Below, one piece after another: positions 1 through 64,000 of a stretch of DNA of 64,000 bases. The stretch is from the IMG/VR virus record IMGVR_UViG_3300042294_004068, positions 46,922 to 110,921 of that record. The stretch is one strand, 5' to 3'. Every line of letters starts with the position of its first letter. The first letter of the stretch is position 1. The stretch comes from a virus. Under the pieces are notes generated by a model. The model saw only the letters and a list, made by a program, of their open reading frames with translations. It had not been told where the DNA came from and made no database searches. Made by a program: the position numbers and the translations under genes.

Positions 1-3638
<3,638 letters not shown>

Positions 3639-3659
3639 GAATGACAGAGAGGAGATAAC

Positions 3660-4361
3660 ATGCCAGCAATTGATTTTCCAAATAACCCGACGCTAAATCA
3701 GGTTTACACAAATGGAGTTAACACTTATTCTTGGGATGGTACTGCTTGGCGACTAGTTCGTACTAGTGCTCAAGGTCCTACTGGTCCTACAGGACCAGCA
3801 GGTGCAGACTCAACAGCTATTGGTGCAACTGGACCTACAGGTGCGCAAGGACCAACTGGCCCAGAAGGACCAGCAGGAGCTCCTTCAACTACACCTGGTC
3901 CAATTGGACCTACAGGTGCGACAGGTTCTTTCGCGATTGAACCTTGGACTTTATATACACCTGTTTGGTATGGCAGCACAACTAATCCGCAAATCGGTAA
4001 TGGAATTATTCAAGGTAGATATACCTATGTAGGTGCAACAATTTTTGGAGAAATTAGAATTCAAGCTGGAACTTCTGGATTTAACAGAGGAAGTGGAACT
4101 TATTCTCTAAGCCTTCCTTCAAACGGTATCGTCGAGAATTACCAGCCTGTAGGGCAAGTGGTTATGCGAGATGAAGGTCCAGGTATTACTTACTTTGGAA
4201 CTGCAATTTTCAACAATAACTTTACAAACAGAATTGAATTGTTTATGCACTCACAGTCTGCAACATTTGATGAAGGTGTAGCAGTTACTGAAAGCACTCC
4301 ATTTTTGTTTAGCGGTAATGACAAGATTCTTGTCCAATTCACATACGAGTCAGTGGTATAG
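3660..4361 (+). CDS. Short collagen-like appendage protein
   Basis: A 233-residue protein. It opens with a bead beginning MPAIDFPNNPTLNQ and ending in YSWDGTAWRLV (residues 1-35), a head module shared with the genes starting at 4376 and 7418. Collagen-type triplets fill about residues 38-95. The C-terminal 130 residues form a single non-repetitive, probably beta-rich domain. A GAGGAGA ribosome site lies just before the ATG, and the gene follows the preceding stop by 21 bases. The layout of attachment head, collagen shaft and globular tip suggests a small fiber subunit. The tip could bind host or another fiber, but no known fold is recognisable by eye. Confidence 0.8.
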   Translation: MPAIDFPNNPTLNQVYTNGVNTYSWDGTAWRLVRTSAQGPTGPTGPAGADSTAIGATGPTGAQGPTGPEGPAGAPSTTPGPIGPTGATGSFAIEPWTLYTPVWYGSTTNPQIGNGIIQGRYTYVGATIFGEIRIQAGTSGFNRGSGTYSLSLPSNGIVENYQPVGQVVMRDEGPGITYFGTAIFNNNFTNRIELFMHSQSATFDEGVAVTESTPFLFSGNDKILVQFTYESVV

Positions 4362-4375
4362 GAGGCGAGTAGATA

Positions 4376-6265
4376 ATGGCAGCTATTGATTTTCCTAATT
4401 CTCCTACACCAAACGATTTATTTACTTCAGGTAGTCAAACTTGGCAGTGGGATGGAACTTCTTGGAACTTAGTTATTTCTCAAGTTGTTGGTCCTACTGG
4501 TCCTCAAGGTCCTACTGGAGCAGCAAGTAATGTAACTGGTCCTACAGGTGCGACAGGCACTGTTCTTTTAGCATCAGACACTCCTCCAACTGGAGCTTCT
4601 GCAGGTGATGCTTGGTTAAATACTGCAACTGGAAAAATTTATGTTTACTTTGATGACTACTGGGTTGAGTCTGCATCAAGTTTGAGCGGTAGCCAAGGTC
4701 CTACTGGAGCTACAGGTGCTACTGGCCCTCAAAGTACAGTTCTAGGTCCAACTGGTCCTACAGGTTCTACAGGACCAACAGGCCCACAAGGAAATACAGG
4801 CCCATCTGGTCCTCGAGGTTTTGACATCACTGGGCCTACTGGTCCACAAGGTCCTACAGGTGCACAAGGTGTAACTGGTCCTGAAGGTGAAAGAGGTCCT
4901 ACAGGTCCTATTGGACCAATCGGAAATACTGGTCCTCAAGGTGAAGAAGGTACAACTGGCCCAACTGGTGCACAAGGTTTGCAAGGTGCTACTGGCCCAA
5001 CTGGTCCTCGCGGATTCGTCGGTCCTACTGGCCCAGTAGGTGCTACTGGTCCGTCAGTAACTGGTGCGACAGGTGCAACTGGTGCTTCTGGCCCGACAGG
5101 TCCTGCAGGTGGACCTACAGGTCCAACAGGAGCAACAGGCCCTACTGGTTCTGAAGGTCCAACTGGTGCTGCTGGTCTTCGTGGTGCGACTGGTGCTACA
5201 GGTGCCACAGGTGCTGCCTCTACTATTCCAGGACCTACAGGTCCTACAGGTCCATCTGTAACTGGCCCAACTGGTGCTGCTTCCAATATTCCAGGACCAA
5301 CAGGTCCTACAGGACCAACAGGTGCTGGTCCTACTGGTCCTACAGGTTCAGCGGGAGCAAGTTTTGCTGGAGTAACATCTACAAGCAACCTTTCTGTTTC
5401 TTTAGGATCTGAAAACTTTATTGTTAATAAAGTTGATGCTTTTGCTGTCGGAACTCGAGCTCGTTTAGCTAGTGCTAGCTTCCCTCAGGATTATATGGAA
5501 GGTGTCATCACCACAATTGTTGGCACAAGCATCACCATGTTTGTGGACAAGGTAAATGGTGAAGGAAATACATATGCAAGTTGGAACTTAGTTCTTGGTG
5601 CTGGAGAAATCGGACCTACAGGTCCTACTGGTCCTCAGGGTGCTTCTATTAAGTTTAAAGGTACTGTTCAATTTGACGTAAATCTTCCAGCAAGTGGAAA
5701 TCAAATTAACGATGCTTATGTAGTTTCTGCAACAGGTGACCTTTGGGTTTGGAACGGAACTACTTGGCAAAATGTGGGACGTATTCAAGGTCCTACTGGA
5801 GGCACAGGGCCTACTGGGTCACAAGGACTAATTGGTCCTACAGGTCCTACAGGTGCTGATAGCACAGTTGCAGGACCTACTGGACCTACTGGAAGCACTG
5901 GACCTACAGGCTCTACTGGTATTCAAGGACCAACTGGACCTGCATTCTTTAATCTAACTGGTCCTCAGTATTTAGCTTCTGTAACTCTTACTGCTAATGA
6001 CAATGCTTCTTTAGTCAAGTTGAACAGCTCTTCTCCTACTGTTGTAACTATTCCAGCAGATGGAACTAGCGGATATACATTCGACACTGGTTCTCAGATT
6101 GTTTTGACGCAATTAGGTAGTGCTGTTTTCAGTGTTACTGGTGCTGCAGGAGTTAGTGTTCTTAGTGAAGGAAGTCGCTATACAAGTAAGCAGCGTTATG
6201 CAGTAGCTTCTCTAATTAAACTTGGAGCTAATTCGTGGTTGTTAAGCGGAAACCTACAGGCTTAG
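4376..6265 (+). CDS. Collagen-like fiber protein
   Basis: A 629-residue protein. It has the shared head module (MAAIDFPNS... ending WDGTSWNLV), a YVYFD..W bead at about residues 60-100, and a long and almost uninterrupted collagen-type shaft (about residues 105-330). An intervening domain (about 335-405) and a WVWNGTTW bead (about 420-465) follow. The C-terminal 90 residues end in [19 protein letters not shown]. That tip is clearly related to the end of the 153-residue protein at 22634 (RYSVASAVKIGTNEWILVG), so these tips are paralogous. The GGAGG ribosome site at about 4362-4366 is well placed. It probably forms a trimeric fiber on the tail; function is inferred from architecture only. Confidence 0.82.
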
Positions 6266-6266
6266 A

Positions 6267-7190
6267 ATGCTGATATCTACCCATGCAATGCATGCGACCC
6301 TGCCAGTAGCTTTTTTACCTACTAGCTGGTCACTTGTTCCTACCAGTTCTTTTGGCTCTACCAACATTAATTCAATTGCTACAAATGGCATGGGGCAATT
6401 TGTAGCAGTCGGTAGTTCTGGAAAACTTGCCACATCTAACGATGTTTCAACTAGTTGGACCCAGAGAACTTCTGGTTTTGCTGGTAGCAATATTTATGCA
6501 GTGGCATATGGAGACGATATTTATGTTGTTGGAGGAAGTTCTGGAAAACTTGCTACATCAACTGATGGAATAAACTGGACACTACGTTCATCTTCTTTTG
6601 GTGCTAGTGCAATCTTGGGAATCACATACTCTCAAGCGGCAGGTTTGTGGATTGCTGTAGGTGGTTCTGGAAAGTTAGCTACCTCTATTGATGGAATTGA
6701 TTGGACTCAAAGACTTTCTTCTTTTGGGACTTCTTTTATAAACAACGTTTATTCTGACGCAAATCTTATTATTGCTGTTGGATATGATGGAAAACTTGCA
6801 ACATCAACAAATGGGGTTAGTTGGACTCAACGCGGGTCATCTTTTATATCAAGCACAATTTTTTCAGTTGTAGGAAATCCAGCAAGAGACAAGTACATTG
6901 CCGTTGGAGACTCAGGAAAAATTGCTAGTTCTACTAATGGTCTTACATGGATTCAGTCTTTCCCAGCAAGTAGTTTCGGATCTTCTCAGATTAGGTCAGT
7001 CGCAGCAAATAGTGAGAACTACTATCTAGCTGGAGGAACTGCAGGAAAAGTTGCTACCTCAACGGATTCTATTCAATGGATTCAAAGAAATTCTGGTGTA
7101 GGCATATCCAACGTAAATGATGTTTATTTCGACGAGTCTTTAGCCATTGTTGTTGGAAACGGTGGCAAAATTGCTTACTCAGGAGGGTAA
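6267..7190 (+). CDS. Seven-repeat beta-propeller-like virion protein
   Basis: A 307-residue protein built from about seven repeats of roughly 42 residues, each with the pattern (V)GG/S-S-GKLATS-T/N-DG-x-x-W and a following FVAVG-like strand. Variants in order are SSGKLATSND, SSGKLATSTDG, GSGKLATSIDG, YDGKLATSTNG, DSGKIASSTNG, TAGKVATSTDS and NGGKIAYSGG. Such spacing is typical of BNR/Ycf48-like beta-propellers, and seven copies would close a seven-bladed ring. It starts one base after the preceding stop, with only a weak ribosome site, so translational coupling is likely; an internal Met at residue 8 is an alternative start. The position among fiber genes suggests a receptor- or glycan-binding head, but no catalytic residues can be assigned. 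Confidence 0.75.
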   Translation: MLISTHAMHATLPVAFLPTSWSLVPTSSFGSTNINSIATNGMGQFVAVGSSGKLATSNDVSTSWTQRTSGFAGSNIYAVAYGDDIYVVGGSSGKLATSTDGINWTLRSSSFGASAILGITYSQAAGLWIAVGGSGKLATSIDGIDWTQRLSSFGTSFINNVYSDANLIIAVGYDGKLATSTNGVSWTQRGSSFISSTIFSVVGNPARDKYIAVGDSGKIASSTNGLTWIQSFPASSFGSSQIRSVAANSENYYLAGGTAGKVATSTDSIQWIQRNSGVGISNVNDVYFDESLAIVVGNGGKIAYSGG

Positions 7191-7192
7191 AG

Positions 7193-7369
7193 ATGTTTAG
7201 ATACAACTTGACATATGACAATCCAAGAGGCCCTATGGTCGAGATTTTAGATGGTGCCAACGTGATTGACGAGAGTGGTCCGTGGGAGTCTATCGAGTCA
7301 GCCACTACTTGGGCAGAAGCATATGTGGGATTAAAAAATTCAAATGAATCAGAACCAGAAGTTGGATAG
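7193..7369 (+). CDS. Small 58-residue protein of unknown function
   Basis: This short gene encodes 58 residues beginning MFRYNLTYDNPRGPMVEILD and ending EPEVG. A very strong AGGAGGG ribosome site (7181-7187) lies inside the end of the previous gene, 5 bases before the ATG, and the previous stop is only 2 bases upstream. The protein is acidic, has no Cys and no membrane segment, and contains several aromatic residues. I do not recognise it. The excellent ribosome site and tight packing argue that it is translated, perhaps as an accessory or chaperone of the neighbouring fibers. Confidence 0.65.
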   Translation: MFRYNLTYDNPRGPMVEILDGANVIDESGPWESIESATTWAEAYVGLKNSNESEPEVG

Positions 7370-7380
7370 TAATTATCCAA
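7362..7380 (+). terminator. Weak stem-loop after the small gene
   Basis: TTGGATA (7362-7368) can pair with TATCCAA (7374-7380) across a 5-base loop, overlapping the stop codon of the 58-residue gene. The bases that follow are A-rich, not T-rich, so this may be a weak attenuator, an RNA end or chance. Confidence 0.2.
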
Positions 7381-7417
7381 GTAAAATAGATAGTTAGTCC
7401 AGAAAGGAGCAAGCAGA

Positions 7418-8068
7418 GTGGCAGCAATTGATTTTCCAACGCCCGTAGTAGTTGGAGAAGAGTTCACATCTGGCGGTCAAACCTGGGTCTGGACTGGACT
7501 AGTTTGGGAAGCTAAGCGTGTAACTCCAACAGGTCCTACTGGTCCACAAGGTATTCAGGGTCCTACTGGAGCTACAGGTCCACAAGGTGACACTGGTCCA
7601 CAAGGTATTCAAGGTCCGACAGGCCCAGTATCAGATGTAGCTGGTCCTAGTGGTCCAATTGGTCCTACTGGTCCACAAGGACCTACAGGTCCACAGGGTT
7701 TGCAAGGAGACCAAGGTCCTCGCGGTTTTACTGGTCCAACTGGAGCAGATTCAAATGTTACAGGTCCTCAAGGTCCAACAGGCCCTCGTGGTGTTACAGG
7801 TCCTACTGGTACTACAGGACCACAGTCTGAAGTTCCAGGTCCTACAGGTCCTACTGGCCCAGTCGGTAAGTTTACTGCTAGCCCAACTCAACCTGACTTG
7901 TTGACTGCCGTTAATGGTGATGCTTGGTTTGATACAAACACCGCTATTACTTATGTTTTTTACAACGGAGTTTTTATTGAGACTCAGGGTGGTTCAACAG
8001 GACCAGCTGGAGCAACAGGTCCTGTAGGTTCTTTTGCTGTTAGCACAAGCTGGTGGTTAGGTACGTAA
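7418..8068 (+). CDS. Collagen-like appendage protein
   Basis: A 216-residue protein from a GTG start with an AAAGGAG ribosome site. The N-terminus has the shared head module (MAAIDFPTP..., then [15 protein letters not shown]). Collagen-type triplets cover about residues 38-150, followed by a GDAWFDTN...YVFYNG bead (about 165-190) and a very short tail ending [12 protein letters not shown]. It lacks the large C-terminal tip of its paralogs. It could be a shaft-only subunit, or a fiber whose tip is supplied by another protein such as the 894-residue product downstream. Confidence 0.8.
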
Positions 8069-8070
8069 TA

Positions 8071-8163
8071 ATGCAAAACACGAGCACTTTTTTAAAATCA
8101 AAGATTTGTAGCAGTGGTATTCTACTAACAGATCTCGTGTGTGGTGAGAGAGGTAATGAATAA
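8071..8163 (+). CDS. Possible 30-residue peptide
   Basis: An ATG two bases after the previous stop opens a 30-codon frame starting MQNTSTFLKSKICSSGILL and ending GERGNE. Its TAA overlaps the ATG of the next gene (TAATG at 8161-8165), the same coupling arrangement used elsewhere in this phage. No good ribosome site precedes it. It may be a real coupled micro-gene or just the leader of the next gene; the stretch has no other content. Confidence 0.25.
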   Translation: MQNTSTFLKSKICSSGILLTDLVCGERGNE

Positions 8164-10847
8164 TGCCCGGCTTTTTAGGTGGTAGCTCAGGCGGCTCAAG
8201 CGGTGTTGGTGGAGAAATTAACTTCCCAAAGGAGTTTATTGACCCAGTAACTAAACTTCGCGTATCCGAGCCTGAGAACCTCATCGATACCGACTTTGAA
8301 TATGGTCTTCAGCCTACTAAGTGGGAAACTGTTGAGCTCATCAACAACACTCCATCATTCTTTTCTAAGTCTGGTGACACCACTATTCCCAACATTACTG
8401 CCATCACAACTAACGATGGCACACGTGAAATTACCGTCAGCACTGGCCTCCCACACGGGCTTGCGGTCGGTATTCCTATTAACGTAACAGGAACAAAATC
8501 AATTACAGCCGATGGTGCATACATCATCAACTCTATTCCGAACCCAAATACTTTCACCTACCTATGTCGCGACGTTCAGCTAGGCAATAACTCTATTGAA
8601 GACCTTTACTCCTCAGTTATTACAGGCGAGTTTTTCCAAGGTTCGCAGCTGCGTCTAGCAGACGCCGCTGGTATTACAACAGACGGTGAGTCAGTTTCAA
8701 CACTTACTGTTACAACAGGTTCTACTCACGGTTTTTATGTTGACACTCCGTTCTATTTCTTGAACCTAAACTCAACTATTTCGCAGGAATTCCCTGCAAA
8801 TAACAACGAAGCTAAGTCTTTTGACGCTTCTAACTCTGCTGTAGCCCAAACATTTGACGGTTCTAACACTCTTTCTCAAATCAATATTGATTGGTCTAAC
8901 TCTGCAACTGTAGCTGGCGTTACTAGCACAGTTAATATGAATGCTCAAAACCTTGTGAACAACACTATTACTGTTGCTCACGGCACAGAAAATTTTGCAA
9001 ACAGAGCTGTTGGAACTCCGTTTTACTATGATGTTGTATCTGGAGGCGGATATTTTGCTACCAATCCTCGCGGCGTTGTCTTCCTAAAAACAGCAACTGC
9101 TCTAGGAACTTCTAGCTCTACCTTCCAAGTTTCAGCAGTTCCAGATGGTGATGTCATTGAAATCCCAACCACAATGACAGGAACTTTCCAGTTAGCTAAC
9201 CAAGCACGTACTTTTGCTGGAAATAATACTAACTCTCTTACAGAAGTTGTAGTTGATATTGTTAAAGATACTCCAAAAGTTTTTGATGGTTCAAACAGCT
9301 CTGTTCAAATAGGTCAAGTAACTTCCTACAGCGGCTCCCTAGTAAACGTCACTTCAGCCCAAGCAATCCCTCTCGAGTGGTACTTCGGAGCTATGGTTTT
9401 CTACAACACCACTGGTACCGCTGCAAACGGTCTTACAAATAACACCACTTATTTTATTGACTCTTTCTTCTCTACTGGCGGACTTAACTACGCTTTCACT
9501 CTTAAACCTCTTCCAACTTCAGCAACAATTACATCAATTTCTGGTGGAACTGGTACTCAAACATTTAAACAAATTGGTGTGTCTCCAGATAGAGATATCT
9601 TCCACGTAAAAGACCACGGATACTCTCGCTTTGACATGCTTCGCTATGTTTCACCTGAAAACGGTGCTTTTACAGTAGTTGACTCATCTCAAGTCAAAAA
9701 TTTCTACTTTGTAGCTACAGTTATTGACCAACACAACTTCACTTTGAATCAGACCGTTGGTGAGCTAAGCCCACTAACTATCTCAAGATCAGGCTTTTCT
9801 AGATACGCAATTACTCCAACAACCGTGACGCCTATAGGTATGACTGCCCCTATTACTTATGCAGTTACAAGCGGAACTCTTCCATCAGGTCTGTCTCTCA
9901 ACCCTTCAACTGGAGTTGTTTCTGGAACTCCTACAGAAAATATTGCAGTCCCAGGACGTCAAGTTATTATTACTGGTACAGACGTAGACGGCATTTCTGC
10001 ATTCCAAGTACATACATATCAGTTTGATCAACCTCCTGCTTTGTACTCATTCTCAAGCGTTACATTCACACCAGGTGGTGCTGGTGGTACAGGTGGTCCT
10101 AACCTATCTCAAGCTCGCTCGGGTGCGGGCAACCCTTCATGGGGTAATACTTATATCAACATGCCAGGCAACACTGGAACAATTGTTTGGACTGTCCCTG
10201 AGGTTGCAACATACCGAGTAGAAGCTTATGGAGCAGCTGGTGGTTGGTCCAACGGTTGGGGTGCTCGTGGTGGCTATGGAACTCGTATGCGTGGAGACTT
10301 TAACTGGAGTCTCGGCGATGAAATTAAAATTGTTGTAGGTCAAGCTGGCTCTAATGATGGTTCTACTGGTGCTGGTGGTGGTGGAAGTTTTGTTGCTCGT
10401 CGCTCAGATAACCTTCCATACTTAGTTGCTGGCGGTGGCGGTGGAGCGGGCGCTGGCTGGTACGGATATTCTGACGCAACTACTGGTGAATCTTCCCGAG
10501 GATCTAACTCATTTGGTGGAGCAGGTGGCGGTAACGGTGGTAACGGCGAGTCTCATGGTGGAGGCGGCGGTTTCTATGGGAACGGCGGCGGCTGGGCAGG
10601 ACCTGGCACATCATTCGTAAATGGTGCATACGGCGGCTCTTACTCAAACGCTGGTGGTTTTGGTGGCGGTGGTGCTAACCGCGGTTGGGCTGGCGGTTCT
10701 GGCGGTGGCGGTGGTTACGCTGGTGGACCAAGTTCTTGGTGGTCATCTGCTGGTGGTGGAGCAGGTTCATACAATGCTGGTGCTAACCGTAGTGATTCGG
10801 AAGTTGCCAGTGGCGGTAACGGTCAAGTTTCAATTACGAGACTGTAG
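8163..10847 (+). CDS. Large appendage protein with Ig-like and C-terminal glycine-rich domains
   Basis: An 894-residue virion protein. The N-terminal half includes a module of HGL...G...I/V-N type near residues 75-145 that recurs across this phage's tail proteins. An Ig-like stretch with the signature SGLSLNPSTGVVSGTP (about residues 575-590) resembles putative Ig (He_PIG-type) domains. The last 250 residues (from about 10070) are glycine-rich: a jellyroll-like lead-in (WTVPEVATYRVEAYGAAGG) followed by many GGGGG, GGGAG and GGNGG runs. Such glycine-rich domains occur at receptor-binding tips of aquatic phage fibers. The ATG overlaps the stop of the preceding 30-codon frame, and a GAGAGG site lies upstream. 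An adhesin role is inferred. Confidence 0.75.
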   Translation: MPGFLGGSSGGSSGVGGEINFPKEFIDPVTKLRVSEPENLIDTDFEYGLQPTKWETVELINNTPSFFSKSGDTTIPNITAITTNDGTREITVSTGLPHGLAVGIPINVTGTKSITADGAYIINSIPNPNTFTYLCRDVQLGNNSIEDLYSSVITGEFFQGSQLRLADAAGITTDGESVSTLTVTTGSTHGFYVDTPFYFLNLNSTISQEFPANNNEAKSFDASNSAVAQTFDGSNTLSQINIDWSNSATVAGVTSTVNMNAQNLVNNTITVAHGTENFANRAVGTPFYYDVVSGGGYFATNPRGVVFLKTATALGTSSSTFQVSAVPDGDVIEIPTTMTGTFQLANQARTFAGNNTNSLTEVVVDIVKDTPKVFDGSNSSVQIGQVTSYSGSLVNVTSAQAIPLEWYFGAMVFYNTTGTAANGLTNNTTYFIDSFFSTGGLNYAFTLKPLPTSATITSISGGTGTQTFKQIGVSPDRDIFHVKDHGYSRFDMLRYVSPENGAFTVVDSSQVKNFYFVATVIDQHNFTLNQTVGELSPLTISRSGFSRYAITPTTVTPIGMTAPITYAVTSGTLPSGLSLNPSTGVVSGTPTENIAVPGRQVIITGTDVDGISAFQVHTYQFDQPPALYSFSSVTFTPGGAGGTGGPNLSQARSGAGNPSWGNTYINMPGNTGTIVWTVPEVATYRVEAYGAAGGWSNGWGARGGYGTRMRGDFNWSLGDEIKIVVGQAGSNDGSTGAGGGGSFVARRSDNLPYLVAGGGGGAGAGWYGYSDATTGESSRGSNSFGGAGGGNGGNGESHGGGGGFYGNGGGWAGPGTSFVNGAYGGSYSNAGGFGGGGANRGWAGGSGGGGGYAGGPSSWWSSAGGGAGSYNAGANRSDSEVASGGNGQVSITRL

Positions 10848-10864
10848 GAAAGAGGATAATATAA

Positions 10865-13800
10865 ATGCCAATTAACGTAACAGCTGCTGGTGCTGTTGGT
10901 ACTCACTCTTTTTCTAGAGTAAACGTGAATCTTGATGAAGATTTCATCTACTTTAAGAATACAGCCCCGAACGTTATCCCAGCTGCCCTAGCTCCTGGAG
11001 TAGCATTTTTGTATACATCTGGTGTTGGGTCAGTTACAGGATTTACCGAGAATGGTCTTGTTTATGTAACTACAACTCAACCAAAAAAACTACAATTTAG
11101 TGCAACTTTTAATGGCTCAGCACTCAATCTTACTGATAGCGCAGCTGGTTCAATTAAGTTTAATACTCCAATTGTTTACGCAAATAAGCTAAATATTGAC
11201 GCATCAACACCAACAAATCAAGCAGTGAAGTATTACACAAACGGAACTCCTTTAGTTGGCTTGACTAGTGGAGATACATACTTCTTAAAGAACGTATCAA
11301 TTTCTGAGTTTGCTGGTTCACAGGCACTTTATGCCTTTACTAGCCACACCTTTACAACCTGTGGAAAGACTGGTCGTGTTGGACCTACTCAAACAGAAAT
11401 GCGTAACTTTTATAATACAACTTGGGACGATCAATATATTTCTCAGGGTTCATTTGTCGGTTATCAAGACTGGACAGTTCCTGTATCTGGTATTTACAGC
11501 TTTAACGTTCGTGGTGCTTCTGGTTTTGATGGTAACGGATCTGGTGGTGTAGGCCGCGGAGCTGTTGTTGAAGGACGTATTGCTTTAACTAAAGGTGAAG
11601 TTATTACAATCGCCGTTGGTCAACGTGGTGAGCAAGGTGGAAGTGCTACATGGGGTGGCTCTGGTGGTGGAACATTCGTTGTTCGTAAAACTGGTAACGA
11701 GCCTTTGTTTGTCGCTGGTGGTGGTTCTGCTGAATCAAACTCTGGTGCTGGACGAGATGGTGTTCTTACAAGACTTGGTGGTACATCTACCAATGGTCAG
11801 CAAGCTGGCGGTAGTGTTGGTTTTGGTGGTCGTGCGCAAAGCCCTCTTGGTTACTCTGCTGCTGGTGGAGGTTTCTTCTCTCGCGGACAGAACGGTAGCT
11901 TTGGCTCAGAACCAACATTTGGTGGTGGTTCATTCCTAGACGGTCTAACCATGGGAACTAACATTCGTACTGGTGGTTATGGTGGTTTTGGTGGCGGTGG
12001 TCAATCTGACGGCAACCGTGTAGGTCAGTCTGGTGGTGGCGGTGGCTACTCTGGTGGTGGCGGTGCTCGTTCTACAACAGCCAACCAGTCTGGTGGTGGT
12101 GGTGGCTCATTCATCGTAGCTACTGCTACAAATGTTGGAACTTCTACAGGTATCTTTGACGGAGCAAACACATTTAATGGTTCTCCAATTTCAAACCTTT
12201 CTACATATAACACAGGTGAAGGTCAAGTTACAGTATCACTAGTTTCTAGCTTTACAACTGGTAACAGTATTCACCCAACAGCACAGGATGCAGAAAACGG
12301 TACAAATGCAATTGCCATTGCACCAGCTGGTTCTTCATACCACGCTTTTGTGCCAATCAGCTTAGACATTCAAAATGATCAAATTCATAGTGCTGCTCCA
12401 CACACTCTTACAAATGGTGAAGCAGTTCAAGTAAATTTCAATGGAGTTCCTCCAGTTGGAATAACAAATGGATCAATTTATTACATAAACACAGTCAGTG
12501 CGTTTAGCTACCGATTGAGCACTACTCCTGCACCATCGTTTACAAATATTAACTTAACTGCTCCATCTTCTCGAGAAGTCGCAACAACTGCTAAGTTGAG
12601 TCGTGTTGTTGTAAACACAGCTACTGACACTTTGACTATTAATAACCACGGATTCTTAGTAGACCAACCTCTACGTTACAACGTTGGTGATGGAACAGCT
12701 ATCGTTCCTCTTATTGATCAAGCTACATACTATGTATCTGAAGTTATCAATGCTAACCAAATTAGGTTGAAGTCTTCTTTGAACTCTCCTACTTACATTA
12801 ATTTCACTAATACTGGTACTGGTACTGGTCACAGCTTTATCTTCTTGACTGTTAACGCTCTTGAAGATACTCTCTACATTCCTAACCACGGCCTTGTATC
12901 TGGTCAAGCAATCCGCTATTCAAAGGGTGGTTCTGGAAACGTTGTCATCCCAGGTTTGACTGATAACAACACCTATTACATTGTTAAAGTTGACAACAGC
13001 ATTGTGCGCCTTGCTACAAACAAAGCATTAAGCATTATTGCAAATATCACTAACCAAGATCCATGGCCAGCAACTGGTACTCATTCGCTGTTTATTACAT
13101 CGCTTGATTACACAACTGACACAATCACTCTTCCAAGTCACGGATTCTTGCAGGGAGAGCTTGTTGAATATGACTCAAAGGGTCAGACAGTTGTCAATGG
13201 TTTGACTACTGCTACTCCATACTACGTAATTTTCGTAGATGGAGATAACATCAAACTTGCTACAACTCCAGAAAATGCTGATGCAGGTACAGCTGTTGAT
13301 CTAACAGCGAGCCCAGCAGGTGTTGGACGTCATACTTTACGTTCTTTGTCAAAGACTCCAGATGGTATTTACACCATCACTTCTACACCTTCTCCTCAGA
13401 CATTTACTGTCGAGGCAGCAGGTAACGTTCCAATTATTACAAAGGTGTTTAACCCAAGAGGCACAATCGACCTTGAGCTAAATACTTTCTTTATTCCTTC
13501 TCACGGTTTTACAACTGGAACAAAAGTCACATATGAGCAAGGAGATGCTGCAACTGATATTGCTGGTTTGACAAACAACACTGATTATTATGTTGTTGCA
13601 ATCAACCGTGACTATCTACGTCTAGCAACTTCAGCAGAAAATGCTGCAGCTGGTATTACTCTTAACATCAGCGACCACGGTACTGGTGTTGGTCACAAGC
13701 TTATTACTGACCAAATCAACGGTAACGTAACTGGTTCAGGAACCGTATCTGTTTCATCTGGTTCTGTTCTTGTTAACGGTTCTGGTACTGCGTTCTCGAA

Positions 13801-16800
13801 GATTCTAAAAGTGGGAGACCGTTTCCGTCTATTCCCACCTAACGTAACTAAGCAGCATGGAACTATGGTTTTTGCTGCTGCAGATGTAAACACAGCTACA
13901 AACTTGATTACAAAGAGCAACACCTTCACTACAGGAACACAAGTTGTGTTCTCTGCTGGTGGTGGAACTGCGCCAGCTCCTCTAGTAGAAGGAGCTACCT
14001 ACTTTGTAAGAGCAGTTAGCGCTGGGTCTACTATGACTCTTCACCCAACATCAACTGATGCTACTAACAATACAAACGTTATTGACCTCACAACAGTTGG
14101 TACTGGAAGTAATTTCTCTATATCTAGCACAGTAAAAACATTTGCTGATGCTGATGTGAATACAACTAACAACAGAATTGTTGACACTCACAATTTTGTC
14201 ACTGGTGATGTTGTTAAGTTTGCAGCAAATGGTGGTGTACCACCAACACCTCTAGTTGATGGTTACTACTACTATGTTCGTGCAGTTTCTAACACAGAAA
14301 TTACTCTGCACACTACATTGAACGATGCTCAAAATAACCTTCAGGCTCTTGACTTCAGTACACAAGGTACTGGTACAGGGTTCACTCTTACAAACACTGT
14401 TCCAGTAGGTCCAATCATTCGTCGTATCACCGCGATTGGTGGAGATACTCAGATTACAGTGGACCGTCCGTATGCAAACGCATATAGCGCTGTTTCTTAC
14501 TCATATCCAACATTCGTCTATGTACGTCCTCAGGGCTACTCACTACACCGTCCATTCGATGGTGGCGTTGAGATGTCAGTAGGTGCTAAGACATCGTTTG
14601 GTCAGATTGTTCGTCAGACTCGTAAGTACTTCCGTTACCAATCAGGTAAGGGTATTCAGTCTTCTTGCGGTGTTAACTTCCAGCCTTCAATTGACCTTGA
14701 GAGTATGAGACAGTTCAGCTCACTTACAGTTGAATGTAAGACTCGTCGCCCTCACGGACTTGTTTCTGGTCTCTTTATTGTAGTAAATGGTGCAGAAGAT
14801 TCTTATGGAAATACAAGCACTGTTTACAACGGAGAGTTCCAAGTAACAGTTGTTGACCTAACAACATTCCGATTTACTTCTACACAACCGATTATTGAAA
14901 ACCGTGCTTACGGATTCCCTCAGTTCTATGTTCGTGAGTGGTCAAACGGTGCTGTCCGTGAAGGTATGTTCGACTTCCAGAACGGTGCATACTTCGAGTT
15001 CGATGGTGAAGCTATCTACGCCGTACGTCGTTCATCTACTCAGCAGCTAGCAGGTACAGCAGCTGCTCTACAAGGCTCAGAGCTTATCTTTGGAACAAAC
15101 ACAGCGTTCCAAGCTCAGGTTGAAGTTGGTGACTTTATTGTTATGCGTGGTCAGTCTTATAGAATTACAGAGATTGAGTCAGATACACGTATGTCGATTC
15201 GTCCTGAGTATAAGGGTTCTTCTGGAACAGAGAAGGAATTCAATCCTCAGACTCAAGTCAATACAACCACTGACATCTTTACAATTATTGGTCATGGTTT
15301 TGCTGATCGTTTACCAGTTATCTACAACTCCATTGACGGCGAGCCTATTGGTGGAATGATTAACGGTCGTACATACTATGTTGATTTGATTAACAACAAC
15401 ACCTTTAAACTTGTTGCTGACCCAGATTCTGAAATTAACGTAGATTTGTCTACTACAGGAACAACCACAGTCCACTCATTTGTACCTGCTAAGTCAGGTA
15501 TTGTTATGACAAAGACTGTAGATACCCGAGTTCCTCAAAGCCAGTGGAACATCGACGTTTGCGATGGTTCTGGTCCTACAGGATATAACTTAGATATTTC
15601 TCGTATTCAGATGGCTTACATTGACTACTCTTGGTACGGTGCAGGTAAGATTCGCTTCGGTTTCAAGACTACAGACGGTCAAGTACAGTACGTTCACGAG
15701 TTTGTCCACAACAACAACTTGTTCGAGTCATACTTCCGTTCAGGTAACTTGCCAGCTCGTTATGAAGTTGTAACTTACGAGAACCCAACTTATATTCCTT
15801 ACCTCTTCCACTGGGGTACTTCGGTCATCATGGATGGTCGTTTCGATGATGACAACGCGTACCTCTTCACTGGTTCAAGCCAGACTCTGCAGGTAACTGG
15901 AACAACCGCTAAGTCATTTGCTTCATCTGGTATCAACCTAACAACTGACTTGTTTACTGTACAGAGTCACGGTTTTGCAACTGGTGATTTGCTACAGTTC
16001 CAGTCAATTGCTACTAACGGATTCCCAGGTAATAACCTTTTGAACCCAGCAACTCAGATTGTTGGTTCTAACACAAGAGCTAACCTGACTAACGATGCGT
16101 TGTATGGAGTTCTGGTCAATTCACCTAACTTGATTCACTTGACCCCACCTAACGTAACAATTAGCCGTGGAACTTCATATGCAATCAATCCTCAGACAAT
16201 TACTAGTGCTCAAACTGGTACGACTGTAACTATCGTAACCACACAACCACACAACTTGAGTACTGGTATGTATGTCGGTGTATACGGCTCAACCCGTGTG
16301 CCAAATGGTCCGTTCTATGTGACAGTTACTAACTCAACTACATTCACATATCAGGCAACCAACGTTTCAACACCTGTGACTGCACTAAATGATCCAGCTA
16401 TCATCATCTCTGAGGTCATTAACTTCACTACCCAAGGAAACACCCAGTACACTTACTTCTTATATCCAAATGGCTCATTGAACAACACATCTGGTCCTAA
16501 CTACCAGCCATTGTTATCAATTCGCCTCTCTCCTTCAGTATCTGAAGGTTTGACAGGTAAGCTTGGTGACCGAGACGTTATCAACCGAATGCAGCTACGT
16601 TTGCAGGAAATTGGTGTGTCTACGACACAGTTGGTTGACTGTAAGGTTCTTCTAAATCCACGTCTAAACAACCTAAACTTCGTGGGTGTAGATACACCTT
16701 CCTTGACTCAGATTGTTGAGCACACAGCTCAGGACACAGTGTCTGGTGGAGTTCAGGTTTACAACTTCCGTGCTGCTGGTGGTGCTAGCGGTGCTGAAGA

Positions 16801-16969
16801 CACCACTGTGGTAGATGTTTCAAGCCTGTTTGAGTTGTCAAACTCTATTCTTGGTGGAGACTCAATTTTCCCAGATGGTCCAGACATCTTGACAATTGCA
16901 GTATCTAGATTGACTGGTAACGCTACACTAACCTCAGCGAAGATGTCATGGGCAGAAGCTCAGGCGTAG
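10865..16969 (+). CDS. Giant 2034-residue tail or baseplate appendage protein
   Basis: The largest protein in the window. Residues about 155-460 repeat the glycine-rich domain of the previous gene (WTVPVSGIYSFNVRGASG, then GGSGGG and GGGGGYSGGG runs). Residues about 480-1180 contain at least eight copies of a beta module with the pattern (D)TLTI.NHGF..G..V.Y, then a YYV strand and I.LA. Around residues 1250-1265 is RQTRKYFRYQSGKGIQ, a motif I remember from large structural proteins of T4-like cyanophages. The C-terminal third has more HGF/HGL modules and ends in a non-repetitive domain. The AGAGG ribosome site is close to the ATG. It probably forms a long or plate-like adsorption structure; the assignment rests on domain style, not on a known homolog of the whole chain. 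Confidence 0.72.
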   Translation: MPINVTAAGAVGTHSFSRVNVNLDEDFIYFKNTAPNVIPAALAPGVAFLYTSGVGSVTGFTENGLVYVTTTQPKKLQFSATFNGSALNLTDSAAGSIKFNTPIVYANKLNIDASTPTNQAVKYYTNGTPLVGLTSGDTYFLKNVSISEFAGSQALYAFTSHTFTTCGKTGRVGPTQTEMRNFYNTTWDDQYISQGSFVGYQDWTVPVSGIYSFNVRGASGFDGNGSGGVGRGAVVEGRIALTKGEVITIAVGQRGEQGGSATWGGSGGGTFVVRKTGNEPLFVAGGGSAESNSGAGRDGVLTRLGGTSTNGQQAGGSVGFGGRAQSPLGYSAAGGGFFSRGQNGSFGSEPTFGGGSFLDGLTMGTNIRTGGYGGFGGGGQSDGNRVGQSGGGGGYSGGGGARSTTANQSGGGGGSFIVATATNVGTSTGIFDGANTFNGSPISNLSTYNTGEGQVTVSLVSSFTTGNSIHPTAQDAENGTNAIAIAPAGSSYHAFVPISLDIQNDQIHSAAPHTLTNGEAVQVNFNGVPPVGITNGSIYYINTVSAFSYRLSTTPAPSFTNINLTAPSSREVATTAKLSRVVVNTATDTLTINNHGFLVDQPLRYNVGDGTAIVPLIDQATYYVSEVINANQIRLKSSLNSPTYINFTNTGTGTGHSFIFLTVNALEDTLYIPNHGLVSGQAIRYSKGGSGNVVIPGLTDNNTYYIVKVDNSIVRLATNKALSIIANITNQDPWPATGTHSLFITSLDYTTDTITLPSHGFLQGELVEYDSKGQTVVNGLTTATPYYVIFVDGDNIKLATTPENADAGTAVDLTASPAGVGRHTLRSLSKTPDGIYTITSTPSPQTFTVEAAGNVPIITKVFNPRGTIDLELNTFFIPSHGFTTGTKVTYEQGDAATDIAGLTNNTDYYVVAINRDYLRLATSAENAAAGITLNISDHGTGVGHKLITDQINGNVTGSGTVSVSSGSVLVNGSGTAFSKILKVGDRFRLFPPNVTKQHGTMVFAAADVNTATNLITKSNTFTTGTQVVFSAGGGTAPAPLVEGATYFVRAVSAGSTMTLHPTSTDATNNTNVIDLTTVGTGSNFSISSTVKTFADADVNTTNNRIVDTHNFVTGDVVKFAANGGVPPTPLVDGYYYYVRAVSNTEITLHTTLNDAQNNLQALDFSTQGTGTGFTLTNTVPVGPIIRRITAIGGDTQITVDRPYANAYSAVSYSYPTFVYVRPQGYSLHRPFDGGVEMSVGAKTSFGQIVRQTRKYFRYQSGKGIQSSCGVNFQPSIDLESMRQFSSLTVECKTRRPHGLVSGLFIVVNGAEDSYGNTSTVYNGEFQVTVVDLTTFRFTSTQPIIENRAYGFPQFYVREWSNGAVREGMFDFQNGAYFEFDGEAIYAVRRSSTQQLAGTAAALQGSELIFGTNTAFQAQVEVGDFIVMRGQSYRITEIESDTRMSIRPEYKGSSGTEKEFNPQTQVNTTTDIFTIIGHGFADRLPVIYNSIDGEPIGGMINGRTYYVDLINNNTFKLVADPDSEINVDLSTTGTTTVHSFVPAKSGIVMTKTVDTRVPQSQWNIDVCDGSGPTGYNLDISRIQMAYIDYSWYGAGKIRFGFKTTDGQVQYVHEFVHNNNLFESYFRSGNLPARYEVVTYENPTYIPYLFHWGTSVIMDGRFDDDNAYLFTGSSQTLQVTGTTAKSFASSGINLTTDLFTVQSHGFATGDLLQFQSIATNGFPGNNLLNPATQIVGSNTRANLTNDALYGVLVNSPNLIHLTPPNVTISRGTSYAINPQTITSAQTGTTVTIVTTQPHNLSTGMYVGVYGSTRVPNGPFYVTVTNSTTFTYQATNVSTPVTALNDPAIIISEVINFTTQGNTQYTYFLYPNGSLNNTSGPNYQPLLSIRLSPSVSEGLTGKLGDRDVINRMQLRLQEIGVSTTQLVDCKVLLNPRLNNLNFVGVDTPSLTQIVEHTAQDTVSGGVQVYNFRAAGGASGAEDTTVVDVSSLFELSNSILGGDSIFPDGPDILTIAVSRLTGNATLTSAKMSWAEAQA

Positions 16970-16978
16970 GAGAGACAC

Positions 16979-19372
16979 ATGCCAATTCAGCGACTTGGGA
17001 TTCAGAACCCAACGGGTAATACTGATACTGTTCTTGCTACATTTTCTGAAGCGCACCTTGTTTCAGTAATTATTGCCAATAAAGGTGTAGTAGCAGTACC
17101 AGCATGTAAAGTAAGTATTTGGATTGCACCAGCTAATGCTGTAATCGCTCTTAACTTTGCGTACATTGCTTTTAACTTAGATGTACCTGTTGGCTCTTCT
17201 TTTGAAACTTTTAGATTTGCTGTCAATCCAGGCGACACACTTTGGGTACGTTCTAGTACATCAAATGCTTCATTTAGCTGTGTAGGTATCGCTCAAGAAG
17301 ACTCTGCTCTTCCTGAAAACCTCGTACAAACTTTTACTAATAAAGAAATTAGAGGTTTGTATAACACTGTTTATATTGACATTGGAACAACAGCAGAGCG
17401 TCGCTCTACTGCTGAAGTTGGTTATGTTCGATTTAATACAGAACTAAATGGTGGTGCAGGTGCTCTAGAGCAGAAGACTACAAACGGCTGGGAAATTGTA
17501 GGTACTGGTGTAACTTCTGGACCAACTGGTCCAACTGGAGCCGCTGGCGCTACAGGTCCAACTGGACCTTCAGGTGGCCCAACAGGACCTACAGGTGCAG
17601 TTGGCCCTACGGGTGCTACTGGTCCTGTTGGTTTAGGTGGTAATCAAGGACCAACAGGTCCTACTGGTCCACAAGGTGTAGCTGGTCCGCAAGCAACTAG
17701 TGTTAATTTATTAGGTGGAGTAGCCAACTTTGCGGCACTACCTTCGACAGGTAACACAGCTGACGATGCTTATGTAACTCTTGACACACGAGATGTTTAT
17801 GTGTGGACGGGGAGTGCATGGTCAAATGTTGGACCTATTTATGGTGCTACTGGACCTACTGGTTCAACAGGACCTACAGGAGCCCCATCAAATGTAACTG
17901 GTCCAACGGGTGCGACAGGTCCAGCAGGTAGTGCAGGACCTACAGGTCCTCAGGGAGACCCATCAATTATTCCAGGACCAACTGGTTCACAAGGTGCAAT
18001 TGGTCCAACGGGAGCAACTGGACCGACTGGTGCCACTGGCTCAACTGGACCAACTGGTTCACAAGGAATTACTGGACCTGCTGGAACAAATATTGTTATG
18101 AAGGGTAGTGTTGCTGATTTCGCTTCTCTACCATCATCAGGAAACACTTTATATGACGCTTATGTAACTTTAGATACAGGCGATACTTACATGTGGACTG
18201 GTTCTGCATGGGTCAATCTTGGAGCAATTGCTGGACCAGTGGGTCCTACAGGTGCTACTGGTGCCACAGGTTCTACTGGTGATACTGGTCCAACTGGACC
18301 TTCAGGTGGCCCAACAGGACCTACAGGTGCAACTGGACCTGTTGGTCCTCAAGGACCAGGCAGCTCTAGTGTTGCAGTAGTTGAGACAGTAGATTCAACT
18401 ACATTTGTTGGTCTTTATGAAGATTTAACAGGTATTCAAGGTGGTAAAACTAATCAAGGAATCATCTTCGATGCTTCTACACAAAAACTTATTGTGTCTC
18501 AGATTGAGACTCCTACAATCCTTCCTCCTGCTTCAGGAGTTGGAACATTTACTGTAAGTTCTCCAACAACTTTAACTCTTGATGCAGAGAGTGAAGTTAT
18601 CTCTAACGCACCATTTAAACTTTTAAGTTCTACTGTTGCTGCTCTATCTAGCTTAACTGCTAGTGCTGGTGCAATTATTTACGTAAGTGATGCACCAATT
18701 GGATCTCAGTTGTACTACTACAACGGGACTCAATGGGTTGAGATTGAAGGAACTGGTCAAGGACCTACAGGACCTACAGGTGCTACAGGTCCATCTGGTG
18801 GTCCAACAGGTCCTACAGGAGCAGTCGGTTCAACTGGACCTACAGGCCCTGCAGTAACAGGTCCTACAGGAGCAGTCGGTTCAACTGGACCAACTGGACC
18901 AACTGGTGCTACTGGTGCTACTGGACCTACTGGACCTGCAGGTACTACTAATTTTGGCTCTTTGAATGACATCACCTCTGCTTCAGTAACTGTTGATGAA
19001 ATTTATGAACCAGCAATTACTATGCTACGAGTTGTTAATCAAGGTACAACTGCCTATAGATTTACAAGTCACTACGGATTATCTAATAACCCAACAATTT
19101 ATGCTATCTCTGGAACTACTATTGCTTTCAATCTTGCTAATGCTGGTCACCCATTTGCAATCCAAACAGCAGATGGAAACAACTTTAGTGAAGGTTTAAT
19201 TCACGTAGACACTAATGGTGTTGTTTCTACCGATTCAAATGCTCAAGGTAAGAGCTCAGGAACTCTTTATTGGAGAATCAGACAAAACCTTACTGGTGGA
19301 TATAGATATCAATGTTTGTCACACCCAGCAATGGGAAACACTATCGTAATTAAAGATATCTCGGCTATTTAA
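16979..19372 (+). CDS. Collagen-like protein with C-terminal cupredoxin-like domain
   Basis: A 797-residue protein. The N-terminal domain (about 1-150; [17 protein letters not shown], then [21 protein letters not shown]) matches that of the gene at 21028. Collagen-type triplets then alternate with three beads, two of them of the [10 protein letters not shown] type. The last 130 residues look like a cupredoxin: AGHPF (His724), YRYQC (Cys779), SHP (His782) and AM (Met785), followed by a final beta strand. That order and spacing match the His-Cys-His-Met ligands of a type 1 copper site, although the Cys-to-Met loop is short. Similar tails are known on cyanophage structural proteins, from memory. 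An AGGAGA ribosome site sits just upstream. Whether copper is bound is untested. Confidence 0.78.
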
Positions 19373-19384
19373 TAGGACTGGTAC

Positions 19385-20977
19385 ATGAGTGAATACAAAG
19401 AGTACACAGTTACTACAGAAAGTCTAGAGCTTACTGATGCTGTGTGGGACGCTCTTCTTACTGAGGGAAGTAATCTAACTACTATTCCTATTAGAGCCGT
19501 GGAAGTGGCAAACGATAGGCCAGAAAACCCTTTAAACACTTCATACTGGCTAACAGATAGAGAAGCAGAGTTTTTAAGACAAGACCCTCGCGTTTCCGAT
19601 GTACAAGACCTAAGCATTTTTAAACCACAAAAGTTAGCTTTTCAAACTGGAACTTTTGATAAAACTACAAATCAAACTGGTCCTAAAGTTAACTGGGGAT
19701 TGTTGAGACATTCAAAGCTATCTAATGTTTATGGAAGTAGTCTTTTAGACCCAGGTGGAACCTATGACTATGTTTTAGATGGTTCTAATGTTGACGTTGT
19801 AATTATAGATAGCGGTATTCAAGCCAACCACCCTGAATTTTTATATTCTGATGGTAGTGGTGCAAGTAGAGTAAACCTTGTAGATTGGTTTGCAGTCAGT
19901 GGTGTTTCTGGAAGTATGCCCTCAGGGTTCTATCAAGATTATGATGGTCATGGAACTCACGTTGCTGCTACTGTTGCTGGTCTTAATTTTGGATGGGCAA
20001 AAAATGCAAGAATTTATTCTATAAAGCTTGAAGGATTAAGAGCTCCTAGTGATCCTGGAGAAGGGTTTGACGTAGCAACCGCTTTTGATGTGTTAATTGG
20101 TTGGCACAATAACAAAACAAATGGAAGACCTACTGTTGTTGTTAATAGCTGGGGGTATGGAGTATTTCATAGAGCAGATTTAGAAGCCTTTTCATTTGGC
20201 TTAGATGAATCAGAAACTCTTTACGCTATAAATGGAGGGGTTTACCGAGGTGTTGCTTGGGAAGGTACTGTATTAGACACTGCAAAAGGTCACACTGGTG
20301 CTCTTGTTGCTCCATCTACTTATAGATATCCATTTAGAGTTGCTGCTGTTGATGCTGACATTAGAACTGGCGCTGAAGCTGGAATTTTATTTGTCAACGC
20401 TGCTGGAAATGAGTTTACAAAAATTGATGTTCAAGGTGGATTTGATTACAACAACTACATCCTCACTGACTTTGGCGCTTTTACATACCACAGAGGTGGC
20501 ACACCAGGAGCTAGTATTACAGCACGAGAGAGTGTTTTTACTGTAGGTTCTGTTGACCACCAAACAGTCACTGGAACTTCAACAGACAGAAAGTCAAACT
20601 TCAGTAATTCTGGTCCAGGAGTGACAGTTTATGCCGCTGGGTCCAGAATTATGAGTGCAATGAGCCAAGTTAATGACGATAACTCTAACTACCCGTACTT
20701 TTTAAATGGCTCTTTTAAGCAGCAACTTTTGTCTGGTACCTCCATGGCAGCTCCTCAAATTGCAGGTATAGCGGCTCTTGTATATCAAATGCACCCAGAC
20801 TGGACCCCAAGACAGGTCATCAACTTCATCAAAGATAAGTCATTTTCTAGTCTTTTTAAGACTGACCTCACAAATGACTATACGAATGTCCATAGCGTGC
20901 ATGGTGGCGCTAACCTGATAGCCTACGTACCTATGGCTTCACAGAGAAAATTCTCCTTCCAAAGAGCCACGGTATAG
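19385..20977 (+). CDS. Subtilisin-family (S8) serine protease
   Basis: A 530-residue protein with an intact subtilase catalytic triad: Asp142 in VIIDSG, His189 in DGHGTHVAA and Ser453 in GTSMAAP, plus the oxyanion Asn342 in AAGNE. An N-terminal region of about 120 residues could be a prodomain (it ends near the start of the catalytic core). No signal peptide or membrane segment is seen, so the enzyme would stay in the cytoplasm or be packaged with the virion. Two insertions (about 155-180 and 215-300) enlarge the core. It lies 12 bases after a collagen-like gene and 50 bases before another, on the same strand. Possible roles are processing of fiber proteins, degradation of host surface protein at adsorption, or lysis; the context favours the first two. 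Confidence 0.9.
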   Translation: MSEYKEYTVTTESLELTDAVWDALLTEGSNLTTIPIRAVEVANDRPENPLNTSYWLTDREAEFLRQDPRVSDVQDLSIFKPQKLAFQTGTFDKTTNQTGPKVNWGLLRHSKLSNVYGSSLLDPGGTYDYVLDGSNVDVVIIDSGIQANHPEFLYSDGSGASRVNLVDWFAVSGVSGSMPSGFYQDYDGHGTHVAATVAGLNFGWAKNARIYSIKLEGLRAPSDPGEGFDVATAFDVLIGWHNNKTNGRPTVVVNSWGYGVFHRADLEAFSFGLDESETLYAINGGVYRGVAWEGTVLDTAKGHTGALVAPSTYRYPFRVAAVDADIRTGAEAGILFVNAAGNEFTKIDVQGGFDYNNYILTDFGAFTYHRGGTPGASITARESVFTVGSVDHQTVTGTSTDRKSNFSNSGPGVTVYAAGSRIMSAMSQVNDDNSNYPYFLNGSFKQQLLSGTSMAAPQIAGIAALVYQMHPDWTPRQVINFIKDKSFSSLFKTDLTNDYTNVHSVHGGANLIAYVPMASQRKFSFQRATV

Positions 20978-21027
20978 GATTTTAAAGGTATAATTATGAG
21001 AAAAGCTGACGAAGTAAGGAGCGACAA

Positions 21028-22614
21028 ATGGCAGCAAAACGCTTAGGTCTTGCTACTCCCAATGCAAACATAGCTACTCTGCTTGCTACCAACGACACAG
21101 TTGGTGTTGCTTCTGTAATTGTTTCAAACAGAGCTAATATTCAGAGTCTTGTTACTATCTACGTTGAACCAGCCGAAGCCCTAGGTGTGGAGGCAACTCG
21201 CTCCTACATTGTTGACAATTTGGCTGTTTCTGTGGGTCAATCCTTTGAGACATTTAGATTTGCTTTAAATGTTGGAGACCAGCTTTGGGTTAAGTCCAGC
21301 ACATCTCTTGCTAATTTTTCTGCAACTCTTGTTTATGATCAAGCTGGTAGAGCAAATATAACTTATTCTTCAAATCAACCGGGATTCCCTTCTGTAGGAG
21401 ATATTTGGATTGATTCTGACACTCAAGAAGTTAATTTTTATACAGGTTCAGGATTTAACACTGTAGCAAGTATTGCTCCTTCAGGACCAACAGGTCCCGC
21501 TGGTCCATCTGGTCCAACGGGCCCATCAGGACCAACTGGTCCCCAAGGGTCTAGCGTTCGTATTCTTGGAACATACGCAACTCTTAATCTTCTTCAAGCT
21601 GATAACCCAATTGGTGCAATTGGTGATGCTTATGTCGTTGCTTCAGAATTTGTTTATGCATGGTCAGACCTTAACCAAGAGTGGGCGCTCGTTGGTCCAA
21701 TTGGTGTAACTGGCCCTACAGGTTCTACTGGACCTACAGGTCCACAGGGTATTGGTGGAGCAGATGGTGCAACTGGCGCTACTGGACCTGCTGGTGAACC
21801 AGGAGGACCAACTGGTGCTGCTGGTCCAACAGGTCCAACTGGTTCACTCGGACCTACTGGTCCAACTGGTCCTGAGGGGCCAACAGGTCCTACTGGTGCT
21901 ATTGGTGAAACAGGAATAATTTCTAGTGCAGTTCCTCCAGCAGATTTATCAATTATTTGGGTAGATACAACTGTAGATTCAGCAATTCTTACCCACGCTA
22001 GCACTCATGCTGCTGGCGGTAGTGATGAGGTGACCCTATCTACAAGTCAAATTTCTGGGTTAAACACGAGACTTGGTGATTTAGATATTCTTTCTAGTGG
22101 AGAGGGCAGTATTGATAGAAAAGCTCCTCTTACTGGTGTTGCATATGGAGCATCAGGAAACCTTATTCTAACTTATCGTCGAGCAATCAAAACAGAAACT
22201 ATTACAAAACTTTCTATGGCTTGCGGTACTGCTGCTGGTGCAACCCCAACACTAGTGAAATATGGAGTCTATTCAGTAAATGACTCTACTGGAGATTTAA
22301 CTTTGGTAGCGTCTACTGCAAACGACACATCAATTTTTTCAACCGCTAACAGCGCTTTTGAAGTTAACTTAACTTCATCATTTACCAAGACAGCTGGTAA
22401 TTTGTATGCATATGCAGTTGTACTGGTAAGCACACAAACGCTTCCTACAGTTATTGGTCACGCACATGTTGCATCTGCTGGTGTTAACGCAATTTTGGCC
22501 TTACCTCCAAGAATTACAGGTTTAGTTGCGGCTCAAACAGATTTACCAAGCTCTATTTCTGCAGGTTCTGTAACAGCTTCTAACCGTGCACTGTGGACGC
22601 ACGCCCTACCTTAA
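21028..22614 (+). CDS. Collagen-like fiber protein, paralog of the 16979 gene
   Basis: A 528-residue protein. Residues 1-110 ([17 protein letters not shown], then [21 protein letters not shown]) are homologous to the N-terminus of the 797-residue protein, implying attachment to the same site. A GDIWIDSD bead, a short collagen run, a bead ending [15 protein letters not shown] and a second collagen run follow. The C-terminal 190 residues form a unique tip starting near [14 protein letters not shown], with AxxHAxGGSDxx of the type found at fiber junctions. The GTAAGGAGCGACAA leader gives a clear ribosome site. The swapped C-terminus compared with the paralog suggests modular exchange of receptor-binding tips. 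Confidence 0.8.
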
Positions 22615-22633
22615 GAGTCAATAGGAGAATAAA

Positions 22634-23095
22634 ATGCCAGTCTTAAAAAAATATGATCTTGATGATCAAATTTGGAAACCTATTGCTGTTGGAGCTACAG
22701 GTCCTACTGGTCCTACTGGCTTTGTTGGGCCTACTGGCCCAACGGGTGCACAGGGTGTTACTGGGCCTCAGGGGGACTGGTCAACTGCTCAACCTGTTGT
22801 GACAAAAAGCGCTTCTTTTATTTTAGAGCTAACTGATGCTGGAAAAATTTTAAAATGTGATAACGGTGCTTCTATGATTGCAACAATACCTGTTGAAGCA
22901 TCAGTTGCTTTTCAAGACGGTCAAAAAATTGACTTTATTCAATATGGAGCAGGTCAGCTTACCGTCGCTGGGGCAGTCGGCGTGACAGTAAGAGCAACTC
23001 CAACCAATAAATTGAGAGCTCGCTACTCTGTAGCTTCTGCCGTAAAAATTGGAACTAACGAGTGGATTCTCGTCGGAGACTTGGCACTAATTTAA
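22634..23095 (+). CDS. Short collagen-like protein with shared tip domain
   Basis: A 153-residue protein with only about 30 residues of collagen-type repeat (residues 20-52) between a short head (MPVLKKYDLDDQIWKPI) and a C-terminal domain. That domain is paralogous to the end of the 629-residue fiber encoded at 4376 (shared LRARYSVAS.VKIG.NEW.LVG pattern). A TAGGAGAATAAA leader gives a strong ribosome site. It probably is a small fiber tip or cap; length and modular make-up support a minor structural role. Confidence 0.75.
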   Translation: MPVLKKYDLDDQIWKPIAVGATGPTGPTGFVGPTGPTGAQGVTGPQGDWSTAQPVVTKSASFILELTDAGKILKCDNGASMIATIPVEASVAFQDGQKIDFIQYGAGQLTVAGAVGVTVRATPTNKLRARYSVASAVKIGTNEWILVGDLALI

Positions 23096-23097
23096 AA

Positions 23098-23727
23098 ATG
23101 CCAATTAATGTCGGGTCCATTGCTGGTGCAGGTTATTTAAAAAACCCTGCAGAAGCTTTTAATTTAGATTACAGGGTTAATTATATTAAAAACCCGACTT
23201 TTGAAGTAGACATCTCTGACTGGACACCTTTTGCTGGAACTACCTTAGAAAGAGATACAAACGAATTTAACACAGGGTCAGCTTGTCTTAAAGTTACAAA
23301 CACCTCTGGAGGAGGTGTTCAAACACTTGAAAGAATCCCATTTATTGACACTTCAGAAGAGTGGACTGTCAGCGCTTATGTAAAGCTTGATGCTCTAAAT
23401 GACAATGCGACTTACTATCTTCGTCATCTTCAATACACCACAAGCAATGCTTCAGCTGCTATATCTAGTGGAAATATTGGAATTCAAGCCCTAACTAGTG
23501 CTGATGGCTGGGTTAGATTGAGCGGGTCTTTTACTAGAACCTCTGGAGCTAATTTTTTTGCACTAAGAATTGTGACCACTTCAGCATCTAATACAGACGT
23601 ATTTTTTGTTGACTCTGTTATGGCAGAAAGGTCTTCCACTTTGGGGACCTATTTTGATGGCTCACTAGACGGATTTTGGACTGGAACTCCCCACTCAAGC
23701 TATAGCGGTGCTACCCCATACGTGTAA
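23098..23727 (+). CDS. Carbohydrate-binding-module-like virion protein
   Basis: A 209-residue product when started at the ATG two bases after the previous stop; an in-frame GTG at 23062 would add 12 residues but lies inside the previous gene. I prefer the ATG because MPINVGSIAGAG resembles the start of the 2034-residue protein (MPINVTAAGAVG). The pattern NYIKNPTFEVDISDWTPFAG, then S.CLKV, then WTVSAYVK and FFVDSVMAE is that of a beta-sandwich carbohydrate-binding module (CBM4/9-like). The family link is by eye. It probably binds host glycans or decorates the fiber tip. Confidence 0.65.
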   Translation: MPINVGSIAGAGYLKNPAEAFNLDYRVNYIKNPTFEVDISDWTPFAGTTLERDTNEFNTGSACLKVTNTSGGGVQTLERIPFIDTSEEWTVSAYVKLDALNDNATYYLRHLQYTTSNASAAISSGNIGIQALTSADGWVRLSGSFTRTSGANFFALRIVTTSASNTDVFFVDSVMAERSSTLGTYFDGSLDGFWTGTPHSSYSGATPYV

Positions 23728-23759
23728 TTTAAGGTAAGCTATTTTACGAAAGGACGAAA

Positions 23760-24335
23760 ATGACATATCCCAACTGGTTTGAAAATGATGGTCAAGAGAA
23801 CTTTAAAAACCATCTACTAGAGTTTTTAAATAAACCTGCTCGAATGTTGCAAATAGGCGCATACACAGGGGATGCTTCTGTGTGGCTTTGGGACAACATA
23901 TTACGTCACAACCCAGACTCGGTGTTGATTGATGTAGACACGTGGGAGGGTTCTGACGAACCTGTTCATAATCAGATGAACTGGGAGTCTGTAGAAAGTT
24001 TTTATGATGTAAAAACTTTAGTAGGGCAGCAGAGCAAAAAAATTATTAAAGTCAAGTCTACAAGTGATTGGTTTTTTAAAAATAATTTAGAGAAGTATGA
24101 CTTTGTGTATGTTGATGGGGATCATACTTCCTATGGTGTAATAAAAGATGCAATAAGCGCTTACGAGTGTTTAAATGTAAATGGAATAATAGCTTTTGAT
24201 GATTATCAATGGTCCGCTGGGCTTGGCTATTTAAATGAGCCAAAGTTGGCAATAGATGCCTTTAATGCAGTTTATTCGGACCGACTCGAACTTTTAGTTG
24301 ACGGATATCAGCGTTGGTATAGGAAGACAAGGTAG
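23760..24335 (+). CDS. Class I SAM-dependent methyltransferase
   Basis: A 191-residue Rossmann-type methyltransferase of the Methyltransf_24 kind. Motif I is MLQIGAYTGD (about residues 29-38), followed by an acidic strand SVLIDVDTWEG and the characteristic FVYVDGDHTSYGVIKDA near residue 115, with a later IIAFDDYQW. Relatives typically methylate sugars or small molecules and sit in glycan biosynthesis clusters. Here the gene lies directly upstream of a glycosyltransferase and a halogenase, after the fiber genes, with a clear AAAGGAC ribosome site. Methylation of a virion or host glycan, or of an intermediate handled by the neighbouring enzymes, is a reasonable inference; the substrate is unknown. 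Confidence 0.8.
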   Translation: MTYPNWFENDGQENFKNHLLEFLNKPARMLQIGAYTGDASVWLWDNILRHNPDSVLIDVDTWEGSDEPVHNQMNWESVESFYDVKTLVGQQSKKIIKVKSTSDWFFKNNLEKYDFVYVDGDHTSYGVIKDAISAYECLNVNGIIAFDDYQWSAGLGYLNEPKLAIDAFNAVYSDRLELLVDGYQRWYRKTR

Positions 24336-24344
24336 GATGCTCAC

Positions 24345-25421
24345 ATGAAAGTAGCTATATACACAATCGCATTAAATGAACGACAGTTTGTTGATAAATG
24401 GTATGAAGCTTCAAAAGAAGCTGATTACTTGTTAATAGCCGATACAGGCTCCACAGACGGCACCGTTGAGCGTGCAAAAGAGCTTGGAATTAATGTAGTC
24501 GATGTTCGAGTATCCCCTTGGCGTTTTGATGATGCTAGAAACGCAGCAATGGCAGCTTTACCAATCGATATTGATATGTGTATCTCCCTTGATATGGATG
24601 AAGTAATTACTCCTAACTGGCGTCCATTGCTTGAAGCTGCATGGCAACGTGGAGTAACACGTCCTCGCTATAAGCATATTTGGTCTTGGAATGATGATGG
24701 GACTCCAGGTTTGGAGTTTAGCTATGACCACATTCATACTCGTAAAAATTATCGTTGGCGTCACCCAGTGCATGAGTGTTTATATGTATACGGACGCGAG
24801 GAAGTACAAGAGTGGATTGAAGGTTTAGAGACTCACCACCACCCAGACCCAACAAAGTCGCGCTCTCAGTATCTACCGTTGTTAGCTCTTTCTGTTCAAG
24901 AAGATCCATATAACGACCGCAATGCGTTCTACTATGGTCGAGAACTTTATTTTTATGGTCGCTACCAAGAAGCAGCAGTAGAGCTAAAGCGACATCTTGA
25001 ACTCCCAACAGCTCGGTGGGCACCAGAGCGTGCTGCATCAATGCGCTTTATTGGTAAGAGTCTTCCTGCAGAAGCAGAGATTTGGTTTCGTAAAGCTATC
25101 GATCAAGCTCCAGGACGACGTGAACCTTTTGTTGATTTAGCAGAGTTGTACTATCAACGTAAAGATTGGCAGAAGTGTTATGAAGCTGCTAAAGATGCTA
25201 TTGCCATTGCTGAGAAACCTTTAGAGTATTTGTGCGAAGCAAAAGCATGGGGAGCAGCCCCGCACGATTTTGCTGCAATTTCTGCTTACTATTTAGGTAA
25301 GTTTGAAGAAGCAGTGGAGCATGCAAAGAACGCTTTTAGCATCGAGCCAGATAATGAAAGACTTGCAGAAAATCTTAAATTTTGTCTTAGCGCTGTAAAT
25401 CCAGAAGAAAAGAGTGTCTAG
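24345..25421 (+). CDS. Family 2 glycosyltransferase with C-terminal TPR repeats
   Basis: A 358-residue protein. The GT-A fold is marked by an N-terminal IYTIALNE strand, the nucleotide-binding DTGSTDGT (residues 33-40) and a DMDE metal motif (83-86). A HPVHECL segment follows, typical of SPBc2-like and tetratricopeptide glycosyltransferases. From about residue 210 onward the chain is helical with TPR-like pairs (for example FVDLAELYYQRKDWQKCYEAA and YYLGKFEEAVEHAKNAFSIEP). TPR-fused GT2 enzymes often glycosylate proteins. Threonine-rich collagen shafts encoded upstream are possible acceptors. The gene is 9 bases after the methyltransferase and its stop overlaps the halogenase GTG by one base, so the three are probably co-translated. 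Confidence 0.85.
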   Translation: MKVAIYTIALNERQFVDKWYEASKEADYLLIADTGSTDGTVERAKELGINVVDVRVSPWRFDDARNAAMAALPIDIDMCISLDMDEVITPNWRPLLEAAWQRGVTRPRYKHIWSWNDDGTPGLEFSYDHIHTRKNYRWRHPVHECLYVYGREEVQEWIEGLETHHHPDPTKSRSQYLPLLALSVQEDPYNDRNAFYYGRELYFYGRYQEAAVELKRHLELPTARWAPERAASMRFIGKSLPAEAEIWFRKAIDQAPGRREPFVDLAELYYQRKDWQKCYEAAKDAIAIAEKPLEYLCEAKAWGAAPHDFAAISAYYLGKFEEAVEHAKNAFSIEPDNERLAENLKFCLSAVNPEEKSV

Positions 25422-26929
25422 TGAAATTTGTAGTCTGTGGTGGTGGAACAGCTGGATGGCTTACCGCTTTAACCATTCACTCTAGTAATCCAAAGTTTCA
25501 TGAAGTAGTGGTTATAGAATCACAAAAAATAGGAATTATTGGAGCTGGAGAGGCTACAAGCGGTTTTCTCTACGATGTATTAGATGGCTCTACTTTATTT
25601 GGAAATAATCAAACAATGAACCCAAACAAAGTGGCTTTTGATTTTGCAGAGTTTGCTAAAAAAGTCGATGCTGTACCTAAGTACGCACTTAAACACATCA
25701 ACTGGGCTAAAGACAAAGGCTCTTATTGGGCACCAATTAACGGCTCAGAAACTTCTAAGCGCTCTCCTGACCATCTATTTAATTATGTTGTAACAGAGTT
25801 TGGTCCTGAAAAAGCTTATCTATCTTCTGTATTAGGGCAGTCTTATGATCTAAATAAACTTCCGCCAGCGGGTGGAGGTTATGGGTTTCAGTTTGATGCC
25901 CATAAAGTAGCTAAATTTTTACGAGAGTATATAACTACAACCACAAAAACTACTCATATAGATTCAATTATCAAGGATGTTACTGTTACTAGCGATGGTC
26001 TAGTTGAAAGCGTAATTATCGAAGATGGTCAAGTCATTGAAGGAGATTTTTTCATTGACGCTACTGGATTTGTTAGATTGTTGGCAAACAAGGTCGGGAT
26101 TGGGTGGACAGACTACAAAAACCAACTTCTTGTAGATAGAGCTATGCCTTTTATAGTTCCATACAAAGAAGAAGAAAAAGTACAACCTGTAACAGTTGCA
26201 GAAGCTCTTTCTTCTGGTTGGATGTGGCGAACTCCTACAGGAGGCCGCCGAGGTTGTGGGTATGTCTACAGCAGTGCGTTTATTTCTGAGGATGAAGCTC
26301 AAAAAGAAGCTGAAAAAATTATGGGGCACCCTATTGAGCCAATTAAGCATATTAAATATGAATCAGGCCGAGTGGACCAATTTTGGAAAGGCAATGTTTT
26401 GGTAGTTGGCCTTGCAAGCTCTTTTATTGAACCTTTAGAGGCAACCAGTATTCATGCAACTATTATGCAAATTTTTAGTTTCTGTCAAGAGTATCTTTCA
26501 GATACAAAAGAAAAAACTTTAAACCCTGCTTCAATACAAAAATACAACGCTAAAACTGAAAAAATGTATGAGTATTATAAAGACTTCACGGTGTTCCACT
26601 ATCAAGGTGGAAGAGAAGATTCCGAGTTTTGGAAAACTATTAAGTTCGACAAGATTACCTCTCCTGCTGTAGAAAACTACATCGAGAGGTCAAAGAGTAG
26701 AATTCCTAGTGCTTTACATTTTATGGATTTTTGGGGTGTAGATTCTCTATGGAAGTGGACCTTAGCTGGTCTTGGGTATGTTTCAAGAGAACAAGCAATG
26801 AGTGAGTTGAAACAATTTGATCAATTTGAATTTGCTCAAGCTCAATACAGAGCATTTAGAGAAGACATGAGAAAAATTCATGAAAATAGTAGACCTTTTG
26901 AGATGAATCCCAAAGACTTTATTATTTAA
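25421..26929 (+). CDS. Flavin-dependent tryptophan-halogenase-family protein
   Basis: A 502-residue protein of the tryptophan 7-halogenase family. The FAD-binding GGGTAGW motif is at residues 7-13, and GAGEAT lies at about 41-46. Lys87 (in PKYALKHINW) falls, by eye alignment, where the catalytic lysine of RebH/PrnA sits. The diagnostic WxWxIP motif appears as WMWRTP (residues 267-272), with Thr in place of Ile. FIEPLEATS (335-343) carries the expected Glu337 and halide-loop residues. Length is normal for the family. It starts with GTG overlapping the upstream TAG. Known phage relatives include the cyanophage enzyme VirX1, which halogenates small molecules in vitro. Partner flavin reductase is not in the window. 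The biological substrate cannot be read from sequence; tyrosine or tryptophan in virion protein, or a host metabolite, are options. Confidence 0.88.
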   Translation: MKFVVCGGGTAGWLTALTIHSSNPKFHEVVVIESQKIGIIGAGEATSGFLYDVLDGSTLFGNNQTMNPNKVAFDFAEFAKKVDAVPKYALKHINWAKDKGSYWAPINGSETSKRSPDHLFNYVVTEFGPEKAYLSSVLGQSYDLNKLPPAGGGYGFQFDAHKVAKFLREYITTTTKTTHIDSIIKDVTVTSDGLVESVIIEDGQVIEGDFFIDATGFVRLLANKVGIGWTDYKNQLLVDRAMPFIVPYKEEEKVQPVTVAEALSSGWMWRTPTGGRRGCGYVYSSAFISEDEAQKEAEKIMGHPIEPIKHIKYESGRVDQFWKGNVLVVGLASSFIEPLEATSIHATIMQIFSFCQEYLSDTKEKTLNPASIQKYNAKTEKMYEYYKDFTVFHYQGGREDSEFWKTIKFDKITSPAVENYIERSKSRIPSALHFMDFWGVDSLWKWTLAGLGYVSREQAMSELKQFDQFEFAQAQYRAFREDMRKIHENSRPFEMNPKDFII

Positions 26930-27470
26930 GTTGTTGCTTCTTAAGTTTTTTAGCTAAACGTTTCTTTTCTAGCTTTAAAGCTTTTTTCTCTCGAATGCGT
27001 GCTCTTTTTTCAGATTTATCAATACGCTCTTGTTTATAAGCTTCAATAGCATTTACGCTAGTTCGACTGCGCCAAGAAAAGCCACACACCGTACATGTGA
27101 CTATCTTGGCGACAGTCCACCTACCACCACCAGGAATTTCCTGAGAACTTGTTTCCAGCTTTGAAGGACGTGCTGAGCAATAAGGACAGTGCGGGTATCT
27201 ACGGCGTTTTATCTCTTCACCCTTATAAGAAACAGAAAGTGCTCGACGTATTTCACTTTCGTCTTTGCCGCCCCATGTGCCCCAAATTTGTCGGTGCTCT
27301 AAAGCCCACTGCAGACATTGCGCTCTTACGGGACATTCATAGCAAAGATTTTTTGCATCATATTTTTGCTTTGGGTCTTTGGAGAAAAACCAGTCTCTAT
27401 AATGATTATTTCCTGGCTGAGCACAAAGGGCTTCAGACTGCCATTCTATGTTATTAGCTGGTTTCCACAC
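26922..27470 (-). CDS. WhiB-like iron-sulfur regulator with extra zinc-ribbon
   Basis: A 182-residue protein. The N-terminal Wbl domain has Cys16, Cys43, Cys46 and Cys52 (C...CxxCxxxxxC) for a 4Fe-4S cluster, followed by the typical GTWGG turn (64-68). Unlike most Wbl proteins (80-130 residues) it continues with a second Cys pair set, Cys95/Cys98 and Cys126/Cys129, which looks like a zinc ribbon, and a very basic Lys-rich tail that could bind DNA or RNA. The start is GTG, since the overlapping ATG is out of frame. It is the last gene of the leftward unit; its 3' end overlaps the halogenase gene by 8 bases on the opposite strand. Wbl proteins are actinobacterial, so this indicates host group. 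It may redirect host sigma factor activity. Confidence 0.88.
   Translation of the reverse strand: MWKPANNIEWQSEALCAQPGNNHYRDWFFSKDPKQKYDAKNLCYECPVRAQCLQWALEHRQIWGTWGGKDESEIRRALSVSYKGEEIKRRRYPHCPYCSARPSKLETSSQEIPGGGRWTVAKIVTCTVCGFSWRSRTSVNAIEAYKQERIDKSEKRARIREKKALKLEKKRLAKKLKKQQLK
26926..26951 (+). terminator. Weak hairpin with T-run at the convergent junction
   Basis: TTAAG (26926-26930) can pair with CTTAA (26940-26944), followed by six T (26946-26951). The stem is only five A/T-rich pairs and overlaps both convergent stop codons, so it is at best a feeble terminator for the rightward unit. Confidence 0.2.
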
Positions 27471-27477
27471 ACATTAG

Positions 27478-27536
27478 ACTATATACTATAAAACCATAAA
27501 ATAAGTAAGCAACACACTATAAACTATAAAACTATA
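27478..27536 (-). promoter_or_regulatory. Cluster of five ACTATA (TATAGT) hexamers upstream of the whiB-like gene
   Basis: The hexamer ACTATA on the + strand (TATAGT in the leftward direction) occurs at 27478-27483, 27485-27490, 27516-27521, 27523-27528 and 27531-27536. Spacing is in near-helical pairs of 7, 7 and 8 bases separated by 26-31. The 61-base gap is otherwise A/T-rich. TATAGT is close to a -10 hexamer, and repeated copies could be a promoter with operator sites controlling the WhiB-like gene. No clear -35 box is seen. Confidence 0.4.
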
Positions 27537-27870
27537 ATTCAACCCAAGTGAACTCAAAAACTTCTTCTACGTACTCACCGTATTCGGTTTCACCATTTGC
27601 ATCACAGAAGGTGTAATTATTTTCTCCTTCTATAATACCTGCCCAACCAATTTCTACATGTGAATCCACAATTGAATTAAACCCATCTGACAGAGAATCG
27701 ACTATGCCGTCTCTTTGTAGTGTTGATGCTAGACCCCTGCGAACTAATTCATTTTCAAGATCAACATGCTCTTTAGTATAATAAATGCTATCAGTGTAAA
27801 GTTTTTGTTCAATGTAGCCTTCACCGTCCCAGTGAATCCAAAGAGACTCGCCAATTCTTTTATCCTTCAT
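27532..27870 (-). CDS. Unknown acidic 112-residue protein
   Basis: Begins MKDKRIGESLWIHWDGEGYI and ends EEVFEFTWVEL; strongly acidic with many aromatic residues and one Cys. No membrane segment and no known motif. It lies 2 bases downstream of the Cys-pair protein in the leftward unit and is probably co-transcribed with it. Position near regulators at the end of the DNA-metabolism segment suggests a small host-takeover or regulatory protein, but nothing in the sequence proves that. Confidence 0.65.
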   Translation of the reverse strand: MKDKRIGESLWIHWDGEGYIEQKLYTDSIYYTKEHVDLENELVRRGLASTLQRDGIVDSLSDGFNSIVDSHVEIGWAGIIEGENNYTFCDANGETEYGEYVEEVFEFTWVEL

Positions 27871-27872
27871 GA

Positions 27873-28193
27873 CTACTCCCTATCTTCCCCATAATAGCCA
27901 CCAAGCTCGTCTTCTTGGTATTCATCTTCCTCATATGCTCGAGATTCTTCAGACTCGGCAGAGAAGACAATCTTGTGTTCTTTTACATCAAAGATCCCAG
28001 CAATTGTGATTTTCCCACAGACGGAGCAGCTTTCAACTGTCCCTGTATTTATCTTTTGAGGTACATCCACACCTGACAAAGCCATTTTAATGTTGCCGTA
28101 GTCGTCCATACTGTGTGGCTCCCAGCGGGCGTGCTCTTTTAGCCAGCACTGCTCGCAGACTGGTGTAGGAGTGACTATAGGTCCACCGCTCAT
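27873..28193 (-). CDS. Small protein with two Cys pairs, possible zinc-binding
   Basis: A 106-residue protein with CEQC (Cys13, Cys16) and CSVC (Cys56, Cys59), the arrangement of a split zinc ribbon. The last 35 residues are very acidic (Glu/Asp/Tyr-rich). The N-terminal region CEQCWLKEHARWEP.S resembles small Cys-pair proteins common in actinophages. It starts 9 bases after the second WhiB-like gene. Zinc binding is inferred from the cysteines; any nucleic acid or protein partner is unknown. Confidence 0.65.
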   Translation of the reverse strand: MSGGPIVTPTPVCEQCWLKEHARWEPHSMDDYGNIKMALSGVDVPQKINTGTVESCSVCGKITIAGIFDVKEHKIVFSAESEESRAYEEDEYQEDELGGYYGEDRE

Positions 28194-28202
28194 ACAATAA
28201 TT

Positions 28203-28481
28203 TTACGCTGTTTTCTTATAAGGGAATGGCTTACGTTTACTCTTTATATGCTTTCTATCAACAGGGCTTAAACCGCCCCACATACCAAATTCTTCATTTT
28301 CTAGCCCCCATAAAGCACATTCAACAAGATGTGCACAACTCTTGCATATCTTTCTTGCACCTTCGTAATTTATTTCTGGTGTTCCAGGCAGATTTGGTTC
28401 ATCTCTATCTTCAGAAAAAAAGAAGTTTCCTCCTACCTGAGCACAAAGTGGGTCTTCATACTGCCAAGGAGGACGAATCAT
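28203..28481 (-). CDS. WhiB-like iron-sulfur regulator (second copy)
   Basis: A compact 92-residue Wbl protein. Cys13, Cys46, Cys49 and Cys55 give the C...CxxCxxxxxC cluster-binding pattern, and GMWGG (66-70) is the conserved turn after it. The end is basic (RKHIKSKRKPFPYKK). The 32-residue gap between the first two cysteines holds an insertion compared with short host WhiB proteins. The two phage Wbl proteins are clearly different, so they may have separate targets. Wbl proteins bind the housekeeping sigma factor in actinobacteria, and phage versions such as WhiBTM4 inhibit host WhiB function; the same role here is inference. Confidence 0.88.
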   Translation of the reverse strand: MIRPPWQYEDPLCAQVGGNFFFSEDRDEPNLPGTPEINYEGARKICKSCAHLVECALWGLENEEFGMWGGLSPVDRKHIKSKRKPFPYKKTA

Positions 28482-28488
28482 TTAAAAC

Positions 28489-28797
28489 TTATCCCTTCTT
28501 CTTCTTGTCTTCTCGAAGTCCTACTTCATAACCACATCCAGCATAACCAGCAATATCAATCCATGTGTCTGGTTGGAACTCACCTTTATTTGCATAGCGA
28601 GCCATTTTCAAACCAACCATCATCATTGCTACATCTTCGTTTGAAATAGGGATTCCTAGAATTACAGACCAAATTTTTGCTGTTCGGTCAAAATTATCTT
28701 CAGGGTCCCCATAATTAGTGTTTCTATCAGTAGAGATAATACGAGCTGCTTCTCTAAGAGCTTCTATGCGTGGGGGAGTTACTTCATTTTCCGACAT
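28489..28797 (-). CDS. DUF6378-type phage protein
   Basis: A 102-residue protein with the family pattern EALREAARIISTDRNTNYG, then DPEDNF, DVAMMMVGLKMARYA, DTWIDIAGYAGCG. This layout (AA.I...DR...YG..E.NF, W.D.AGYA) is the DUF6378 family, widespread in phages of many hosts and usually near replication or nucleotide-metabolism genes. Its function is not established. Start and upstream gene overlap by 14 bases, so translation is probably coupled. Confidence 0.75.
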   Translation of the reverse strand: MSENEVTPPRIEALREAARIISTDRNTNYGDPEDNFDRTAKIWSVILGIPISNEDVAMMMVGLKMARYANKGEFQPDTWIDIAGYAGCGYEVGLREDKKKKG

Positions 28798-29035
28798 CTT
28801 TTACCTTCGCAATCACTTGTGCAGAGTATTCGTATACAGACGTAATGTCTTCTTTTTGTGTGACTATTAGTTCGTAATTGACTTGTTGAAAATTTTCTGG
28901 GGTGTCTTCTTCGTCAAAAAAATCATCTCCCTCGTCATTAGTCCCTAAAAATTTTGCAATAGCTATGTCAGCTTTTTCACGAAGCTCTTCATAACTATCA
29001 CCTTGAACTGTTAGATTCAAGGTAATACTTTTCAT
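28784..29035 (-). CDS. Unknown 83-residue protein
   Basis: Begins MKSITLNLTVQGDSYEELRE. The predicted beta-alpha start, an acidic middle (DEGDDFFDEEDTPE) and a beta strand ending suggest a small ferredoxin-like fold, but no family is recognised. The ATG overlaps the stop of the preceding gene in the ATGA style, and its end overlaps the DUF6378 gene, so it is embedded in a coupled cluster. Confidence 0.6.
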   Translation of the reverse strand: MKSITLNLTVQGDSYEELREKADIAIAKFLGTNDEGDDFFDEEDTPENFQQVNYELIVTQKEDITSVYEYSAQVIAKVKDVGK

Positions 29036-29454
29036 GTCAAGACCAGCTTCTCTAATTTAGCTGGTGGGTAGTGAGCCCCGTCAAGAATAGGTTCTTTACC
29101 ATCATTACTTTTAATAATGACGTCTCCGTACCTAACACCCACAACAACGCCTCGACGTCCGTTGTGAATCGGCCCAAGTTCTCCATCAAAAGCATCAGCT
29201 TTGACTCGTACTTGTTCGGCTACTTTAATGAAACCTGCTTGTACTGGAATCCAAGTTTCATTTTTATTTTCTTTAACAACAATGTGACCTTTTGCTAGTG
29301 AAGCAAACATATCAATTGCTTTATTTTTAAATTCAGGAGTAAGGTCTAAAGACTCAATCAGTTCAATTAATTTCATTGTGGCATCGCCAACTGGCTTTCT
29401 TACCTTAGCTGCCTGTAATTGGGACTTAACCCAATCCATGTCTAAGTTTGACAT
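29032..29454 (-). CDS. Unknown 140-residue protein with possible SH3/KOW-like end
   Basis: The first 70 residues are helical (MSNLDMDWVKSQLQAAKVRK, then LIELIESLDLTPEF). The last 60 hold a small-barrel-like pattern: QVRVKADAFDG, GRRGVVVGVRYGDVIIKS, followed by AHYPPAKLEKL. A pattern of V.V...F....G....G..G.VV.V is reminiscent of SH3- or KOW-like domains. A strong AAAGGAGGT ribosome site (29458-29466) precedes the ATG, the best in this cluster, suggesting high expression and a new translation start for the downstream coupled genes. Confidence 0.6.
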   Translation of the reverse strand: MSNLDMDWVKSQLQAAKVRKPVGDATMKLIELIESLDLTPEFKNKAIDMFASLAKGHIVVKENKNETWIPVQAGFIKVAEQVRVKADAFDGELGPIHNGRRGVVVGVRYGDVIIKSNDGKEPILDGAHYPPAKLEKLVLT

Positions 29455-29503
29455 TTGACCTCCTTTCTTAAAGTGTATTAGTTTTTAGTTGTTTAGTAAA
29501 GGT

Positions 29504-30517
29504 TTAAGCTAACTGTTTTAGTGTTTTAGTTAATTTTTCGTTTATATCATCTTGGCTAGGAAGTTGATCAAGATATGATTGTTTTTGACTAAACGCTAGT
29601 TCTGTCCGTTCCACCGTGTCCATAAGCTCTACGCTTGTTGCAAGATGTCTCCACTCTTCTCCCATATACCCCGTGATTTTCCAATCGTGAACTACAGGAA
29701 CCCCCTGAGATAGAGATTGAGCAAGTGCAGGAGACCACCAAGATTCATTATTTCTATAGGTAGGTACAATCGTTCCGACTGCTCCACGGATATGAGTGAG
29801 AGTCTCTGATTCAACTTCCCAAACGTCTTGTTTGATTGGGACAACCTTTTTTGTCAGCATTTGAGCGTAGCTTTTTCCAGAAGAATTAAAAGAATCGCAC
29901 ACCCAATACTCGTCACTGAGGTAGTAGTTTTTTGTTTTTTCTGGCTGAAGAAGGATGTACGAATCCACACTTACGCCTACTAGGCTTTCTGCAGAAAGAT
30001 TAGGAAGATATTTAGTTAGTAGGTCTGCAGTTGACCATGGGTAGGATGGGTAAAAAGTTGTGGGCCACGGTTCATTACTCAGATATTCAACAAAACTTTT
30101 AATCTCGGCTTTAAGCTCTGGATTGTCTACAACATCAGAATAACTTTTTCTTCTGTCATAAAAACTTTTAAAAGTTGACGCCTCGGTGGTCCAAGCATTT
30201 AGAGACGGAGGAATTTTAAAACTCTCTGGGGCATCAATTAAAAGAGATAGGTTTCCTATTTCTTTACACTTATTTGCTGTTATAAAAGCAGGATAAATTT
30301 TGTTAGCAGAGATGCTGGTTGTTGGGGCAATACCAACTATTACCAAATCAAACTTTTCTAGATAAGACTTTTCCCAGTTAATTTGAGGGGAGGCAAAAGT
30401 AACGTCAACGCCAGCATTTTTAAAATTTTGACCTAATAAGTTACTAAAAGTAGGAGTTCTCTCTGCATGCTTTTTAGACGCTTGCTGTGCAGTACATCCA
30501 GTAATTAAAACTTTCAT
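29504..30517 (-). CDS. Possible GT-B glycosyltransferase
   Basis: A 337-residue protein when started at the second ATG (30517). I choose it because the AAAGGAC ribosome site sits just before it, and MKVLITGCTA is a natural beginning of a Rossmann fold; the ATG at 30532 would place this site inside the gene. The N-terminal half has TGCTAQQ and LVIVGIAP strands. The C-terminal half has a PALAQSLSQGVPVVHDW segment like the E/D-A...G.PV..s.. motif of GT-B donors. The family call is tentative. Modification of DNA or virion sugar is possible. It follows a strong hairpin after the SSB-like gene. Confidence 0.5.
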   Translation of the reverse strand: MKVLITGCTAQQASKKHAERTPTFSNLLGQNFKNAGVDVTFASPQINWEKSYLEKFDLVIVGIAPTTSISANKIYPAFITANKCKEIGNLSLLIDAPESFKIPPSLNAWTTEASTFKSFYDRRKSYSDVVDNPELKAEIKSFVEYLSNEPWPTTFYPSYPWSTADLLTKYLPNLSAESLVGVSVDSYILLQPEKTKNYYLSDEYWVCDSFNSSGKSYAQMLTKKVVPIKQDVWEVESETLTHIRGAVGTIVPTYRNNESWWSPALAQSLSQGVPVVHDWKITGYMGEEWRHLATSVELMDTVERTELAFSQKQSYLDQLPSQDDINEKLTKTLKQLA

Positions 30518-30540
30518 AATGTCCTTTTTCATTTATGTGA

Positions 30541-30573
30541 AGAGCCACCCAACGCTAAACGTTGGGCGGCTCT
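30541..30573 (-). terminator. Strong hairpin downstream of the SSB-like gene
   Basis: Arms of 14 bases (30541-30554 and 30560-30573) surround a 5-base loop. In leftward RNA the only imperfection is a G.U pair; on the other strand it would be an A-C mismatch, so the structure is best formed in leftward transcripts. It starts 16 bases after the SSB-like stop codon. No U-run follows, so it may be a U-less terminator or an mRNA 3'-end stabiliser. Confidence 0.65.
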
Positions 30574-30588
30574 AACACAGATGTCACC

Positions 30589-31122
30589 TTAAAACGGTGC
30601 TGCTGGTGCCGCCGCAGGTGCAGCAGCTGGTGCTGGTGCTGGTGCAGGGGCTGGTGCAGGGGCTGGTGCCGCTGCAGCTGGTGCTGGTGGTACTGCAGCT
30701 CCTGCAGTTGCTCCACCCGCCGCTGGGTAGTAGTTCTTAATTTCGTTCTTCTTGTTACCCTGATAAGTCTTCTGACCAACCTGAGCACGGAAGCGTCGAC
30801 CCTGAAGTGCTGCTTCAATTTGTGCATTTGATGGTGCACGGTCGAAAAAGTCTTTTGTAAGACCTAGTGCGCCCATCTTACGGAAAAAGATTCCGAGAGC
30901 TGTTGGGTTTTCAGGCGAAATTGTTAGGTTGTCCCAAACAAGACGCTTTGCGAAAGCACCAGATTCAACCTGTGCCTTGAGTGAAAACATTGTCTTACCA
31001 GACTGCGTTACCTTTGCAACAGCTTCTACAACATTCAAGTCGTAGTCGCCATCTGGTAGTGGCTCATAAGATGCAGATTCACCTGCATTTTTAATGAGGT
31101 CTGCCCAATTGAGAGTACTCAT
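30589..31122 (-). CDS. SSB-like protein (DUF669-like) with Ala-Pro tail
   Basis: A 177-residue protein. Residues 1-130 (YEPLPDGDYDLNVVEAVAKV, LVWDNLTISPENPTALG, FRAQVGQKTYQGNKKNEIKN) look like the DUF669 family of phage single-strand-binding-like proteins. The tail is a low-complexity Ala/Pro run (PAPAPAPAPA) ending in PAAPF; a terminal Phe is typical of SSB tails that recruit partners, although the usual acidic residues are absent. The next gene upstream is a RecA-like ATPase, overlapping by 4 bases, a common pairing with SSB. It probably coats single-stranded DNA during replication and recombination. Confidence 0.75.
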   Translation of the reverse strand: MSTLNWADLIKNAGESASYEPLPDGDYDLNVVEAVAKVTQSGKTMFSLKAQVESGAFAKRLVWDNLTISPENPTALGIFFRKMGALGLTKDFFDRAPSNAQIEAALQGRRFRAQVGQKTYQGNKKNEIKNYYPAAGGATAGAAVPPAPAAAAPAPAPAPAPAPAPAAAPAAAPAAPF

Positions 31123-31907
31123 GCGTTTGCTTCTTTCTTAGTAGTGGTGGTTTGTTGTGCTTGTGGTACTTGTTTTGGTCCGAAGATAGTGTCGAGCATG
31201 ACATCAATAGATAGCTTGTCTTGTTCGACAATCGAGCCCAATCGGCCTTGAACTCGTTCTCCTGCTTCATACTCATTTGTGCGTTCGACGTACATACGAC
31301 GAACCTTGTAAGGAGGTGAAAGCGGGTCAGGGTTGGGGAAAGACTCGATAGTCAAAGCACCAAGAATGTCGTAGAAATATGGCGCTTGAATAGCAAGCTG
31401 ACCTTGTAGGTAAGGTCTGTGCTTTCCATCCTGAGTAACACGAGACATTGCTGTAAGAACAACAGCCTCGAGTGGGTTAGTTGGGTGCATCGTTAGGTCG
31501 CGGAGGTCGCGGAGAAGGCCACCCATGTGGCGAAGTAGTTCGCCCCACTGTTGCATCTTCATCTGCTCGTTTCCAGCGATGCTGTCCATGCACTTAACTT
31601 GTAACTCTGATATAGAGTCAATAATCAATGATTTAAATTGGTGCTTACCAAGTTGCAACCATTGATATGTTTTAATCACCGTGTCGTAATCACGTACTGT
31701 GACTACGCAGGTATCCCAAGTTCCATCTGCTACAGGTGGTTCCTCTCGCAGTGGGTCCCAGTACTTAACGACGATAGGCAAGAATCTATGACCGCCTTCA
31801 ACGTCAAGCATGAGTCGTGGGTATGGTGCGGTTACGGCGAAAGTTGATTTACCAACTTTTGATTCTCCGTAAACCATTACGGTCAGGGACCGTTGGATTT
31901 CACTCAT
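31119..31907 (-). CDS. RecA-like/AAA_24-type phage ATPase
   Basis: A 262-residue protein. The Walker A motif GESKVGKST spans residues 14-22. A Walker B-like FKSLIIDSISEL lies near 90-100, and LDVEGG follows the P-loop as in AAA_24 NTPases and Sak4-type recombinases. C-terminal residues are Gln/Thr-rich. Phage proteins of this type stimulate annealing or strand exchange together with an SSB, which is encoded directly downstream. The gene follows the RecB-like nuclease gene by 3 bases. A recombination or replication role is well supported by context; the exact family should be tested. Confidence 0.78.
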   Translation of the reverse strand: MSEIQRSLTVMVYGESKVGKSTFAVTAPYPRLMLDVEGGHRFLPIVVKYWDPLREEPPVADGTWDTCVVTVRDYDTVIKTYQWLQLGKHQFKSLIIDSISELQVKCMDSIAGNEQMKMQQWGELLRHMGGLLRDLRDLTMHPTNPLEAVVLTAMSRVTQDGKHRPYLQGQLAIQAPYFYDILGALTIESFPNPDPLSPPYKVRRMYVERTNEYEAGERVQGRLGSIVEQDKLSIDVMLDTIFGPKQVPQAQQTTTTKKEANA

Positions 31908-31910
31908 GCG

Positions 31911-32840
31911 TCACTCGTTTCCTTTAGTTTCTTCTTGACCATAGTAAGCATATGGATCTGCTACTACGAAGTTATCACTGATTGCTTGTTCTGCGGCACT
32001 GCCATCATCAACAAGTGTGCAAACAGTGAAGAATGGGCACTTCCATTTGCAGTCACGCGAAGGGCGTGGATACGCATGGAAAGCTGGGTTCTCACCTTCA
32101 TCCAATGCTGTTCTAACACGCATCATGTCGGCAATAGTGCCGTGCAGACGGTCCCAGAAGGAGCGTAGGGTGAAGATGTTGTGCCGTACTTCGATTTGGT
32201 CGTAGAACGGCGGACGTGCCGCTGCAGAACGTCGTACCTTCTTCAACATTGTGAAGATGCCTCCGTCTGAGCGTTCTGACTCATCCTTCTTGGTGGATTC
32301 CAAGAGCATGTATGTCAAAATCTGTTCATTCATTGGTGCAAGGTTTGCAAATTCGCTCAATGAACCGCCAACTGTTTTAAAGTCACGGAACATACGAACA
32401 CCATCACCCTTGCGACGCACACGCATATCAAGCTTTCCAGTGAGTTCAACTTCTCCATTGAAAAGCGGTGCGGTAATAACTTCTTCTGTAGAAATCATTT
32501 CAAGTTCGGCATCAATGCCATTTTCTTCTACCCATTGCAAGTAGCCTTCAAGCATGATGTGTCCAAGTTCTCCCTCTTTTTCCAACTCGGAGACGTCTTT
32601 GAACTCTGCAAGAAGTACTTGCTTTTCTGCGTTTAAAAGTTTTGAGTGTGATTCTAGAAGCGGTGTTCCGTTTGCGTAGTAGTCATCTAGCGCAGCGTGA
32701 ATTCTTGTACCAAGTACGAGTGCACCAGTAGAGTCTCTATACTTTGGTTGCAATCTTCTATAGTAAGTAAGCCACCACTTGCGACGGCAATCTTTAAATG
32801 TTTGAATCTCGCTGTTGGAGATTCTGACTACTTCGCTCAT
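31911..32840 (-). CDS. PD-(D/E)XK nuclease, Cas4/RecB-like
   Basis: A 309-residue protein. Nuclease motifs are GTRIHAALD (His48), a GKLDMR strand with Asp138, and FRDFKTV with Asp153 and Lys155. The cysteines Cys18 and a C-terminal CKWKCPFFTVC cluster match the 4Fe-4S arrangement of Cas4 and AddB-type nucleases. No CRISPR array or other cas gene is present, so this is a phage recombination or DNA-processing nuclease, as in many phages. It overlaps the helicase gene by 4 bases (ATGA), supporting a shared complex or pathway for end resection. Confidence 0.85.
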   Translation of the reverse strand: MSEVVRISNSEIQTFKDCRRKWWLTYYRRLQPKYRDSTGALVLGTRIHAALDDYYANGTPLLESHSKLLNAEKQVLLAEFKDVSELEKEGELGHIMLEGYLQWVEENGIDAELEMISTEEVITAPLFNGEVELTGKLDMRVRRKGDGVRMFRDFKTVGGSLSEFANLAPMNEQILTYMLLESTKKDESERSDGGIFTMLKKVRRSAAARPPFYDQIEVRHNIFTLRSFWDRLHGTIADMMRVRTALDEGENPAFHAYPRPSRDCKWKCPFFTVCTLVDDGSAAEQAISDNFVVADPYAYYGQEETKGNE

Positions 32841-34636
32841 AGTAACCCTGCCTTATCGTCTTTAAGTAGTTTTAGTAGTTGTGTTTGGTCTTGAACGATG
32901 TCTTCAAAGTTCTGAGCTTTTTTCTCGAGAACATCGATAACACGTTCTTCTATAGTTCCTTCAGTCACGTAATCAGTGATGATTACTGAGTCATGAATTT
33001 CGGAACCAATTCTGTGAACTCTATCAAGGGCTTGCTTGTGGTCAACTAGCGACCAAGGGCGTTGAAGCATAATCAAACGGCGAGCAGCAGTAAGAGTTAC
33101 ACCAACACCACCCGCCTGAGCAGTAAATAGAATCCATTTAGTTTTTCCAGATTGGAAATCATCGATGGCTTTCTGACGTTCATCTTCTGTTTGAGCACCT
33201 GTAATAAGCCCGTGAGGGATGCTCTTCTTTGTCATCTCGGCACTTACTAAATCAATTAATTGCCGAGACACAGCGCAAACTGCCACTGAATCATCACCAA
33301 AGTCTCCGCTTTCAATATCGTCCATGAGTGCATCAACTTTGCAAGAAGGTTCAGTCAGATATACAGCTATTTCTCCTGTTTGCTCATTTGTCTCAAGAAC
33401 AGCAGAAGAACTTGCAAACTGCAGAAGTCTTAAAGTCTGCGTCAAAATACTTGGAGCAGTGAGAGCAGAACCGTTTTCTAACTCTGCAATCATGGTGTCA
33501 CGCATTTGCTCATAAGCCTTCTTCTGCTTAGGAGACATTTCAATGTCACGACGTTCGTTGATTACCTCTGGCAACCAAGGGAGCACAACAGACTTCAACA
33601 TTCGTCGCATAACAGGTTGAACAGCTTTGTCGAATTCTGCTTGCATGTGAGGCTTTACTCCGATAACAAGCATTCCACCAAATGCATTTAACATGGTGTC
33701 TACCATTCGCTCAATCCAACGAGTTTTGCTAGGCCAGTCTTTTGGTGACAACCAGTGAAGGATTGCCCATAGGTCGACTACATCTTTTGCAATCGGTGTA
33801 CCAGTTAAAGCAAACTTAATTTGAGCATCGCCAGTTGCAGCCCATAGAGCTCGAGTCTGCTTTGACTTTGGCTCCTTAGAGCGGTGAATCTCATCTGCAA
33901 TTACAGCTTTAAAATCAATAGCGTTCAACTCACGCTGATGCACTTCGCAGCGGTTAGCACTAACAGACTCGTCGTGACCTCCACAATCGGAGCAGCGAGT
34001 CAAAGCCACAGAGCCATAAGGAGCAAGTCTTGAGTGGCCTCTTAAAGCCTCCCAATTGAGAACATAAACATCGGCTTGAGCATCGAATTGTTTTTTGCGT
34101 TGTACTGCTGTTCCTTTGACAACTTGAGTGGTGACTTCAGGCCACCATTTTTCAAACTCTCTCGCCCAGTTCTTTTTTAGGGTGTTAGGGCAAACGATTA
34201 GTGCTGGAAAGACCTGCTCACCGTCGTTTTGTAGTTTTTTCAAGGCTCTGATTGCCTGAGCCGTTTTACCTAAACCTGGCTCGTCAGCGAGCAGGGCACG
34301 CTTAGCGGTGCTGAGGAACTGTACGCCCGCTCTTTGGTGTGGGAATAGGTCTTCATCCCCTTCCGCCTCTAAAACCTCTCTAAGGGCCATAGAAGGCGAA
34401 ATACGGGTATTTAATTCATTGGTTGCCCAATCATTAAGGGCTGGACCTATTTGAAGGTCATGGAGGAAGGTGGAGCGCAAAGCAAGGCAACTGGACCAGC
34501 TTAAAGGCAGTCTCCATAGCTGGTCTTCTGTAGACCATTTAGAGCCTGGAATAGACTTACAAAGGTCTTTAAATCGCCACTCAGCTTGAATGACTATGTT
34601 GGATTTTTCAGCGTCTAAATCCACAAATACTGGCAT
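32837..34636 (-). CDS. SNF2-type DNA helicase/translocase
   Basis: A 599-residue SF2 enzyme. Residues about 10-70 match the small HARP-like N-terminal region that precedes many phage SNF2 enzymes. Walker A is DEPGLGKT (118-125), motif II is DEIH (248-251), and FALTGTPI is motif III. A Cys-rich insertion CSDC...C.VH (Cys215, Cys218, Cys230, His233) may bind zinc. The C-terminal helicase half has ILFTAQAGGVGVTL and QALDRVHRIG (motifs V and VI). It probably remodels forks or recombination intermediates. The gene follows the RuvC-like gene after a 68-base gap with an inverted repeat. Confidence 0.88.
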   Translation of the reverse strand: MPVFVDLDAEKSNIVIQAEWRFKDLCKSIPGSKWSTEDQLWRLPLSWSSCLALRSTFLHDLQIGPALNDWATNELNTRISPSMALREVLEAEGDEDLFPHQRAGVQFLSTAKRALLADEPGLGKTAQAIRALKKLQNDGEQVFPALIVCPNTLKKNWAREFEKWWPEVTTQVVKGTAVQRKKQFDAQADVYVLNWEALRGHSRLAPYGSVALTRCSDCGGHDESVSANRCEVHQRELNAIDFKAVIADEIHRSKEPKSKQTRALWAATGDAQIKFALTGTPIAKDVVDLWAILHWLSPKDWPSKTRWIERMVDTMLNAFGGMLVIGVKPHMQAEFDKAVQPVMRRMLKSVVLPWLPEVINERRDIEMSPKQKKAYEQMRDTMIAELENGSALTAPSILTQTLRLLQFASSSAVLETNEQTGEIAVYLTEPSCKVDALMDDIESGDFGDDSVAVCAVSRQLIDLVSAEMTKKSIPHGLITGAQTEDERQKAIDDFQSGKTKWILFTAQAGGVGVTLTAARRLIMLQRPWSLVDHKQALDRVHRIGSEIHDSVIITDYVTEGTIEERVIDVLEKKAQNFEDIVQDQTQLLKLLKDDKAGLL

Positions 34637-34664
34637 TTTTACTTCCTGTCACTATGTCAAACAT

Positions 34665-34705
34665 ACTATCACGAAAAATTAAAAAACTTTAAAATTCTTG
34701 ATAGT
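34665..34705 (-). repeat. Imperfect inverted repeat between the RuvC-like and helicase genes
   Basis: Arms ACTATCACGAA (34665-34675) and TTCTTGATAGT (34695-34705) pair at 10 of 11 positions around an A/T-rich centre containing a six-base A/T homopolymer. It starts at the last base of the RuvC-like stop codon. It may end or process the upstream transcript or act as an operator for the helicase gene. Confidence 0.35.
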
Positions 34706-35190
34706 TATTTTTCTTTGTCTAAGAGTACACGAGGTACCCATCCTTGCTTGGCTAGAGCTAGTAGGGCGTGTCGTATTGCATCATTAGCATGACCTTCCCC
34801 ACCCACGTGCCAAGTTCCAACCTTTTTTAGAGCATCATTTGGGAACATGTTCTTTGCGTCTACTGGGTTTTGCATCCATATGTTTTCTGGCGAATAACCA
34901 TCTTCCCTACATAGATGTTTCAAGACTCCTATTTGCTCTAGAGAGTATGGAGCCTGAGAATTTCGAACAGTGGCTGCATTTATAATAAAACGCTCACACA
35001 CAACTTTGAATGAGGGCGAGTTTTTATATTGGGCCATCACTGCTCTTACGTCAGAAGCAAAGTCTTCAGGCTGAGATTCCATTGAATAAACTTTAACTGG
35101 AAAGTCATCAGCCCCTCCGCTCCATGTAATAAGAGCTATACCCGTGGCTTTACCTGGGTCTACTGCCAAAATTGCATAGTTAGAGTTCAT
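34705..35190 (-). CDS. RuvC-like Holliday junction resolvase/nuclease
   Basis: A 161-residue protein of the RNase H-like RuvC fold: AILAVDPGKATGIAL with Asp11, VVCERFI with Glu66, and GEGHANDAIRHAL with His134 and Asp137. These give the expected acidic active site. Length is close to bacterial RuvC (about 170). It starts within the end of the DNA polymerase gene (4-base overlap), so both are probably made together. It likely resolves branched DNA before packaging. Confidence 0.82.
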   Translation of the reverse strand: MNSNYAILAVDPGKATGIALITWSGGADDFPVKVYSMESQPEDFASDVRAVMAQYKNSPSFKVVCERFIINAATVRNSQAPYSLEQIGVLKHLCREDGYSPENIWMQNPVDAKNMFPNDALKKVGTWHVGGEGHANDAIRHALLALAKQGWVPRVLLDKEK

Positions 35191-37013
35191 TCGTACTTTT
35201 GCCCCCAGTTCTCGAGTGGTCCTTCAACATCAGCCGTTAATGGAACAGCCCAACCTTCTCTGGTAGTCATACATTCACGAACAACTTTTTTAATTTCTTC
35301 AGCCTCTTCACGAGGGGCTTGAAGAACAATTTCGTCATGTACTGGAACAATTAAGTAGTCAGTCAAATCTGCTTGGTCTAGCTTTAAAAGATTTGACTTA
35401 AACACTTCAGCAGCACCACCTTGAATCAAATAATTGACTAGCGTGTATGTACGCTCTTCGTCACAAGGGATTCGACGTCCAGTCCAAGTGTGAACATATC
35501 CTTGCCCTTCAGTGCGAAGTCTTTCTTGACCAATGCTGTCGATATGTTTTTGAAAAGCAGCCATACCTGGATAGTTAACGTCGAATGAATCAGACACAGC
35601 TCGCATTTGAGGTTCTGGAACACCAGCAGTTAAAGCTTGCTTAGCAACACCTGCACCATAGAGTCGTCCGTAGACAACACCCTTAATGAGGTTACGACGC
35701 TTGTCAGACTTTTGCATAGTTGGGTCTTGATAAACCTGACGACCAATCTCAGTAAATGGATCAGAACCAGTTGCATCTGCCATGTTAAATAGATTGATTA
35801 GGTTTTCATCCCCTGACAAAGACGAGAACATACGGAACTCGACCTGATCCAAGTCAGATGTAATAATCACATGGTCAGGGTCTTTAGGGATGAAGGCTCG
35901 ACGCACAGTTGCATCACCTTTAGGCAGAGTCTGCAATGCTGGGTCTGTAATTGACATACGAGAAGTTCTAGCAGCTACTGTTTTGATAGATGGGTGAAGA
36001 ACTCCATCTATGTTCATATTGATAAAGTTTAAAAAGTAAGTGCTTGCTAGTTTTTCTGCTTTTCTAACTTGAAGAACTATGTCTGCTAACTCTTTAACTT
36101 CTTGGTTGCCTTCAATAGCAAGTTTTTCTAGTTGGTCTCTTGCAGCAGACTTTTGACCAGAAGCGGTGAACTCTGTAATTTCTCCACCAAGTTCTTCCAA
36201 CATTCTGACAAGCTGTTGATTACTTGTTATCGAGCCACCATAACGATTGAATGCCCAAAGTTTTGTCTTCTCTGTGTAGTCAAGAAGTTCTTCATACTTT
36301 TTCTTTGAGTAATCGACATCAACGCGAGCGCCGTTAATTTCCATACGAGTAACGACTTTTCGTGCGCCCATCTCTAATTCGTAAGCTCGATTGTATGGAC
36401 CATTAGGGCCACACTTTTCCCAGTACATCTCCCACAAACGCATTGTTAGTACTGTATCGAGAGCACCGTAAGACCAGAATGGTTCAAAAGAAATTGGAAC
36501 AGTTCCCCAAGTCCAACCATTAGCAGAAAGTTCTTCATCAAGTTTTGATTGAAGATGCGCAGCGTATGGGTCTATATGTTGAGCAGAAAGTTCTTTTAGA
36601 CCACCGACACCAAGAGGGTCAACAATGTGAGCCATAATCATTGTGTCATGTGCACGGTCCCATGGAATACGCCAGCGAGATTTAATTTCAAACCAGCGAG
36701 CTTCAAACGCAACGTTGTGACAAACAATAGGACCGTCAAAACGATTCATTGCTTCATAGAAAACGCCATTCCACTCTTCCCATGGAATAGACCAGCCAGT
36801 CATTCCGTCACCAACTTGGACAAGACGTAAATCACCATGCCAAGGAGACAATGCATCTTTACGTTGACCACCTGGACGTTCTCCAGTTTCAGTGTCAATC
36901 GCTATAGCATTGTATGGACGTCGTTCACCCAACCAATGAAGAAAAGCTTGCGCTTTTTCTACAGAGTCAACTAGATGTAGCTGAACTCCTGTTAAATCTC
37001 GTCTCTCAGTCAC
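35187..37013 (-). CDS. Family A DNA polymerase with 3'-5' exonuclease
   Basis: A 608-residue replicative polymerase starting at GTG. Exonuclease residues are in IAIDTETG (Asp40, Glu42), the HN..F segment (Asn100) and SYGALDT (Asp186). Polymerase motif A is SDLDQVEFR (Asp387); motif B is KGVVYGRLYGAG (Lys444, Tyr448); motif C is VHDEIVL (His559, Asp560). No 5' nuclease domain is present, as in other phage PolA proteins. The residue equivalent to Escherichia coli Phe762 is Tyr448, as in T7 polymerase. It is the lead gene of the DNA-metabolism block that continues with RuvC, helicase, nuclease, ATPase and SSB. Confidence 0.93.
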   Translation of the reverse strand: MTERRDLTGVQLHLVDSVEKAQAFLHWLGERRPYNAIAIDTETGERPGGQRKDALSPWHGDLRLVQVGDGMTGWSIPWEEWNGVFYEAMNRFDGPIVCHNVAFEARWFEIKSRWRIPWDRAHDTMIMAHIVDPLGVGGLKELSAQHIDPYAAHLQSKLDEELSANGWTWGTVPISFEPFWSYGALDTVLTMRLWEMYWEKCGPNGPYNRAYELEMGARKVVTRMEINGARVDVDYSKKKYEELLDYTEKTKLWAFNRYGGSITSNQQLVRMLEELGGEITEFTASGQKSAARDQLEKLAIEGNQEVKELADIVLQVRKAEKLASTYFLNFINMNIDGVLHPSIKTVAARTSRMSITDPALQTLPKGDATVRRAFIPKDPDHVIITSDLDQVEFRMFSSLSGDENLINLFNMADATGSDPFTEIGRQVYQDPTMQKSDKRRNLIKGVVYGRLYGAGVAKQALTAGVPEPQMRAVSDSFDVNYPGMAAFQKHIDSIGQERLRTEGQGYVHTWTGRRIPCDEERTYTLVNYLIQGGAAEVFKSNLLKLDQADLTDYLIVPVHDEIVLQAPREEAEEIKKVVRECMTTREGWAVPLTADVEGPLENWGQKYE

Positions 37014-37027
37014 TTACAATCTTTCTT

Positions 37028-37498
37028 CTAAGGAATCATCTCTATTCTATAGATTGATTCTATCTTTTCATCATACTTTGCTGCTTGTTCCAAAAGCCGC
37101 TGGGCTACGTGAGTTAGATATCTTGCCCCACCAGCATCATATTTGTAAAGAGCATCTAGCACAGGTTCTGGGTCTTCAGAAACTTGAGCCCATGTTCGGT
37201 CTTTTTCAGGGAAAATGATAGGAAGGTTTTTACTTGGATAGCACTCCTCGCATGGCAAGGAGTCTGGTTTTAGCTCATCTGAAGGAGCTTCAACTAGCCC
37301 GTATCTCTTTACAAGAGGACAAGCTGCTCCATGAAAAACTAAAGAAACTCCAACTCTCGAAAGAATGTAAGAACCATTTTCAGTCTTGTAAAGCTTAAAC
37401 TCAATCCATCGCGTGGAGCCGCGACGCCATGAAGATGAATCGCCTAGAAGACGACCACTAAATTGGAGGGTACGAGAACCGTCCTTTACTTCATACAT
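37028..37498 (-). CDS. Unknown 156-residue protein with a Cys pair
   Basis: Begins MYEVKDGSRTLQFSGRLLG and contains HGAACPL, then a CEEC pair near residue 85; the first half is beta-rich (R.IEFKLYKTENGSYIL), the second half helical. The Cys residues could bind a metal. I do not recognise the family. It overlaps the upstream gene by one base and precedes the polymerase by 14, suggesting a replication-associated or bridging position between the structural and replication blocks. Confidence 0.6.
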   Translation of the reverse strand: MYEVKDGSRTLQFSGRLLGDSSSWRRGSTRWIEFKLYKTENGSYILSRVGVSLVFHGAACPLVKRYGLVEAPSDELKPDSLPCEECYPSKNLPIIFPEKDRTWAQVSEDPEPVLDALYKYDAGGARYLTHVAQRLLEQAAKYDEKIESIYRIEMIP

Positions 37499-37974
37499 TA
37501 TGGCTGTGTCCCCCCTCCAGAGTTTTGTTGCTCTTGTAGAGATGTCAACAGATCAGATGTTTCTTGAGCTTGTTCTGTATGTAAATCTTCATCATGTGTA
37601 TGCTCAATAGTAAGCTCTTCTATTGGTACTACAATATCCGTAGCTCCTGCAGGGTTGTCTTTAAAATAGATATAAGACCACCACAAAATGCATTCTTCTT
37701 TGGCCCATTCAATTTCTGCCCATCCGCGCATAGGCCAAGGCTCAAAACCAGGATTTTCATTTAATTGAATAAGCTCTATATTTTTTGAAACATCAGTTAT
37801 ATACTGAACAACATTATCCATGTGGTTGTATATTAATTCTGCAGAAAGTTCATCTCTTTCTTGAGTGTTATTTATGTTGATAGCTGTATGAACTTCTTCA
37901 GAAGAAGATGCAGTAAATTTTTTACAGATATACGGACGGTCTTCACCGTTATATTGTGCAAGATATTCTATCAT
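37498..37974 (-). CDS. Unknown 158-residue protein, fiber-adjacent
   Basis: Begins MIEYLAQYNGEDRPYICKKF; rich in Trp in the middle (EPWPMRGWAEIEW, CILWWSYIYF) and Glu/Gln-rich at the end (EQAQETSDLLTSLQEQQ). No known motif. The start codon overlaps the stop of the S74-domain fiber gene by 4 bases. Small proteins in this position are often fiber assembly chaperones; that is only positional inference. Confidence 0.6.
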   Translation of the reverse strand: MIEYLAQYNGEDRPYICKKFTASSSEEVHTAININNTQERDELSAELIYNHMDNVVQYITDVSKNIELIQLNENPGFEPWPMRGWAEIEWAKEECILWWSYIYFKDNPAGATDIVVPIEELTIEHTHDEDLHTEQAQETSDLLTSLQEQQNSGGGTQP

Positions 37975-39521
37975 ATTACTTCCTTCAGTCTCTGAATCTC
38001 TTCCTTGAGAGAGTCTATCTCAGATTGTTGAGTTTTTAGTAGTTCAATAACGAGTGTTGAAAGAAGTCCGTAGTCAATACCGTCTGGCTCGCCATTCTTA
38101 TCGTATGAAAGGATTTGTTCAACACCTAAATCCTGAACTTCTTCAGCAATATAACCATACATCCATTCACGATTATATCTATTTTGTACCCCTCTAACAG
38201 AATTCTTGTATTTATATTTTTTAATTTTAAGATTTAAAATATTTTTTGGTTCTTGAACTACAAAATCTGATATATCTTGCTTTACTTTTAATGTAGATGG
38301 GACTACTCCTCCAATACTGACACCACCTTGAGGGGTAACACCATGAATGTGCGAACCATTTGAACCAACGTGACCGTGTGCACCACCAGTAATTGCCATG
38401 CTATTCATAAATAAAGTTGCGGTGTGCGTGTGAGCTGGTACAGACCCGCCAGTGTGTTGGTGGTTTCCAACAGCAACTTGATTGGAACCAGTGCCAACTG
38501 GAAGACGGGCAAAAGCAAGAGTACCACTATCAATTTTTGACGCACTAACTTGCGGAATGCGAGCATCAGCAAAAATACCTGAAGTAATTTTTCCAGCATC
38601 TAGGTTGGGAATTCTTGTAACATTTAATGTTCCTGAAGTAATTTTTCCAGCGTCTAAACCTGGAATTCGTCCAGCAGCAAATTCTCCTGAGGTAATAATA
38701 GATGCACCAAGTGATGGAATATTACCTGTTGATAAAACTCCAGATACTTGAGATGCTGCAACATTTCCTGTGATTTTATCTCCAGCAATAGTTGCATTAG
38801 TTAGAGCTCCTCTAATTTTTGAGGCAGAAATTCCACTGGTACCGTCAATTAGACCATCAGTTATAGAACCGCTAATAACATTTTCTGTGCCAACTGCATT
38901 GGCGGCTAACTCGCTGTTTCCTACAGCATCTAAAGCAATCTCTGAAGAACCAACAGCATCAACATTAATTTCGGATGTTCCTACAGCGTCTGCTGTAATT
39001 TCTGCAGAACCTACGGCGTCTGAAGAGATTTCGCTGTTTCCTACAGAATCTGTTTGAAGATTCTCTGCTCCAGCTGCATCTACACCTAACTCAGAAAAAC
39101 CTACAGAATCTTGAGCTATTTCTGAAGAAGTCACTGCATCCGAGGCAATTTCATCGTTTCCTACTGCATCTGTGAGAATGTTTTCTCGATAGACGGCATC
39201 TACAGAAAGCTCATTGGTTGTAACAGCATTTTCCACAATTTCTGCAGAACCAACTGCGTCTGTTTGTATTTCTGCAGCACTTACTGAATCTATAGCAAGC
39301 TGAGCCTCACTAATTGCAGAATCAGCAACCAACTCTCTAGTGATTGCCTGTGCTAGAATTTTATCTGTGCTGATAATTCTAGGGGCAAGATTGTTTTCAT
39401 CGACAGCAAAGTTACCTAATCTAGAAGGAGATGGCCTAGCCTCTAGATATTTAATTCTGCGTTGAACATCGGAAATAGAACCTGTAATTGTTCTATTTCT
39501 ACTTCTTCTTCTACTCGCCAA
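37971..39521 (-). CDS. Tail fiber with decapeptide repeats and S74 intramolecular chaperone
   Basis: A 516-residue protein. A short coiled-coil head (DVQRRIKYLEARP) is followed by about 14 repeats of 10 residues (residues 67-215, DAVGSSEI.L type). A set of 17-19-residue repeats of the type DAGKITSGTL...RIPN (about 265-340) comes next. Four HxH pairs (His354/356, 364/366, 382/384, 391/393) follow, which could bind metal as in other trimeric fibers. The last 110 residues are an S74 chaperone: Ser409 and Lys412 in PSTLKVKQDI, then YGYIAEEVQDLG and a closing coiled coil. S74 domains fold the trimer and are cut off before the Ser. It is the last tail gene in the leftward unit. Confidence 0.88.
   Translation of the reverse strand: MASRRRSRNRTITGSISDVQRRIKYLEARPSPSRLGNFAVDENNLAPRIISTDKILAQAITRELVADSAISEAQLAIDSVSAAEIQTDAVGSAEIVENAVTTNELSVDAVYRENILTDAVGNDEIASDAVTSSEIAQDSVGFSELGVDAAGAENLQTDSVGNSEISSDAVGSAEITADAVGTSEINVDAVGSSEIALDAVGNSELAANAVGTENVISGSITDGLIDGTSGISASKIRGALTNATIAGDKITGNVAASQVSGVLSTGNIPSLGASIITSGEFAAGRIPGLDAGKITSGTLNVTRIPNLDAGKITSGIFADARIPQVSASKIDSGTLAFARLPVGTGSNQVAVGNHQHTGGSVPAHTHTATLFMNSMAITGGAHGHVGSNGSHIHGVTPQGGVSIGGVVPSTLKVKQDISDFVVQEPKNILNLKIKKYKYKNSVRGVQNRYNREWMYGYIAEEVQDLGVEQILSYDKNGEPDGIDYGLLSTLVIELLKTQQSEIDSLKEEIQRLKEVI
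38871..39323 (-). repeat. Decapeptide (30-base) tandem repeat in the fiber gene
   Basis: Asp or Asn recurs every 10 residues at positions 78, 88, 98 and on to 208 with the consensus DAVGSSEI followed by two variable residues. The nucleotide copies are diverged, so selection appears to hold the 10-residue register. A constant decad suggests a helical or beta-spiral shaft. Confidence 0.8.
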
Positions 39522-41544
39522 TTGTCTTTATCTTCCTCTTTTTGTCGACTTTCCAATCAGGAATAAGAACTAAATCTACCGTCTCTGGGAATGTAGGAGT
39601 ATCTGGGACAGACACTTTATAAGACTCAATTTTTCTAATTAAAATGTCATCTCTGGGTTCTTGGTCGTTGCCAAGTCTTTGACGTACGAATTCATCATCA
39701 ATAATTATTGAACACCAATCACCTGGATTGTAAGAGCCAATTAATGGCGATAGAGAACCATTGACCTGAATGTTGTAAGTGCCTATTGGAGGTAAGGCTT
39801 CATAGAGATAATCCTGAGCATATTCATAGAGTGAGTCTTCATCTTCAATTTCATCTACCTGTTCTACCTGATCTAGAAGAGGCCAGCTCCTACCTTCTGT
39901 ATTAGAAAGATACCCGCGGACAGCAGCACCTGCGTAAGGCTGGCTAGCATCGTCATTCATATCTTCTATACGACCGACTGCAAAGAAACGTGTAGCCGAG
40001 TCCTCTGCAGATTCTTCTACAGTAAATGTAAGAACGTTTCCTGGGTATTCAAACACTATTTGATCAGCACCTACCTCTTCTGCAGTGTAGTAATCTCCAT
40101 TTGCTGGTTCAAACTCTAAGTCAGCAGAAAACACTTCAAACTTTCTTGTAAAGCTTGCAGTATCGTAGTCATAGTCGCAATCAATTCGATACTCAAATGG
40201 ACCATTTATAGAGTTGGAGTATTCTTCTAAAATTTCTCCAACTGTTTTATTTTGATACCCTCGAAAAGTAAGAGTGTCTCTATAATAACCACTTTTGATA
40301 GAGCTATCAAGAGCTATACCAATATCTGAGTTTGAAAGATAGCTTCCATAATCTCCGTAACTTACTTTGCTACCTAGTGTTACAGTTCCACCAGCCACTG
40401 CTTTAAAATCAGCAAGCACCGAGCCAGTAACGTATCTAATTTTATTTGCTGCTGGAACAGCACTAATTATTTGCCGTCCATCATATGTTGTGTCAAGTAC
40501 ACCAGTAAAAAATGAATCTACACCTTTAACAACAGCAGAAGACCCAACCAATGAGTTATGAGTTCTATCAAGAGTTAGCTCTGCAGTTCCTCCACCATTA
40601 GGCCCAAAGATGTTGCCCATGGATCTTGAAATTACGTTGTATGTTTGAAGACCACTTACAGGGCTTGGGGGCACATCTGGACCGTTCAAGTCGTATCTAA
40701 AAGTTGTTGATGTAGGAACTTCAGTTACAAAATGAGTACCATCCAAGTCTGAGCCAACTTCATAAACAGATACTTCTTGACCAACAATAATATCGTGTTC
40801 TTTTTCTGTAGTAATTGTTACTACGTTAGCTGAACGCTCTTTTTTAACGATTGGAACGTCAAAATCTTTAGCTGGTCTAATTGCCTCATTTGCAAAATTA
40901 ACCCCACCCAAATCTGTATTAATTCTGTAAACTAAATCTCTAGCTACATCAAAAGTATCTGCAAGTAATCTACATGCACCAGAATCGCTTGTACCAGAGG
41001 TGTTTGCAGAAGTGCTTAAATACTGAAATTGATTTGCAGCAGTTATGTTTGTAATTTGATGAGTACCATTTACAGCAGGGTTTACTGTAGTAATTTTTAT
41101 AAACTGGTCTTCAGAAAAACCGTGGGGTTCTTTAGTAGTTATTGTTGCAACTCCGCCAGAGACAGAATATGCAGCAATTCCAATGTACTCGGAGCCATAA
41201 ACAATAGTTTGCCAAATATTTCTATGATAGAGATAGCTGACGAACTCAGCGCCGTCGACTGAAAGCTCCTGACTTCTTACGTCATATCGACGTGACCAAA
41301 TAATCCCGCCCCATACGCAAACCCCGTTACGCATAATGTAAATACCTGTTCTACCTGGCATAGTTGCTTCATAAAGGTCAAGGGCTTTTGTGGTTTCAAT
41401 AAATGGAATAGTTCCAGAAAAAGCACCAGCTTTTCTATTAACTCTTTCATAGGAAACATTTTTAAAAGGAACTTCAGAAATAACAGTATTTGTCAGCAAA
41501 TCTGTTAGATAGTATCGGTATTCGACATTAGTCTGTAGTGTCAT
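39511..41544 (-). CDS. Tail-tip/baseplate hub-like minor tail protein
   Basis: A 677-residue protein. The N-terminal part (VEYRYYLTDLLTNTVISEVP, GAFSGTIPF, GIYIMRNGVCVWGGIIWSRRYD) is the start seen in actinophage minor tail proteins with a gp27/hub-like fold. Two or three copies of the HGF-type beta module are inserted at about residues 120-190, 240-300 and 330-390. The C-terminal part (PLIGSYNPGDWCSIIIDDEFV) returns to the hub fold. It overlaps the fiber gene by 11 bases. Immediately upstream is the Dit-like gene, the usual order of tape measure, distal tail protein, hub and fiber. Confidence 0.75.
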   Translation of the reverse strand: MTLQTNVEYRYYLTDLLTNTVISEVPFKNVSYERVNRKAGAFSGTIPFIETTKALDLYEATMPGRTGIYIMRNGVCVWGGIIWSRRYDVRSQELSVDGAEFVSYLYHRNIWQTIVYGSEYIGIAAYSVSGGVATITTKEPHGFSEDQFIKITTVNPAVNGTHQITNITAANQFQYLSTSANTSGTSDSGACRLLADTFDVARDLVYRINTDLGGVNFANEAIRPAKDFDVPIVKKERSANVVTITTEKEHDIIVGQEVSVYEVGSDLDGTHFVTEVPTSTTFRYDLNGPDVPPSPVSGLQTYNVISRSMGNIFGPNGGGTAELTLDRTHNSLVGSSAVVKGVDSFFTGVLDTTYDGRQIISAVPAANKIRYVTGSVLADFKAVAGGTVTLGSKVSYGDYGSYLSNSDIGIALDSSIKSGYYRDTLTFRGYQNKTVGEILEEYSNSINGPFEYRIDCDYDYDTASFTRKFEVFSADLEFEPANGDYYTAEEVGADQIVFEYPGNVLTFTVEESAEDSATRFFAVGRIEDMNDDASQPYAGAAVRGYLSNTEGRSWPLLDQVEQVDEIEDEDSLYEYAQDYLYEALPPIGTYNIQVNGSLSPLIGSYNPGDWCSIIIDDEFVRQRLGNDQEPRDDILIRKIESYKVSVPDTPTFPETVDLVLIPDWKVDKKRKIKTIGE

Positions 41545-41558
41545 TTATAGGAGTCCTT

Positions 41559-43886
41559 TTATCCCAGCCAGCCAGATCTATAGTAGACGCGAAGGCTAGC
41601 ATCTCCATTCACATCACCCGAGTCGGTAAACTCTATTTCATTATTTCCTGGTGCAAGCTCAATGAAATCAGCTAAAACATCAATTCTTCCTCTAGCACCG
41701 TCAACTTGACCGTTAAAGGCAACTTCTCTGTTTTTTGTATCAATTTCTAATACGTCGGCACTAAGAGTAGCTGTTGCATTGGCAATACCTGGAGTAAAGA
41801 TAACGTCATTCTTTTTAATAGCTTTTCCACTTGCCAGAGTTTTTGCAATAGTGTCAGAAACGCTTGCTGTTCCATTTGCCCCAGAAAATGGGAGGCTTCC
41901 AGAAACTGTTGCAATACCACTTGGCGTGACAGGAACAGCTGTAGCAATTCCAAGAAGCTCTATAAACACAGTTGTAACTTCGGTATTTGGGACATCTGTT
42001 CCAGAGATAACTAGAGTAAAGGAATTTGCAGTCAGAACAGAAGCAACTGACCTAACGCCAGCACCAAAAGGTGTTGTCCCAGAGAAAGTAAGTTCAGCTC
42101 CAGTGTATAGGCCATGAGCGTTTACTGTAGTCACTGTGACAATGTTTCCAGTTCGTGAGTAGGACTTCACCTTTCGTGAAGAAGGCTCGACGAAGCCAGC
42201 TGTTACAGAGGTAGGGATTAGATTTGCAACACTCTTTGAGTAAGCAAATGTTGTTGTACTAGGAACTGCTGTAATTGTAAATGTTCCGTCATAGCTTGGG
42301 TCCACCCCAGAAACTACAACTTTTTCACCGACAACATAGTTGTGAGGTGTGCCAGTAGTTAGAATGACAGTGTTTGACGATGCTGACCTAATAGAAATAG
42401 CTCTTTCATTTGAAGAAGATTTCTTAAATTTAAAGCTAGTAGGTGTTGGAATTTCTGTAATTGTGTATGTGCCATTGAAGTAAGCATCAACGTTTGTAAT
42501 AGAAACTAGTTCCCCAACAATAAATCCGTGAGCAGCGCTAGTTTCTAGGGTTGCTATGTTGAGAAGCAGCTGTTTACTTACAATTTCTTTAGCATTGGTA
42601 CGAGTTGCAGCATAGCTAAATGTATTAGAAGTTGTTGCAGTAATTGTGTACGAACCGTCAAAAGGAATACCTGTGTTTGTAACAGTTACAGTGTCTCCAA
42701 TAATAAATTGGTGCTCGTCTGCTGTAGTTAAAGTTGCAATATTAGAGACAACTACTTTTCCTGTTACTGATTTTGGGGGAACGCGAGTTCTTGCGTAAGT
42801 AAAAGTGTTGTCATTTGGAACACCAGTAATTTTATATGTTCCATCAAAAAGACTATCTACCCCAGCAATAGTTATAGAGTCATTAACTCCAAAACCATGT
42901 GCGTTCGCTGTTTCTAATCTAGCAACACTGTTCTGTAAAGCCTTCGTGACGACATCTGTGATAACTGCAGACTCTGTTTCAAAAGTGAAAGTGGTGTCTG
43001 TTGGAGTAGAAGTAATTAATTGCTGACCATCAAATGGGAATCCCACGTTTGAAATGTAAATCTCATCTCCAGCTTTAAAGTCATGCTTTGCTGTGGTTGT
43101 AAGAGTTGCCACATCAACAAGTCTTGTTGTATCAAAAACAAGCTGCTTGTTTACAATAGCTCGAACAATACTTCCCTTCAACGACTGAGTAACTAAGATG
43201 AGCTTGTCTGTAGTTCTGTTGTAGATAGAAGCAGGAGATATCAAGGGTCCTGTAATTTCTAATATACATGGGACTGGATAGTTTCCAATGTTTTGAACAG
43301 AACCAATTCCGCTATATCCCATTTCATTATTCTTTACAGGAATTTCACCAACGTTATATCCGTCAGGGCTTGCATCGTTCCAAGAGTACTTAATTGGGTC
43401 AGCAGCACGAAGACCAATTTCAAACTCTGTTCTTCCACGAGAGTTACGTGTCTCAATACGAACGTCACCGCTTAGACGAACCCAAGAAGCACGGATAGGG
43501 TCATTACCAGTCTTTAACCATGTTCCTTTATAAACTAAATCGCAAGCGGCAACTAACCTATCTCGAGCTGGTTCAACCTGAGAAGGATTCTGAGTCAGAT
43601 ATACACCTTTTAAAACTAGTTCTCGAGCGTTATAACGTCCTTGAACATCATAAGAACCGTCACCAAAACCTCGAGCAATATTAGGCATTTCTGCAGAAGG
43701 CATTGACCACCAGCCTTCAATATCAGTGACTACCCAAACAACGCCATCATCATCAATTGAGTTAAAAATAAAGTCACCAAGAATAATGTTGGCTTGAAGC
43801 TTTAATTTTTCAATGTAGTCAGGTTGTAATGGAGTAAGTCCACGATCTACATAAAAATTTTCTTGCCCTTGTGTGTAAGCAGACAT
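41559..43886 (-). CDS. Distal-tail-like minor tail protein with tandem beta modules
   Basis: A 775-residue protein. Residues 1-235 resemble a distal tail (Dit) or minor tail protein that follows the tape measure: WVVTDIEGWW, RGFGDGSYDVQGRYNARELVL, RTEFEIGLRAADP. Residues about 240-620 hold six or more copies of a roughly 60-residue module of the type IATLTTADEHQFIIGD.V.V...FDGSYTIT..TFSYA. The C-terminal 100 residues (ASVSDTIAKTLASGKAIKK, then APGNNEIEF) look like the closing beta-sandwich of siphovirus Dit proteins. The family core would normally be about 300 residues, so the repeats more than double its length. Confidence 0.78.
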   Translation of the reverse strand: MSAYTQGQENFYVDRGLTPLQPDYIEKLKLQANIILGDFIFNSIDDDGVVWVVTDIEGWWSMPSAEMPNIARGFGDGSYDVQGRYNARELVLKGVYLTQNPSQVEPARDRLVAACDLVYKGTWLKTGNDPIRASWVRLSGDVRIETRNSRGRTEFEIGLRAADPIKYSWNDASPDGYNVGEIPVKNNEMGYSGIGSVQNIGNYPVPCILEITGPLISPASIYNRTTDKLILVTQSLKGSIVRAIVNKQLVFDTTRLVDVATLTTTAKHDFKAGDEIYISNVGFPFDGQQLITSTPTDTTFTFETESAVITDVVTKALQNSVARLETANAHGFGVNDSITIAGVDSLFDGTYKITGVPNDNTFTYARTRVPPKSVTGKVVVSNIATLTTADEHQFIIGDTVTVTNTGIPFDGSYTITATTSNTFSYAATRTNAKEIVSKQLLLNIATLETSAAHGFIVGELVSITNVDAYFNGTYTITEIPTPTSFKFKKSSSNERAISIRSASSNTVILTTGTPHNYVVGEKVVVSGVDPSYDGTFTITAVPSTTTFAYSKSVANLIPTSVTAGFVEPSSRKVKSYSRTGNIVTVTTVNAHGLYTGAELTFSGTTPFGAGVRSVASVLTANSFTLVISGTDVPNTEVTTVFIELLGIATAVPVTPSGIATVSGSLPFSGANGTASVSDTIAKTLASGKAIKKNDVIFTPGIANATATLSADVLEIDTKNREVAFNGQVDGARGRIDVLADFIELAPGNNEIEFTDSGDVNGDASLRVYYRSGWLG
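42050..43170 (-). repeat. Array of about 60-residue beta modules in the Dit-like gene
   Basis: Each unit reads (V/I)ATL-T/E-T-x-x-x-H-(G/D/Q)-F-x-x-G-(D/E), then a V or I strand, a V(D/G).(F/Y)(D/N)G(T/S/Q) turn and an IT..P..TTF.(F/Y) ending. At least six copies can be read. Related single copies occur in the major tail protein, the hub-like protein and the large rightward appendage proteins. Confidence 0.8.
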
Positions 43887-43887
43887 T

Positions 43888-46800
43888 TTATGCAGCTCCC
43901 CTTCTCATTTGATAAGCAAGCTGACGTGAGACAAGATTTGCAAGTTCACGTTCATCCATACCAGCGGATGGGTAAACATTTACAGTTACTCCCTTACCAA
44001 CCCCTCCACTTAAGAAGGAAATCATTGCCTTATCACGTTTTGACAATCCATCTGGGTCAAGAGGTTCAACACGCTCTGGGCGACCTGCTTCAGCAAGCTG
44101 TGCAAGAACACCGCCTTGTGTCGCAGGAATAATTCCACCTTGAGCAAGTTGAGGAATTCTGATGTCTACCTTAGGAACTTGGAAACTTCCAACTTTAAAT
44201 CCACCAAGGGTGAAACCCTTTCCAGCAATGTTGCTGTTCCACCAAGACTTTGCTGAAGTCCATGCAGCTTCTAGTCCACTCTTTAAGAATCCAAAAATGT
44301 TTCCTGCACTATCAGTAAATTTCTTTGGAAGACCTCTTAAGAATGCTGGTATGTCTTTTGTAAAGAAATCAGTTACAGCAGTCCATGCTGTTTTCACTCC
44401 ACCACTCATGAAGTCCCAAAGCTTGCCAGCTCCGTCGATGAATCTCTTAGGAATTCCAGTAATAAATGGGAGTATAGTTTTTGCAAAGAAATCACTAATT
44501 CCAGTAAATGCCTTACCAAGAAGATCAATAATCCATCCCCAGAATCCAGCTACAAGAGTTATATATCTCTTAGGAATTCCTAATAAGAATGGAACAAGAG
44601 TGTTTGCAAACCAGTTACCAATATTGGTAAAGAGTGTTCCAAGAAGGTCAAAAATCCAACCCCAGAATCCAGCTACAAGTTTGATGTATCGTCCTGGCAG
44701 GGAAACTAGGAATGGAACTAAAGTATCCATAAACCAACTGCCAATTTTTGTAAATAAATTACCTAATAAATCAAAAATCCAAAGCCAAAAACCAGCTACA
44801 AGTTTGATGTATCGTCCTGGAAGACTGATTAAGAATGGAACCAAAGTCTCTGTAAACCATGCAGAAATTTTTGTAAATAATTCACTAAACCACGTTCCTA
44901 ATTTTGAGCCAAACTCTTGGAAGAATCTAAGAACCTTTGGACCAAAGTCTTTAAAGAATGCAACAATCTTGTCCCAGTTTGAGATAATAAGAGGAACAAT
45001 AAGTAAAAGTAGTCCAATAGGACCTCCAAGTAAGCGTAGAGCGCCTCCAGCCAAACGAGCAGCACCTGCTACACCTCGAAGAGCTCCTGCCTTAATTCGA
45101 GCAGCAACTGTTGATTTTTGCATGCCAGTTCTAGCACCAGCAGAAGCTGTTCCAACAGTAGTTAAGCTAGTTGCTGCTTGCTTTCCAGAGATATAAATTC
45201 CCTGCATAGCAGCTTTCTTTTGCTTATCAATAACCATCTGCTTTTGAAGCTCGGTACGTGTTAGTCCAGAGCCTTGTCTAAGTTTTCCAAATGGGTCTTT
45301 GATAAAGTTCTTTAGATTAGTAAAGGATTTTTGAACATTAAGAATTGCTCCAATAAATCCTTTAAATACAAACCTTGCTGCCCCACCTACTAAAGCAAAA
45401 GCTCGATAAACAGCAAAAATACCACCAACAAAAGCAAGAACCTTCTGAGCAATATCACTGCCAAATATTTTTGTAATAACTTCAAAGATTGAACTTAAAG
45501 TTTTAAAGAATGTTGTAATAGCTCCACTTTCAGTGAATACTTTTACTAACTTAGCAAAGTTAACTACAACATCTCCAAGTGCTGGTAAAGCTCCACTTAG
45601 CTCTTCTCCAACTGAACCAAAAATATCTACAGCTTCGTTTAGTTTGTCAACAAAAACACCAAACTGTGGAGTAGCACCAATTTTTGCTGCTTCTCCAATA
45701 ATGTTTCCAATAAGGTCAAGAAGCTTTGTAAAGTTAGTTGTTAGACCATTTAAGAAAGTAGTTAGCTTCTCATTATCAGCACCACCCTGAGTGAAGTCCT
45801 TCCACTTTTGGAATGTGGTATCTAGATACTTGACAAAGATATCTGCAGCACCGCCAGGAGCAATAACGTTGTCAATGATGTCGCCTAAAGAGCCAAAGCC
45901 CTTCTTAAAAGCTGCCCCAAGACCACTCGAGATGCGATTAATGTTCTCAAAGAATTCAGTAAGCTCACCTGTGGCTTGCTTGGCCTTCATGGTCTTGTCG
46001 AAAGTTTCTCCAAGACGTTGAATCCATAAACCAAACTTATCAATAAGTGGCTCAGCAGCAGCTACTAGTGCAAGAAGACCTCCATAGAATCCGTTTGCAC
46101 CCTTACCAACTCTTCTTAGAAGAGTGTCGTTATTCTTCCAAACAGTTTCAAGATTCTTAAGATTTGTGCCCTCAGTAATTGTGTTTGAAAAGTCAATAGC
46201 AATATCGCCAAGCACTCCTCCAGTTCCCTGAAGTAGAGGAATTAGTTTTGGAAATAGGTTATCTACAAGATTTTGTATCGCTGTCTCAAGTTTTGGAAAT
46301 AGTTCTTTTCCAGCGGCGGCTCTTAGCTTTTTAAACTCGCCTTGAATACTTAATAAGTACTTAACAAACCTCTGAGCTTCTGGTGACAAATCAGAGAGAG
46401 CGTCATTAAAAGCGTCAACTCCAGGACCCTTTTCAGCATCTGCTAAATCCTTACGAGCGTCAGAAACATCCCGCACAGCAGATGCAATTTGACGATTAAT
46501 GTCACGTATGGCTTTGCTCTTGGCTGGATCATTGGTTGCTTCATTTTTTGCATTTTCTGCAGCTTTTTCTGCATCTGCTACAGCTTTTATAGATTTTGCA
46601 TAATCAATAGCAGAATCTGCTGCTGCTTCTCTAGCATTTCTTTGAGCAATAACAGCATCTTTTACTTCTTGTGAACCTTCAACGCCCGCTGCAGTAGCAG
46701 CCTTTTCTTCCTTCTTTAGGTCCTTGTTTCTATCGATAGCCTTACGAAGGTTGAGGTCTGCCTCAGCAAAAGCAAGCTCTGCTTCTTGACGAGCACGAGA

Positions 46801-47634
46801 GTTTGGTGGAAGGTCTTGAACACGCTGCAATGCATCACGAGCTTTAATAAACTCAAGGCGTGCCTTCTTTTCAGAAATTGCAGCACCCTCAGTTTCAAAG
46901 CGAAGTTGCTGCAGTTTCTCTTTTGCATCTTCTCTAGCTTTGTTGAGCTGCTCTGTTGCTTTATTACTTGCTTCAAGTGAATCTCTATAGGCTCTTTCAG
47001 AACGCGAAGCAGAAATCTTTGCGTTAGCAAGGTCTTCCTCTGCCTCAACTTGCCGCTGTGTTAGTCGAGCAAGGAGTTCTGGTTTTGCCTCATCTTGAAG
47101 ACGCTTTAACTTTAATTGAGCATCAGCTAAACGACGTTTTGCTGCTGCAATTGCTTTATCATTAGAAGCAGAAGCTTTTTGAGTCTTTAAACCAGCAGAC
47201 AATGCTTTAGAGACACCAGCAAAAGCTAATTTAGCTGTTAGAGCTGCTTGACCTAAGGCTCCTAAAGTAGAAGCAACTGCTACTAAACCACCTGCTGCAA
47301 CTGCAGAAGCAGTCGCTCCAAGAGTTAGAAGTCCTCCACCAAGGGCACCAACAGCACCAACAAGTCCAGTAATAGCTGGACCTAAGAAATAACCTGTAGT
47401 GATAAGTCTTTGTAGACCTAAACGAGCATCTTCTGCTTCTCGTCTAAATTTTGCACTAAAAAGACCGCCTCTATCTCGGTCACCGCTGGCTAATCCTCTT
47501 GAAAAAGAGTCAGAAATATTACGACCAGCGTCCTCACCAATTCCATCAAGACCCTCAAAAGCTCTTTGGATATCAGGACGAACGCGGTTGGTAATAGCAC
47601 GGACAATGACGTGTGCTTCACCTACTACTGCCAT
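43888..47634 (-). CDS. Tail tape measure protein
   Basis: A 1248-residue protein, the longest in the tail module, sitting between the chaperones and the Dit-like gene as expected. Residues about 150-400 are charged and coiled-coil-like (long Ala/Lys/Glu helices). Hydrophobic Gly/Ala stretches (LGPAITGLVGAVGALGGGLL, about residues 77-96) and others near residues 740-770 and 860-885 could cross the membrane during DNA ejection. A Trp/Phe-rich 41-residue repeat occupies about residues 915-1100. The C-terminus has Gly/Pro-rich turns (LAQGGIIPATQGG). Tape measures set tail length, and at roughly 1.5 A per residue this would predict a tail near 190 nm; that relation is a family rule of thumb. Confidence 0.92.
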   Translation of the reverse strand: MAVVGEAHVIVRAITNRVRPDIQRAFEGLDGIGEDAGRNISDSFSRGLASGDRDRGGLFSAKFRREAEDARLGLQRLITTGYFLGPAITGLVGAVGALGGGLLTLGATASAVAAGGLVAVASTLGALGQAALTAKLAFAGVSKALSAGLKTQKASASNDKAIAAAKRRLADAQLKLKRLQDEAKPELLARLTQRQVEAEEDLANAKISASRSERAYRDSLEASNKATEQLNKAREDAKEKLQQLRFETEGAAISEKKARLEFIKARDALQRVQDLPPNSRARQEAELAFAEADLNLRKAIDRNKDLKKEEKAATAAGVEGSQEVKDAVIAQRNAREAAADSAIDYAKSIKAVADAEKAAENAKNEATNDPAKSKAIRDINRQIASAVRDVSDARKDLADAEKGPGVDAFNDALSDLSPEAQRFVKYLLSIQGEFKKLRAAAGKELFPKLETAIQNLVDNLFPKLIPLLQGTGGVLGDIAIDFSNTITEGTNLKNLETVWKNNDTLLRRVGKGANGFYGGLLALVAAAEPLIDKFGLWIQRLGETFDKTMKAKQATGELTEFFENINRISSGLGAAFKKGFGSLGDIIDNVIAPGGAADIFVKYLDTTFQKWKDFTQGGADNEKLTTFLNGLTTNFTKLLDLIGNIIGEAAKIGATPQFGVFVDKLNEAVDIFGSVGEELSGALPALGDVVVNFAKLVKVFTESGAITTFFKTLSSIFEVITKIFGSDIAQKVLAFVGGIFAVYRAFALVGGAARFVFKGFIGAILNVQKSFTNLKNFIKDPFGKLRQGSGLTRTELQKQMVIDKQKKAAMQGIYISGKQAATSLTTVGTASAGARTGMQKSTVAARIKAGALRGVAGAARLAGGALRLLGGPIGLLLLIVPLIISNWDKIVAFFKDFGPKVLRFFQEFGSKLGTWFSELFTKISAWFTETLVPFLISLPGRYIKLVAGFWLWIFDLLGNLFTKIGSWFMDTLVPFLVSLPGRYIKLVAGFWGWIFDLLGTLFTNIGNWFANTLVPFLLGIPKRYITLVAGFWGWIIDLLGKAFTGISDFFAKTILPFITGIPKRFIDGAGKLWDFMSGGVKTAWTAVTDFFTKDIPAFLRGLPKKFTDSAGNIFGFLKSGLEAAWTSAKSWWNSNIAGKGFTLGGFKVGSFQVPKVDIRIPQLAQGGIIPATQGGVLAQLAEAGRPERVEPLDPDGLSKRDKAMISFLSGGVGKGVTVNVYPSAGMDERELANLVSRQLAYQMRRGAA
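44330..44900 (-). repeat. 41-residue tandem repeats in the tape measure
   Basis: At least four units of the form F.KI..WF..TLVPFL.SLPGRYIKLVAGFW.W, with a DLLG turn, repeat every 41 residues (123 bases). The two central copies are nearly identical in protein and similar in DNA (44660-44760 and 44790-44880). Outer copies are degenerate, and a related decayed unit continues toward the C-terminus. Confidence 0.85.
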
Positions 47635-47656
47635 GTGCTATCACCTCCTATTTCGA

Positions 47657-48091
47657 TTAGCCGAGCGGTGCGTCAAGAGTTCTGCCAAAAGGGCTTGGTG
47701 CATCAGCATCAAACTCTGTTGGCGGTACATATGGTTTTGTTACGTTATTTGATGGATCAAATGGAACTAGATCATCAAAAGAAGACGAGCTAGATGCAGT
47801 TTCTGATTTCATTCCTGTATCAACTCTGTACTTGTAAGTCGTGCCATACAACGTTCTGTAGATCACTGAACGAGACTCTGACTTTGCTGCTACCTGTTCT
47901 TGAGAGACGATATTTAAATCATCTTCAAAATAGTAGTGAAGGACGTCGACCATATCAGCCGCATCCATTTCAACTAGTTTCAGCCCGCTCACAAGTGCCT
48001 TCCCATTAACGTAGGGCCAGAGATCTACTGCCCACTCGATGAAGGCTCTGGCTGCTGCGTAGGGCGGCTTGAATACTCCTCTACAAGCCAC
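47657..48091 (-). CDS. Tail assembly chaperone, downstream frame (probable -1 frameshift product)
   Basis: A 144-codon frame that overlaps the upstream chaperone frame by 67 bases and is in the -1 register relative to it. Its own GTG has no ribosome site. The frame is open from just after a TGA that precedes the GTG by three codons, so ribosomes shifting anywhere in the overlap would enter it. The encoded part (ADMVDVLHYYFEDDLNIVS, then VIYRTLYGTTYKY) resembles the second part of actinophage G/GT-type chaperones. It lies directly before the tape measure. No canonical slippery heptamer was found in the overlap; CGC-CCT (re-paired as CCG-CCC) is the best weak candidate. Confidence 0.7.
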   Translation of the reverse strand: MACRGVFKPPYAAARAFIEWAVDLWPYVNGKALVSGLKLVEMDAADMVDVLHYYFEDDLNIVSQEQVAAKSESRSVIYRTLYGTTYKYRVDTGMKSETASSSSSFDDLVPFDPSNNVTKPYVPPTEFDADAPSPFGRTLDAPLG

Positions 48092-48372
48092 GCAGTGATT
48101 TCACCAAGAGTATCGACTGTAACGATTTTGTCTGGGTCATTAAGAAGTGCGTTGAACTTGTCCAAGCTCTCTGGAAGAAGGGTCTTCTCAAAGAAGTCGT
48201 TGATGGTACGTGCTACCGCTGCACCATCAGATTCGTCTGCACCTGCCACGATGTTGAGAAGTACCTTGCCTTGAATTGCTGGACGGCATTGGAACTCTTC
48301 ACCGTGAATCTTGAACGAAAGTGGAGACTGGTCTACGACCGTTCCACCGAAGTCCTTGAATCGGTTTGTCAT
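48025..48372 (-). CDS. Tail assembly chaperone, upstream frame
   Basis: A 115-residue protein (MTNRFKDFGGTVVDQSPLSF, then PAIQGKVLLNIVAGADES, TLGEITAWLVEEY) with the size and position of the gpG-like chaperone that binds the tape measure during tail assembly. The C-terminus is Pro/Gln/Ser-rich and runs through the overlap region, typical for the G part of a G/GT pair. A GGAAAC segment precedes the ATG, and a 48397-48418 stem-loop lies upstream. Confidence 0.75.
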   Translation of the reverse strand: MTNRFKDFGGTVVDQSPLSFKIHGEEFQCRPAIQGKVLLNIVAGADESDGAAVARTINDFFEKTLLPESLDKFNALLNDPDKIVTVDTLGEITAWLVEEYSSRPTQQPEPSSSGQ

Positions 48373-48396
48373 CTTGTTTCCTTTGTTTGTGTCGTT

Positions 48397-48418
48397 GTCT
48401 ACTACGTGTGTAGCAGAC
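48397..48418 (-). terminator. Stem-loop upstream of the tail chaperone
   Basis: GTCTACTAC (48397-48405) and GTAGCAGAC (48410-48418) pair across GTGT. In leftward RNA the single non-Watson-Crick position is a G.U pair. It lies 25 bases before the chaperone ATG and 9 bases after the end of the neck gene. No U-run follows, so processing or attenuation is as likely as termination. Confidence 0.45.
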
Positions 48419-48426
48419 GTTCTATT

Positions 48427-48813
48427 TTACCCTGCCAACCTAAGGTTATCGGTGAGATAACGGTTAGGTTTTGTACCTGGATGTTTTACAACATGGGCAA
48501 AAATAATCTGTCCCTTTGTTTGGAACTTCAACGTATGCTTACGATTTGGCTTAATGATGTGCGGAATAGAACCGTCATGGTGTAGGCGTGCGTAATTCAG
48601 ATTTGAACCAACTCGGACATACTGACCTCTAGTGTCACTAAAATGACGCATATGCAAAGAAGCACGAAGTGCTCCAGTTCTTACTCCTACCTGAGCCTTA
48701 GCACCTGTTAAAACTCTTATACCGCGCTGTCTGAGGTCTTTACCTACAGGACCATTCGGGCTCCTTAGCAAGTACTCCATACCTGCTCTATTTTCAATAA
48801 AAATTACAGGCAT
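48427..48813 (-). CDS. HK97 gp10-like neck/tail-completion protein
   Basis: A 128-residue protein with the pattern VGVRTGALRASLHMRHF, then YVRVGSNLNYARLHHDGS, which is the signature of HK97 gp10-like neck proteins (G.L..S......VG.. .YA...E/H.G). Length is normal for the family. It begins 1 base after the preceding stop and precedes the tail chaperone. It most likely forms part of the head-tail joint. Confidence 0.8.
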   Translation of the reverse strand: MPVIFIENRAGMEYLLRSPNGPVGKDLRQRGIRVLTGAKAQVGVRTGALRASLHMRHFSDTRGQYVRVGSNLNYARLHHDGSIPHIIKPNRKHTLKFQTKGQIIFAHVVKHPGTKPNRYLTDNLRLAG

Positions 48814-48814
48814 T

Positions 48815-49321
48815 TTATGGAACCGCCATTGTGATTGTCATACGAGTTGTTTGAAATCCGCCCTCAGGAGGAGCAGAGTCAACAGTTGCAATTACTCCAA
48901 GACCGTAAGGTCCATTGGTTGCCCATGAGTCAAATTGATTAATGCTTTCCATCAAAATCCAAGCATCATAAGCTGCAACCACAGCGGCAGCCTGAATATC
49001 ATCTGCTAGTGGTGGTTGTCCATTATTCTGCAGAATTGGAACAGAGCGAGATACAGAAATATTAAGAGTGACACTTCGTGGGTCATTACAACGGCGAGGC
49101 TCAGTTGCTTCATCGCCTGGAGTTCCTACATACATTTGAATCATAGAAACAACGAGCTGTTCGCAATCTACAGCTGGTGTTGCAATATTCCAGTAGCGTC
49201 GTGCTGGCAAAGGCATACTGTATGAGTTATAAACAGTGATAACTCTGTCTAAGACATCTTGCATTAAGTTCGCAAGATTTTTTGCGTCATCTGACACATT
49301 TATTACACTTGGAAGTGTCAT
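48815..49321 (-). CDS. Head-tail joining protein, tail-terminator-like
   Basis: A 168-residue protein with PARRYWNIATPAVDCEQLVV, then PRRCNDPRSVTLNISVSRSVPI. This CEQLVV ... C...R.V.L...V.R..P pattern is common in the small protein between connector and tail chaperone in actinophages. The fold is probably the terminator/stopper alpha-beta type. Exact role (stopper or terminator) is not separable by eye. It is 15 bases downstream of the connector gene. Confidence 0.6.
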   Translation of the reverse strand: MTLPSVINVSDDAKNLANLMQDVLDRVITVYNSYSMPLPARRYWNIATPAVDCEQLVVSMIQMYVGTPGDEATEPRRCNDPRSVTLNISVSRSVPILQNNGQPPLADDIQAAAVVAAYDAWILMESINQFDSWATNGPYGLGVIATVDSAPPEGGFQTTRMTITMAVP

Positions 49322-49336
49322 CGTCTATCTCCGTCT

Positions 49337-50476
49337 CTAAGGTAGAACTATTGGGTTTACAGGGTTCCCTAGTTGATAAATAACGTTGCTAGTTAGCAAG
49401 TTAATCACTTCATCTACTTCAGGATTGCCCAAACTTGGACGTGTTGCGTACAAATCTAGAATTCCTGGGTCACGAGTGCCCAAAATAGGCAAAAGCTGTG
49501 AATAGGTAAGGCTAAGACGAATTGTTCCTTCTATTCTATCCAAAACAGCAGCAGACTCAAAAGTTGTGCTTGTTGTGTTGGTGTAGTTGGATACAGTTGT
49601 AGATATCGCCCACTCTTGATCTTCTGTTAAGAAGTCTGCGTTTAGCTCGTCTAAATAATAGACAACTGTTCCGCCTTCTTGGTTGAAATACAAGTCATAC
49701 GCAGAAAGCTCAAATGCTGGTGCCTGACCAATAATGCGGCGAGCGCGAGGTGTATCTGGTGAGAATACACGAGAACGAGCACGAGCCTTATCTGGGTTTA
49801 CTGTTTTTAAAAACAAGTCAATTGCATAAACACCAGTGCGCAAATCATCAATAAAATCTTGAGAATCTAAAACTGTGTAAGTAACGCCTTGGCGAGATAC
49901 AGAAGTAACTCTTTGAGGAAGGGCACAGGTGTCGTCGCCTTCATAAAGCTTTACAAGTTCAATAGCCAACATTCTGGCTGCAGCTTTGCCAGCTACTGGA
50001 GGAGGAGTTCCGTAGGTGTATGTGACCTCAACGTTGGAAGGTGTCCAAGTAGCATTTGGAGTTCCGTAAATGGTCGAGTGGTCAGCTAAATAATAAGTGT
50101 TAGGGTCGACAATATCGCCATCGCCAGTGCGAAGAGCGTGTACGCGAACTACTTTACGACCACGAAGTCTTACACGACTGTAAGAAGAAGTTCCATCACC
50201 TTGATAATCGTGATGTGAATCAAAACCAAAACCACCTTGTGGAAGGTTTTCTACCTGACCATTAATAAGGGTAGGAGAATAAGAAAGGCGAGAAGCACCA
50301 GCACGAAGATACGGGTCATAAACTGAAACATAACGCTCCGTTACTGTTGTGCTTCCAGAAAATTTACGGCCTGACATGGCCCAAAGCATGTAAGAAGCGG
50401 TTTTAACGGCATCGTAGGCATAGTCAGAGTCGGCATAGATACCTAACTCATCTGTTTCAACCCAAAGATTGCTCAT
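49337..50476 (-). CDS. Head-to-tail connector/adaptor protein
   Basis: A 379-residue protein. The start (YAYDAVKTASYMLWAMSGRKFSGSTTVTERY) matches actinophage head-tail adaptors (A...AS..LW..SGR.F.G..TVT). The middle contains a Tyr-rich VEVTYTYGTPPPVAGKAAAR segment and a helix (MLAIELVKLYEGDDTCALPQRV). The last 120 residues are an extra domain not needed in shorter family members. Upstream lies a strong hairpin after the major tail protein, and AAAGGGACG gives the ribosome site. It should join the portal side to the tail. Confidence 0.72.
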   Translation of the reverse strand: MSNLWVETDELGIYADSDYAYDAVKTASYMLWAMSGRKFSGSTTVTERYVSVYDPYLRAGASRLSYSPTLINGQVENLPQGGFGFDSHHDYQGDGTSSYSRVRLRGRKVVRVHALRTGDGDIVDPNTYYLADHSTIYGTPNATWTPSNVEVTYTYGTPPPVAGKAAARMLAIELVKLYEGDDTCALPQRVTSVSRQGVTYTVLDSQDFIDDLRTGVYAIDLFLKTVNPDKARARSRVFSPDTPRARRIIGQAPAFELSAYDLYFNQEGGTVVYYLDELNADFLTEDQEWAISTTVSNYTNTTSTTFESAAVLDRIEGTIRLSLTYSQLLPILGTRDPGILDLYATRPSLGNPEVDEVINLLTSNVIYQLGNPVNPIVLP

Positions 50477-50505
50477 TTCGTCCCTTTCTTCTCCAGATGT
50501 GAATA

Positions 50506-50555
50506 GGGGCGGACAGGGAACCGAGTGTTAGACACAAACGGCATCTGCCCGCCCC
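50506..50555 (-). terminator. Strong GC-rich hairpin after the major tail gene
   Basis: Arms 50506-50516 and 50545-50555 form 11 pairs (GGGGCGGGCAG with CTGTCCGCCCC in leftward RNA), with one G.U pair in that direction only. The 28-base loop holds a smaller GTG/CAC hairpin. It sits between the stop of the major tail gene and the connector start. A partial terminator here would raise tail-tube protein output over downstream genes. Confidence 0.65.
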
Positions 50556-50570
50556 TTTATCCTACTATTA

Positions 50571-51617
50571 TTAGGCGGATGGATCCTCAGTCGACGCAAT
50601 AATGAAGTCGATTGGTAGATCTGGGTTGTATGCATCAGAACCTGGAACGTTGTATCCAGTCTCTGAACCTTGAGCGTCAAAGTCAGACACTGCTAGGTAA
50701 CCACGGTTACGAACTGCAGAACCTGCTGGGCTAACTGCTGTAGATGAAACATCTGTAGCTGTCTTAGCGAAGCGGAATGAAGTTGTTGTTGGTGTTGCAG
50801 TGATTGTGTGAGTTCCATTGAATGTGGAATCTACATCTGCCACAGTAACAGTTTGTCCAACTTCAAAGCCGTGTGCTGAACCTGTTGTAAGGGTTGCAAC
50901 GTTTGAAGTTAGAGACTTGTTGGTTACTGTCTTTGATGACAAGTCGAACCAGCGGTAGAAGCCCTTTAGTCCTTCTGGTGCCCATGATGCGCGAGCGTAT
51001 GAGTATGGACGCTCTGCTGCTACTGGGAACTCCCAGCGGCCATCTAGACCAGCATTAAACTCTGGGTTTCCAAGACCGTATCCTTCGAATGTGTTTGCAA
51101 GCAAACCATTTTCGATGACGCGGTCACCTGATTGACGAAGCTTGCAGTATGGGAATACCCAGTAGAAGTATGGAAGGCCAGTTGCACGCTTTCCATCCTT
51201 AACTGCGTAAGACCAAACTTCAATTGCCACGCCGTTACCAGCTGGGTCATCGCCAACGGCTGGTGCGGCCCAACCGACTGACTTGTTGTCAGGTGATGCG
51301 TAAGAACCAAAATTCTTGCGGAGAAGTAGACCGCCAGACATAAGAGCTGAAAGCTCTGAGTCTGGTTCGCAAATCGCGATCTCCATTGTGATGCGCTTTA
51401 GTGTGTCTGGTGCCTTGTACGATACACATACAGTGCCATCAGCAGACTTTTCAACGATTTCGTCACCCTCTTCATATTCTGGGGTGAATGATGCGCGAAG
51501 AAACGCCGAGGTGGTGTAAGAGTCACCTGCTCCATTGAGCAAGTTACCAGCGGCGTCCAGTCGAGTGACTCGGATCGCCACACCTTGGACGCTAGCCGCG
51601 TAGTCCTGTGTAGCCAT
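50571..51617 (-). CDS. Major tail (tube) protein with inserted beta module
   Basis: A 348-residue protein that begins QDYAASVQGVAIRVTRLDAAG and continues with EYEEGDEIVEKSADGTVCVSYK, PDTLKRITMEIAICEPDSELSAL, the pattern of actinophage major tail proteins. About residues 225-300 carry one copy of the HGF beta module (SNVATLTTGSAHGFEVGQTV), inserted near the C-terminus and likely displayed on the tube surface. The end (VPGSDAYNPDLPIDFIIA) returns to the tube fold. The gene precedes the connector gene, unlike the usual order of connector before tail tube. Confidence 0.85.
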   Translation of the reverse strand: MATQDYAASVQGVAIRVTRLDAAGNLLNGAGDSYTTSAFLRASFTPEYEEGDEIVEKSADGTVCVSYKAPDTLKRITMEIAICEPDSELSALMSGGLLLRKNFGSYASPDNKSVGWAAPAVGDDPAGNGVAIEVWSYAVKDGKRATGLPYFYWVFPYCKLRQSGDRVIENGLLANTFEGYGLGNPEFNAGLDGRWEFPVAAERPYSYARASWAPEGLKGFYRWFDLSSKTVTNKSLTSNVATLTTGSAHGFEVGQTVTVADVDSTFNGTHTITATPTTTSFRFAKTATDVSSTAVSPAGSAVRNRGYLAVSDFDAQGSETGYNVPGSDAYNPDLPIDFIIASTEDPSA

Positions 51618-51646
51618 TCCAGTGTGCTCCTTATTCTTTGTTGGGC

Positions 51647-52537
51647 TTAGTCATTAGGAAGTGTCACTCGCATTGCGTAATGAATTGACGGATCTGCATA
51701 CGCAGCTGCAGGGCGAAACGCCTTAATCCGCATGTTATTAATTGTAACATCTGCACCCTGGGCTAAGTTTTCATTCACAATCTCGACCTTGCCGAGGTGA
51801 ACATCAACCATTCCAGTTGCATAAATCCACTTGTTGGTAGCAGATGCGGCAGCATTAGCATCACCAATTGGACCGTTACCTGTATAACCTGAACCAATGA
51901 CTACACGAGTACCAAGACGTGTCATAGCACTTCCTGAGTTCTCGTTGTCGCCCTTCTTGTAAATAAGACGGGAGCCTAGAATTGAAGCTACATCGCGAGT
52001 CATGTGAATAACTGCATTCTCACCAGTAGGTGATTCAGCAATAGCTTGCTCTAGAATCATTAGTGCATTCTCTGGCTTTTTAGCGCCAGAAACTGGAACG
52101 GTTGCAGCACCACTCTTACGAAGGAACATGTTGCCAGAGGCAGATGTCTCTTCAAGAGCTGCTACGCCCTCCCAGAATTCTCTTTCTACTGCCTTCTGTG
52201 TAACTGCCTCAAGCACCTTAGTTACTTGTGCGAAGCGGTCTTCACCTGGAAGGCTAAATGTTGAATCAAAAAGTTCTGCATCTACGTAAAATGGAACGTA
52301 GTCAATGTACTTGTCTTCGCCTGAGCCATCAAAAAGCTCACCATCTGTAATTGTCTCGTCGTTTACAGTTAGAAGACGCAAATATGATGGGATTGAATCA
52401 AACTCTTGTGAAAAACGACGAACCCATCTCTCGTCGCCTTCGCGCCCAGTGTGCTGCATAACACGGGCAACGCTTAGGAGACCGCAAGGGGCAGGAACTA
52501 GCTCATTCGCTGGAAAAACTCCTCTGAATGGTGCCAT
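51647..52537 (-). CDS. Second capsid-like protein
   Basis: A 296-residue protein downstream of the main capsid gene. The pattern PSYLRLLTVNDETI, KYIDYVPFYVDAELFDS, RFAQVTKVLEAVTQKAVEREF, then a beta-hinge (TRLGTRVVIGSGYTG) and WIYATGMVDVHLGKVEIVNE suggests an HK97-like fold without the extension. Some actinophages carry separate hexamer- and pentamer-forming major capsid proteins; this pair may be one. A decoration or minor capsid role is the alternative. It has its own ribosome site after a 52-base gap. Confidence 0.6.
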   Translation of the reverse strand: MAPFRGVFPANELVPAPCGLLSVARVMQHTGREGDERWVRRFSQEFDSIPSYLRLLTVNDETITDGELFDGSGEDKYIDYVPFYVDAELFDSTFSLPGEDRFAQVTKVLEAVTQKAVEREFWEGVAALEETSASGNMFLRKSGAATVPVSGAKKPENALMILEQAIAESPTGENAVIHMTRDVASILGSRLIYKKGDNENSGSAMTRLGTRVVIGSGYTGNGPIGDANAAASATNKWIYATGMVDVHLGKVEIVNENLAQGADVTINNMRIKAFRPAAAYADPSIHYAMRVTLPND

Positions 52538-52589
52538 TTGTTCTTACTCCTTCGTTCCTAAGCGTTGCCTACGTGTTATTTATCGAATT

Positions 52590-54680
52590 TTAGTATTCGA
52601 CTGCTGCAGCTGTTGCGCCACCAGTTGTATCACGGAGAGCTGCTGCTACACCGTTGATGCTGATGGTTGAAGTGATTGCAAGACCTTCGATACCGACCTT
52701 TGCAACACCTTCGAATGTTTCTACGAACATCTTGTAGTCGTTAGTTCCGACTAGAGATGAGTCGCGGATGATTCCAAGGTCCAAAGTTCCGCCATCTAGG
52801 AACAAGAATGTTCCTTCAGCGAATAGGTACCATGTGAATGAATCGGTGAACTCAACAAGTGCTGTTGCACCCTGAGCGCCGAATACATCTTGGTCAAGTG
52901 AGTAGCTTACGACAACGCCACGAGCAGCTAGGTAGCCGTCGATCTCTGAGTAAGCGTTCAATGTTGAATCACCAGGCATGTTTAGTGCTAGGTCAGCTGC
53001 CATTGCATCCTTAACCCATGCTGGGATAATGATGCGAAGTGATGCGTCAGCTTCTAGACGGTGACGTGAACGGTAAGCAGTTGCTGCGCGACCAACCTGT
53101 ACTAGGAAGTCACGACCGAAACCGATTAGTGAAGAAGTTGTAACAGCTGTTGAACCAGCTGCAATCTTCGCTAGAAGGTTTTGCTCTGCCTCACGTGCGT
53201 GCTGAATAAGACCAAGCTCGTTGTGACGAGCGATCAACTCAGGATATGCACGAGTTGCAAGGTTACCGAACTGCATCTGTAGAGTAACAGCGTCAGTTGC
53301 GACTGTTGTCTCAGATGCTGCTGCCACTGTCAAACTTGCCTTAGCAGCAGGGTTTGGAGTGGTTGCTGCATCGTTTGCTGCAGTCCATACACCGACAGCG
53401 TTTGCATAGTCAGTTAGAACTGGTGGAACGATGTAGCGGATACCACCACGGTCAGCTTGGAAACGAGGAAGTGCGTCACGTACTGGACGTGCTGTAGTTC
53501 CTAGTCCGAAGATGTCGTAGCGAACCTCGAATGGTGCGACGTGTCCACCAGCAGCCACAATGGCTTCTGGAGAGACAACTTTTTGGATCTTTGCCCAGTT
53601 AGCTTCAGCATCTGTTGAAAGAGTGCGCTCTTCTGGGAAAGAGGTAGAGACGGATGCAACAATGTGTTGTTCTCCATCTCCGCCGTTTACACGGCGTAGA
53701 GCATGGATGCGCTTTGAAAAAGCTTCAGCTACATCGTCCATGCTTGAAAGCGGGCTGCCAGCTGTTAGGCCAGGAATGTCAGCACCTGCCGTGATTGCCA
53801 CGGGAGCGGCTGATACCTGAGCTACAGGACGGCGGTCCGCTGGGACCTCTGGTGTGAGGTCGTCTGCATTTGCAGCGGCGGTCACGGGTGCCTCCATAGT
53901 TTCCTGAACCACAACTGGTTCATTTGTTTGGGTTTCTTGAATTGAAGCCTCTGCGCCATCGGCGACATCGGCTGCTGCATCTGCTGCATCATCGGATGCT
54001 GCATCTGCATCTGCATCAGAAGCAGGTGCTTCCTCTGCTACATCTGCTGAAGCCTCTGCAGCAGGTGCTGCTTCCTCTTCTGCTGATGCGGTAACTACTT
54101 GTGCCTCTGTAGCAACTGGTGCTACTTCAGCTGTCTCGGTTGTCTCAGTTGAGAGCTCGACGGTCTTCTCAGACTCTGTTGACGCTTCGGTCATTGGCTT
54201 TTTCTCCTCTTCCTTCTCTTTTTCTGCATCTGTTTCAGCAACAGGTGCTTCTTCAGCTGCAGGTGCGGAATCGGCAGGAGCAGCAGGAACTTCTTCAGCA
54301 GGAGCTGGAGCTTCTTCCTTCTTTTCCTCTTCCATTACAGGTGCAGCCATTTCAGGAGACTTTTCCATATCGGTGTCTCCTTCTTTAGCTTCATCTGATT
54401 CTGGCATTTCGCCATCTTCCTTCTTGTCGTCGCCGTAAACACGGGACGCGGCCTCAGCGGCCCGCTGGGCGAGCTCCTGAACTGCGGCTTCGCGCTGCTT
54501 TAGCTCAGTGCGAACTGAATCAAGCATGTCGGCGAGCGACTTCATAGCGTCAACTGTCTCAGGAGTGATGTCTGATTTCTCAACCGATTCGAATTCGCTG
54601 ATGATTGTCTGTTGAAGATCGGCAAGCTTATCGCTGTCGAGTTCAGACAGAGAATCCATCATTTCTGTGATTCGGTCCAC
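52590..54680 (-). CDS. Major capsid protein with long acidic N-terminal scaffold-like region
   Basis: A 696-residue protein from the GTG at 54680. The AAGGAGGG ribosome site (54684-54691) fixes this start, not the in-frame TTG at 54710. Residues about 1-95 are helical (delta-domain-like). About 95-265 are low-complexity Glu/Ala/Asp (EEAPAPAEEVPAAPADSAPA). After that come the capsid proper (LGTTARPVRDALPRFQ, RYIVPPVLTDYANAVGVWTA, GFGRDFLVQVGRAATAYRSR) and a typical P-domain strand set (VVVSYSLDQDVFG, TWYLFAEGTFLFLDGG). The scaffold-like part is probably removed by the protease encoded upstream. It is the main head protein. Confidence 0.85.
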   Translation of the reverse strand: MDRITEMMDSLSELDSDKLADLQQTIISEFESVEKSDITPETVDAMKSLADMLDSVRTELKQREAAVQELAQRAAEAASRVYGDDKKEDGEMPESDEAKEGDTDMEKSPEMAAPVMEEEKKEEAPAPAEEVPAAPADSAPAAEEAPVAETDAEKEKEEEKKPMTEASTESEKTVELSTETTETAEVAPVATEAQVVTASAEEEAAPAAEASADVAEEAPASDADADAASDDAADAAADVADGAEASIQETQTNEPVVVQETMEAPVTAAANADDLTPEVPADRRPVAQVSAAPVAITAGADIPGLTAGSPLSSMDDVAEAFSKRIHALRRVNGGDGEQHIVASVSTSFPEERTLSTDAEANWAKIQKVVSPEAIVAAGGHVAPFEVRYDIFGLGTTARPVRDALPRFQADRGGIRYIVPPVLTDYANAVGVWTAANDAATTPNPAAKASLTVAAASETTVATDAVTLQMQFGNLATRAYPELIARHNELGLIQHAREAEQNLLAKIAAGSTAVTTSSLIGFGRDFLVQVGRAATAYRSRHRLEADASLRIIIPAWVKDAMAADLALNMPGDSTLNAYSEIDGYLAARGVVVSYSLDQDVFGAQGATALVEFTDSFTWYLFAEGTFLFLDGGTLDLGIIRDSSLVGTNDYKMFVETFEGVAKVGIEGLAITSTISINGVAAALRDTTGGATAAAVEY

Positions 54681-54683
54681 TGT

Positions 54684-54691
54684 CCCTCCTT
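54684..54691 (-). promoter_or_regulatory. Ribosome-binding site deciding the capsid start
   Basis: AAGGAGGG reads leftward at 54691-54684, a near-perfect match to the 16S anti-Shine-Dalgarno end, three bases before GTG 54680. The upstream in-frame TTG (54710) has no such site. Confidence 0.8.
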
Positions 54692-54758
54692 GGGCAGTTG
54701 TGTAGAACAAAACAATAGTTCTATCGCTGATTTAGTCGAGGCCGAGGGACTCCGAGAA

Positions 54759-54850
54759 ACGCAATAAATGCGTGGAGGCACTCCACCTAGTTATAAATGG
54801 TACAACCACTTATAAAAGGTGATTGGACGGAAAACGCCGTGTTTCTGTCC
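54759..54850 (-). repeat. Run of four hairpins in the gap before the capsid gene
   Basis: The 171-base gap 54681-54851 holds no gene but four adjacent inverted repeats: ACGCA/TGCGT (54759-54763 with 54769-54773), GTGGAG/CTCCAC (54772-54777 with 54781-54786), TTATAAATGG/CCACTTATAA (54791-54800 with 54806-54815) and an imperfect GGACGGAAA/TTTCTGTCC arm pair (54825-54850). The third has a G.U pair in leftward RNA. They begin right after the stop of the 240-residue gene. They could stabilise or isolate the capsid mRNA, or form a terminator followed by a capsid promoter. Confidence 0.55.
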
Positions 54851-54851
54851 T

Positions 54852-55574
54852 TTATGTTAAAAGTCTTAAAAGCTTCGCCATCTGGCTGGAAATCTCTGAT
54901 TGGTTGTAGAGCTCGCTACCAGACATGAACTTCTTTAGCTCCGCTGTGGCAATATCGGCATCCTCATCGCCAATCTTGTCTTCGACCCTAGTAATCATAT
55001 TTTTCATTAGCTTACGTAGGGCTGGGGGTACATCAGAGAATCTAATCTTTTCAGCATCTTGACCGAACCCAAATGGGAGGTTAGCAATAACCTTTCCAAG
55101 CTCTGCTGAACTAGTACGAATGTTCTCTAAAGCTTCAGGATTCAACGCTTTTGCGTCCAATCGGTCAATAATTCCAATTAAATCGTCAGCTGCTTTGGAT
55201 GCTTTTCCGTAGTCTCCCGCATTATCAAGATTTTCGGCTTCTTCAACCTTTTCGATAACTCGGTCTAACCCAGCAGTACCTAGGTCAGATTTGAGTCGAG
55301 CTAGGACTTGACGGAATTTACCTCCAGCGTCACGAGGTTGAGTCTTTGGGGTGTATTTAGCCCGCTCTTCTTCTTCCTTATTTCGAGTGGCTTTTTCCAG
55401 CTTAAGAGCTTTTACCTCTTCGTCAGTTAAACCCTCGAGTTCTGGGTCAATTTTAAAAAGTGCTTCTGATTTTTCAGAATTATCATTTTTTGACTCTGCA
55501 GAAGCCAACACCGCTTGAGCAGTAGAAATGGCTTCTCTCATTTTAGAAGCTGTATCGTCACTATTTGTAGTCAC
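54852..55574 (-). CDS. Scaffold-like helical protein
   Basis: A 240-residue protein from a GTG with an AAGGA site. It is highly charged and mostly helical, without Cys or Trp: MREAISTAQAVLASAESK, then LTDEEVKALKLEKATRN and RVIEKVEEAENLDNAG. The middle contains QPRDAGGKFRQVLARLKSDLG, with a linker-like GGKF turn. Size, charge and position between the protease polyprotein and the capsid gene fit a scaffolding or capsid assembly protein, although the capsid gene itself also carries a scaffold-like extension. No family is recognised. Confidence 0.55.
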   Translation of the reverse strand: MTTNSDDTASKMREAISTAQAVLASAESKNDNSEKSEALFKIDPELEGLTDEEVKALKLEKATRNKEEEERAKYTPKTQPRDAGGKFRQVLARLKSDLGTAGLDRVIEKVEEAENLDNAGDYGKASKAADDLIGIIDRLDAKALNPEALENIRTSSAELGKVIANLPFGFGQDAEKIRFSDVPPALRKLMKNMITRVEDKIGDEDADIATAELKKFMSGSELYNQSEISSQMAKLLRLLT

Positions 55575-55576
55575 TA

Positions 55577-58500
55577 TTAGTCCTTAATTTCACTATCAGA
55601 AGTTTGAAGTTTTGCTGCAGCAGATATAGCTCTTTCTCGGAAGCTATCTACATCAATAGAAGCAGCTGCCCACTTTTGTGGAATTAAAGTCTCTTTACCA
55701 AGAGCCTTTGCTCGCTTCATAATGTGCTTTTGAACAAGACCACGCTTTCCAGCCTTAGCACGTCCATAAGCTTGAATTGCATTACGAAGGTCGGTTACAT
55801 TGCGGATTGGGAATGAACCATCCTTAAGAGCCTTGCCCTCTTCAGCAAGTTTTTGACGCTCACGGCGAGTAACAACTGACATCTCTGCTTCAGGATTCTC
55901 ATCGAACATTTGAAGCATGTACTCTGAAACAGCCTCTGCTTCTGCTTTAGCACTGGCTACACGAGCTGAAAATTCAGCCATTTTTCCAGATAGAGCAGCA
56001 GCCTCTGCACTCTTGTGGATTGCTTCAAGGGCATCAATCTTTGAATTAATCTCAGCGATTGGGTCATGCTTAAGCTGAGCAAGTACATTTGCACCTGCAG
56101 CAACAAGAGCCATAACCTGACCTGATGCGACACGAGCACGTGCGATTGGGAATCCTGGAACGTTTACTTGGCAAACAGCAACCAACTCAAGGTGTCCCTT
56201 GATTGGTCGCCAGTCACCTGATGGAGCTGATGCACGAGCGGCTCTAATTTGCTCGGGGGTTGTGCCAGGGCGTAGAGCACCTGAAACCCAAATTCCGTAA
56301 GCATCTTCACCTGCGTGCACGTCTGCGAATGCTGATGCAGTGTCATCGTAGTGACGAACTGCTTCTTCAGCAGAAGCTTCTAGACCAGCGTGACCGCCAG
56401 CCAAAGTTAGTTGACCAACTGGCATATCCTTACCTTCAGCGGTACGAATTACACCAGTGTGGAAATATGAATACTTAGAACGGCTACGTGGAGGACGAGT
56501 TCCAAATGCCATTCCAATGTGGTCTACATGCCAAGCAGCAATGTGACCGAATACGCGACCCTCATCTGTGATGGTAAGTGGGGTTGCCTTGTCAAGCTTT
56601 GGATTTCCAAACCATTCTGAAGGAGGCTCTACAGGGATAGCACCAGCTACCATGCCACAAGCAACAAGTGCTGACGCATCAAGCGGGCTCACCCCATCTA
56701 CATAAATACCATCTGGAACTGACATTTCTTCCTCCTCAACTTCGTTGCCATCATCAACGATTTGGATATAACACTCTTGGAATGCTGGTTTTGGCACAAT
56801 GGTGACAGCCATAATTCGAGCATTCTTGATTACTATTCTACCTGCCTCTACTTTTCCTGAGTCCTCAGAAGCCTCTTCCTCATCAGCCTCAAACATATCC
56901 ATGTCAGCAGATACTCCACGGATAAACCCATTGCGAACAAGCCTTTCAGCTTCTTTTCCATATTCGCCTGTATCGAAAACGCCTACAGCATTTCCAATTC
57001 CACCATCGATGCGCTCCATATGCGTGATTTGACCAACCACAACGGAACCATCGTGACCTTGACCTGTTTTAATCTGCCACAGTAGAGGCAGAGGTAGGTC
57101 TCGCATAACTATTACACCTTTATCAAAGATGCGACCATCGCCAGATTCCTTGTCTTCAGGAATAACCAATGGGATAACAAATTTTGCTCCGTGTTCTACT
57201 GGTTTAGCACCTTCACGGCCCATGAATTGAGCCTTAGCTGCTTCAGCACGAGCAGATAGAGTAAATGAATCAATAATTTGTTCTTCAGAACGTAAGGCTT
57301 CAATGCTAGAAACCATAGACTTCTTTTTCATTCCTGGATTGCGCTTATCTCCAGGCCACATGCCAGTCATCTCTTTGTGACGAAGAGCGCAGTAACCTTT
57401 TGAGCGAGGTCCAAGATACTTTGAAAGATACTTGTGGCAACGAGTCCAGTCTCCTGGGCTGTTCCAACGAATCTTTAATCCACCCTTACCTACTGTCCAA
57501 TAACGGCGAAGTTTCTCTGCGTTACCGCGGTTTTGGTCAAGTCCTCCAGCAGCTGTAATAGCGTTAAGAGTAAGAGCCATCGCAGGGTTGATTCGAATTG
57601 AAGCAACAATTCCACCATCAATTTGAGAAACAACTTCAGCCAATTGTTCTGTGCTTAGAACAATAGTTGGTGGAGGTGTTGGGCTGTTTAGGTCAGCAAG
57701 AATTCTTTCATCGCGTACCCACTTACGGTCACGGCGTTTGAAAGTAGAAGGTTGATTTGTATCGAAACCTGCTGGAACAACAGCAACTAACTCCATCACT
57801 GCTGCTGGGTCATCCTCAGCGACAATTGCAATGTACATAGGAGCCACATCTGTTTTTTCAGGTGTGATTTCATAGTTAGGTTTTTTAGCCTCGGCAGAAG
57901 AGGTAATTGACATCTCAAGGTCTGGATCAAACCTCTTCATGTAATCTTCTGCGCTAATTTTTCTTACATCTTTAGCAGATTTCTTTGGTTCTACCTTAGG
58001 TCCAAGTTTTCCGTAAGGATTTTCTTTATACCAACCATCTCGGTGATAAGCATTTTCTGGAGATGCGTTCTTGTTGTACTTTTTATCCAACCAATCACGT
58101 AGTAGTGGGTTGTTGTAAACATTTTCTGTTGTAGCAGGATTCCAACCTGGCTTTGGTGTGCCATCTGGATTAAATGAACCTGTGTAGTACTGACCAAGAA
58201 CAGTATTTGGGTCAAGACGTGTATCTACAGCAGGTGAAGTTCCAGCAACTGGTGCTGGAGCATTTACTGGCTGTCCTGTGTATTCAGGAGTAACTCTTTG
58301 GTCTGACATCCAACTAGACCAGTCAGTAAGCATTGTTTGAAGACTGTCTACTGTAAGTGGTGGTAGACGTCCTGGAAGTTTTGCTGTTGGCTCATCAATT
58401 GGAACTCGTGGTTCTCCAAGAATGCCAGAAGTGTCTAGTTCAAAACTTGGAAAGCCTTGTACAGGAAGAGGTTGATAATCTTCTGCCAACTGAGTTTGGT

Positions 58501-59764
58501 TTGCTGGAACTGCTACGACATTTCCATTAGGAAACTCAACGTTTGCTTCTTGAGTTTGTGAGTTGATAGAAAGAATTTTTCCTGTGTACTTAGGGTCGTT
58601 TCCAACAATCACAGTGCTTCCAGCTTTAGCAAATTTACCTAGCTGGTCACGAACTTGCTGAGAAGCCTTCTCTGAACGTTCTTCAGGTGTGTAGTTTCCA
58701 TCTTGGTTTGTTGGAGCTTGTGTTGTAGGAGCACCTACAGCAAGAAGGCCGTCATCCCACTCATCTACTTCAAATACTTCATCTTCAGAAAGCTGGTCAA
58801 GGAACTTCCAGTCAATTTCTGGAATTGCTTTTTCAATCAAATCTGATTCATTGAAATCAATCATTTGAATAGAAATTGAATCAAATGGGTTGTTATCCAG
58901 CATCGCTGAAATCTTTACTGCAGATTCACGGTCTACAGGAGTGTGAATTTTTTGCACTTGGTCATAAGGATCGTCAAGTGACTTGTCATATGTAATAAAG
59001 TCATGGTCAATGTGACCAAGGTCTTCCCAGCAGCCGTCATCCCAAACGGTGCAGTAACCTTCCATATCTACTTTGTATAGACGGTCAATACCTGAGCCAT
59101 CTAAACGAATTCGAATATAAAAATCTGGCTCGTACTCTGATGGATTAAATGACTTGTAATCAATACGCTCTATCGGCATAAACTCATCGATAGATGCAAC
59201 TACAGAATTGTTTGCACGCTTTTTATTGTCGCGCTCAACAATTGCTGACGCCCAACGCTTTGCAGCATCTCCACCCCAAAGAGCCCATGCAATGCGACCA
59301 TTACTTGGGTAGTTTTGTTGGCCCGGTTTGTAGCCTTTGCCCTTCTTGTCCACTTCGTGACGTGGGAAGTATTTCGCGATGTGACGAATCTTTTGGATAC
59401 CAATCTGCCCACCCTGCGCCAGAGTGCGTGCAGTATTCAGGCCAACAGGTGTGCCACCTCGTTTTTCTTCTTTTCTCCAAGCGAGTCCTCTTTTTGCTTC
59501 TGAAACAACAGCATCAGGAATGGTGTACATATTGCTGCTATCACCATTGCTAAGAACTTTAATATCTAGGTCAGTAACGGCAGCGTTTGCTAACTCAACA
59601 GAAGAAGCTTCTGGTCTTTCACCATAAGTACTCCATTCTGCAGAAGCTAGTAGAACAGCACTGCTATCAACCCGAACAACTGTATTAGTAGACTCGTCAA
59701 TAACTGTTGCCAAGTCGTCGTTCGAGAAGAGAACGTAATTATCGTTTCTACCTAGAAATTCCAT
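55577..59764 (-). CDS. Capsid maturation polyprotein with prohead protease domain
   Basis: A 1395-residue protein. Residues about 85-185 (GLAWRKEEKRGGTPVGLNTA, YPSNGRIAWALWGGDAAKRW) form a conserved actinophage structural domain. About 755-800 contains DWTRCHKYLSKYLGPRSKGY, also recurrent in actinophages. Residues about 860-1005 look like a prohead protease of HK97 type: IPLVIPEDKESGDGRIFDKG, GQGHDGSVVVGQI (His904) and IRGVSADMD (Ser952). About 1060-1215 (VFGHIAAWHVDHIGMAFG, YGIWVSGALRPG, NVPGFPIARARVA) is a second known head maturation region. The end is basic (KHIMKRAKALGKETLIPQKW). Most family proteases are far shorter. It likely cleaves itself and the capsid extension. Confidence 0.78.
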   Translation of the reverse strand: MEFLGRNDNYVLFSNDDLATVIDESTNTVVRVDSSAVLLASAEWSTYGERPEASSVELANAAVTDLDIKVLSNGDSSNMYTIPDAVVSEAKRGLAWRKEEKRGGTPVGLNTARTLAQGGQIGIQKIRHIAKYFPRHEVDKKGKGYKPGQQNYPSNGRIAWALWGGDAAKRWASAIVERDNKKRANNSVVASIDEFMPIERIDYKSFNPSEYEPDFYIRIRLDGSGIDRLYKVDMEGYCTVWDDGCWEDLGHIDHDFITYDKSLDDPYDQVQKIHTPVDRESAVKISAMLDNNPFDSISIQMIDFNESDLIEKAIPEIDWKFLDQLSEDEVFEVDEWDDGLLAVGAPTTQAPTNQDGNYTPEERSEKASQQVRDQLGKFAKAGSTVIVGNDPKYTGKILSINSQTQEANVEFPNGNVVAVPANQTQLAEDYQPLPVQGFPSFELDTSGILGEPRVPIDEPTAKLPGRLPPLTVDSLQTMLTDWSSWMSDQRVTPEYTGQPVNAPAPVAGTSPAVDTRLDPNTVLGQYYTGSFNPDGTPKPGWNPATTENVYNNPLLRDWLDKKYNKNASPENAYHRDGWYKENPYGKLGPKVEPKKSAKDVRKISAEDYMKRFDPDLEMSITSSAEAKKPNYEITPEKTDVAPMYIAIVAEDDPAAVMELVAVVPAGFDTNQPSTFKRRDRKWVRDERILADLNSPTPPPTIVLSTEQLAEVVSQIDGGIVASIRINPAMALTLNAITAAGGLDQNRGNAEKLRRYWTVGKGGLKIRWNSPGDWTRCHKYLSKYLGPRSKGYCALRHKEMTGMWPGDKRNPGMKKKSMVSSIEALRSEEQIIDSFTLSARAEAAKAQFMGREGAKPVEHGAKFVIPLVIPEDKESGDGRIFDKGVIVMRDLPLPLLWQIKTGQGHDGSVVVGQITHMERIDGGIGNAVGVFDTGEYGKEAERLVRNGFIRGVSADMDMFEADEEEASEDSGKVEAGRIVIKNARIMAVTIVPKPAFQECYIQIVDDGNEVEEEEMSVPDGIYVDGVSPLDASALVACGMVAGAIPVEPPSEWFGNPKLDKATPLTITDEGRVFGHIAAWHVDHIGMAFGTRPPRSRSKYSYFHTGVIRTAEGKDMPVGQLTLAGGHAGLEASAEEAVRHYDDTASAFADVHAGEDAYGIWVSGALRPGTTPEQIRAARASAPSGDWRPIKGHLELVAVCQVNVPGFPIARARVASGQVMALVAAGANVLAQLKHDPIAEINSKIDALEAIHKSAEAAALSGKMAEFSARVASAKAEAEAVSEYMLQMFDENPEAEMSVVTRRERQKLAEEGKALKDGSFPIRNVTDLRNAIQAYGRAKAGKRGLVQKHIMKRAKALGKETLIPQKWAAASIDVDSFRERAISAAAKLQTSDSEIKD

Positions 59765-59766
59765 GA

Positions 59767-60372
59767 TTATTCCTCTACCGCGTACTCTGCTAAATTATCT
59801 TTAGTAATTTTTTCACCAGCGTCCCAGCGGGCTACGAGGTCTTTTCCTTTTTCAACATCAATGTCTGTGATTTCTGAGCCGTCATACTCTTCTGACATCT
59901 CAGGAGTGGCAGGAACCCACTTACCCTCGTTGCGGAAGAAAGTACCAAGCCCAGCAACCGTGAAGACAACAGCTGTGACGTCACCAGCATCGTTAGACAA
60001 AGCCTCTACGGCTTGTTCTAAACCGACTTGCTCGTCGATTACCATCATTTCCTCCATCATTTGCGGGGTTAGAGTCAGTCCATAACCAGTTAGAAGCGCA
60101 GAGTCATCCTCTGTGAACTTTCTGATTCGATAGGTACCGTCGAACGCAGCAAACTCAATTGTACCCTCGGTTTTCTTAACTAACTCTGGATCAACTGGGT
60201 AAAACATGCCGCGTCCTCCACGAACGAGGATGCCGCTATCGGCTTCATCGTCGTCTCCCTCATATACAAACTGAACTACATCGAATAGAGGGAATTTGCT
60301 TTGGTTTTCTCCAGATAGTTTTTCAATAACACCTGGAGTCCCAAAAATTACTTCTTCAGAGATAAGAGCCAT
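59767..60372 (-). CDS. Unknown 201-residue acidic protein in the head operon
   Basis: Begins MALISEEVIFGTPGVIEKLS; acidic, no Cys. Its start is coupled to the end of the polyprotein gene through a TAATG overlap, and its stop is 2 bases before the next start. It contains FDVVQFVYEGDDDEADSGIL, GGRGMFYPVDPELVKK and MMEEMMVIDEQVGLEQA. No family is recognised. Similar small proteins between head polyproteins are often structural or assembly factors; that is positional inference. Confidence 0.6.
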   Translation of the reverse strand: MALISEEVIFGTPGVIEKLSGENQSKFPLFDVVQFVYEGDDDEADSGILVRGGRGMFYPVDPELVKKTEGTIEFAAFDGTYRIRKFTEDDSALLTGYGLTLTPQMMEEMMVIDEQVGLEQAVEALSNDAGDVTAVVFTVAGLGTFFRNEGKWVPATPEMSEEYDGSEITDIDVEKGKDLVARWDAGEKITKDNLAEYAVEE

Positions 60373-63300
60373 TATTTCTTAGCCCCTTTCTTTTTCTTTT
60401 TGCCAGAAACCATGTCTGCCAAATCAGTAAGACCTTCAGTCATAAGACGCTCGATGAGCTTCTCTCGGATAGCTGCTGGCATTGACATGGATGAAATGTC
60501 TGCCCATGAAAGGTTCTTCTTAAACATCAACTCTCCGTAGTTGTTGCTTAGAGACTGAACGATATCCTCTGAGTCAGATTGAAGCTGACCATACTTATCG
60601 GAGTTGTTCTTGTAGTAATCCAAACGACGAAGAACTTTTCGTGAATCGAAGTACAAAGCAAAGCTTGTAGAAGTGCTTGAACCTTTAGATGATGGAGAGG
60701 CAAAAACATAGTTTCCGCCGTTAGCATCAATATCTGCAGATGAAGACATTCCGCTCTTGTTAATTCCGTTCATCCAACGAGTAGCAGTTGCGTAGACGCC
60801 TCCTGATGTAACAACGTTGTAAAACCAGTCAACAGTGTTGGTCTGGTCTCCACCCTTCCAATTGTGAACAATGTATGGAGAGAATCCAGTTTTTTCCATC
60901 AACTTTTCTACAGCGGACTCTGGCATGTAATAGTTAACTCGACCACGAGCAAGTGGGTCTACGACAACTTCAACATCAGCTGCTGTGAATCCATATTCAT
61001 CCTTAATGTACTCAAGGGTCTTCTCACGGAGTTCACCTGCGTAGTTCTTCTTTCCATCGGTAGAAGAGCCAAGCAACCAAATCATTTTGTTTTCAATAAC
61101 ACCTTGAACATCAGATTCAAGTGCTGGACGAACTTGAGAGATTCCACCCAAAGAGTTAAGGGCCTCAGCTACATCCTCAGAAGTTGCATCTGCTGGAAGA
61201 TAGATTTCTGCTTTGTTGTGGAAGGAAACAGCGTATGGACTACTACTGTGGTACTTAAAGAAGTCCACTTCAGTATCATCAATAGACTTACTTGCTCTGT
61301 GAAGAAGGAAAGTTCCCTTTCCAGCAGGTCCTTCAAAAGTTACACCGTTTTTATTTGAGTCAACTGTGCTTGTATCCCAAGTGTCTTTCCAAACGAGAGA
61401 ACCATCTGCCTTCTTCTCCCACTTATCCAAACGCAATGCTTTTGTTTTAGTTACATTCGGGTCAGAATCTGCTTTAGCAACTATTTGCTTTCCAGCCCAG
61501 TTAGTTAAAGTGAACTGAAGACGAATCTTCTTTTCGCCATTCTTGTCTGTAACCATTCCAACGTGGACTTCTAGGTCCTCGATTGAATCTGAGTCAAGAA
61601 GAGTAGTTGAACCATTTGCAGCTTCTCCAGCATTGTCATTCTTTGCCATCTTCAACGAGTCTTCTAGTGAAGGCACATCTGGATGTGGAGATTGCGAATA
61701 GTCAGGTGCGGCATCTAGTGTTTGAACAGCAAAACCTGGACCGTTGACAGAGAACTTATCCTTTAGAGCTTTAGCTTCTGCTTCCAATTGAGCTTTCTTC
61801 AAAGCATCTGCTTGCTTCTTTGCATAAGCCTCGCCTTTAGCCTTTGCTGCAGCCTTAGACTTGTCAAAAAGTGTTGGGTCAAGAGTAATGTCTAGTTCTT
61901 TTGCTTGCTCAGGAGTAATAAACTTCTCACGGGACCACAACTTGTCAGACTTTGTGCTCTTAGTCTGTCCTGCAAGAGGTCCATCAAAGTATGAAACAAA
62001 AATTTCACCACTTTTTGCATCTTGTTTTGAAATTACACCGTAGCTAGTCAAGTCTTGGTCAGAATCGTTTGGGCTTACGTTTTGAACCAAAATTCCTGGA
62101 ACCATGTTCTTAGAGTTTGGGTCTTTAATAAACTCGCCACTTAAAAAACTCTTGTAATCGCTGTAATCATTTGCTCCATAAGCAGCTAAGTGACCAACAG
62201 AGTTTTTTTCTACTGCTTTAGATTCAACATCTTTGATTGCAGTAGCACCAGCAAGGTCAGTACCTTCAAAAGTTGGAAGTTCAACTGCAGGTTCTGGATT
62301 GTTTACAGGTGCAGGACTTGTTGGCTCTTTAGGAGTTGTTGGTGTTCCACCACTTCCACCAGTTGGGCCATCATCTTCTGGCTTGTCAGGCTTTACACCT
62401 GAAGTGTCCTGAATATCTAGATAGGTTGAAACCTTCCAGTTCTTCTTGCCATCATCCCATTGAACCTTGGCAACGTCTGTGTAGGTGTAACCCTGTGGAT
62501 TTGATTTGCTCTTAGATGTAACAAGCTCATCCTTAAGTGAAACAACCTTTCCAGTCTTACCAGTCTTAGTATCTTTGACAATCATTCCAACCTTAATTGG
62601 AGTCTTGCCATCAGCAGATACATAAGCACCCTTCTTTGTTGGAATTGCAGAAGGAGCGATAGTTCCTGGAGTTTCTGGCTTAGATTTTGAGATAACCTTG
62701 CTTGGAGTTACCTTTGCTTTCCACTTCTCGTTCTCAATACGGCTAGAAAGAGCTGTGTATGAGTGCCAACGTCCTGCAAGAGTTTTAACTCTTGTAGTTC
62801 CATCAGAACCCTTAATTCTGTGATAGACACTAAAGGTGTTGTCAGAGTTGCGCTTCACCATTGTATAAATAGTTGAGCCAGCAGGTGTTACATTCTCAGC
62901 AACAACAATGTCACCGTTTTCGATGACAGAGATTCCCTTCTCATCTTTAACCTTTGCCCAAATCAAATCTGGGTCTAAAGGCTTCTTTAACTCTTCAGCA
63001 AGTGCATCAGCATCGATTGGCTCCACTTCATCTTCTGGAGCAGCATCTTCATCTGGTGTCAGTGCTTGAGCAAGGTCAGACTGAATCTTTTCTTCAGGAG
63101 TTGCATCTGCAGGAGCAGATACAGTGTTGATGTCCTCAAGAATTGAATCGATAAGCTCATCGTTAGAGCCTTCCTGCCCCTTGAGAGACTCAAGTAGGTC
63201 CTTTGTCTTGCCCTTGCTACCAAAAAGCTTTTCTGCAAGAGCTGAAACTTCGTCAAGAACCTTTTGTTTCTCAACTGGATCAATCTGAGCAGCTTCTGGT

Positions 63301-64000
63301 GCCTGTGGAAGTTCCTTCTCAGGTGTTGGAGCAGCCTCTGGTGCTTCTGTAGCAGAAGAATCACTTTGCTCAAACTTAGAGAGGGTGTAGTTCTTCTTCA
63401 CACCATCTTCACCGATTGCTGAAAGATTAATGTTGCCGTTCTGTGGGTTCTTCCACACTCCCTTTGGAGTTACAACTCTCTCTTTTCCGTTGTACTTGAA
63501 CGCAATCTTCTTTCCAGCATCTTGTGCAGCAGTAATTTGTGCTTCAATGTCACCTGCAGCATCAATAACAACTGTATTGGTATCAACAACTGGCTTCTTT
63601 GGCTCTTCGGCAGGTGTTTCTTCTGCTTGTCCGCCCAAGAAACGGTCGATTAGATATTGACGACGTGCCTTAAGAGTTTCTTTAACTGACTCAGCAGTGT
63701 CTGGGTCAGAGAAGGCAGCATCTACAAGCTCATCAATCTTTTCTGGAGTTATTGCTTGTACCTTTTTAACAGACTCAGCGATTTCTTCATCGCTCATATC
63801 TCCAAAGATGTCTGCAGCCTGTGCGTTCTGCTTTGCATCACGCATCGAGTCAACTTGTGTTGCTTCAGGACCAAACTCCTTGTCAGTTCCACCCTGTGCA
63901 CGGAATAGTAGAGAACCACCAGCATCAATACGAGCGATGTTTCCATCCTTGTCAACAAGCATGTTGTCATACTCAAGGCCAACTACATCGTAGTTACCAA
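60372..64000 (-). CDS. Head-associated polyprotein with kinase-like fragment, 5' end cut by window
   Basis: The frame stays open to the right edge, so the Met at 63962 is internal and the start is beyond the window. The first visible residues (DVVGLEYDNMLVD, IARIDAGGSLLFRAQGG) resemble the catalytic loop and metal-binding DxG end of an actin-fragmin/PI-kinase-like domain, followed by the helical LKARRQYLIDRFLGG. Then come low-complexity Glu/Pro/Lys linkers with small KGV-type modules (for example VITPKGVWKNPQNGN type and VGMIVKDTKTGKTGKVVSLK). The last 250 residues (WLLGSSTDGKKNYAGELREK, GINKSGMSSSADIDANGG, NNYGELMFKKNLSWADI) form a domain that recurs in actinophage polyproteins and has an ART-like layout. 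Function is unknown; it may be packaged and ejected. Confidence 0.65.
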   Translation of the reverse strand, partial: GNYDVVGLEYDNMLVDKDGNIARIDAGGSLLFRAQGGTDKEFGPEATQVDSMRDAKQNAQAADIFGDMSDEEIAESVKKVQAITPEKIDELVDAAFSDPDTAESVKETLKARRQYLIDRFLGGQAEETPAEEPKKPVVDTNTVVIDAAGDIEAQITAAQDAGKKIAFKYNGKERVVTPKGVWKNPQNGNINLSAIGEDGVKKNYTLSKFEQSDSSATEAPEAAPTPEKELPQAPEAAQIDPVEKQKVLDEVSALAEKLFGSKGKTKDLLESLKGQEGSNDELIDSILEDINTVSAPADATPEEKIQSDLAQALTPDEDAAPEDEVEPIDADALAEELKKPLDPDLIWAKVKDEKGISVIENGDIVVAENVTPAGSTIYTMVKRNSDNTFSVYHRIKGSDGTTRVKTLAGRWHSYTALSSRIENEKWKAKVTPSKVISKSKPETPGTIAPSAIPTKKGAYVSADGKTPIKVGMIVKDTKTGKTGKVVSLKDELVTSKSKSNPQGYTYTDVAKVQWDDGKKNWKVSTYLDIQDTSGVKPDKPEDDGPTGGSGGTPTTPKEPTSPAPVNNPEPAVELPTFEGTDLAGATAIKDVESKAVEKNSVGHLAAYGANDYSDYKSFLSGEFIKDPNSKNMVPGILVQNVSPNDSDQDLTSYGVISKQDAKSGEIFVSYFDGPLAGQTKSTKSDKLWSREKFITPEQAKELDITLDPTLFDKSKAAAKAKGEAYAKKQADALKKAQLEAEAKALKDKFSVNGPGFAVQTLDAAPDYSQSPHPDVPSLEDSLKMAKNDNAGEAANGSTTLLDSDSIEDLEVHVGMVTDKNGEKKIRLQFTLTNWAGKQIVAKADSDPNVTKTKALRLDKWEKKADGSLVWKDTWDTSTVDSNKNGVTFEGPAGKGTFLLHRASKSIDDTEVDFFKYHSSSPYAVSFHNKAEIYLPADATSEDVAEALNSLGGISQVRPALESDVQGVIENKMIWLLGSSTDGKKNYAGELREKTLEYIKDEYGFTAADVEVVVDPLARGRVNYYMPESAVEKLMEKTGFSPYIVHNWKGGDQTNTVDWFYNVVTSGGVYATATRWMNGINKSGMSSSADIDANGGNYVFASPSSKGSSTSTSFALYFDSRKVLRRLDYYKNNSDKYGQLQSDSEDIVQSLSNNYGELMFKKNLSWADISSMSMPAAIREKLIERLMTEGLTDLADMVSGKKKKKGAKK

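Follow-up and report, generated by a model that had tools for sequence, protein, structure and literature searches.

We analyzed a 64,000-nucleotide stretch of IMG/VR virus record IMGVR_UViG_3300042294_004068 (positions 46,922 to 110,921), hereafter called the window. Behind its collagen-like fiber genes lie genes for a methyltransferase (MT), a glycosyltransferase (GT), and a halogenase (HAL), as the initial annotation had placed them. The open reading frames (ORFs) also match exactly the span it gave (23760 to 26929) and its intergenic gaps of 9 (MT/GT) and −1 (GT/HAL) bases (Table 1). The HAL start codon is a GTG within TAGTG. The closest collagen-like gene ends 665 bases upstream of MT, in the same operon. 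Across five tail ORFs of the window, we counted 205 Gly-X-Y triplets with Thr at the Y position in 55%, a count that omits the ORF at window positions 78 to 3638. The true start of the fiber protein with the carbohydrate-binding domain is likely later, near 23098, and its orthologues are 207 to 213 aa long in several relatives. Fiber processing is a possible role for the S8 subtilase; in PADLOC, it fits the subtilase model (4.9e-18), and subtilases are a general protease family.

Table 1. Genes of the fiber operon and the adjacent module, in window coordinates
Feature	Position	Strand	Basis
Collagen-like tail protein, 797 aa, 78 Gly-X-Y triplets, GPT most frequent; presumed GT acceptor	16979..19372	+	
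S8 subtilase, 530 aa, within the fiber operon	19385..20977	+	Peptidase_S8 2.7e-30
Collagen-like fiber protein, 528 aa, 33 Gly-X-Y triplets	21028..22614	+	Collagen 3e-11
Short collagen-like fiber protein, 153 aa, 10 Gly-X-Y triplets	22634..23095	+	
Fiber protein with CBM_4_9 carbohydrate-binding domain, 221 aa	23062..23727	+	CBM_4_9 1e-9
MT: Methyltransf_24 SAM methyltransferase, 191 aa	23760..24335	+	Pfam
GT: GT2 (GT-A) domain and C-terminal TPR, protein-glycosyltransferase fold, 358 aa	24345..25421	+	Pfam, PHROGs, structure model
HAL: tryptophan-halogenase-family flavoenzyme, 502 aa; K87, E340, WMWRTP	25421..26929	+	Pfam, PHROGs, alignments
WhiB-like regulator; convergent, 8-base overlap with HAL	26922..27470	-	Whib 4.3e-17

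Conservation and composition of the module

The source is a phage of lake actinobacteria. Its WhiB-like regulator points to an actinobacterial host, and the gene marks the module boundary in the relatives compared within this phage clade. A megablast search with window positions 10000 to 34000 matched a single phage at 1% coverage, and one with positions 1157 to 7714 of locus L183 returned zero matches. A promoter and terminator scan gave no more sites than shuffled sequence. Among the PADLOC defense models, MT and GT had no match, and HAL reached 18 bits (0.00038), with no stretch passing on its own.

We found HAL at 21 IMG/VR loci, and in all 20 in which the region is present the order is MT, GT, HAL; the remaining locus (L021) starts within HAL and stands outside this count. 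Because several contigs are near-copies, these loci do not amount to 20 independent cases. The spacing between MT and GT is 2 or 9 bases in 18 of the 20, and small ORFs intervene in the other two (L015 and L018). The three-gene order exceeds what chance would give and is conserved in close relatives, but HAL lies elsewhere in some relatives.

Among 67 dereplicated modules of this phage clade, MT accompanies GT in 57, and HAL is present in 29 and absent from 38; in 7 of the 38 (L052, L059, L080, L083, L087, L089, and one of two in L086), less than about 1.6 kb lies upstream and no MT is visible, so a halogenase before GT, or an MT, could be missed. Since HAL is absent from these 38 modules, the remainder of the module does not need it. 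The core is GT, the module anchor, together with MT, and HAL is an optional add-on; the GT tree gives 11 gains or losses of HAL, and no fewer than 7 of these are forced. The initial annotation had described a "coupled cassette". This description captures a module that is real, conserved, under purifying selection, and beside fiber genes, but HAL is an optional part of it, gained or lost several times.

MT matched Methyltransf_24 in Pfam (9.5e-13; 49.4 bits against a cut-off of 26.3) and, weakly, caffeoyl-CoA O-methyltransferase in the PDB (0.0044). Among named phages, two records matched it at about 30% identity.

The glycosyltransferase and its link to collagen-like genes

Pfam matches to Glycos_transf_2 (1.3e-5) and TPR confirmed that GT has a GT-A/GT2 domain followed by TPRs. 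The PHROGs assignment was beta-1,4-glycosyltransferase (6.6e-117); at least 584 GT relatives occur in IMG/VR, and several members of the family carry that same annotation. The structure model of GT (pLDDT of 91) had the peptide S-glycosyltransferases SunS and ThuS as its top Foldseek/VIA matches (Foldseek E of 3.8e-14 against 7msn; Z of 22.0 over 258 residues at 2.5 Å against 7msp). These are the closest matches in fold (Z of 22.0 and 21.2), yet they share 12 to 16% identity with GT. Profile matches also include SunS, along with GmaR. The substrate of SunS and ThuS is a small peptide, modified at a Cys of a bacteriocin. SunS is derived from the SPbeta prophage.

In layout, GT is like Clostridioides difficile SgtA. 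According to the passages of PMC7157674 that deal with it, SgtA is a 358-aa protein with a GT-A domain and four TPRs, is encoded directly upstream of the collagen-like bclA3, and in vitro transfers beta-O-GlcNAc to Thr residues in peptides from a collagen region with Gly-Pro-Thr repeats. The length, the GT-A and TPR arrangement, and a neighboring Gly-Pro-Thr-rich collagen-like gene are common to both. The phage gene, by contrast, lies in a tail operon with MT and an optional HAL as partners.

A collagen-like ORF lies near 60 of 93 dereplicated phage GTs under a loose rule (at least 5 consecutive triplets, more than 100 aa) and, under a stricter rule, near GT relatives at 30 of 74 bacterial loci from GTDB. 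Of 15 such genomes, 3 have a strict GPT repeat motif at a distance from GT, among the matches listed; one genome has at least 142 matches. In the examined flanks of the other 44 bacterial relatives, including all Mesorhizobium rows, there was no collagen-like ORF, and the GT family is therefore not tied to collagen alone. Given the fold, the layout, and the neighboring genes, glycosylation of the collagen-like tail fibers by GT is, by analogy, a well-supported prediction.

The cassette could instead modify host surface polymers, in superinfection exclusion, or DNA. The authors of a study of two cultivated Nanopelagicales phages proposed, in the passages concerned, DNA protection or superinfection prevention for the glycosyltransferases of those phages (PMC10202952), and the GT fold matches also include TarS and TarP, which act on teichoic acid. 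The top fold matches, however, are peptide glycosyltransferases, the module stands at the end of a tail-fiber operon, and GT is linked to collagen-like genes in bacteria too, so we regard a target outside the virion as improbable.

The halogenase and its candidate substrates

HAL scored 280.8 bits for Trp_halogenase (PF04820) in Pfam (2.6e-83), where the cut-off is 21, and matched tryptophan halogenase in PHROGs (1.1e-90). The motifs GGGTAGW, WMWRTP, and FIEPLE, listed for the enzyme in the initial annotation, are all present. The GxGxxG FAD module reads VCGGGTAGWL, and WMWRTP keeps both W residues and the P of WxWxIP, with I changed to T; other halogenases of the module have WMWNIP, WMWKIP, WSWKIP, or WMWNVP. 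By alignment, the catalytic Lys and Glu are kept as K87, placed via a second halogenase aligned to Thal, and E340, placed by direct alignment to RebH (reference residues K79 and E346 of PrnA). Across a 53-row alignment that includes 3 duplicate rows, the Lys column is Lys in all 53 rows and the Glu column is Glu in 50, the exceptions being DSL-LC01 (Asp) and S-RIM44 and S-PM2 (Gln); both residues are kept in every row of the window type. The dN/dS of HAL (0.057 to 0.068) corresponds to strong purifying selection. An AlphaFold2 model built from 13 close rows was poor (pLDDT of 54) and was rejected.

The nearest solved relatives by sequence are PrnA, RebH, Thal, and PyrH. With these and with VirX1 of cyanophage Syn10, HAL shares the family, GxGxxG, and the catalytic Lys and Glu, but it differs in its WMWRTP and in lying beside GT and MT in a tail operon. 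The passages on VirX1 in a review describe it as the first characterized viral halogenase and report test substrates only (PMC8407142). Phage halogenases had been considered rare, with VirX1 as the known case; the genes are not that rare, as 65 of 50,697 phage records match HAL at an E value of 1e-5 or better (duplicate records included), and 54 of the 65 are named Synechococcus phage, Cyanophage, or Prochlorococcus phage. We know of no natural substrate of phage tryptophan halogenases. Nor is a link to glycosylation and methylation enzymes as new as was thought: phage halogenases lie near sugar-related and methyltransferase genes elsewhere, for example at L137, with a HAD phosphatase, a carbamoyltransferase, and an FkbM-type methyltransferase. 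Our search of the mainly open-access literature found neither a phage halogenase-glycosyltransferase-methyltransferase cassette nor virion halogenation. Actinomycetia phage DSL-LC01 (OQ999401, metagenome-assembled) has collagen genes, a HAL, a convergent WhiB gene, and a GT 62% identical to the one described here. However, its order is HAL-GT with no MT in the slot, and its HAL is 23 to 26% identical, with altered active-site motifs (Asp replaces Glu, and the second Trp is lost). That halogenase is treated as an auxiliary gene in the relevant passages of the DSL-LC01 paper (PMC10611076).

MT and GT might decorate the fibers while HAL, in a convenient late-operon slot, acts independently on a small molecule such as free tryptophan, indole, or a host metabolite. 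This would suit a gene that is optional and repeatedly gained and lost, whose closest solved relatives are tryptophan halogenases; some cyanophage halogenases, moreover, sit among the metabolic genes talC, gnd, and petE. The position of HAL argues otherwise. Of the distinct rows in the window-type clade, 20 of 21 lie within the module, and a second halogenase lineage occurs in the same module in the order MT-HAL-GT; with two separate lineages at different positions, the link is not one accident. At L140, a related HAL has tail genes on one side and collagen-like genes on the other, and no GT was found within the 13 kb examined. In free-Trp halogenases of the RebH type, a loop with Y454, Y455, E461, and F465 covers the Trp, according to the passages on it in PMC5945002. 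The profile alignments of HAL to PrnA and RebH end ahead of this Trp-recognition loop, which may also speak against a free-tryptophan enzyme, and a weak PyrH alignment that spans the region has no clear residue matches. On balance, we think an independent small-molecule role unlikely.

Fiber composition is a further point in favor of that role and against fiber halogenation, as fibers of phages with HAL are not enriched in aromatic residues. In comparisons that ignore kinship (no tree correction), Trp plus Tyr is lower, not higher, in the collagen-like fibers of phages with HAL (4.02 [n = 46] versus 4.51 [n = 25] per 100 aa without HAL; p = 0.013), and the CBM fiber shows no difference (6.98 versus 6.62; p = 0.66). 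In the CBM fiber alignment, the Trp/Tyr difference exceeds one half at three columns, two favoring phages with HAL and one against, which is too few, with kinship again ignored.

HAL could also be a peptidyl-aromatic monooxygenase that hydroxylates protein Trp or Tyr rather than a halogenase. The precedent is QhpG, which in the passages of PMC7876137 has a halogenase-like fold, dihydroxylates a Trp residue of a protein, and is encoded in the same operon as the subtilase QhpE. WxWxIP, altered in HAL, has been suggested to prevent monooxygenase function (PMC5945002, in the part on this motif), and NCBIfam gave weak matches of HAL to QhpG (5.2e-5) and of the S8 protein to QhpE (0.0017). These matches are far below the cut-offs (22.3 and 17.7 bits versus 240 and 165), however, and HAL keeps both Trp and the Pro of the motif, scores strongly as a Trp_halogenase, and has the halogenase Lys and Glu in all window-type rows. 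We therefore consider monooxygenase activity quite improbable.

Associations between HAL and neighboring genes were also assessed. The S8 subtilase occurs in 20 of 22 modules with HAL and 4 of 14 without (Fisher p = 0.0002, uncorrected for kinship). On the GT tree, five independent pairs gave means of 2.7 changing the same way, 0.1 opposite, and 2.2 with no difference, and HAL and S8 as a QhpG/QhpE-like pair failed the tree-corrected test (median p = 0.25). The other top associations were with genes downstream of WhiB and were rejected as artifacts, because the length of HAL pushes those genes beyond the counting window. A 116-aa family (start MTKNYKDPNFF) was present in 6 of 24 modules with HAL and 0 of 14 without (p = 0.067).

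A putative role in virion decoration

Modification of the virion, as first suggested for this locus, is the most plausible role of a conserved module under purifying selection next to fiber genes. We give even chances to the proposal that aquatic actinophages use this module facultatively to decorate the virion at its collagen-like tail fibers, with HAL modifying an aromatic residue of a virion protein. GT, in the cytoplasm, would dock collagen-like tail proteins via its TPR part and attach a sugar to Thr in GPT triplets, just as SgtA modifies BclA3; MT would O-methylate that sugar or glycan. Where present, HAL would form hypohalous acid from FADH2, O2, and halide, which K87 and E340 would relay to the side chain of an aromatic residue in a tail protein. 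A search of the virus record for the flavin reductase PF01613 found none (0 of 1; the control was found in 13 of 14 genomes), and a host flavin reductase could serve instead. Altered fiber stability, host binding, or shielding may be the benefit.

The target of HAL may be an aromatic residue on a virion protein, and QhpG is a precedent for a halogenase-like fold acting on Trp within a protein. That it halogenates aromatic residues in the very collagen-like (or neighboring) tail proteins on which GT and MT also act, yielding halogenated, methyl-glycosylated fibers, is a more tentative suggestion. Actinophage virion proteins with glycans have been described in mycobacteriophages (Freeman et al. 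2023, as cited in passages of PMC12619734); there, capsid and tail-tube C termini are modified, whereas collagen-like fibers and a halogenase would be involved here.

Halogenases of separate lineages joined to GT behind collagen-like fiber genes provide a concrete candidate substrate that is testable with few proteins. If GT acts as proposed, SgtA-type collagen glycosylation would extend to phage tails, suggesting a role for a large family of phage glycosyltransferases. Virion halogenation, if true, would add a new type of chemistry to virus coats, and phage "tryptophan halogenases" would gain a protein substrate and a function.

Gene order and conservation of the module

The three open reading frames called in the initial annotation were recovered at the same positions, separated by gaps of 9 and -1 bases. 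Pfam and PHROGs both assign the second to GT2/TPR glycosyltransferases (GT) and the third to tryptophan halogenases (HAL); the first (MT) is a Methyltransf_24 methyltransferase in Pfam, with weaker PHROGs matches to families named DNA methyltransferase. Collagen-like genes, an S8 subtilase gene, and a gene for a CBM_4_9 fiber protein lie upstream, and a convergent WhiB gene marks the downstream end of the module. Because of this WhiB gene and the kinship of the virus to the metagenome-assembled Actinomycetia phage DSL-LC01 (OQ999401), we infer that the host is actinobacterial. The window also carries a 342-amino-acid gene without a Pfam, PHROGs, or NCBIfam match, which is kept in HAL-locus relatives reaching that far, in some as two ORFs or in shortened form. 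In DSL-LC01, two diverged copies of it, one annotated as a glycosyltransferase, flank a UDP-galactopyranose mutase gene.

The conserved order expected of a coupled cassette was found: MT, GT, and HAL follow one another in all 20 IMG/VR loci covering the region (21 loci with HAL were found). The MT-GT spacing is 2 or 9 bases in 18 of the 20, and small ORFs intervene in the other 2. Among HAL loci, the lowest identities to the window proteins are about 62% (MT), 78% (GT), and 53% (HAL). Compared with up to four relatives, dN/dS was 0.044 to 0.084 for MT (one pair saturated), 0.038 to 0.061 for GT, and 0.057 to 0.068 for HAL, versus 0.085 to 0.182 for the subtilase and CBM fiber genes; dS is close to saturation, so these ratios are rough. 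Plainly, all three genes are under purifying selection.

Coordinates of module genes and of genes near phage halogenases
Feature	Record or locus	Position (strand)
MT	window	23760-24335
GT	window	24345-25421
HAL	window	25421-26929
342-aa gene	window	29504-30532 (-)
Second halogenase	G000 (the window's virus record); loci L026, L022	12318-13952 (G000)
DUF6065-like	L026	11683-12387
DUF6065-like	L027	4328-5056
DUF6065-like	L061	7077-7787
DUF6065-like	L135	2341-4180
MTKNYKDPNFF family	L051	3447-3791
MTKNYKDPNFF family	L060	5597-5971
MTKNYKDPNFF family	L061	9348-9692
YHYH-domain protein	DSL-LC01, OQ999401 (L024)	103851-105221 (18852-20222)
Gln-bearing halogenase	S-PM2 (L030)	7941-9416
Gln-bearing halogenase	S-RIM44 (L029)	7935-9371

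Probable recruitment of the halogenase

GT, HAL, and MT alignments were used as queries (best 80 of at least 584 relatives for GT; best 80 of 141 for MT), and dereplication of the results left 93 GT genes. Of these, 67 are followed by a WhiB gene and have 1.5 kb or more of sequence on that side; 57 of the 67 modules carry MT and 29 carry HAL, although upstream sequence is too short for certainty in a few of the remainder. The core of the module is therefore GT plus MT, and HAL is an add-on. Mapping HAL presence on the GT tree took 11 changes, compared with about 22 when labels were shuffled; well-supported branches force at least 7 of the 11. HAL placement also varies: MT-GT-HAL in the window type, MT-HAL-GT in other loci (L073/L176, L164, L181, L183-L187, and L189), and HAL-GT in DSL-LC01, where a YHYH-domain gene lies directly 5' of the halogenase (PF14240, 1.9e-22). 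A small family of 114 to 124 residues beginning MTKNYKDPNFF or similar occurs in 6 of 24 modules with HAL versus 0 of 14 without; its L061 copy has no Pfam or NCBIfam match.

Phage halogenase genes were already known, and they are not very rare, with matches in 65 of 50,697 phage records. In a halogenase tree of 53 rows (50 distinct), the GT-then-HAL rows (23, 20 distinct) form one fork (support, 100/98) with L135 as the sole exception, and HAL-then-GT rows occupy a different region. Halogenases lacking an adjacent GT, including those of cyanophages, fall on both sides between the two module types; exact positions are uncertain for DSL-LC01 and a few others with long branches. The simplest reading is that a halogenase was recruited into the same module at least twice, and this pattern is the best evidence that HAL is functionally coupled to it.

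The virus record (110,921 bases, with the window at bases 46922-110921) encodes a second halogenase outside the window. It has the canonical WMWMIP motif, groups in a 9-row fork of MT-HAL-GT type halogenases, and adjoins a DUF6065-like gene and a 313-amino-acid gene without a Pfam match. Of the DUF6065-like genes beside phage halogenases, that in L027 matches Pfam (3.5e-7); the others tested have no match and are named from a similar N terminus. In L050, L165, and L166, which lack HAL, a 247-amino-acid and probably DUF6065-like gene precedes GT. These genes possibly encode another tailoring enzyme. Three phage contigs (L137, L139, and L141) carry three or four halogenase genes each; those of L137, the contig in which neighboring families were tested, adjoin 2OG-FeII_Oxy_5, HAD phosphatase, carbamoyltransferase, and FkbM methyltransferase genes.

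The glycosyltransferase and collagen-like fibers

The GT structure model (pLDDT 91) has the peptide S-glycosyltransferases SunS and ThuS as its top fold matches, and profile matches include GmaR and SunS. GT is alike in build and size to Clostridioides difficile SgtA, whose gene adjoins collagen-like bclA3 and which adds GlcNAc to Thr of peptides from the BclA3 collagen region, containing GPT triplets (PMC7157674). Five tail ORFs in the window hold 205 Gly-X-Y triplets, with Thr at Y in 55%. By a loose rule, a collagen-like ORF lies near 60 of the 93 phage GTs. Such an ORF accompanies 15 of the 25 GTs that have no WhiB gene within the sequence covered (three of these GTs share one contig), or 12 of 22 once L012, L159, and L200, which resemble WhiB-clade members, are set aside. 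A strict (GPT)2-G(P/A)T DNA motif is present in 11 of 15 GTDB genomes and, judged by contig numbers and positions, lies away from the GT locus in at least 3 (G002, G008, and G009); these genomes were picked from collagen-positive loci, so the scan gauges background only. Among bacterial (GTDB) relatives of GT, with flanks of up to 6 kb, 30 of 74 have a collagen-like ORF and 44, including every Mesorhizobium row, do not; the GT family is therefore broader than its collagen association.

Proposed activity of the module

Our interpretation is that the module decorates the collagen-like tail fibers. Their Thr residues would be glycosylated, which we consider likely; the glycan would be methylated; and in phages with HAL an aromatic residue on a virion protein might be halogenated, a step we regard as possible but somewhat doubtful. 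As precedent for a halogenase-like fold acting on a protein residue, QhpG dihydroxylates peptidyl Trp (PMC7876137). Arguing against the halogenation step, aromatic residues are not enriched in fibers of HAL-containing modules, no flavin reductase was found in the virus record, and HAL is dispensable. In L140, whose halogenase is sister to the window-type clade and whose 13 kb of sequence covered contain no GT, HAL and a 217-amino-acid gene adjoin collagen-like genes with many GYS and GFS triplets; in this one anecdotal case, GYS would offer Tyr.

As anticipated, the catalytic residues are preserved: of 53 alignment rows (50 distinct), all have Lys and 50 have Glu at the respective columns. The exceptions are Asp in DSL-LC01 and Gln in cyanophages S-RIM44 and S-PM2; according to a review (PMC8407142), Asp in place of the catalytic Glu retains low activity and Gln abolishes it. 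The two cyanophage enzymes may thus not halogenate. At the WxWxIP motif, most window-type rows carry WMWRTP; L018 has WMWRTD, L061 has WIWRTP, and several others keep the canonical form. Profile alignments of HAL end ahead of the Trp-binding loop region, and the PyrH alignment is weak. The substrate site of the halogenase BrvH is open; this enzyme lacks the RebH Trp-binding loop and does not accept Trp (PMC5945002).

Glycosylation of phage virions (a citing passage in PMC12619734) and of collagen-like Thr by a TPR glycosyltransferase were already known. No paper on halogenase, GT, and MT combined came up among those listed in literature searches, and the portion of PMC10611076 available discusses the DSL-LC01 halogenase solely among auxiliary genes. 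The module would thus combine known parts, halogenase, virion glycosylation, and collagen Thr glycosylation, into a new variant, whose bold reading is testable.
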